Shown here in pieces: positions 1-28,441 of a DNA stretch of 28,441 bases. Position 1 is the first letter of the stretch, and each line of letters starts with the position of its first letter. The DNA lies in the IMG/VR virus record IMGVR_UViG_3300010412_000061, positions 1-28,441 of that record; one strand, 5' to 3'. The notes below the pieces were generated by a model. That model worked only from the letters and a program-made list of their open reading frames with translations, was not told the origin of the DNA and did no database searches. The translations under genes and the position numbers were made by a program. The stretch comes from a virus.

Positions 1-3000
1 GAACCACGTTGACCCCTGCGTCTTCACGTTTATAGAAGTTCCCTCGATATCAACCTTTTGGATGGCATCCTGATGTATCTCACCGTTTAAATCACAAGCC
101 CACATGTCATCCGTTGGTCTAAAAATTACCGCACCGGCCTCTTCGGTGGTAGCCTTGTGAATATAGGGGTGGTATCCTACCTCTGAATACTTTTTGCCAC
201 CCCTTGCTTTTCCGGTGCCCCTTCTGTTTGCATCATAAGAATGCTTACCTGCAGAAGGGAACCCCTTGAGGCCCTCGTCTGTATTATGCTCCACGTCCTC
301 ATTATCTATTCCTATAACCATCTTAATGCCGCCCTTTAACATTCCATAGAGCGACTTACCTTCAGCCTTCGTCTTTCCAAAAACCGACTGCATCGCGCCA
401 TCACACTCAAGGCTTATAGACCTATAGTCGTCTATGTCCGCACCGATCCATCCAACTATCTGCCCAGAAGTGTCAAGCCTAAGAGATGTTCTATTTCCCT
501 TAAGATTTGTATAATCTAAATCATCTCTAAGCGTGATAAGCGCGTCTGCTTCGGTATTGATATTGATGCTACCAGCTTCAGTATCTCTGCAATCCCTCTT
601 AATCACTACCCTACTATCTGAATTTCTTGTATCTGATTCCGGAGAGCCTAGTCCAGAAGACCTATGCCTATTATTAACTACGTGGGCTATCTCTTCCATT
701 AGCCAGTGTACAGTCCTGGCATTCACTCTGTCATCAGAGACTTTAGCCTCTAGCGTATGCCCAGTCTTATGGTGTTCCTTTGGTGTACCACCCTGCTTAG
801 AGCGGGTCGCTATGGCGTTGGTTGACTCAGGTGTATTCTTACCCTTTGAGTCTGGGAACTCTTCTGGGGACGCGCCAGTATATGTGCCATCTATAAGCCT
901 TGGGTTAGAAGCTATCTTATCGTGGCGCTCTTCAGAAAACTCATCCCATGTCTTAGAAGGCCTAGAGGACTCATAATATCTATAACCCATATTGGTTTTA
1001 TTTGCTGGGTCATATTCTGTATGCGGATCATAGTCCCTGAAATATTGTATAAGTTTACGATCAAACTTAATTCCGTAATTGGCCTTGCCGACATGCAAAC
1101 GCATACCAGCCTTAGTGTTTACGTCTAAGCTGTGCTCACGCTCTATGGACCTCCCGAGTGTACCAGTCACTACACCGTCAGTCTCAAAAACTATAGAGCG
1201 CCTATCGTTAAACACCTTTTCATCGTTGGCCTTACCCTTACGCGGCTCTATCTGTGCAATTCCCCAAGGGTCATCTGCCTTGCACTCGCAAGACTGCTCA
1301 TCGTACATTCTACCAAAACGCAGAATGGCGCCGCCGCGCAAATCCGCTACAATAGATTTCCAGTCTGCATGGTCCCTGCCTATTGATACGTCAAGACGTC
1401 CGTCTAATCCAATCTTGCCAGATTGGCCTATAGGACAATAGGCTGGATTGTGGCTCTTTTTCTCGGCGTTGTCCAGTATATTTGTTTCACCCTGGCTCGT
1501 TGCCTTTCCTTCCTCGCACTTGTTACCTATGGGTGATACCATAGCAAAATTCTTGAGGGGGAATCCTCCCTCGTCAAACATGCTCTCTTCTATTACTCTA
1601 AAATTGGCGCCTATCGTTGGCAGGGATGTGTGCTGAACTGGATGGTACAGCTCCCCTCCATAACGCATAACTCTATCAAATAAATTCTTATTTTTCTCTT
1701 TTGTCCTATACCAATTCTCGTTTTCACCCTTCTCTACAGTCACCTCTGCCGTAGAATCCAAATCCCACTTGATCCACTCTATTACCGGGTGCTCCAGGGA
1801 CGATGTAGGGATGTGCAGTTTGAACGCACCGTTTTTGTCAACAGAGAATTGGAATCTCGGAGGGACAAACGCTCCAGAGTTCTTAGTCAGATCTACCAGA
1901 TCTGATTCATTGATGTTTCCCCATATGTCAGAATCAAGAGCTGTATCATACGCCCAGTTCTTAGAAATTTGCCCAGGCATTAGCCCTTCAAATTCTTTTT
2001 GTCCTTCTTCCCCCAATGTCCAGTGCATCTCCCTCTTGTAGTCTGTACCAAGAGTATTGATCTGGAAATTGAATACGTTTGCGTTGTTTATTCTAGTAGG
2101 GAATTCTAATGTGAGATCTGTGTCTTCACGCCCAGAGATACTAACTCCGTCCATAATGACGGTCTCTTTTTTAGATTTGGGACATGAGTTAATATTGGTA
2201 TCTAGAGGCATATAGTTGATATCAAGTAATACACCGTTGATATCAACCAATGGGCCGTATATAATCTCAGCCAAATCGTTATCGGCAAGCTCTAGGATGT
2301 TATTCCTATGCTTCATTAAATTAAAATAGTTCTCGTTCTTAGTCGCCTTAAGCTTCTGCTCTTCGTCGTCCAGATATTCAGGAGACAGCTCTCTATATAC
2401 GACTCTGTGCTCTGCAAATGCCTCGTTTTTATAGCATCTCGTTGGCTCCTGATTATGTACTTCTGCTGAATGGCCTATAAAATCGACGTGCCACGCCAAA
2501 GCTATTTTGCGCTGGTCAGAACCATCCTCAAATAAACATTTTCCGACCGGCTCATATATCTGCTCGCTATCATCCCCATAATAGAAATTAGCCGACAGAT
2601 CCTCGTCCTTAGCTCTTATCCTGTTGATGTCTCTTTTTGTGGTACCAGATCGTATATCATACGCAGCGGAGTGCTGATACACTTGCTCGCTTATAGCTGT
2701 TAGACTTCGCCACTTTCCGCTTATCTTAAGCTGGTCATCGTTAGACGCTTTCACTGTTACAGAGTCATCATTACCAACGACTACGGCGCTATCACCCCTT
2801 CCCTGAATAACAACTTCACCGGCCTGAGGCTTCTGATATTTATTGTCGGTCATAATGGAGGCATCTGCATATCTGTTATATAGATTTGGATCGTTAAACG
2901 CGGGCATCGGTATAGCCGTAAGAATAATTGGCTGTGACATACGAGTATGCCCGACTGCCACCAGAGTCCCCTCTTCTAGACCGCTAAATGTCCCCCAGCC

Positions 3001-3156
3001 TCTGCCAGCACAAAATGTTGGAAGTACAGCCTGAGGTCTGGCACCTCCTGGCGGGGCATCCATATATTCTATTGTAGCCGTCATAGACTCTGGGTCTACT
3101 TTCTTGATCCACGCATACCTAATTAACGACGACCGTTCTCTATCTTTAACGCTCAT
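1..3156 (-). CDS. Baseplate spike / tail puncturing protein, N-terminal 1052 codons (3' end outside window)
   Basis: The reading frame opens at ATG 3156 and stays open to base 1, so only the C-terminus is missing. An AGGTGG ribosome binding site precedes the start. Residues about 12-85 read like the OB-fold that begins gpV/gp5-type spikes: VDPESMTATIEYMD, then VLPTFCAGRGWGTF, then EEGTLVAVGH and QPIIL. From about residue 590 there are repeats of about 20 residues with S-[IL], then a Gly pair or Asp-Gly, then a final Gly (DWKSIV, DRRSIVFE, DYRSISLE, GKSLYGM), which suggest a repetitive beta-structured shaft. The gene follows the hub and a small protein, the usual place for a spike. In contractile tails this part forms the trimeric tip that pierces the outer cell layer. 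No lysozyme domain is recognised in the visible part. Family assignment rests on the N-terminal pattern and gene order. Confidence 0.72.
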   Translation of the reverse strand, partial: MSVKDRERSSLIRYAWIKKVDPESMTATIEYMDAPPGGARPQAVLPTFCAGRGWGTFSGLEEGTLVAVGHTRMSQPIILTAIPMPAFNDPNLYNRYADASIMTDNKYQKPQAGEVVIQGRGDSAVVVGNDDSVTVKASNDDQLKISGKWRSLTAISEQVYQHSAAYDIRSGTTKRDINRIRAKDEDLSANFYYGDDSEQIYEPVGKCLFEDGSDQRKIALAWHVDFIGHSAEVHNQEPTRCYKNEAFAEHRVVYRELSPEYLDDEEQKLKATKNENYFNLMKHRNNILELADNDLAEIIYGPLVDINGVLLDINYMPLDTNINSCPKSKKETVIMDGVSISGREDTDLTLEFPTRINNANVFNFQINTLGTDYKREMHWTLGEEGQKEFEGLMPGQISKNWAYDTALDSDIWGNINESDLVDLTKNSGAFVPPRFQFSVDKNGAFKLHIPTSSLEHPVIEWIKWDLDSTAEVTVEKGENENWYRTKEKNKNLFDRVMRYGGELYHPVQHTSLPTIGANFRVIEESMFDEGGFPLKNFAMVSPIGNKCEEGKATSQGETNILDNAEKKSHNPAYCPIGQSGKIGLDGRLDVSIGRDHADWKSIVADLRGGAILRFGRMYDEQSCECKADDPWGIAQIEPRKGKANDEKVFNDRRSIVFETDGVVTGTLGRSIEREHSLDVNTKAGMRLHVGKANYGIKFDRKLIQYFRDYDPHTEYDPANKTNMGYRYYESSRPSKTWDEFSEERHDKIASNPRLIDGTYTGASPEEFPDSKGKNTPESTNAIATRSKQGGTPKEHHKTGHTLEAKVSDDRVNARTVHWLMEEIAHVVNNRHRSSGLGSPESDTRNSDSRVVIKRDCRDTEAGSININTEADALITLRDDLDYTNLKGNRTSLRLDTSGQIVGWIGADIDDYRSISLECDGAMQSVFGKTKAEGKSLYGMLKGGIKMVIGIDNEDVEHNTDEGLKGFPSAGKHSYDANRRGTGKARGGKKYSEVGYHPYIHKATTEEAGAVIFRPTDDMWACDLNGEIHQDAIQKVDIEGTSINVKTQGSTWF

Positions 3157-3163
3157 AGTCCAC

Positions 3164-3604
3164 CTATCTATTAAGATACTTCTTAGCGCTTCTACTAATC
3201 ATATCTTCCACATATTGCTTTTGGGTATGACTCAGTGCCTCTATCTTTGCCTTTTTAGCCAAAGCTTTATTTTTGCTCTGCACAGTTCCCTTCGTGTCAA
3301 CTATCATGCTTATGGTTGGAAGTTCTGCCGTTTCATCCACATATGATCTGACGATGAACTTAAAATTCTTTATATCATCAGCCCCCAATTCTGTAGTAAT
3401 ATCGTCTATAATTCTTCCAAAGTATTCCTCGGCAAGATTTTGCAAAGTAAATCTATCATTTACTCTTCCAGAAGACTTCAACGCATATACATCACTTAAA
3501 GCGTATGTAAGTATACACACCACTGGTATCTTGTAATCCCTACTGCCGACCAGCACTATTGACTGCCTCATTTGCATTATCATATCAGACAAGTATTCAT
3601 ACAT
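3164..3604 (-). CDS. Small unknown protein between hub and spike genes
   Basis: A 146-residue protein that I do not recognise. Its ATG overlaps the TAA of the hub gene (TAATG), so it is probably translationally coupled. An AAGGCGG stretch inside the end of the hub gene can serve as ribosome binding site. It stops 7 bases before the spike gene. The N-terminal third is hydrophobic with short predicted helices and strands (SIVLVGSRDYKIPVVCILTY), but I see no clear membrane segment. The C-terminal third is Lys-rich and helical (SKNKALAKKAKIEAL). Its place between hub and spike suggests a small baseplate component or a chaperone for hub-spike assembly. That is inference from position only. Confidence 0.75.
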   Translation of the reverse strand: MYEYLSDMIMQMRQSIVLVGSRDYKIPVVCILTYALSDVYALKSSGRVNDRFTLQNLAEEYFGRIIDDITTELGADDIKNFKFIVRSYVDETAELPTISMIVDTKGTVQSKNKALAKKAKIEALSHTQKQYVEDMISRSAKKYLNR

Positions 3605-6600
3605 TAGTCATCCGCCTTTACTACTCTTCTTAGCTTCTCATAGTCCAAACCACGGGCATTTTGGTCTTTACTGTCATTAAAGAACTTGGATGCCCTTAGC
3701 CTATCCGGTATTACAGGATCAAAAGTTGCTGAGATTTTTGCAGGAGGAACTAGATTAGATATGTCAGACGACCCACCATTGAGTTGAGCATATCCCCTGG
3801 TGGTCATGATACCCATAGCTTGATTGTTGGCATCTCCCCTTTCCCCCTCACCTGCGTACTCAAGTTCTCCATACCCACCGGCAGCGAGATCAGACTGTAG
3901 TGACCTTCTATACGCAAGCATCTTCTCATATTCTAGCAAATCATCCTTGTCCAGCAGCTTAACGTTTGACGCATGCACTGTGGACTGTAAATAATATGGA
4001 TCAGCTATCCAATATCCAGGGTAGTGTCCGTAACTTAAAGTAAGAGTAGTCCTGAACTCGCCGCCATAAGCAAACGAGTGGGATACTTTGTCTATATAAT
4101 ATAGCATATTTCTGCTTTCTACGTATACGACTTCGCCTGGCTGATAAAACGGATTACCGACCACAGTAATCGTTCCGCTTAGTATCTTAGCCTTGGCGTG
4201 CGCGATATATGAAAGAGCATATACCGGTATCTGCTCCATAGCATCTCTGAGCCATGCCTTAGTCACTTGCTCTTTTCTATACCCGTAGTGGAACCACAAA
4301 TCATAGTCTACAGCCGCACCAGTTAATCCTGTCCCAAGAGCTGCCCTTGGATCAGCACCGTTCTTTTCATAATCCCACTGGCCAGTTACATCGACCCTGC
4401 AAAGTACATTTTCATTCTCTGCAAAACTCCAACTAATAATATCCTCATCCGTGATATAGACATGATATCTGGTTCTTGGCTGTCTTGACGTGACTGACGC
4501 ATCATTTATCTCAGGCGAATTGCGCAAAAGCTCAGTTGCATACTTCAACTCGTCTTCGTATTCTTCTATCGGATAATCTAGCTCTAGAAGCTGAGCCCTT
4601 AAGTATGGAGACTTATACACCAAGACCCACGGAAGAGCTATACCAGGCAAATATTTTACTAATTCCTCTTCTCTTTTCTCCCAGTTCTCATCAAGTAGCC
4701 AATCGCTCAAACTTTTACCTTGCAACACCTTATCCTCAAACTCCGCCAAGTAAGGTACAAGCTTTCGTTTATAAACTGACGCTGGGATACAATTAAACTG
4801 TCTCTTTCGATATATGATATTGCCCTGCGTGTCTCCAAATAATTCCCAATCTAGCTGGTCAGCCACATCTTTGAGAATTTGCCTCTGACTAAGCCTTTCA
4901 CTCTGCCACATCGCATCTCTAGCGTCGCGCATGTTTTGTGCGAACGCCCTGGCCGCCACGCTGCCTAGATATGTCATATCAATGACAGCATATGTTTGAT
5001 CTATATTCCTAACAATATCTTCGCGTCTATTTAGTAAAATAAAGTTCTGTGCATCTCTATACGTTAGACACTTTGCTGCATTGGCTAGCATTTCCTCTTG
5101 GGTTGAAGCGGAATCTCCCCTAGGATATCCCTCAATAACATCTGATATGTAGAAGTTGCTTAAATCTGCGCCCTTAACATCTTTGCTCTTTGCGAGAGCT
5201 AGATCTAGCTCAGCCCTATACGCCTCATACCTGGCGCGTCTATCTTCTTCAGTCCCAGTCTGATCGGTGGAAAGTTTTTCAACTGCGTGTGCAAGCATAG
5301 TTCCATAGGCGTTCAATTTCTGCAAAGTATCTATGGATGTTGTCGTTTCGCCAGATATTCCAAGAAGATCCTGGACGTACTTGCGCTGCTGCGCGTCTTC
5401 AACTTGAGGCGCCTGGAACGGGTCAGTCAACGGCTGTGCGCTTATACTTTTCTGAGCAGCGGACTGATCAAAATAATGCTCTAGATTCTCATCACTGAAT
5501 TGCATAAGCTCGTATGACAAAATATCAGCTGGAACCCATGCAAATGGTATAAAATTGCCCAATACCTTATTCTGTATTTCTGCGGCATATCTGAACTGCT
5601 GTAAGAATGTCCCGCCCTCAAGAGGCGTCGAGACAAGATTAGAAATTGAAGATCTATAATACGCATGGTCATCATCTGGAATGGAAATGGAAAGCTGCAT
5701 ATTTGGATCAAACGGCACGCCGCACAATATAGTTGACACCAAGTTCGCTGCGTCGTAGCCGGCATAAAACCTTTCTCTCATATCTACGCCCATTGATAGA
5801 GCCTGCAAGTGACCGTATGTGATATCGGTAGATCCGGTGGCACTCGGCAAATTCGACACTGGAAAAAGCCCAGACATAGCCCTAACACCCCAAAGCCAAT
5901 GCCAGCTTCTTTTACCTGTAGGATCAGTGACAAGAGTTATTGGAGTGTCTAGAAGACCGAACGAATCGATCATTGAACCAGCTGGAGTTAATCTAGTCAT
6001 ATCCAGGAATTTAAAATTGTTACCGGCATTCACTGTAACAGTATATACTCCGTCATTCCACGCCTCTGTAACAGCCGATACTACTCCACTAAAAACCTGC
6101 ATACCATTAGTCAGGGCAAAACCAGTCAGATTAGCAGTGTCTCCCTTAGGCCACTTAGTTATATTGCCCTCGTCGTCGAATTCAAAACCAAACATTCTAA
6201 GTCTGTTTTTAATATCTTCAGACTCCATCGATATTGCGTTTAGTCTGAGATGTTGCAGCTGCTGCTGAGATAGAGGACTCTTCCCAGTCTCTAACGCAGA
6301 TACTGCCTCTGCCGTCTGCTCGCCTGACCCAGTCTTATCAAGCTCATCAAGTTGGGCCTGGACATCTTTAATTTGCTGGTCTAGATCATTTGCTCTTTGT
6401 GCCGCCTCTCGAGCCAAACGAGTAAGTTCAGACTGGTTGGTTGGCGGGGGCATAGCTGTGCTTTGAGCCACGTATTCTTGTACTTTTGCAACTTCAACGG
6501 CCTTAGCTTTTTGTAAATCGTCTATCTGCTGTTGGTATTGTGCCCTAGCCTCATCCTTTGCTCCCTCACTTGGTTCTTGACCAGATATAGCCTGCGATGC

Positions 6601-8109
6601 CTGGTCTACTTGCTGCTGCGCTCTTTCTGCATCAGTCTGACTAGGCTGGCTGTTTTGAATATCCAATCTTTCCCCGTATAGCTGCTGCAGCCTGTCAACT
6701 AGATCATTTACTACATTAAACTCAAACAGATCCTCCTTAACCGGTGACATCCATACATATACCTCATCCATAACTGTGAATATACTTCTGCCGGCGACGT
6801 AATGATATAAGTAGTCTATGTCTCTTTTATAATAGACGTATTCACCAGTTTTCAGCTGGGCCAAAGGCTTACCTGGCATATCTGAAAGCTGATAGTTGAT
6901 AAGCGACAATTCCTCATCGATGGGAGCTTTGATATCTCTGATCTCATCTTTTGCCGCCTCTCTTTCCTGTGTGCTCTGGCCTGTTTTTTTAATTATGTCT
7001 AGATCATTAGATATATCGTTATATTCTTGCTCTAGGCGAGCCTGATCGTCTCTAAGACCCTGTATTTGCACTACGAAATTATCTATATCCTCCTGTTTTA
7101 GAACTACTCCTGTGTTAGGATCTTTATCTCCGACCTTATAACCCTCGTATTGGCTTATTCTATCCGATATCTCGTTTATTTCTTTTCTTTTGGCAAGTAG
7201 CCTCTCTTCAATCTCTTGGGTTTCCTGAATCGCAGCATCCGATGCGCCTGCCTCCTGACCTTCTGGTGCAGCATACGGGCGCTGATCTATCCCGTCTATC
7301 TGAGCTTGTAGCTCTGCCTGTCTTCTCTCCAGCTCTTGCTTTCTTCCTTCAAGATCCTGTCTCTTAGCGATATTTGGATCAGCACTTGGATCCATTTCGC
7401 TATTAAACAACTTATCTATATCCCTCTTGGACACATACAGTAGATTATAAGGATCCTCCATTGTTATGGAACAACTACCCAATTCAGCCGTATCAACTGT
7501 TAATGATGTACTTAACTGTGTAAAATTTGTCACCTCGAGAATCCCGCCTGGATAATTTCCGACATTATCACCGTACCAATACATTCTATAGTGATTATAT
7601 TCTTTACCGACTGGCTCGTATGAGTCTCTCTTTCGCGTTAGCGCGCCATCGTTCTCCTGTCTTACTCCGTACATATATCTAAACTTTGTAAGCATCTCTA
7701 CTGTTGCTATATCTATACTTTTTTGTATCATAAGGTTAGTCATTGCCTTTTGGAATGTGAGAGTCCATCCAGCTGTAGATGCAAGTGACCTGAAATATTT
7801 CTTCCTGAAATATATAGATGCGGATGGAGTCTGCCCAATGACCACTGCCCTATTTCCATGGTCCTCTGGAAGTGTCTGAAGCGGCTGATTGAAGTCATCA
7901 ATCTCCATTGTCTTGCTGAATGCGTCTACCTCTTCCCAATTCTTAAACTGTCCCTCTTCCACATACTGATCGCCGTCTCTGACACCGGCAACACTCCTAG
8001 GCGGTAAAATCCTACGCCACGCTAGCTCACCGGTATTACTATCTGATATAATACTTCGATAGTTAGCAGCAAATCTCTTAGCATCTTCTTCTTTATAACT
8101 ATCAGCCAT
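3604..8109 (-). CDS. Tail hub protein (gp27/gpD-like) with two coiled-coil insertions
   Basis: A 1501-residue protein whose ATG shares a base with the TAA of the preceding gene (TAATG); AGAGAGGA lies just upstream. Residues about 670-695 (QVFSGVVSAV, GVYTVTVNAGN) and about 1316-1366 (PGEVVYVESRNMLYYIDKVS, TTLTLSYGHYPGYW) have the pattern of hub proteins that form the ring beneath the tube and carry the spike. Two long charged heptad-like stretches, about 244-410 (Glu, Gln, Lys, Arg, Leu rich) and about 488-595 (Gln and Ala rich), look like coiled coils inserted before the hub core. The protein is several times longer than T4 gp27 (about 390 residues). Genes before and after are baseplate-type, which fits. 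The hub role is inferred from pattern and order, and residues about 750-1300 are not assigned to any domain. Confidence 0.68.
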   Translation of the reverse strand: MADSYKEEDAKRFAANYRSIISDSNTGELAWRRILPPRSVAGVRDGDQYVEEGQFKNWEEVDAFSKTMEIDDFNQPLQTLPEDHGNRAVVIGQTPSASIYFRKKYFRSLASTAGWTLTFQKAMTNLMIQKSIDIATVEMLTKFRYMYGVRQENDGALTRKRDSYEPVGKEYNHYRMYWYGDNVGNYPGGILEVTNFTQLSTSLTVDTAELGSCSITMEDPYNLLYVSKRDIDKLFNSEMDPSADPNIAKRQDLEGRKQELERRQAELQAQIDGIDQRPYAAPEGQEAGASDAAIQETQEIEERLLAKRKEINEISDRISQYEGYKVGDKDPNTGVVLKQEDIDNFVVQIQGLRDDQARLEQEYNDISNDLDIIKKTGQSTQEREAAKDEIRDIKAPIDEELSLINYQLSDMPGKPLAQLKTGEYVYYKRDIDYLYHYVAGRSIFTVMDEVYVWMSPVKEDLFEFNVVNDLVDRLQQLYGERLDIQNSQPSQTDAERAQQQVDQASQAISGQEPSEGAKDEARAQYQQQIDDLQKAKAVEVAKVQEYVAQSTAMPPPTNQSELTRLAREAAQRANDLDQQIKDVQAQLDELDKTGSGEQTAEAVSALETGKSPLSQQQLQHLRLNAISMESEDIKNRLRMFGFEFDDEGNITKWPKGDTANLTGFALTNGMQVFSGVVSAVTEAWNDGVYTVTVNAGNNFKFLDMTRLTPAGSMIDSFGLLDTPITLVTDPTGKRSWHWLWGVRAMSGLFPVSNLPSATGSTDITYGHLQALSMGVDMRERFYAGYDAANLVSTILCGVPFDPNMQLSISIPDDDHAYYRSSISNLVSTPLEGGTFLQQFRYAAEIQNKVLGNFIPFAWVPADILSYELMQFSDENLEHYFDQSAAQKSISAQPLTDPFQAPQVEDAQQRKYVQDLLGISGETTTSIDTLQKLNAYGTMLAHAVEKLSTDQTGTEEDRRARYEAYRAELDLALAKSKDVKGADLSNFYISDVIEGYPRGDSASTQEEMLANAAKCLTYRDAQNFILLNRREDIVRNIDQTYAVIDMTYLGSVAARAFAQNMRDARDAMWQSERLSQRQILKDVADQLDWELFGDTQGNIIYRKRQFNCIPASVYKRKLVPYLAEFEDKVLQGKSLSDWLLDENWEKREEELVKYLPGIALPWVLVYKSPYLRAQLLELDYPIEEYEDELKYATELLRNSPEINDASVTSRQPRTRYHVYITDEDIISWSFAENENVLCRVDVTGQWDYEKNGADPRAALGTGLTGAAVDYDLWFHYGYRKEQVTKAWLRDAMEQIPVYALSYIAHAKAKILSGTITVVGNPFYQPGEVVYVESRNMLYYIDKVSHSFAYGGEFRTTLTLSYGHYPGYWIADPYYLQSTVHASNVKLLDKDDLLEYEKMLAYRRSLQSDLAAGGYGELEYAGEGERGDANNQAMGIMTTRGYAQLNGGSSDISNLVPPAKISATFDPVIPDRLRASKFFNDSKDQNARGLDYEKLRRVVKADD

Positions 8110-9143
8110 TAGTATCCTCTCTTTGGACCAATCATTCCATCTATTATAGTATCACCAGACCCTTCTGTTGTACCACCTGGCGGTGTAGACGGCGATGGCT
8201 GTTGTATAATCGATTCAGGTGGCGAGGTTTGAGACGTGGTCGGATCTGTAGATTTTGGTGCCACGTCTGCATTGGTCGCCCCTTGTATAGCATAGATGCT
8301 AACTGAACCCGGGGCTTCTGGAACGCCAGAATTGCCAGTGGCAAGTGGACGAGGATTGCGATGCCATGGCATATAATTATTGTCTCTACCAACCGTCTTC
8401 CACACGACATACGTTAAAGAATAAGTATACTCACCAGGCGTTGACGCCGCCTCTTGTATGGTAAATGATGTGAAAAAACCATAATACCTCTTACTCCCAT
8501 ACCACAAAACAACCTGAGTGGCTCTTGTGACCAAATCGGTGCGCCTAACTCTACGAAGCTCATCCTCGTCATTCGGGTTTCTACCCGGATTAACTCCAGG
8601 AACAGATGAAAGATAGCCTGAACCCTTCCCGATCCCCCTCAACTCGTCCAACCTACTGGGCGGCAATAGTTCTGATTGGTATAGATCATACAGCAGCTCT
8701 ATTCCTTCTATACCAGAAGACCCAGTAGTGCCGTTAATGGTTACAGATAAAAGATCATCCCCCCAGTACTGCACCATAAAACCACCTTTAGTGCGATTAT
8801 ATGTAATTTTTTTACTAGCCTGTATGGAGACATTCTGCGGGTTGACATACATCTCTATCATTGTTCCATCGTATAGCTCCCACATCATAGGCTGCCTAGA
8901 CCACTTGGGTCTCGCAGTCTTATTTGCGTACTCCTGATCGACCTCTGCCCTTATCTGCTCCTCGGTTTTAGCCACTATTGGATCTGTCTTAAAAAACTCT
9001 TTCCCGGCGAACGGATCTGTAGGTACTGCGTATGGAGAAAGAGATGGCTGCGAGAGAGGTGGAACTGGAGTAAACGAGCTATTGGAAGCAGGTGGATTTA
9101 ATAAATTTGGGTCGAATGTCAATCCGTATTTATCGGTAGGCAT
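8109..9143 (-). CDS. Baseplate / tail tube initiator-like protein
   Basis: A 344-residue protein starting at ATG 9143; GGAG at 9150-9153 with six bases of spacing decides this start. An in-frame TTG at 9155 has no site. The first 70 residues are Pro, Ser and Asn rich and probably disordered. Residues about 80-150 (MIEMYVNPQNVSIQASKKI, then TKGGFMVQYWGDDLLSVTI, then GTTGSSG) form a beta pattern often seen in the small protein encoded just after the tape measure, related to the tube fold. A second beta region follows near FFTSFTIQEAASTPGEYTYS. The C-terminal 80 residues are Pro, Ser and Thr rich and low in complexity. The likely role is to link the tube to the hub at the baseplate. Placement between tape measure and hub supports this, but the exact family is unsure. 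Confidence 0.6.
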   Translation of the reverse strand: MPTDKYGLTFDPNLLNPPASNSSFTPVPPLSQPSLSPYAVPTDPFAGKEFFKTDPIVAKTEEQIRAEVDQEYANKTARPKWSRQPMMWELYDGTMIEMYVNPQNVSIQASKKITYNRTKGGFMVQYWGDDLLSVTINGTTGSSGIEGIELLYDLYQSELLPPSRLDELRGIGKGSGYLSSVPGVNPGRNPNDEDELRRVRRTDLVTRATQVVLWYGSKRYYGFFTSFTIQEAASTPGEYTYSLTYVVWKTVGRDNNYMPWHRNPRPLATGNSGVPEAPGSVSIYAIQGATNADVAPKSTDPTTSQTSPPESIIQQPSPSTPPGGTTEGSGDTIIDGMIGPKRGY

Positions 9144-9149
9144 ATTAGT

Positions 9150-9153
9150 CTCC
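9150..9153 (-). promoter_or_regulatory. Ribosome binding site that fixes the start at 9143
   Basis: GGAG lies six bases upstream of ATG 9143. The longer reading that begins at TTG 9155 would place this site inside the gene and has no site of its own, so ATG 9143 is preferred. Confidence 0.7.
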
Positions 9154-9157
9154 AATG

Positions 9158-12100
9158 CTACGTAATTTGTTCATCAGCTACTTCAGTAATCGTAGTGGTA
9201 TTAAAATTGATCACGCAGTTAGCGTTTAACATGGTCCCGTCATCTGCAACAAGCGGAACGGTAATAGAGTGGCTATCACTACGCTTATTAGCCATTGGAC
9301 CGATTATATATGGGGTGACCATAGGCAACATAGGCACTGCGCCAGATAGTGCCGAAAGTGCATCTCCGGCTATGGCTGTTGCCCTGAATATCTTAGACGC
9401 TACTCCGGTGACAGTTTCAGCCGCAGAAGATATTTTAGATCTCATGGACGTGTCGCCTGGGGCACCTCGCTGCGGGCCGAATTCTCCAGCGCTAATCTTC
9501 TTAGATATGTTTGCCATAAGACTCTCGTCCTGAGAACTTAATAAAGTTCCCTTTTCCTGGGCCTTTCTAAACGCTTCCACACCCATTGATCTCATAGTCC
9601 CTACATACTTACCTATAGAAGTATTCGCAATATTAGTACCTGCTGTAGGATTATATCCACTGCTGAAGAACTTGCTGCCGAGCTTCTTCATCATAGGAAT
9701 GGACTTTGGGCCTATGAAGTGAAGCGCAGCCATTGTTTCTTGATTAATAGGCAACCCTGTTCTCTTTAATGTTTGCGCATAATCAATGACTGCCGCATTC
9801 ATAATCCTTTCTTGTACTGCAGGACCTCTATTTGGGTCCATCATAAGCTTTTTATAGGCTCCAACGTCCCTAAAGTCTGCTTCCGATATTCCAAGATCAC
9901 TAAACATTTCCTTATGCTGTCTAAACATGCCTCTTGCAGTCCCAATCAAAAACTGATACTTGCCGGTGGCAGTAGTTTGTTTGTTCATGGCAGCATAGCT
10001 GTTTCTAGATTCTACGTATGCTATGTTAAATTTGAATGCCATTATCTGCTCTGGCGTCATCTTTCCGTCTACAGATGATATCACAGATGGCGCAAGTTCT
10101 AAAAGCTTTGGAATCTCCATCCTCTTAGCTTCTTGCGCCTTTTGTGCGGCGGCAGGCACTCCGCCAGTCTTCTTAACCTCATCGGCGGCATCTTTGCCAA
10201 AGAAAAACTCCCACGGGGAAAACGTGGTCCTCTCTCCTTCGGTTGCCGTGGAGCCCTGCTGTGCTCTCTTAACTATCATATATTGAGCTGCCCTATCCAT
10301 GCCGTCTGCAAATTGATTTACGCCAGATAAGAAATCATCAATAATATATCCAAATTTATATTGATCTGCGCCCATGTCTGTCGTAGACATTGACATCCTA
10401 GACGTGTTTAACGCTCTCTCCAAAACGCTCATACTCTGGATAACAGCGTCTAAGTACCCACGGACATCGGAGGTATAGCTTCGCCTGTAGTCTATTGTTG
10501 GCTCCATACCACGCGCATCCCCTAGCATATTGAGGAATGCCATCGGGCCACCCATGGAACGGATTATATCAGCCTGGTTCCTTGGTATGATCATTTCTCC
10601 TTCGTGTAGAGAGCGTATTTCGCCTTCGGTCGTATTCAAAGCTCCTATAAACGCAGGCCTTGGTTGTAATGGCGGCTTTGCGCCTGTTTCTTTTGACGGC
10701 GCCTCAGTCTTAGCTTCTCCTCTTAATTTCGCAGCCCTATCCTTCGCCCTCTCTACACCCTCTGAGAATTCTTCTTCGGCTTCCTCACCAGCTAAAAACC
10801 CGATGACAGTTTCTCTGCCTGGTCTAATCTGTGTACCCAAGTACGGCAGTGTCTTTGGCTCTTCATACACAACTTGCGAACTTCTAAACTCATTCATTAT
10901 ATCTCTTGCGGCCTGGCTATCAAAAGCCATACGTATCGCCTCTCGCTCTTCGTTTGTCCTAGCACTTTCCATCTTATCTTTTATCTTCTCTCTTAGAGCC
11001 TTATCCATAAGCGCAGCCTTTTGGGACCTAGACATCTTTAGAGATGGATCATATAGACCGGCGTATTCCTTTCTGCCTGCAGCTATTTCGTTCTGTATAT
11101 CTTTTGATATACTAGCTCCTACATTTTTCAGCTGCTCTTGCATCTCGGGGCTAAAGAGCCTGTCCAAACCTTGCTTATATACCGCATTTCTAAGAAACAT
11201 TTTTCTATCATCTTCCCATTGTTTTTCTAACTCTATCTGCCTCTTCTGTATATCTGCCTTTTTCATCTTTGACACATCGCCTAGATGTTGCTTAATAAAT
11301 TCCGCCTTTGTACCATGCTGCGCCACGAATAGGGCATTGGCATTTTTTATTCTTTCTGCGCGGTTATCAGGGGCACCGAATAAGAATCGATTGGACCACC
11401 CCATTAGCATATCCGTTATCTGCTCTAGGAAATTGGTTTTTTGGTCCTGTATTCTTTTGGCCTCAAGCTCCTCTCCGCCCATAGCCTCCAACGCTTCCTT
11501 GGCCTCGTTCCTGCTTACTTTTCCGCCCTCATTTATGGCTTTAAGCACTGCTGCGAATCTCCACCTGGCACCTTCACTGAGACCTGGCGCTAACTGAGAG
11601 ATTACCTGCTGCTGCGCGTAGAATCTACCATACATCTCTTTTCTTTGCAGCGGCGACATGGTTTTACGTAGCTCCTCCATAGTGATGATTCTATCCGTCT
11701 GAGACGCGTTGAGAACACTTGTCGTCACCTCTTGTAATAAGCTCATATGCGTGACCGGCTGCTTTTTAGGATCGTTTATATCTATCATGGTTCTTACTTT
11801 TGCTTTGAAATCCATCGCAGCAGCCATGGCATTTCTGGTTCCACCAGGACCTCCCTGACCCCACATGGCACCAGAAAATAGAGCTGCACTTTCAACCGAC
11901 ATTTCCCTAAGACCGGATTCAATAGCCTTAAAGTAGTCTTCTATAAGACCCTGCTGATGGTTTTCCTTTAACATTTTAAACAGTCTATTATACATATCGG
12001 CCATGCCCATTATGCGCCTGGCTCCACCAGAAACTTGCGCCTCGGTACCAGTCGCTATGTCTGCTATAAGCGCGTGCGCCTTGGCTATTGAGGATCCAGC

Positions 12101-12796
12101 TGCTTCAGCTCCATATGCCACAGCTCTCCACGCGTCCAATGTATCTGCAGCCCCTTTGGCTATATCCTCCCCTATTGGCCCTCCTCTGGTAAATGTACTC
12201 TCATATGCCTCAGTTACCTTTACTATATCAATCTGGAAGCGAGAACTCAAATTGAAAAGTCCCTCTGTCACAGATCTGCTAATGGTAGATCCCTGAGACA
12301 ATATCTGTATATTCATATCCCCAGCAGTAACAGCAAACTTTCTATAGGTCTTTAGATAATCATCCCACTCATTCAGTGTTATATGCAGTGATGATCGGAG
12401 ATTGCTTTCAGCAGTAATACCCTCTTTAACATAATCGTCTAGCTCTTGACCTGCCATACTGGAAGCGGCTGCTGTGAGCATCAGCTCTTTTCGAAGCTTG
12501 TTATATTGATCTTGCAGAGCCAATATACCGTCTGCAACAGCACGAACATTTTTAATTGTAGTCCCAAGAGCCCTAAGACCTTTATTCTTGCTTTCGTTTA
12601 GAATATTTTCCAGAGATCTAAGAGCGCCTATGTCGCTAAACCTGGTTGTAGCCTTATAGGTCATATCTGCTGACTTAGAAAGGCCAGCTATGATCTGGTT
12701 TATATTGCGCTCGAAATCTTTTATTGAGCTTGCATGCGCCTGCTTAGCAGCGTTTACAGCGCTTTGCATCTCGGAAACTGGAATCTGTTCTGCCAT
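9158..12796 (-). CDS. Tape-measure-like protein 2 with lytic transglycosylase-like domain
   Basis: A 1212-residue protein that starts at ATG 12796, six bases after the TGA of the first tape-measure gene; only a weak GGTGA precedes it. The first 700 residues are mostly helical, as in tape measures. They match the preceding protein at corresponding places (see findings), for example NFLEQITDML at 455 against NFLDRATTYV at 458. LHEGEMIIPR at 730-739 is a motif of tape-measure proteins. Residues about 915-1070 resemble an SLT-type lysozyme fold: YVESRN with candidate catalytic Glu929, then GKYQF at 945-949. This would cleave peptidoglycan glycan strands during DNA entry. The C-terminus ends in short beta strands. 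The tape-measure role follows from length, composition and position after the frameshifted chaperone gene; activity is inferred. Confidence 0.8.
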   Translation of the reverse strand: MAEQIPVSEMQSAVNAAKQAHASSIKDFERNINQIIAGLSKSADMTYKATTRFSDIGALRSLENILNESKNKGLRALGTTIKNVRAVADGILALQDQYNKLRKELMLTAAASSMAGQELDDYVKEGITAESNLRSSLHITLNEWDDYLKTYRKFAVTAGDMNIQILSQGSTISRSVTEGLFNLSSRFQIDIVKVTEAYESTFTRGGPIGEDIAKGAADTLDAWRAVAYGAEAAGSSIAKAHALIADIATGTEAQVSGGARRIMGMADMYNRLFKMLKENHQQGLIEDYFKAIESGLREMSVESAALFSGAMWGQGGPGGTRNAMAAAMDFKAKVRTMIDINDPKKQPVTHMSLLQEVTTSVLNASQTDRIITMEELRKTMSPLQRKEMYGRFYAQQQVISQLAPGLSEGARWRFAAVLKAINEGGKVSRNEAKEALEAMGGEELEAKRIQDQKTNFLEQITDMLMGWSNRFLFGAPDNRAERIKNANALFVAQHGTKAEFIKQHLGDVSKMKKADIQKRQIELEKQWEDDRKMFLRNAVYKQGLDRLFSPEMQEQLKNVGASISKDIQNEIAAGRKEYAGLYDPSLKMSRSQKAALMDKALREKIKDKMESARTNEEREAIRMAFDSQAARDIMNEFRSSQVVYEEPKTLPYLGTQIRPGRETVIGFLAGEEAEEEFSEGVERAKDRAAKLRGEAKTEAPSKETGAKPPLQPRPAFIGALNTTEGEIRSLHEGEMIIPRNQADIIRSMGGPMAFLNMLGDARGMEPTIDYRRSYTSDVRGYLDAVIQSMSVLERALNTSRMSMSTTDMGADQYKFGYIIDDFLSGVNQFADGMDRAAQYMIVKRAQQGSTATEGERTTFSPWEFFFGKDAADEVKKTGGVPAAAQKAQEAKRMEIPKLLELAPSVISSVDGKMTPEQIMAFKFNIAYVESRNSYAAMNKQTTATGKYQFLIGTARGMFRQHKEMFSDLGISEADFRDVGAYKKLMMDPNRGPAVQERIMNAAVIDYAQTLKRTGLPINQETMAALHFIGPKSIPMMKKLGSKFFSSGYNPTAGTNIANTSIGKYVGTMRSMGVEAFRKAQEKGTLLSSQDESLMANISKKISAGEFGPQRGAPGDTSMRSKISSAAETVTGVASKIFRATAIAGDALSALSGAVPMLPMVTPYIIGPMANKRSDSHSITVPLVADDGTMLNANCVINFNTTTITEVADEQIT

Positions 12797-12802
12797 ATAC
12801 TA

Positions 12803-15800
12803 TCACCAAGGAATATCGTTAGCTTCACCGGAAGAAATTCCGGTACTTACTACAATCTGACCAACAGATGCTTTGACATTCTCAACTATAACTCTATTAG
12901 TTACATTTGGCTTTATAAATACTGGTTGCTTCTGCGGAAGCTTCTGAGGGTCTAGGTCTGTACGCGAAGGAAGTTGTTCAGCTGGACCAGCGCGCACAGG
13001 AATCGGTAACTCTGATGGCCTAATAGACTCTAGCTGAGGCGTTCTACGTGGAGGCACTGCGATTGCCATAGGATCATCAGTACGAAGTCGCCTCTGGACA
13101 AGCGGATCTATTGACGGCCAAAGATCTTCTGGTCTCCTTTGGATGTCTCTTCGCTGGAATAGTGGAGTCGCTTCGGCAGCAAACACGCTAGGCCTAGCGA
13201 CATCAGGCGGAGTGACGGGTGCTGCAGCTCCACTGATCATAACTCGCCTAATCAACTCGGCAAACTTATCCAAAGTTGTTTTAGGATAGCTGCGGCCTGC
13301 GTCTATCTGCATACCAGCTATTGCGTCCGAAAGTTTTTCGGCCTCAGTCTGTCCTATATTGGTCTGCCTCAACAAGGACTGTACAATGAGTGCGTGAGCC
13401 ATCGGCTCTGCGCCTGGTCGTCGATCAGTGTGGGCTGGTACGGTTCTCCTCTGAAGCCCATACCTGGGAGTCAGACTGCCATACTGCGATACTACACGTC
13501 TAGCGGAGGACAAAGACTGTGCCCCAGACATTATACTACCTACTGCTTCCATCAACTTTCTTGACGATTCGTCAAGCCTATATCCACCTACGCGCTGCGC
13601 AGCCCCCATAACGCCGCCGAGAGCCTTGATTCTATACGAGGCTTCTCTAGGCAACCACATCTCTCCGGCATGAAGAGAACTTGTCTCTCCCTCTGTGGCT
13701 CCGAATAGCCCGTTAAATTTTTCTCCAACAAATGTACCGGACTTTAGACCGGCAGCTTCTAAATCTCCTTTCATCTTAGCAAGCTGGTAACTGTACCACA
13801 TATTTAATGTCTTCTTTTTGCCCTCTCTCCACAAATACGCAAAAATATTACTTGCAGGCTGCTCCTCACCAGCTACATTCGCTGGGTCACCTATCCTAAA
13901 ATCGTCTTTAGCCGCTGGCCCGCCTACATCACCTGGCTTATCGACAACCGCAGCAGTTTCACGTACTGGCGCCTCTCTTATCTCCGGTCTAACATCTGAT
14001 AGCTGGACATGAACCCTGTCATCTAGCCTAGACCCCTTTTCTTTCAGATAGGGCCTATCGAACCCATATTTTGTCAATAGACCTGACCTGTCCAAGTCCT
14101 CTATCACAGCTTTGCTTATATCTAAAGCCGTACCCTTCTCGTGTCGAGATGTACCTGGCTGTGCAGCCCATGGTTTATCGCGGCGTATAGCCTCCTGCTC
14201 TGCGTACGTTCTCCAGCCGCTAGTCATAGGTATTTGCTTACGATTTGCATCGTAATATTCCTTTGCCATCGCAGCAAGTCTCTGCTTAAACTCCTCAGTG
14301 TATCCCTCTTGGTCTTTCTTCGTCCACCCCCTTATAAGCTTGGCCATATTTTCAAAACTTGTATCTATGCTACCTGCTGGCAATTGCACAACCCTAGCGG
14401 CTCCAGCGCCAGCCGCAGCAACTACATCCTGCTTTGTATCTGCACCTTTGTCCATGCCTCTAGCGGAAGGATCAAACAATCCTGATTCGGCGCCACCGGT
14501 ACGAAGTGCCAACGATAATGCCTCTCTCTTCACATCGCTCCCGCGCCACTTATCATATGTTCCTACTAAACCAGCCTCCATAACATCATAATATTTGGAC
14601 TGTCCAGCATCCAAGTATCTCTGGCGCACTTGCTCTTGCATTTGCTGAGGCATTTCCTTACCTTCATGTGCGTCCCTATATGCCTTCATCTCTGCATCAA
14701 GCCCCTGCTTAGCAACCTCTGCCTGGAATTCTTTTAATCCACCCAAAGCCTTTTCGATATCCTTTGCTTGCTGAGAATCCCCATACATGTATTTAAAATA
14801 CATTCCTCTTACATACGTCGTAGCTCTATCTAAGAAATTCATCTGCATTTTTTGTACATCCGCGCCACGACTTAAAATGCCTTTCAACTCTTTTTTCGCA
14901 TTTTCTATTTGACCCCTTCCGGATGCCGGATCGTCTATGACGGCCATGAGACCGGCTATCTTCTCACCTTCATCGTACCCAACCTTAAACTGCTTCATGA
15001 TCATACCGATCTGGGCATAGTGGTTAGCAGCAAGCCTATCGGCCTCAGATCCTAATTGCCCCCTCATATTCTCCCATGCATCCAGCTTAACGTGGAAAGT
15101 CTCCTGTAGTCTAGCCTTAAATTTTTGAACTCCCTGGACTATCTCATTGCCAGTTCCCTGGCCCCTAAATGCCATGAGCAGATCCATTGCATCAGCCAGA
15201 TCTCCCATTTCACCGCCGCCGGCTGGGGTAGACATCCAAGCCGCCATGCCTATAGACATATCCATAAAACCCTTATTGATCTTCTCTAGAAATTCGCCAG
15301 CTAAGCCTTGCTGGCCAGGCCCAAGACCCACCCAAAAGGCTTCAAATCCTTTCTGTAGAGACTCCATTTTTTTATCGTAATTAGTAATGGCCGCTTCCTG
15401 GCCAGAAATAGCTTGAAATAATTGCTGTTTAATATAAGGAGCCGACACATTTCCTAATCTTTGAGACATATTTTCTATTTCTTCAAAAGATTTAACTACT
15501 CCAGTTAATATTTCTTCTTGTGTCCTGCCTGCTGCAGCCATCTTTGTAGCGGATGCCTCAAACGATCTTAATGTATCATCTAAATCTAAGCCAAGACCCT
15601 GGGATATACCAAATACATAATCCAGCGCCTGCCCCTGAGATCTCCATGCTGTTATAGGAGTTTGCAAATCTTTAAGACTAAATGCAGAATTCCTGAGATA
15701 TTGCTGATATTGGTCAAACTTTTCTTTACTTACGAATAAAGTCGAGTGTAACCTACCAAACTCGGAAAGCTGTTGACCAGTATATCTTTTAATTTCATCT

Positions 15801-16210
15801 GCCGATAATCCAAACGCCGCACCGGTCTTAAGGCTCTCTACTCTAAGATCTATCATCTTCTGGTGTAGCTTTGCCATCAAATCTATAGCATTTAATGTAA
15901 CATTTGCTATGGCACCCAACGACGGGCTCATCTTATCTAGAACGCCGACAGCAATGTCCACACCGGGGATTTGCCTAGTAGACGTGACTTTCTCTGTTAA
16001 AACATTGAATTTGGAGCCAAAATCTTCTATTGCATCTGCAAGTTTATTGAACTTATCAGTTATTTCGCTATAGTTCTCTGACATCATGCCGCTCGTCTCT
16101 GCGGATAATGTCGCAACAGAGGCGACTTCTCGGCCAGTAGCAGTTTCAGACGCTACTGCGGCACCCTCACTAAGCCCTAGCTTTTGCAAGACGGTTTGAA
16201 TTGCGCCCAC
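12803..16210 (-). CDS. Tape-measure-like protein 1 with M15 peptidase domain
   Basis: A 1135-residue protein starting at GTG 16210, with GGAG at 16217-16220 six bases upstream. The first 640 residues are largely helical. Residues about 650-737 match the zinc peptidase M15 (VanY / L-Ala-D-Glu endopeptidase) pattern: SRHEKGTALDI with ligand candidates His690 and Asp697, then RVHVQ with His734 as third ligand and an Asp pair just before it. Such a domain would cut peptide cross-links of peptidoglycan. A tape-measure motif SLHAGEMWLPR follows at 845-855. Residues about 990-1090 are Pro and Arg rich and low in complexity, and the end is beta-rich. The gene sits directly after the tail chaperone G/T genes and an intrinsic terminator, so it needs read-through or its own promoter. 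Codons ATA, AGA and AGG are common here, unlike in the sheath gene. Confidence 0.82.
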   Translation of the reverse strand: MGAIQTVLQKLGLSEGAAVASETATGREVASVATLSAETSGMMSENYSEITDKFNKLADAIEDFGSKFNVLTEKVTSTRQIPGVDIAVGVLDKMSPSLGAIANVTLNAIDLMAKLHQKMIDLRVESLKTGAAFGLSADEIKRYTGQQLSEFGRLHSTLFVSKEKFDQYQQYLRNSAFSLKDLQTPITAWRSQGQALDYVFGISQGLGLDLDDTLRSFEASATKMAAAGRTQEEILTGVVKSFEEIENMSQRLGNVSAPYIKQQLFQAISGQEAAITNYDKKMESLQKGFEAFWVGLGPGQQGLAGEFLEKINKGFMDMSIGMAAWMSTPAGGGEMGDLADAMDLLMAFRGQGTGNEIVQGVQKFKARLQETFHVKLDAWENMRGQLGSEADRLAANHYAQIGMIMKQFKVGYDEGEKIAGLMAVIDDPASGRGQIENAKKELKGILSRGADVQKMQMNFLDRATTYVRGMYFKYMYGDSQQAKDIEKALGGLKEFQAEVAKQGLDAEMKAYRDAHEGKEMPQQMQEQVRQRYLDAGQSKYYDVMEAGLVGTYDKWRGSDVKREALSLALRTGGAESGLFDPSARGMDKGADTKQDVVAAAGAGAARVVQLPAGSIDTSFENMAKLIRGWTKKDQEGYTEEFKQRLAAMAKEYYDANRKQIPMTSGWRTYAEQEAIRRDKPWAAQPGTSRHEKGTALDISKAVIEDLDRSGLLTKYGFDRPYLKEKGSRLDDRVHVQLSDVRPEIREAPVRETAAVVDKPGDVGGPAAKDDFRIGDPANVAGEEQPASNIFAYLWREGKKKTLNMWYSYQLAKMKGDLEAAGLKSGTFVGEKFNGLFGATEGETSSLHAGEMWLPREASYRIKALGGVMGAAQRVGGYRLDESSRKLMEAVGSIMSGAQSLSSARRVVSQYGSLTPRYGLQRRTVPAHTDRRPGAEPMAHALIVQSLLRQTNIGQTEAEKLSDAIAGMQIDAGRSYPKTTLDKFAELIRRVMISGAAAPVTPPDVARPSVFAAEATPLFQRRDIQRRPEDLWPSIDPLVQRRLRTDDPMAIAVPPRRTPQLESIRPSELPIPVRAGPAEQLPSRTDLDPQKLPQKQPVFIKPNVTNRVIVENVKASVGQIVVSTGISSGEANDIPW

Positions 16211-16216
16211 TAATAA

Positions 16217-16220
16217 CTCC
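16217..16220 (-). promoter_or_regulatory. Ribosome binding site for the GTG start at 16210
   Basis: GGAG is placed six bases upstream of GTG 16210. No ATG with a better site lies nearby, so GTG is taken as the start of the first tape-measure gene. Confidence 0.65.
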
Positions 16221-16255
16221 GATTATAAAGGCGTTACTTTTAATAATGAATCATT

Positions 16256-16287
16256 AATATAAAAGCCCACCCTAGCGAGTGGGCTTT
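16256..16287 (-). terminator. Intrinsic terminator after the chaperone G-T gene
   Basis: On the minus strand a perfect 9-bp stem (AAAGCCCAC paired with GTGGGCTTT, plus-strand arms 16279-16287 and 16262-16270) with an 8-base loop is followed by TTTTATATT. The TAG stop of the T reading frame (16272-16274) lies inside the loop, so the terminator overlaps the end of the gene. It would reduce transcription into the tape-measure genes relative to the tube and sheath genes upstream. The U-rich tail is short and interrupted, so termination may be partial. Confidence 0.72.
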
Positions 16288-17242
16288 CCACGGATTACCT
16301 TTACAACATCTAGATCTTCATCGGTTAGATGCATGGCGCGGTCTTCACTATGGTGAGCCCCGGTCTGAGTAAACTCTGGGGCCCTACCGAACATGGTCTC
16401 AAGGGTATCTTCAAAGCTTGCATCCTGCTTTAGTTTCGAGTCGCCCTTCTCCGCGTCGAGTATCTGTCTGACTCTCTCGCTACCCTCCGAACTTTCTAGA
16501 GTTGCCAGATATTCCAGTAGACTCTTATGGTACTTAAGCTCATCATCCTCGTCCTCATAGATTTGAGCTGCGTACCATAAGAGATGCCACCTAGGCATTT
16601 GCCTTATCGAATCGTCATCGATTGTTTTGCCCAGAGCTTTACACAGTTTCCACAGGAGCCTCTGGCCAGGCTCCTTTATGAGTTTTTTAGGTCGTCAAAG
16701 GATACGTCGTTGAGAGCTTTGGCTGACTTATCTTCAAGCAAATTATAAAGCTCATAAAGCTTATCAACGATTGGGCCATACATACTCTTAACAACCTTGA
16801 CGCGCTTGGATATTTCGTCAAGATCAGATGGGTCATCCTTGTCTGGCCTATAATACGAATGAAGTGGAAGACCGTTTACTTTCTCCAAAGACCTCGCCAA
16901 GATCTCATCCCTAAGACTGGAGAAGTGTACAAACGATGTTGCCGGTAGATGGGCTACCGCTCCGTACGCGTCTTCTCTTTCTGAGATCTTAAGAGTTCTT
17001 ACCATAAACCTCATGCCTAGAATGGTTACTTCGTGTTTTAAAGCGCCGAACATCAGAAGATCCTCAATCGCGCTCATACCCTTTGGGGGTGGCTGTGGAG
17101 GAGGCGCTTCCTGAGACTGCGGCTGAGGCATATGTGCCTGCTGGGCCTGAGGTGCCTGACCGGAAAAATTCTCAATTTCCTGGCGAGTTCCGTGAAGAAT
17201 TTCGTCTGGGATACCAATAGAAGGAATGGACGTATCTGCCAT
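16272..17242 (-). CDS. Tail assembly chaperone G-T fusion made by -1 frameshift
   Basis: Translation from ATG 17242 that slips back one base at the AAAAAAC heptamer (16682-16688) continues in the -1 frame, CTC ATA AAG and onward, to TAG at 16272-16274. It gives a fusion of about 323 residues: 187 from G and 136 from T. The T part is acidic and helical (WYAAQIYEDEDDELKYH). It has no convincing start of its own: ATG 16598 has only AAGG three bases upstream and leaves 28 clean upstream codons of the same frame unexplained. Frameshifted G/GT chaperones placed between tube and tape measure are a conserved trait of long-tailed phages; they coat the tape measure and recruit tube subunits, and are not kept in the virion. 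Here the signal, position and sizes all fit. Confidence 0.88.
16654..16688 (-). promoter_or_regulatory. -1 programmed frameshift signal (slippery heptamer plus hairpin)
   Basis: The heptamer A AAA AAC is in the correct frame for X XXY YYZ slippage (codons CTA AAA AAC TCA TAA). Six bases downstream of it a perfect 8-bp hairpin begins (AGGAGCCT paired with AGGCTCCT, six-base loop; plus-strand arms 16668-16675 and 16654-16661). The zero-frame TAA lies in the spacer. All three classical elements (slippery site, spacer, stimulatory stem-loop) are present. Confidence 0.9.
16676..17242 (-). CDS. Tail assembly chaperone G (unshifted product)
   Basis: A 188-residue protein made when no frameshift occurs, ending at TAA 16676-16678. 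The start is ATG 17242 because AAGGAG (17249-17254) lies six bases upstream; an in-frame GTG at 17293 falls inside a perfect hairpin and is not credible. Residues about 28-55 are Gln and Pro rich and probably disordered. The rest (LKHEVTILGMRFMVRTL, then SEREDAYGAVAHLPA, later YELYNLLEDKS) is a compact alpha/beta domain as in lambda gpG-type and similar chaperones. It should work with the G-T fusion on the tape-measure proteins encoded just downstream. It is needed in more copies than the fusion. Confidence 0.86.
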   Translation of the reverse strand: MADTSIPSIGIPDEILHGTRQEIENFSGQAPQAQQAHMPQPQSQEAPPPQPPPKGMSAIEDLLMFGALKHEVTILGMRFMVRTLKISEREDAYGAVAHLPATSFVHFSSLRDEILARSLEKVNGLPLHSYYRPDKDDPSDLDEISKRVKVVKSMYGPIVDKLYELYNLLEDKSAKALNDVSFDDLKNS

Positions 17243-17248
17243 ATCTCT

Positions 17249-17254
17249 CTCCTT
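17249..17254 (-). promoter_or_regulatory. Ribosome binding site that fixes the start of chaperone G
   Basis: AAGGAG lies six bases upstream of ATG 17242 and excludes the longer GTG-started reading at 17293. Confidence 0.75.
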
Positions 17255-17264
17255 GTTCTTTCTG

Positions 17265-17291
17265 GGGCCCCTCCCATGAAGGGAGGGGCCC
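17265..17291 (-). other. Perfect 11-bp GC hairpin between second tube gene and chaperone gene
   Basis: GGGCCCCTCCC pairs with GGGAGGGGCCC around a 5-base loop, between the tube stop at 17315 and the chaperone start at 17242. There is no U tract after it (CAGAAAG follows), so it is not a standard terminator. It ends 22 bases before the chaperone ATG. It may protect or define the 3' end of the tube mRNA, or lower expression of the chaperone relative to the tube. Confidence 0.8.
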
Positions 17292-17314
17292 ACTTAGACT
17301 TTAATTAGCTTTTG

Positions 17315-18037
17315 TTAAACTGGATTGCGGTTACCGTGACCAGCAACAGTAGTAGTACGCTGAGGCTGGGAAGTATAAGTAACAACAATACGGGGTGGCG
17401 GGGCTTCTTCTGGCGTTGCGCCGCCGATGAAATACTCGTCGATAAGATCGGGGAAGTCGAGGGAGCCGATACGAATACCCAGGTTAGCCAGGTTTTCGAT
17501 CTGGTTCAGGTCGGGGGCCAGACCGCGCTCGTTGTACCCTGCGGTTACTGGTAGCAAGTCCTCAACGTACTGAGCTTCGATTGTGGCGTTTTCTGTGATC
17601 TGGTAGTTAGCCGCCTGATACGTAGCTGAGTAGTTGGAGAAGTAGCAATTTCTGTATGACGTTACCTGAACACCTACGTTTGGATTGGCTAGACCATGCG
17701 TTCTATCGAACACGTCGATATCGAACGGCAACCTCTGAGCCTGGATGTGAGCAAACCCTCTCCTAAAAGCGGGAGGAAGACGGAGGTTGTCAAATACCAG
17801 GCGTGAAACCTGTAGGGTGACTGTCGTGGGAGCATTGGGAACCAGCTCGATAACCCCGTCTGTACCTAATTCCTGAACTCTCGCAACCTGACGAGACTCA
17901 GAGGGGTTTAAAGACTGGATGGCCCCGACGGCTTCTCCGTTTACCTTGACCACTAAAAGGGGAGATAAGCCCGTTCTTATCCTACGATCAATAGTACTGC
18001 CAGTAGTAGGATAATCAGTTAGGACTGACTGTGGCAT
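17315..18037 (-). CDS. Tail tube protein B
   Basis: A 240-residue protein with a strong AAGGAGG site (18045-18051) seven bases before ATG 18037. It is a clear paralogue of the preceding gene product: both have IRxGL near residue 20, then VGAIQSL, VFDxLRL, GFxHI, PFDI, FDR, ITENAT and NERGL in the same order. The tube role follows from position directly after the sheath and directly before chaperone G/T, and from the beta-rich make-up. Tube subunits stack as hexameric rings inside the sheath to form the DNA channel. The C-terminal 50 residues (Pro and Thr rich) differ from the paralogue. A motif plus inverted repeat 48 bases upstream of the start resembles the one before the sheath gene, so it may have its own promoter or mRNA leader element. 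Confidence 0.82.
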   Translation of the reverse strand: MPQSVLTDYPTTGSTIDRRIRTGLSPLLVVKVNGEAVGAIQSLNPSESRQVARVQELGTDGVIELVPNAPTTVTLQVSRLVFDNLRLPPAFRRGFAHIQAQRLPFDIDVFDRTHGLANPNVGVQVTSYRNCYFSNYSATYQAANYQITENATIEAQYVEDLLPVTAGYNERGLAPDLNQIENLANLGIRIGSLDFPDLIDEYFIGGATPEEAPPPRIVVTYTSQPQRTTTVAGHGNRNPV

Positions 18038-18044
18038 TTATTCT

Positions 18045-18051
18045 CCTCCTT
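18045..18051 (-). promoter_or_regulatory. Strong ribosome binding site of tube gene B
   Basis: AAGGAGG with seven bases of spacing to ATG 18037. It contrasts with tube gene A, which has no such site. Confidence 0.8.
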
Positions 18052-18085
18052 AGTATGAAAAGCTGAAATGCGGAAATGTCCAGCT

Positions 18086-18109
18086 ATAATAAGCGTTATT
18101 ATTAATAGA
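18086..18109 (-). promoter_or_regulatory. TCTATTAATA motif with 7-3-7 inverted repeat upstream of tube gene B
   Basis: On the minus strand TCTATTAATA (18100-18109) runs into the inverted repeat ATAATAA-CGC-TTATTAT (18086-18102). The same 10-mer followed by a 7-3-7 inverted repeat is found upstream of the sheath gene, at nearly the same distance from the start (48 and 47 bases). This points to a late promoter, operator or mRNA leader element. Its function is not known. Confidence 0.4.
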
Positions 18110-18114
18110 TCGCC

Positions 18115-18912
18115 TTAAGCTTGTGGAGCCAACCCTCCAGTATCAGCATCGCTGGCTGGTGGCACCTCATTATACTGTGTAGTAGGAGCTGTAGGCGGGG
18201 TATAAATTGGTCCTATAAAACTTGGGTCTCCTGCCTTCGGCGGGCCGGTAGCCGCTGGAACCATACTGGAACTCTGCATCTCTTGCATTGATAGCCCGGT
18301 AGGAACCGACGGAGGCCTGGCTGTTGAAACTGCACCAAGCTCAAGTGCTTCATCGTAGCTGTACTCGAGTTTGCCACCGTCTATCCTTAATCTAAGCCCA
18401 CGCTCATTGTCTCCTGAAGACACTGGATATAGCTCCTGTACGTATTCGCATTCTAGTGTTGCATTTTCTGTAATTAAATATTGCTCTGATCTATAATCGA
18501 CTGAGTAAGAAGAGAACCAACATCTCCTGTACCAAGTCTGATTTGCGTTAAAGACTACCCCATCGTGTTCTCTATCAAAAATGATAATATCGAATGGCCA
18601 TCTCTGCGATCTGATGTGTGAGAAACCGCAACCCAATGCATGTGTAAGTCTAAGCCCATCAAATACAATCCTTCTAAGATTAAGAGTGATCATATCTTGG
18701 CCCTGAGGGATTATCTCAAATGTCCTAGGGTTTCTAGTTTCTCCTATACGCTTTAGTGTGTTTGTCTCTGTTACGCTTAACGACTGAATGGCACCAACGG
18801 TCGCAAGATTACCCTCGCCGTCTGGTATATACGCCATTATCTGCGTAGTTAACCCGGCGCGAATTCTCTTGTCAAGAGTAGTCTGCGTAAAATGGAACGG
18901 ATCTCTAGGCAT
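18115..18912 (-). CDS. Tail tube protein A
   Basis: A 265-residue protein from ATG 18912 to TAA, next to the sheath gene. It shares long conserved blocks with tube protein B (see that entry), so the two genes arose by duplication. The last 70 residues are Pro, Ala, Thr and Ser rich and unlike B, and may be a flexible tail or a small surface extension. No Shine-Dalgarno sequence precedes the start; the bases just upstream (TTAAAGAATA) are preceded by ACCTCC, and a perfect GC hairpin ends 20 bases before the ATG. Translation may therefore be low or coupled to the sheath gene. The tube assignment is inferred from gene order and beta-rich content; which of the two copies builds most of the tube cannot be told. 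Confidence 0.78.
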   Translation of the reverse strand: MPRDPFHFTQTTLDKRIRAGLTTQIMAYIPDGEGNLATVGAIQSLSVTETNTLKRIGETRNPRTFEIIPQGQDMITLNLRRIVFDGLRLTHALGCGFSHIRSQRWPFDIIIFDREHDGVVFNANQTWYRRCWFSSYSVDYRSEQYLITENATLECEYVQELYPVSSGDNERGLRLRIDGGKLEYSYDEALELGAVSTARPPSVPTGLSMQEMQSSSMVPAATGPPKAGDPSFIGPIYTPPTAPTTQYNEVPPASDADTGGLAPQA

Positions 18913-18932
18913 TATTCTTTAACGGAGGTACA

Positions 18933-18958
18933 GGGAGTGGGCCTTTCGGCCCACTCCC
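18933..18958 (-). other. Perfect 11-bp GC hairpin with GAAA loop after the sheath gene
   Basis: GGGAGTGGGCC pairs with GGCCCACTCCC around a GAAA loop (GNRA tetraloop) on the minus-strand transcript, 11 bases after the sheath stop codon. TGTACCTCC follows, so there is no U tract and a simple intrinsic terminator is unlikely. A tight tetraloop stem is a good block to 3' exonucleases and may stabilise the sheath mRNA. Confidence 0.82.
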
Positions 18959-18969
18959 CAAGGATTTAA

Positions 18970-21900
18970 TTAAGTGCCAACCTGTACTTCGATGTAGATC
19001 CACAGGAGTGGTAGTACTGGGAGAATTTCCACTCTGACATTGTACTGACGAGGCTCAGTCGTATCCTGAGCTACCTGGATATTGTCGAAGTTGTTTAGCA
19101 GCTTACGATGCAGTAGGCTCTGGCAGATGCTCTTAGTGGAGGCTAGCATCTGGTGAGGAAGATCTGGAGTCTGAGCCTTGCCGATGAACTGGGCACCAAG
19201 ACCGTTACGAAGCTCTTGGGCAGTTAGGTCGGCAATGTTGATGGAAGTTGGCTCTTCCTGGAATGCATTGCCAGACTGAATCGTAGACTTGAAGTGTAGT
19301 ACCTTACCGCCGGCCGCAAGACCATGCACCACCGTGATACCAGCCGCACCGAGTCTATTGGCAATTGTCGGATTGCCGGTAAGAACCGTACGATCGCGCG
19401 TGATGGTAAATCCGATCAGGTTCTTCCAGGTCAAAGGCTCAGCGATGTACTGCTGGCCAGAGAGATAACCACCAGCAGCGGCAGCCATATACAAGCCTGG
19501 AACTCCAGTGTTAAGTCCGTTCAGATTTACCACGATCTTATCGGGGTAGAAGTAAACCGTACGATAAGACGTACCAAAGTTCTCAGGTACACCGTAGTTG
19601 GCAATATCCTCGATGAGCCCTGCGGTGATCTCCCACTGCTCGTCGCCCTGGACACCCTCTAGAACGCCAATGTCTTCAATGGCAACTGGGTTGGCGGAGC
19701 CGGCATACAGGTTCTCCGGCCTCAATGCAACCTCTCTACCATCTGGAGCGATCGTGTAGAAAGCACCTGTAAGTAGCTGACGCTCTCTGCGATTTGGTGT
19801 GGAGGACATAGACTCTACGTGAGCCCTGAACGTCTGCTGCACTGAAGAATAGTGAGCATCTGGAAGAGGAACAATCCAGTATGCATCTGAAGACTCAAGC
19901 GCCCTAGCAGCCTCGCCCCACTCTGGATCGACAAATTCTGCGTCATCACGATCAACGAAGTGAACCTCAAGACCCTCACCATCACGAAGGCCAGCGCGAT
20001 CAGACAAGATGATCGTATTGTCTGTCCAAATCATGTAGCTCATATCGTCGCGCTGAGTATGCATGTACAACATAGCATCCTCTAGGGTGATGTTGTTGGG
20101 ATCATTGTTGCCCCCGTTATAGGCGGTCTTAAGGAACTTACCAACAACGGAATCATAGGTGTCTGTACAGGTCTGATGGAACGCCAGCTCGCTGTTCAGA
20201 TAGTTGTCAATCGGACGTGCATCGATCTCACTGTAGGTTCTAGTATCGGTGCTGGCACCAAAGTCCACGTTGACATCCAAACCACTGCGAAGCCTAAAGA
20301 GCGCGCCGCATGGGAATGCAGTGCCATCCTCGTATCCGTCGAAGCGAGTGCCATCTGGGATCGGGAACTGTCCGCCAGTCGAGAATTGATTACGTACCTC
20401 ATCTGGATAGGCGAATACTGGCAAAGCCTCTGTGTCAGTAGCGCCTACGTAAGGACTAAAGACACCATAGTCGCCAGAGTTAAGAGCTGGATCAAACTCA
20501 TTAGACCCAGGAGTCTCAGGGGGCCCATCCCACCAAGTGGTACCATCTGGATAGATGTACAGATAATGAGGATCCCTAGAATCCAGGAAGAACGGGTTAT
20601 TAACCTTGTTTCTGGTTACAGCACCGGCATTGGTCAATGGAGACGGAATAGTGAGGCCGGAAGTATTACAGCTATAGCCGAAGTTCTTAGTGCAAGGAAT
20701 AGATACAGTGCTCTCCATAACCACTGAACGATGAACCCTATTAAGGAAAACCTGACGAGGAGTTGATGCTCCGCCAGTAGTATAGAAGAAGTTCATCAGA
20801 TCATTATATGGATTGCCAATCATAGTCATGCGATACGCAGGAGAGTGAATATCTGGATTTACATAATTAGCATCGTCATGACGGTGGATTGTGGTTAGTG
20901 CATTTCTGTTATCCCTCGCATGCATGAGACCATGGCTCTTAGCACCCTCGTACTCATCCTCTGGCAACATCGTAAAAGACTGAGTACCATGAGTATGTGC
21001 AGTCCAGTAAAGACCGCCGTTGCCAACGAAGTTACCGTCTGTTCTAGAGACGAGTAGAGTGTCTCTCGTAAGAATTGGCTGAGTAGGCTTAGCCTGAACT
21101 GCTACTACGGAGCGTGCGCCATTAAGGAAGGCGAGCTGAGCACCCAAGGCTAGCGTATTCTCAGCAGACGGATAACCGTGCTTTTTGTACAACGCCACAG
21201 GCTCGAAGAACTCCTCTGGATCGTTGACGTCGCCCTCTGCGATATAAGAGGCAACTAGGCTATCATTCGTCTCCAAAGCACCAGACTTGACCTCGATAGA
21301 GAGCGTATCTCCGATCTGGAACGGCTGCTCACCGGAAACCAGTGAGAATGATACCATACCATTGTCATACTTACCGTCGGTATCGATCTGCCACAGATCG
21401 CCCTTTCTAAATCCAGTCAGTCTTGCTACATTATAGTCACCGACTACAAACGTGGCCACTATAATAGCGCCGTCTGGGGCGGACTGAGATAGTCTGAAAG
21501 ACCTACCTACAAACTGGTCATACGGAATCTCAGTTACACCTGCGGTAACTCCGTTAACAGTAACACTTAGCGTCCCACGGATATAGCCCTGGTAATTGTC
21601 ACCACCAACCACCCATCCAGCTGCAGGCACGATAGTAAACTCGGTGTTTACCACCTCTGCGTTAGCAAAGTAGCCAGCAGTTTCCGTGGCCGCATCGGCG
21701 TGGTCAAACGTAAATACGGTCGCGCTGGTTACGCCAGTTACAACGAAAGTACCATTAAAGTTGGTGGTCCCGGAGATCGTAACCCTTCTGCCAACGCTAA
21801 GACCATGGCTAGCAGTAGCGGTTACAGTGGCTACATCATCTACAGCTACGATTGTGCTGATAGGAGTACCAGGAGCAGCTACGATCTCAGCCCCAGTAGC

Positions 21901-23367
21901 GGTCCACGTGGCAACCTTGTCTGAATCACTGGGGATAGGATTGTGCCATACATCGTAGTAGGCAGTAAGCTCATCGAAATCAGAAACGCCGCTCGGAGGA
22001 GCAAAGTTAACTACCAACCCAGAGAACTGACCGTCAGAGGTATAAATGGGAACTGAACCCTGACGACCAAGAACGCCACGATCAACCTCGTTGGTTACTA
22101 GGCCTGTGCCCTCTGGTCCGCGATACCAAGTACCAGTCCACTTACCAGTCCTCTCATCAAAAGCATAGTTATCAGAGGTCTCGTACAGGGCCTGGCCAGG
22201 AGACATCCACACAGCCTCGTTGCCAGTGGTCGTAAGATCGGTTGGAAGAGAATCGAAGATCCTGATGTAAAAGCGCTTTCTGGAAGTGCTAAGTTTGTTA
22301 GCACCGTAGATATCCAGGCTGCGATTATAGAAGTTCTGACCAGCAGCATTGGAAGAAACCACTACGTATCCAGAAGGAGAGAATGTACCCGAGCTGAAAT
22401 CAGGATTCACTGAGGTGTCGATTGTAAGCGTCTGAGCTGTAACGTTGGTGATCTCGTACAAGAAGCCCTTGTTCGGATCGCTTGGAAGTACGAACTCCAC
22501 ATACTGTCCAGCAACTACACCGGCGGCAACAAAGTCTGGCATAGCCGCATCGGTAACAGTGGCGATGGTGGTGAGCGCAGTATGCGTAACAGAGGCGTTC
22601 TTGCGCAGATCCAGTACAACCTGCCCCTGAGCATTATACGCAATAGGCTCGCTTCTCATGAAGGAGGTGAGCGGAGGAGCCTGCCTCTGCCCAGAGCCAT
22701 CATAGTAATACAAACCACCATTCTCTAGCGTGAGACCATTTGCATAAAGATAGTTTCTCTGCTCCTGGAATGTCTCGTACCCAAACACCTGACCAGACCT
22801 AGAGCCGACTACCGCAAAGTTGGTAGCTCTCTCGGCGGGCTGATCGAAGGCGGTGATGGTCCAGACCTCTCCGGGAACGTTAGCCGGTACCGTTACATAC
22901 TCGAAGAAGCCGCCAGTCCCGTGAGTATCTGCTATTGCATATGCTGGAGCGAGTAGAACCTGACCGGTGTTAAAATCGACGGCGTAATCAGTACCCGGCA
23001 TAAACAGGGGCTCGTCGTCGGTTACTATAGTATCCTTTGAGCGAATTAATTCACCACCATTTTTGTACAGCCTAAACTGATTTTTAACAATTGGGTAATA
23101 CGTAGTTTGGAAGTTCATTCCGTTGGGAGCTTCAACCCCCAGACCGATTGCTGCATAATTGTAGTTATTTGACTCTGTTGTAACTACGGGCAGTCCGTCC
23201 GTACCGTTGCCAGACGCATTCGTCACAAGGAATTCTTCACGACGGCCAAGTCCAATAATAGCCACGCTACGAATTCCGTTGGGATTGCCAGTGCCAGCAA
23301 AAGTAAAGACTAGGCGACTAAATGCACCGGGCTGCACGTATCCCAAAATGCCTGGAATCGACGCCAT
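18970..23367 (-). CDS. Tail sheath protein, unusually long
   Basis: A 1465-residue protein with an AGGAGG site (23375-23380) seven bases before ATG 23367. The last 200 residues have the form of the conserved sheath C-terminus that links subunits between rings: GLYMAAAAGGYLSGQQYIAE, then NLIGFTITRDRTVLT, then an LTAQELRN and KSICQSLLHRKL helix pair and a final beta strand set. An upstream part (ALYKKHGYPSAENTLALGAQ near residue 724) also fits a sheath core. T4 gp18 has 659 residues, so this protein carries large additions. One is a beta domain at about 500-560 (HGLSVGRRVTISG, NFNGTFVVTG). Codon choice leans to CGT, ATT and ATC, unlike the AGA- and ATA-rich neighbours, which suits a highly expressed gene. 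Sheath contraction drives the tube through the cell envelope. Confidence 0.9.
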   Translation of the reverse strand: MASIPGILGYVQPGAFSRLVFTFAGTGNPNGIRSVAIIGLGRREEFLVTNASGNGTDGLPVVTTESNNYNYAAIGLGVEAPNGMNFQTTYYPIVKNQFRLYKNGGELIRSKDTIVTDDEPLFMPGTDYAVDFNTGQVLLAPAYAIADTHGTGGFFEYVTVPANVPGEVWTITAFDQPAERATNFAVVGSRSGQVFGYETFQEQRNYLYANGLTLENGGLYYYDGSGQRQAPPLTSFMRSEPIAYNAQGQVVLDLRKNASVTHTALTTIATVTDAAMPDFVAAGVVAGQYVEFVLPSDPNKGFLYEITNVTAQTLTIDTSVNPDFSSGTFSPSGYVVVSSNAAGQNFYNRSLDIYGANKLSTSRKRFYIRIFDSLPTDLTTTGNEAVWMSPGQALYETSDNYAFDERTGKWTGTWYRGPEGTGLVTNEVDRGVLGRQGSVPIYTSDGQFSGLVVNFAPPSGVSDFDELTAYYDVWHNPIPSDSDKVATWTATGAEIVAAPGTPISTIVAVDDVATVTATASHGLSVGRRVTISGTTNFNGTFVVTGVTSATVFTFDHADAATETAGYFANAEVVNTEFTIVPAAGWVVGGDNYQGYIRGTLSVTVNGVTAGVTEIPYDQFVGRSFRLSQSAPDGAIIVATFVVGDYNVARLTGFRKGDLWQIDTDGKYDNGMVSFSLVSGEQPFQIGDTLSIEVKSGALETNDSLVASYIAEGDVNDPEEFFEPVALYKKHGYPSAENTLALGAQLAFLNGARSVVAVQAKPTQPILTRDTLLVSRTDGNFVGNGGLYWTAHTHGTQSFTMLPEDEYEGAKSHGLMHARDNRNALTTIHRHDDANYVNPDIHSPAYRMTMIGNPYNDLMNFFYTTGGASTPRQVFLNRVHRSVVMESTVSIPCTKNFGYSCNTSGLTIPSPLTNAGAVTRNKVNNPFFLDSRDPHYLYIYPDGTTWWDGPPETPGSNEFDPALNSGDYGVFSPYVGATDTEALPVFAYPDEVRNQFSTGGQFPIPDGTRFDGYEDGTAFPCGALFRLRSGLDVNVDFGASTDTRTYSEIDARPIDNYLNSELAFHQTCTDTYDSVVGKFLKTAYNGGNNDPNNITLEDAMLYMHTQRDDMSYMIWTDNTIILSDRAGLRDGEGLEVHFVDRDDAEFVDPEWGEAARALESSDAYWIVPLPDAHYSSVQQTFRAHVESMSSTPNRRERQLLTGAFYTIAPDGREVALRPENLYAGSANPVAIEDIGVLEGVQGDEQWEITAGLIEDIANYGVPENFGTSYRTVYFYPDKIVVNLNGLNTGVPGLYMAAAAGGYLSGQQYIAEPLTWKNLIGFTITRDRTVLTGNPTIANRLGAAGITVVHGLAAGGKVLHFKSTIQSGNAFQEEPTSINIADLTAQELRNGLGAQFIGKAQTPDLPHQMLASTKSICQSLLHRKLLNNFDNIQVAQDTTEPRQYNVRVEILPVLPLLWIYIEVQVGT

Positions 23368-23374
23368 GTGTATT

Positions 23375-23380
23375 CCTCCT
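23375..23380 (-). promoter_or_regulatory. Strong ribosome binding site of the sheath gene
   Basis: AGGAGG seven bases upstream of ATG 23367. Confidence 0.8.
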
Positions 23381-23414
23381 ATAAAAAATTACAAAAAGCG
23401 CACGAAGCACTCCT

Positions 23415-23443
23415 GTTCTATTGGATAGAACAATATTAATAGA
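23415..23443 (-). promoter_or_regulatory. TCTATTAATA motif with 7-3-7 inverted repeat upstream of the sheath gene
   Basis: Within the 109-base gap before the sheath gene, TCTATTAATA (23434-23443) is followed after two bases by GTTCTAT-CCA-ATAGAAC (23415-23431), a perfect inverted repeat. It ends 47 bases before the start codon. The same arrangement occurs before tube gene B. Another palindrome, ACGTAAATTACGT (23452-23464), lies just upstream. No U run follows the stem, so a terminator is unlikely; a late promoter or mRNA leader element is the best guess. Confidence 0.42.
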
Positions 23444-23476
23444 GGTGGAATACGTAAATTACGTCGTATCTACTTC

Positions 23477-24370
23477 TTATTTAGGCTCTTTATCTTGACA
23501 TGCTGCAGCTCGCCAATTAAGCTCCACGCCCTCATGGGTATGAGTGGTGAATAGGCTGCCTCCCTCTGTCCCGTCTCTCTGTTCCGACGAATAAAAGGCA
23601 GCCATTGGATGATTGGCAACGCATTGTCTTAAGACAGCGATATCTTGTGGGTGTAGTGCCGCAGCCAGAAGGCTGGACGATACTGATATCGCCTCCACCA
23701 GCATTGTAACTGGAATTTCCCTACGCCATTCTGAATATAGATCGACGTTTATGGTGGCATAATAGTAATATCCGTTCTTGAAATCTTCCTCTCTATCCCC
23801 TCCAAATGACATTTTTTCTATAAAAATGCCCCTTTCCAAAAGGGTATTCCTAAGTACGTTCATTAGAAGTATAGCAACAATATCTTTTAGGCGCTTTCTG
23901 GTTGGGTGGTCTTCAGCTATGATATTGATTGAATAGTTTTGCTTCCAGGATCCTGCAAACAAAACATGTGATGGGACTCTTCTTTGAATTATTCGGCCCT
24001 CTCTCACAACATCTTCCACCATATACTTTACGCAACTAAGCTCCTGGTTGAAGGATATCTCGTAGTTTGACCCACCATTATCTGAAATAGTAATTGCCGG
24101 AAAGAACCTAGATTGGAATCTATAATCATCGGTTATGATGATTTTTGTAGATGTCTCGCCCCATATAATGCCCTCTCTACCAGCGCTACCGCCATCAACT
24201 AAAGATGCAGGGGGTAGCAGCGGGAACCCAAATTCATCCTGCTTATACGTGTAGATATTGTCGTGCATGAACCATTCACGCAGCGACTGTATAAGAATGT
24301 CCTTTGAGTCAACTACAAGGGTATTGTAAAGGACATCGTCTCTGATTTCTACCCGTGCCTTATTAGCCAT
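23477..24370 (-). CDS. Probable neck or tail-completion protein
   Basis: A 298-residue protein starting at ATG 24370; an in-frame TTG two codons earlier (24376) is less likely. It begins 10 bases after the stop of the preceding gene with only a weak ribosome binding site. I do not recognise the family with certainty. Residues about 10-40 (DVLYNTLVVDSKDILIQSLR, then WFMHDNIYTY) and about 165-225 (KDIVAILLMNVLRNTLLERG, then the beta segment YYYYATINVDLYSEWRREIP) give a mixed alpha/beta protein. The gene directly before the sheath in myovirus genomes is often the tail terminator or another neck protein, and the central helix followed by long strands is compatible with that. The C-terminal end is polar. 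The role is inferred mainly from position. Confidence 0.6.
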   Translation of the reverse strand: MANKARVEIRDDVLYNTLVVDSKDILIQSLREWFMHDNIYTYKQDEFGFPLLPPASLVDGGSAGREGIIWGETSTKIIITDDYRFQSRFFPAITISDNGGSNYEISFNQELSCVKYMVEDVVREGRIIQRRVPSHVLFAGSWKQNYSINIIAEDHPTRKRLKDIVAILLMNVLRNTLLERGIFIEKMSFGGDREEDFKNGYYYYATINVDLYSEWRREIPVTMLVEAISVSSSLLAAALHPQDIAVLRQCVANHPMAAFYSSEQRDGTEGGSLFTTHTHEGVELNWRAAACQDKEPK

Positions 24371-24380
24371 GTCCAACCAT

Positions 24381-25082
24381 TTACGGAGTCATATTGTATT
24401 CTGTTACATTCGTGGGGACATCTACAGTTATACTCTTAGTGGCAATCGTATCACCAACGAGTTCGACAACGTATCTACCTGGTACAACGTAGAATTGGAA
24501 TGTATTGGTGGTTCTGTCCACCTCTGTATGTGTTATTCTACTATTAGATAGACAGTCGTACACATTCACGAATACCGGACAATCAAGAGATCCAACTATA
24601 GATCCATATACTCTCACTTTCAATGTCTCCTGCCCTGTTGTGACGGTAGTAATAGTCGTCATCCTAGACCACAGATCTTGTCCCGGCGGTGGATAGCCAA
24701 TGGCGGCATGAATGGCGTCAAGCTGCTCAAGCATTGTCTGGAAAACACTTGAGTTTGGAATGGCAAGAATGGCATTTTCAATATTGCTAAGCTGTGTAAT
24801 AATTTGCTGCTGAGTCTCTACTATGCCCTCCAATGTAGGCGTGTATTCTGTAACTGGTATACCATCAACAGTTGTGGCAGTGCCATTGACCACGTTTTCT
24901 ACTGTTATAAGTCTATCAGATACAACAGCAATATTGGAAGCGTTAGACATTTCTTGATTATAAATCAGCTCTACTTCTCTACTAAGGGCATGGCACTGAT
25001 CCAGCAGACTGGCCAGAGTATTTTGTATTCTGGCCATTGCTACTGAAAGTGCTTGAGGATCTGTTATTGTAATGCCTGCCAT
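24381..25082 (-). CDS. Coiled-coil plus beta-sandwich structural protein, possible neck fibre
   Basis: A 233-residue protein. The start at ATG 25082 is preferred because GGAG (25092-25095) lies nine bases upstream; the in-frame ATG at 25097 has no such site. Residues 1-55 and about 85-125 are helical with heptad-like spacing (MARIQNTLASLLDQCHAL; VETQQQIITQLSNIENAIL), which suggests an oligomeric coiled coil. Residues about 145-233 are beta-rich (ETLKVRVYGSIVGS, VFVNVYDC, VVPGRYVVELVGD), like carboxypeptidase-regulatory or Ig-like sandwich domains. This fits a short fibre or whisker on the virion, perhaps at the neck, next to the PKD-repeat protein encoded just upstream. No family match is claimed. 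Confidence 0.66.
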   Translation of the reverse strand: MAGITITDPQALSVAMARIQNTLASLLDQCHALSREVELIYNQEMSNASNIAVVSDRLITVENVVNGTATTVDGIPVTEYTPTLEGIVETQQQIITQLSNIENAILAIPNSSVFQTMLEQLDAIHAAIGYPPPGQDLWSRMTTITTVTTGQETLKVRVYGSIVGSLDCPVFVNVYDCLSNSRITHTEVDRTTNTFQFYVVPGRYVVELVGDTIATKSITVDVPTNVTEYNMTP

Positions 25083-25091
25083 TGTATTATA

Positions 25092-25095
25092 CTCC
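25092..25095 (-). promoter_or_regulatory. Ribosome binding site that favours the start at 25082
   Basis: GGAG nine bases before ATG 25082. It lies inside the longer reading that begins at ATG 25097, which has no purine-rich site before it. Confidence 0.5.
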
Positions 25096-25138
25096 ATTAC
25101 ATCGATATTTTAATCCACATAGCACATCCCCAGACTAA

Positions 25139-28100
25139 CTAACACGGGTTTGCAGCTGGGTGTGACCAGCTATACGACGGGCTAGTTACAGAAGCACCTA
25201 AGGAATCTGTTATAACAACGTATATACTACCAGAGAAACTGCCACATAGCGTGGCGAAACCAAAATCAGCTATAGTGCCAAATCTAGTAGTACGCTCAGT
25301 GACACCAGTATGTGTCGCCGTCTTAAGCCCACCGGGACTGAACTGATTGTATGCAACAACTGTGAACGGAGGCGTACCGTATGACCACGACACATCCCAC
25401 CAATAAAAACACTTTTCTCCTAGCGGCAAGCATTCGTCCTCGGAATCAAACAAAATATTATCAAATGTGATACCAGCAACAGTAATGGTCCCGCTAGACG
25501 TACAGGATAATACCTTATTGGTGGCACCCTGAGGCGCAGAGTTGATAGTTAGACTCCAATTATAAGTACCTGCTGTATTATATGTGTGGCTCACACTCTG
25601 AGAAGTCGAGGATGTGCTGTCGCCAAAATTCCAATTATAAGTCACGGGCGTTACTGTATACACCGGACTAATTATATATGCCCCATTAAACGACACGGAG
25701 CCACCTGGCTGAACTGTGGTGGGTCCTACGGTCGGATTGCATGTGAACGAGACCAGACGTACTGTACCTGTAGGCTTAGAACTGCAAGTAGAAGTTCCAT
25801 TAAATTTCTGATCCATGGTAACAGTCTGTATACCTGTACATCCAGTATAATTGTGGGTCACAGATGCCCCACTTGTAGAACCGCTACCGCATGGGAACAA
25901 CCAACCGTAAGACCACGTTCCTGTGCATGGCTGGTTACTAGACGTATTAGCTGAATACTGAATAGCGCTAATTGTATCCGTCTCTATCTGGAACCACGTA
26001 TTATCTAGTGGAGAAATTACTGCAGTCCCCCAAGAACAGCTAGTCACGCAATTGCTAACCTGAAGTGTCTTGGTGCATACCTTGCTGTGCCCAGAAAGTG
26101 TAATCGTTAAAGTTACCGTATAGCTTCCAGAGGACGCATAGGTGTGCGACGGATTCTGCTGAGTAGAAGTGCCGCTATCACCGAAGTCCCAGGCATACGT
26201 CATACCAGTTGTCGAGCACCCACCAGCAGTGGCATTGCTATAGAATGTCACAGCGCTTCCGGCGACTGGAGAAGTCGGGTTATTGGTAATATTACACGTT
26301 AAATCGCAAATCTGGATTGTACCAGATGTTTGACATTTTGGAACTCCGTCATACGATACGGTGACATTCCAGTTATAAGTACCGGCAGCCGCGTATGTGT
26401 GAGAGGTAGAAAAACCAGAGCCACTATACCCGTCGCCGAAATTCCAAGTCCACGTTTGAGCACCACTGCAGTTCTGTGACGATACAGTGGCAGAGAATGG
26501 AACCACATCCCCAACCCATGCTTGCGCAGGCGGTGTCACTCCTGGCGTTAATATACTTATACTGCAAGTACATCCAGCCGATATTATAACAGTGACGTCC
26601 CTGGAGCAAGTCTGTCCGTTGCTTAAACTCCAAGTTAAATTCCAGGTATATGTTCCTGGGGTTGATCCAGCAGTGATAGAGGTGGCCGGCATTGTGGCAC
26701 TACTACCAACTATAGAGGCCACTCCAGTACGTGTATTTGGCTGAACAGCACCAGGGCACGTCCAATCCCAAGTCGCACTACTAAACGGCCCACAATCAGT
26801 ACCAGATATAGCAGCGGTTCCTCCAAGGCTAATAGATTGCCCAGCTGTTACTGTGGTGGACGTCGACCCGTTAACAGTTGCCGTACAAGAAGAGAATGAA
26901 CACGTCCCGGTGGCTGTGATGACAACAGATTTTGTACACGTAACAGATGGATTGCTTGAGGATGACGCCGTTACAGTGGCCGTATATGTCCCTGGAGAAG
27001 TATATGTATGCGAAACACTGGCGCCGGCTCCCGTGCCCCCGTCTCCGAATACCCATGAATAAGTAACATCCGGGGAAGAGCAATTAGATGTAACCGCGCC
27101 CATAGCGAAGTTTACAGTTAGAGGCGCTGTTCCAGAAGTAACATCTGTGGTTATGGACGAATCGCAAGTAATGTTGCACGCCTCAGAGTAATTAATTGTG
27201 TAATCGACATCGCTTGCGATAACGGTTATTGGTGCCCCACCGCCAGCGGGAGTGCCCTGGCAAGACAGCCCAACTCTTCCCACCTTGGTGGCCACAGAAG
27301 AGGTTGATGAGTTACTATACGTCACGGTTGGTGTGGCCGTACTATTGTTAGTCACCGAATAGGAATACGGACTTGTCCCAAATTGACCTAGCTTATCAAA
27401 CTGCCAAGTCCAAGACGTGGGGGTAAAACCATTAGCGACCGCAGTAAGCGGTATTTGCTTACTCCACGGTGCCCCAACCACTGAATATGCCGTGGACGGC
27501 GGGTTGATGATTAAGGACGCAGTACAGGTATTAACATTTGCATGCCCAAATGTGACTGTAACATCGTTTGATATCGATACAGAATACAGAGGAAGACCAC
27601 CGCCATCTGTTTGCGATACTATAGCAGCTTCAGTTACGTCCGAATCTATAGACCCCGATATGTCAACGACTCTGATTCTATAATCGTGAGTAACCTGAGA
27701 AGTATCGGAGCAAATAGGATCTAATACATAAAGTGTAAATGGCACAGACTGAGCTGGAGACATTTTCATAGCAATTCTGTTTGTACCACCGTTAAGATTC
27801 CTATGCTGAGGATCCAGCAAGCAGATACCGCCAAGATAAGATCCTATCAGATAATGAGTGTCGCACGGACCATACGCCCCCCTGTCCAGTATGTTCGGCA
27901 GGCTTGCTGATGTACTGCCGAGTACACTCACTGAGCCAGCGGGCCCCTTAATTCTTTCCACAACAATTGCCAGGCCGTCATCTAAGGGATTAAATGCGCT
28001 CACATAAAGCGCTACTCTCCTATAGCAAGTCTCGCCGCCAGGCCAGGTTACATCATCTGTAGCCGACTGGATGTTAACCGTTGGCTTGATGACAGTTACG

Positions 28101-28441
28101 GAATCTACGTTAACGCAATTAGGAGATGTAGACTTGGTAGCTGTAACAGTGTACAGCTGCTCGATCACATTCGTGGGTGTATAAGGCAATGAGGCCCTTG
28201 GCTGTGCGGAAGTCGGAGAATCCAAATAGGTTGATGGAGCCCAAGAATACGATACGCCTGACTGTGCTGGTATACCAAGTCTTGGCTGAGTTTCAATAAG
28301 ATATAGACCGCCTATCGCCGGCGTGGTGGTGGTGGTTCTAAGAGACTGGAATCTATAATCGTCTCCGGCGTAGTTGTTGGGACCTGCAGCATCAGCAGTC
28401 GGGAGGGGATAGAACTGTAACGTAATTGTTGTAGATCCCGT
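25139..28441 (-). CDS. Cys-rich PKD / Ig-like repeat surface protein (5' end outside window)
   Basis: The frame is open from base 28441 to TAG 25139, giving 1100 residues; the N-terminus is missing. A TTG at 28225 might be taken as start, but it cuts an intact domain (SYSWAPSTYLDSP, then YTVTATK and CVNVDSVTV), so it is internal. From about residue 345 there are six or seven tandem PKD-like domains with the W-x-F-GDG/GDS core and SHTY, GTY, TVT signature (near residues 455, 665, 750, 935); those near 558 and 845 have lost the GDG. Over 30 Cys recur in each repeat at set places. Such domains bind surfaces or sugars in secreted proteins. A fibre, decoration or adhesion role on the virion is inferred. 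It stands upstream of neck and tail genes. No enzyme motif is seen. Confidence 0.8.
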   Translation of the reverse strand, partial: TGSTTITLQFYPLPTADAAGPNNYAGDDYRFQSLRTTTTTPAIGGLYLIETQPRLGIPAQSGVSYSWAPSTYLDSPTSAQPRASLPYTPTNVIEQLYTVTATKSTSPNCVNVDSVTVIKPTVNIQSATDDVTWPGGETCYRRVALYVSAFNPLDDGLAIVVERIKGPAGSVSVLGSTSASLPNILDRGAYGPCDTHYLIGSYLGGICLLDPQHRNLNGGTNRIAMKMSPAQSVPFTLYVLDPICSDTSQVTHDYRIRVVDISGSIDSDVTEAAIVSQTDGGGLPLYSVSISNDVTVTFGHANVNTCTASLIINPPSTAYSVVGAPWSKQIPLTAVANGFTPTSWTWQFDKLGQFGTSPYSYSVTNNSTATPTVTYSNSSTSSVATKVGRVGLSCQGTPAGGGAPITVIASDVDYTINYSEACNITCDSSITTDVTSGTAPLTVNFAMGAVTSNCSSPDVTYSWVFGDGGTGAGASVSHTYTSPGTYTATVTASSSSNPSVTCTKSVVITATGTCSFSSCTATVNGSTSTTVTAGQSISLGGTAAISGTDCGPFSSATWDWTCPGAVQPNTRTGVASIVGSSATMPATSITAGSTPGTYTWNLTWSLSNGQTCSRDVTVIISAGCTCSISILTPGVTPPAQAWVGDVVPFSATVSSQNCSGAQTWTWNFGDGYSGSGFSTSHTYAAAGTYNWNVTVSYDGVPKCQTSGTIQICDLTCNITNNPTSPVAGSAVTFYSNATAGGCSTTGMTYAWDFGDSGTSTQQNPSHTYASSGSYTVTLTITLSGHSKVCTKTLQVSNCVTSCSWGTAVISPLDNTWFQIETDTISAIQYSANTSSNQPCTGTWSYGWLFPCGSGSTSGASVTHNYTGCTGIQTVTMDQKFNGTSTCSSKPTGTVRLVSFTCNPTVGPTTVQPGGSVSFNGAYIISPVYTVTPVTYNWNFGDSTSSTSQSVSHTYNTAGTYNWSLTINSAPQGATNKVLSCTSSGTITVAGITFDNILFDSEDECLPLGEKCFYWWDVSWSYGTPPFTVVAYNQFSPGGLKTATHTGVTERTTRFGTIADFGFATLCGSFSGSIYVVITDSLGASVTSPSYSWSHPAANPC

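Follow-up and report, generated by a model that had tools for sequence, protein, structure and literature searches.

In this study we have identified two adjacent genes, T1 and T2, that jointly occupy the slot of a tape-measure gene in a phage tail gene run, are homologous over their N-terminal halves and carry different predicted wall-cleaving domains towards their C-termini. The window, that is, the whole stretch of DNA analysed, is a metagenomic contig of 28,441 bases (IMG/VR record IMGVR_UViG_3300010412_000061) and is a fragment from a huge contractile-tailed phage. The best explanation, to which we give a probability of roughly 0.55, is that the tape-measure proteins T1 and T2 are paralogues, which arose by one tandem duplication, gained C-terminal cargo and form a mixed, side-by-side tape that is jointly ejected. 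According to this explanation, a single tape-measure gene would have been duplicated in tandem once, in an ancestor of the huge contractile-tailed phages of this lineage. T2 would then have acquired a C-terminal lytic transglycosylase and T1 an interchangeable C-terminal peptidase, M15 in the window and M23 in two relatives. The virion would contain both proteins as one mixed tape whose two components run next to each other in the same tail tube; both would be gauged by the tube, fixed at the hub and released jointly, and their two enzymes would be active and attack glycan and peptide bonds at a single point of the cell wall. The data show the homology, the single duplication, the slot that the genes fill, the domains of each protein and the equal length of the cores; that both proteins occur in the virion, pack alongside each other, leave it jointly and act as enzymes is inferred.

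All large genes of the window lie on the minus strand, in the order PKD-repeat protein, two small proteins, sheath, two tube proteins, two-frame chaperone, T1, T2, tube-initiator protein, a hub-like protein of 1501 aa and then further genes. The slot shared by T1 and T2 is therefore 3' of the frameshifted tail-assembly chaperone and 5' of the tube-initiator and hub genes. The relatives used for comparison were reached by querying with the pair of tube proteins, and queries with T1 or T2 only, against viral contigs, phage records and genome contigs, returned just M15-domain matches or one locus. A tandem T1-T2 pair is present in four independent loci, the window, L008, L012 (a contig of 332,730 bases) and L013, which are the four known tandem-pair genomes. 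The L012-type pair is not an assembly artefact, because a second assembly also contains it. The genes of the tail run are as follows.

18970 to 23367, minus strand: tail sheath, 1465 aa (phrog_2839, E 2e-8; Tunturi_5 sheath)
18115 to 18912, minus strand: tail tube protein B, a paralogue of A by its likeness to A (45% identity)
17315 to 18037, minus strand: tail tube protein A (phrog_985, E 2.4e-11; phage G gp180)
16676 to 17293, minus strand: tail-assembly chaperone, short (G-type) product (phrog_2792, E 4.5e-4)
16682 to 16688, minus strand: slippery heptamer A AAA AAC for a -1 frameshift, immediately ahead of the G stop (motif position)
16272 to 16598, minus strand: chaperone T-type extension, accessible through the -1 frameshift (no stop in that frame from the slip site into the ORF; homologous ORF in relatives)
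12803 to 16210, minus strand: T1, first tape-measure paralogue, 1135 aa, GTG start (ORF; paralogy to T2; orthologues in L008, L012 and L013)
9158 to 12796, minus strand: T2, second tape-measure paralogue, 1212 aa, beginning 6 nt past the end of T1 (ORF; orthologues in L008, L012 and L013)
8109 to 9155, minus strand: tube-initiator protein, directly 3' of T2 (Pfam PF23980, E 1.7e-5; phage G gp184)
3604 to 8109, minus strand: large baseplate or hub-like protein, 1501 aa (phrog_1015, E 8e-5; position)

The chaperone with its -1 frameshift conforms to the classic G/GT arrangement, which has been described for phiCbK (PMC3556154); the frame at 16272-16598 encodes the T half of the fusion and is no separate gene. 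An ORF homologous to this extension is found at the equivalent position in L008 and L012-L018. The heptamer A AAA AAC is exact in L008, L012, L013, L015 and L018 and is represented by an A-run in L016, and the peptide from the slip site to the first ATG (KKLIKEPGQRLLWK...) is kept in relatives. A possible GGAGCC...GGCTCC hairpin lies downstream of the heptamer in the chaperone gene (16272-17293, minus strand). The sheaths of the tandem-tape phages are 1337-1465 aa long, compared with about 480-860 aa in the single-tape relatives, and because the latter are so much shorter, the sheath of the tandem-tape lineage has probably gained large inserted domains. At the margin of the run, several PKD repeats occur in a protein, at least 1100 aa long, that is encoded at positions 25139-28441 and is possibly a decoration protein of the head or tail surface.

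The relationship between T1 and T2 was first proposed in an earlier note on this DNA, which aligned their N-terminal halves at short matching motifs, and it is borne out by each alignment method used. BLASTP aligns T1 101-477 with T2 81-474 at E 2e-11 and 22% identity, and the Smith-Waterman score of the N-terminal halves lies about 20 SD above that of shuffled sequence. HMM-HMM alignment with hhalign gives 99.1% probability (E 1.6e-18) with two orthologues on each side and 99.9% (E 1e-31) with four, over residues 42-480 of T1 and 18-479 of T2, and the anchor pairs quoted in the note, 122/101 and 458/455, sit inside the T1-T2 alignment. The proposal thereby survives the profile comparison that the note had set for it. 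These results show that T1 and T2 are homologous over a predicted all-helical core of about 440 residues. The parts of the two proteins are as follows.

14771 to 16087, minus strand: T1 common helical core, residues 42-480 (hhalign with T2; all-helical AlphaFold2 model, pLDDT 58)
14006 to 14284, minus strand: T1 M15 (VanY-type) peptidase domain, residues about 643-735 (Pfam PF02557, E 1.1e-5; phrog_13118 endolysin, 3.8e-8)
13577 to 13717, minus strand: T1 GEM block, residues 832-878, with GEMWLPR at 849 (BLASTP, 43% over 47 aa with T2)
11360 to 12745, minus strand: T2 common helical core, residues 18-479 (hhalign with T1; all-helical model, pLDDT 56; Foldseek tape measure, E 7e-4)
10511 to 10651, minus strand: T2 GEM block, residues 716-762, with GEMIIPR at 733 (BLASTP with T1; GE in all four T2)
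9572 to 10069, minus strand: T2 lytic-transglycosylase domain, residues about 910-1075 (phrog_4067 in all four orthologues; phiKZ gp144, 3bkh; invariant E and ATGKYQF)

The identification of these cores as tape measures draws on their slot, on a single-copy homologue and on predicted structure. Neither core directly matches the curated tape-measure HMMs, and the homologue L017, a single gene in the same slot, matches the tape-measure profile phrog_167 over 5-520 (E 3e-7). AlphaFold2 models of the two cores, built from one common set of sequences, are long and nearly all helix, at low confidence (pLDDT 56-58, pTM 0.32-0.34). When both models were compared with viral proteins by Foldseek, the named matches were mostly tape measures, the best being to T2 (E 7e-4), and those of the T1 model were individually non-significant. 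Sequence searches of the PDB with full T1 and T2 or with the T2 core gave no match, and hydropathy analysis found no transmembrane segments in the tapes compared, L017 excepted. Residues 11-105 of T2 weakly match an NCBIfam model of a pore-forming protein subunit, at 24 bits where the cut-off is 240; this is most likely a chance similarity of helices. Two further proteins were considered as core homologues and rejected, phage G gp183 and a tape candidate of LR745208 (hhalign E 0.13-0.41). The latter, at L007:23527-26907, is an unannotated tape-measure candidate of 1127 aa that lies immediately before a tube-initiator homologue in this 485 kb phage and has no similarity to T1 or T2 detectable by hhalign.

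In more distant relatives the same slot is occupied by a single tape gene of 606-747 aa, namely in L014 and L015, which are identical in this gene, and in L016, L017 and L018. A search of the L016 record (301,683 bases, possibly incomplete) found no second tape copy. The single genes align with T1 at hhalign E 6e-7 and more weakly with T2 (E 6e-5, probability 65%), and BLASTP links T1 of L013 to the single gene of L018 at E 5e-7. In a tree built on 428 core columns, all T1 proteins form one group (support 99/97) and all T2 proteins another (87/92), with the single genes opposite (95/95). Separate duplications, one in the window and L008 and another in L012 and L013, are rejected (p-AU 0.00027). 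The grouping by paralogue and this test therefore place one duplication before the split of the four tandem phages, in a tree whose rooting assumes that the single genes represent the ancestral state, in which L017 forms a long branch and the support for T2 is moderate. It was also considered whether tube and tape were duplicated together; this is rejected, since the single-tape relatives and phage G likewise carry two tube genes. The tube-protein tree lacks resolution at the node that would separate one from several tube duplications.

The cargo domains differ between the paralogues in the way that had been proposed, with the M15 domain ahead of the GEM block in T1 (VanY, E 1.1e-5) and the lytic transglycosylase behind it in T2 (phrog_4067 in all four orthologues). 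The M15 match of T1 scores 25.7 bits against the PF02557 cut-off of 25, and its metal and catalytic motifs are intact: SRHEKGTALD (S688-D697, including H690 and D697) and DDRVH (D731, H734) correspond to the SxxHxxGxAxD-type motif and the distal [DE]xxH. The domain also has weak PDB matches to D-Ala-D-Ala carboxypeptidase. T1 of L012 and of L013 instead carry an M23 domain (PF01551, E 2.6e-12 and 1.6e-21), over the Pfam cut-off and with HxxxD and HxH motifs present; the 333 kb contig of L012 has no other M23. In T1 of L008 (L008:8876-11725), no recognisable peptidase was found in residues about 560-760. The T2 domain, a GH23-like lytic transglycosylase, has no Pfam match, and it is matched to phiKZ gp144 at E 2e-4; the catalytic-type Glu929 and ATGKYQF at 943 are invariant in the four T2 orthologues. 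M15 and M23 are non-homologous folds exchanged at the same position of T1 while the T2 enzyme stays constant. A division of labour would be expected to produce such a swap of peptidase fold next to an unchanging glycan cutter. The predicted complement of peptide and glycan cutters is supported in three of the four tandem phages, because the T1 peptidase is M15 in the window, M23 in two and undetected in one; as a general rule complementary cutting is not supported, since no peptidase is detectable in T1 of L008. Profile searches detected no enzyme domain in the single-copy tapes. Such enzyme-free outgroups, together with the single duplication and the M15/M23 exchange against a constant transglycosylase, favour the proposal that a tape measure was duplicated first and the peptide and glycan cutters were acquired afterwards.

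The GEM block had been offered as a further mark of common descent. It is indeed shared by T1 and T2 in the window, at 43% identity over 47 aa, well above the 22% of the cores, but it is absent from T1 of L008, L012 and L013, so that it does not count as evidence of shared ancestry and was rejected as a paralogue-specific mark. In T2 the block is retained, shrunk to GE in L012 and L013. In one Acinetobacter phage and one Streptomyces phage, weak database matches (E 0.2-3) place it towards the end of long proteins whose genes occupy tape-measure-like slots. From these matches and its absence from the other T1 proteins, GEM looks like a general C-terminal motif of tape measures. It is not necessarily as old as the duplication, since three relatives lack it in T1: either the other T1 lineages have lost it or T1 of the window acquired it later, perhaps from T2.

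The lengths of the cores bear on how the two proteins would be packed. The earlier note applied a rule of 0.15 nm per residue to the full 1135-1212 residues and arrived at 170-180 nm for each protein. This figure overestimates the length, because enzyme or linker makes up roughly half of T1 and of T2, and only about 560-640 residues, those preceding the enzyme and linker regions, are tape-like. By the rule, these residues would correspond to roughly 85-95 nm. The helical part would predict a tail of about 80-100 nm, and the same calculation puts the single tapes at 91-112 nm. Within one genome the two cores are nearly equal: counted from M1 to a common Gly close to the core end, T1/T2 measure 469/466, 468/469, 458/468 and 455/469 residues in the four genomes, a difference of at most 14 residues or about 2 nm. 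This near-equality meets the need of side-by-side tapes, although end-to-end packing is also compatible with it, and it is the reason why we regard a mixed side-by-side tape as most likely. The more specific proposal, a heteromeric tape in which two co-measuring paralogues lie side by side, each with half of the wall-cutting kit and with M15 and M23 exchanged under constant function, falls a little short of even chances in our judgement.

It is also conceivable, though we think it unlikely, that only one copy is the ruler and that the other keeps its core for packing or chaperone binding while acting chiefly as a pilot protein or as a carrier of lysin on the tail. T1 adjoins the chaperone and matches the single-copy genes more closely, between the two subgroups of the tree T2 has changed more rapidly than T1, which could reflect relaxed ruler duty, and T1 of L008 is without enzyme, all of which would fit such a division. 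However, the two cores remain almost equally long, and within subgroups they are equally conserved (about 51% between the window and L008, about 56% between L012 and L013). An end-to-end arrangement, with a tail about double the length of that of the single-copy relatives, is improbable. Each core is roughly as long as an ancestral single protein (606-747 aa), as such an arrangement would have it, but both proteins carry large distal cargo, and that of one would be forced into the middle of the tube; moreover, the full-length tape of diffocin, a coiled-coil homotrimer, spans the entire tube with its N-termini at the collar and its C-termini at the spike (PMC11329794). Least credible is that T1 and T2 are alternatives, one or the other per virion for different envelopes or growth states: the cargo enzymes do differ, and there is a precedent, for single tapes only, in a lysin motif that is reported to be of use in some growth states (mycobacteriophage TM4, a work cited in PMC3556154), but the genes lie 6 nt apart in an operon-like run with no switch seen, and the pair is retained in all four phages.

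Tail rulers described so far are, as far as we could find, single gene products. Our search of the open-access literature found no tandem or two paralogous tape measures, which is not proof of absence; papers that speak of two tape measures were rejected as precedents, since they concern chaperones, internal repeats of a single protein or homologues that appear in a mass-spectrometry list. A lineage with a duplicated ruler would serve as a natural experiment for studying tape stoichiometry, the measuring part of the protein and selection for two wall enzymes at one puncture site, with the single-copy sister phages as the pre-duplication state for comparison. The diffocin tape and gp46 of JBD30, a homotrimeric tape as well (PMC11445458), resemble T1 and T2 as long helical proteins in a slot between a frameshifted chaperone and tube-initiator or hub genes; they differ in being homotrimers of one gene product, whereas the window has two paralogous genes. 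Because the tapes of these two structures are homotrimers, T1 and T2 may, by analogy, form a mixed trimer or a bundle of two trimers. Tape measures of enterococcal phages carry a lytic-transglycosylase domain as T2 does, with no paralogous partner described (PMC10194240). The T2 domain also shares the Glu and SATG-x-(Y/F)QF core of phiKZ gp144 (PDB 3bkh), which, unlike T2, is a stand-alone endolysin outside any tape measure. Bacillus phage G has tandem tube genes (gp179/gp180) like tube A and B of the window and an annotated tape of 2893 aa, gp183, between a chaperone and the initiator homologue gp184. Like T1 and T2 together, gp183 has cutters of both kinds, a glucosaminidase for glycan and an M23 for peptide; however, these are on one polypeptide from a single gene, and hhalign detected no sequence similarity between its tape region and T1 or T2. 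The same contrast applies to CwlP (YomI) of SP-beta, a very long, probably tail-borne protein in which one gene combines the complementary lysozyme and endopeptidase domains (PMC5380687). What is new in the phages described here is that predicted complementary wall cutters are divided between two paralogous rulers.
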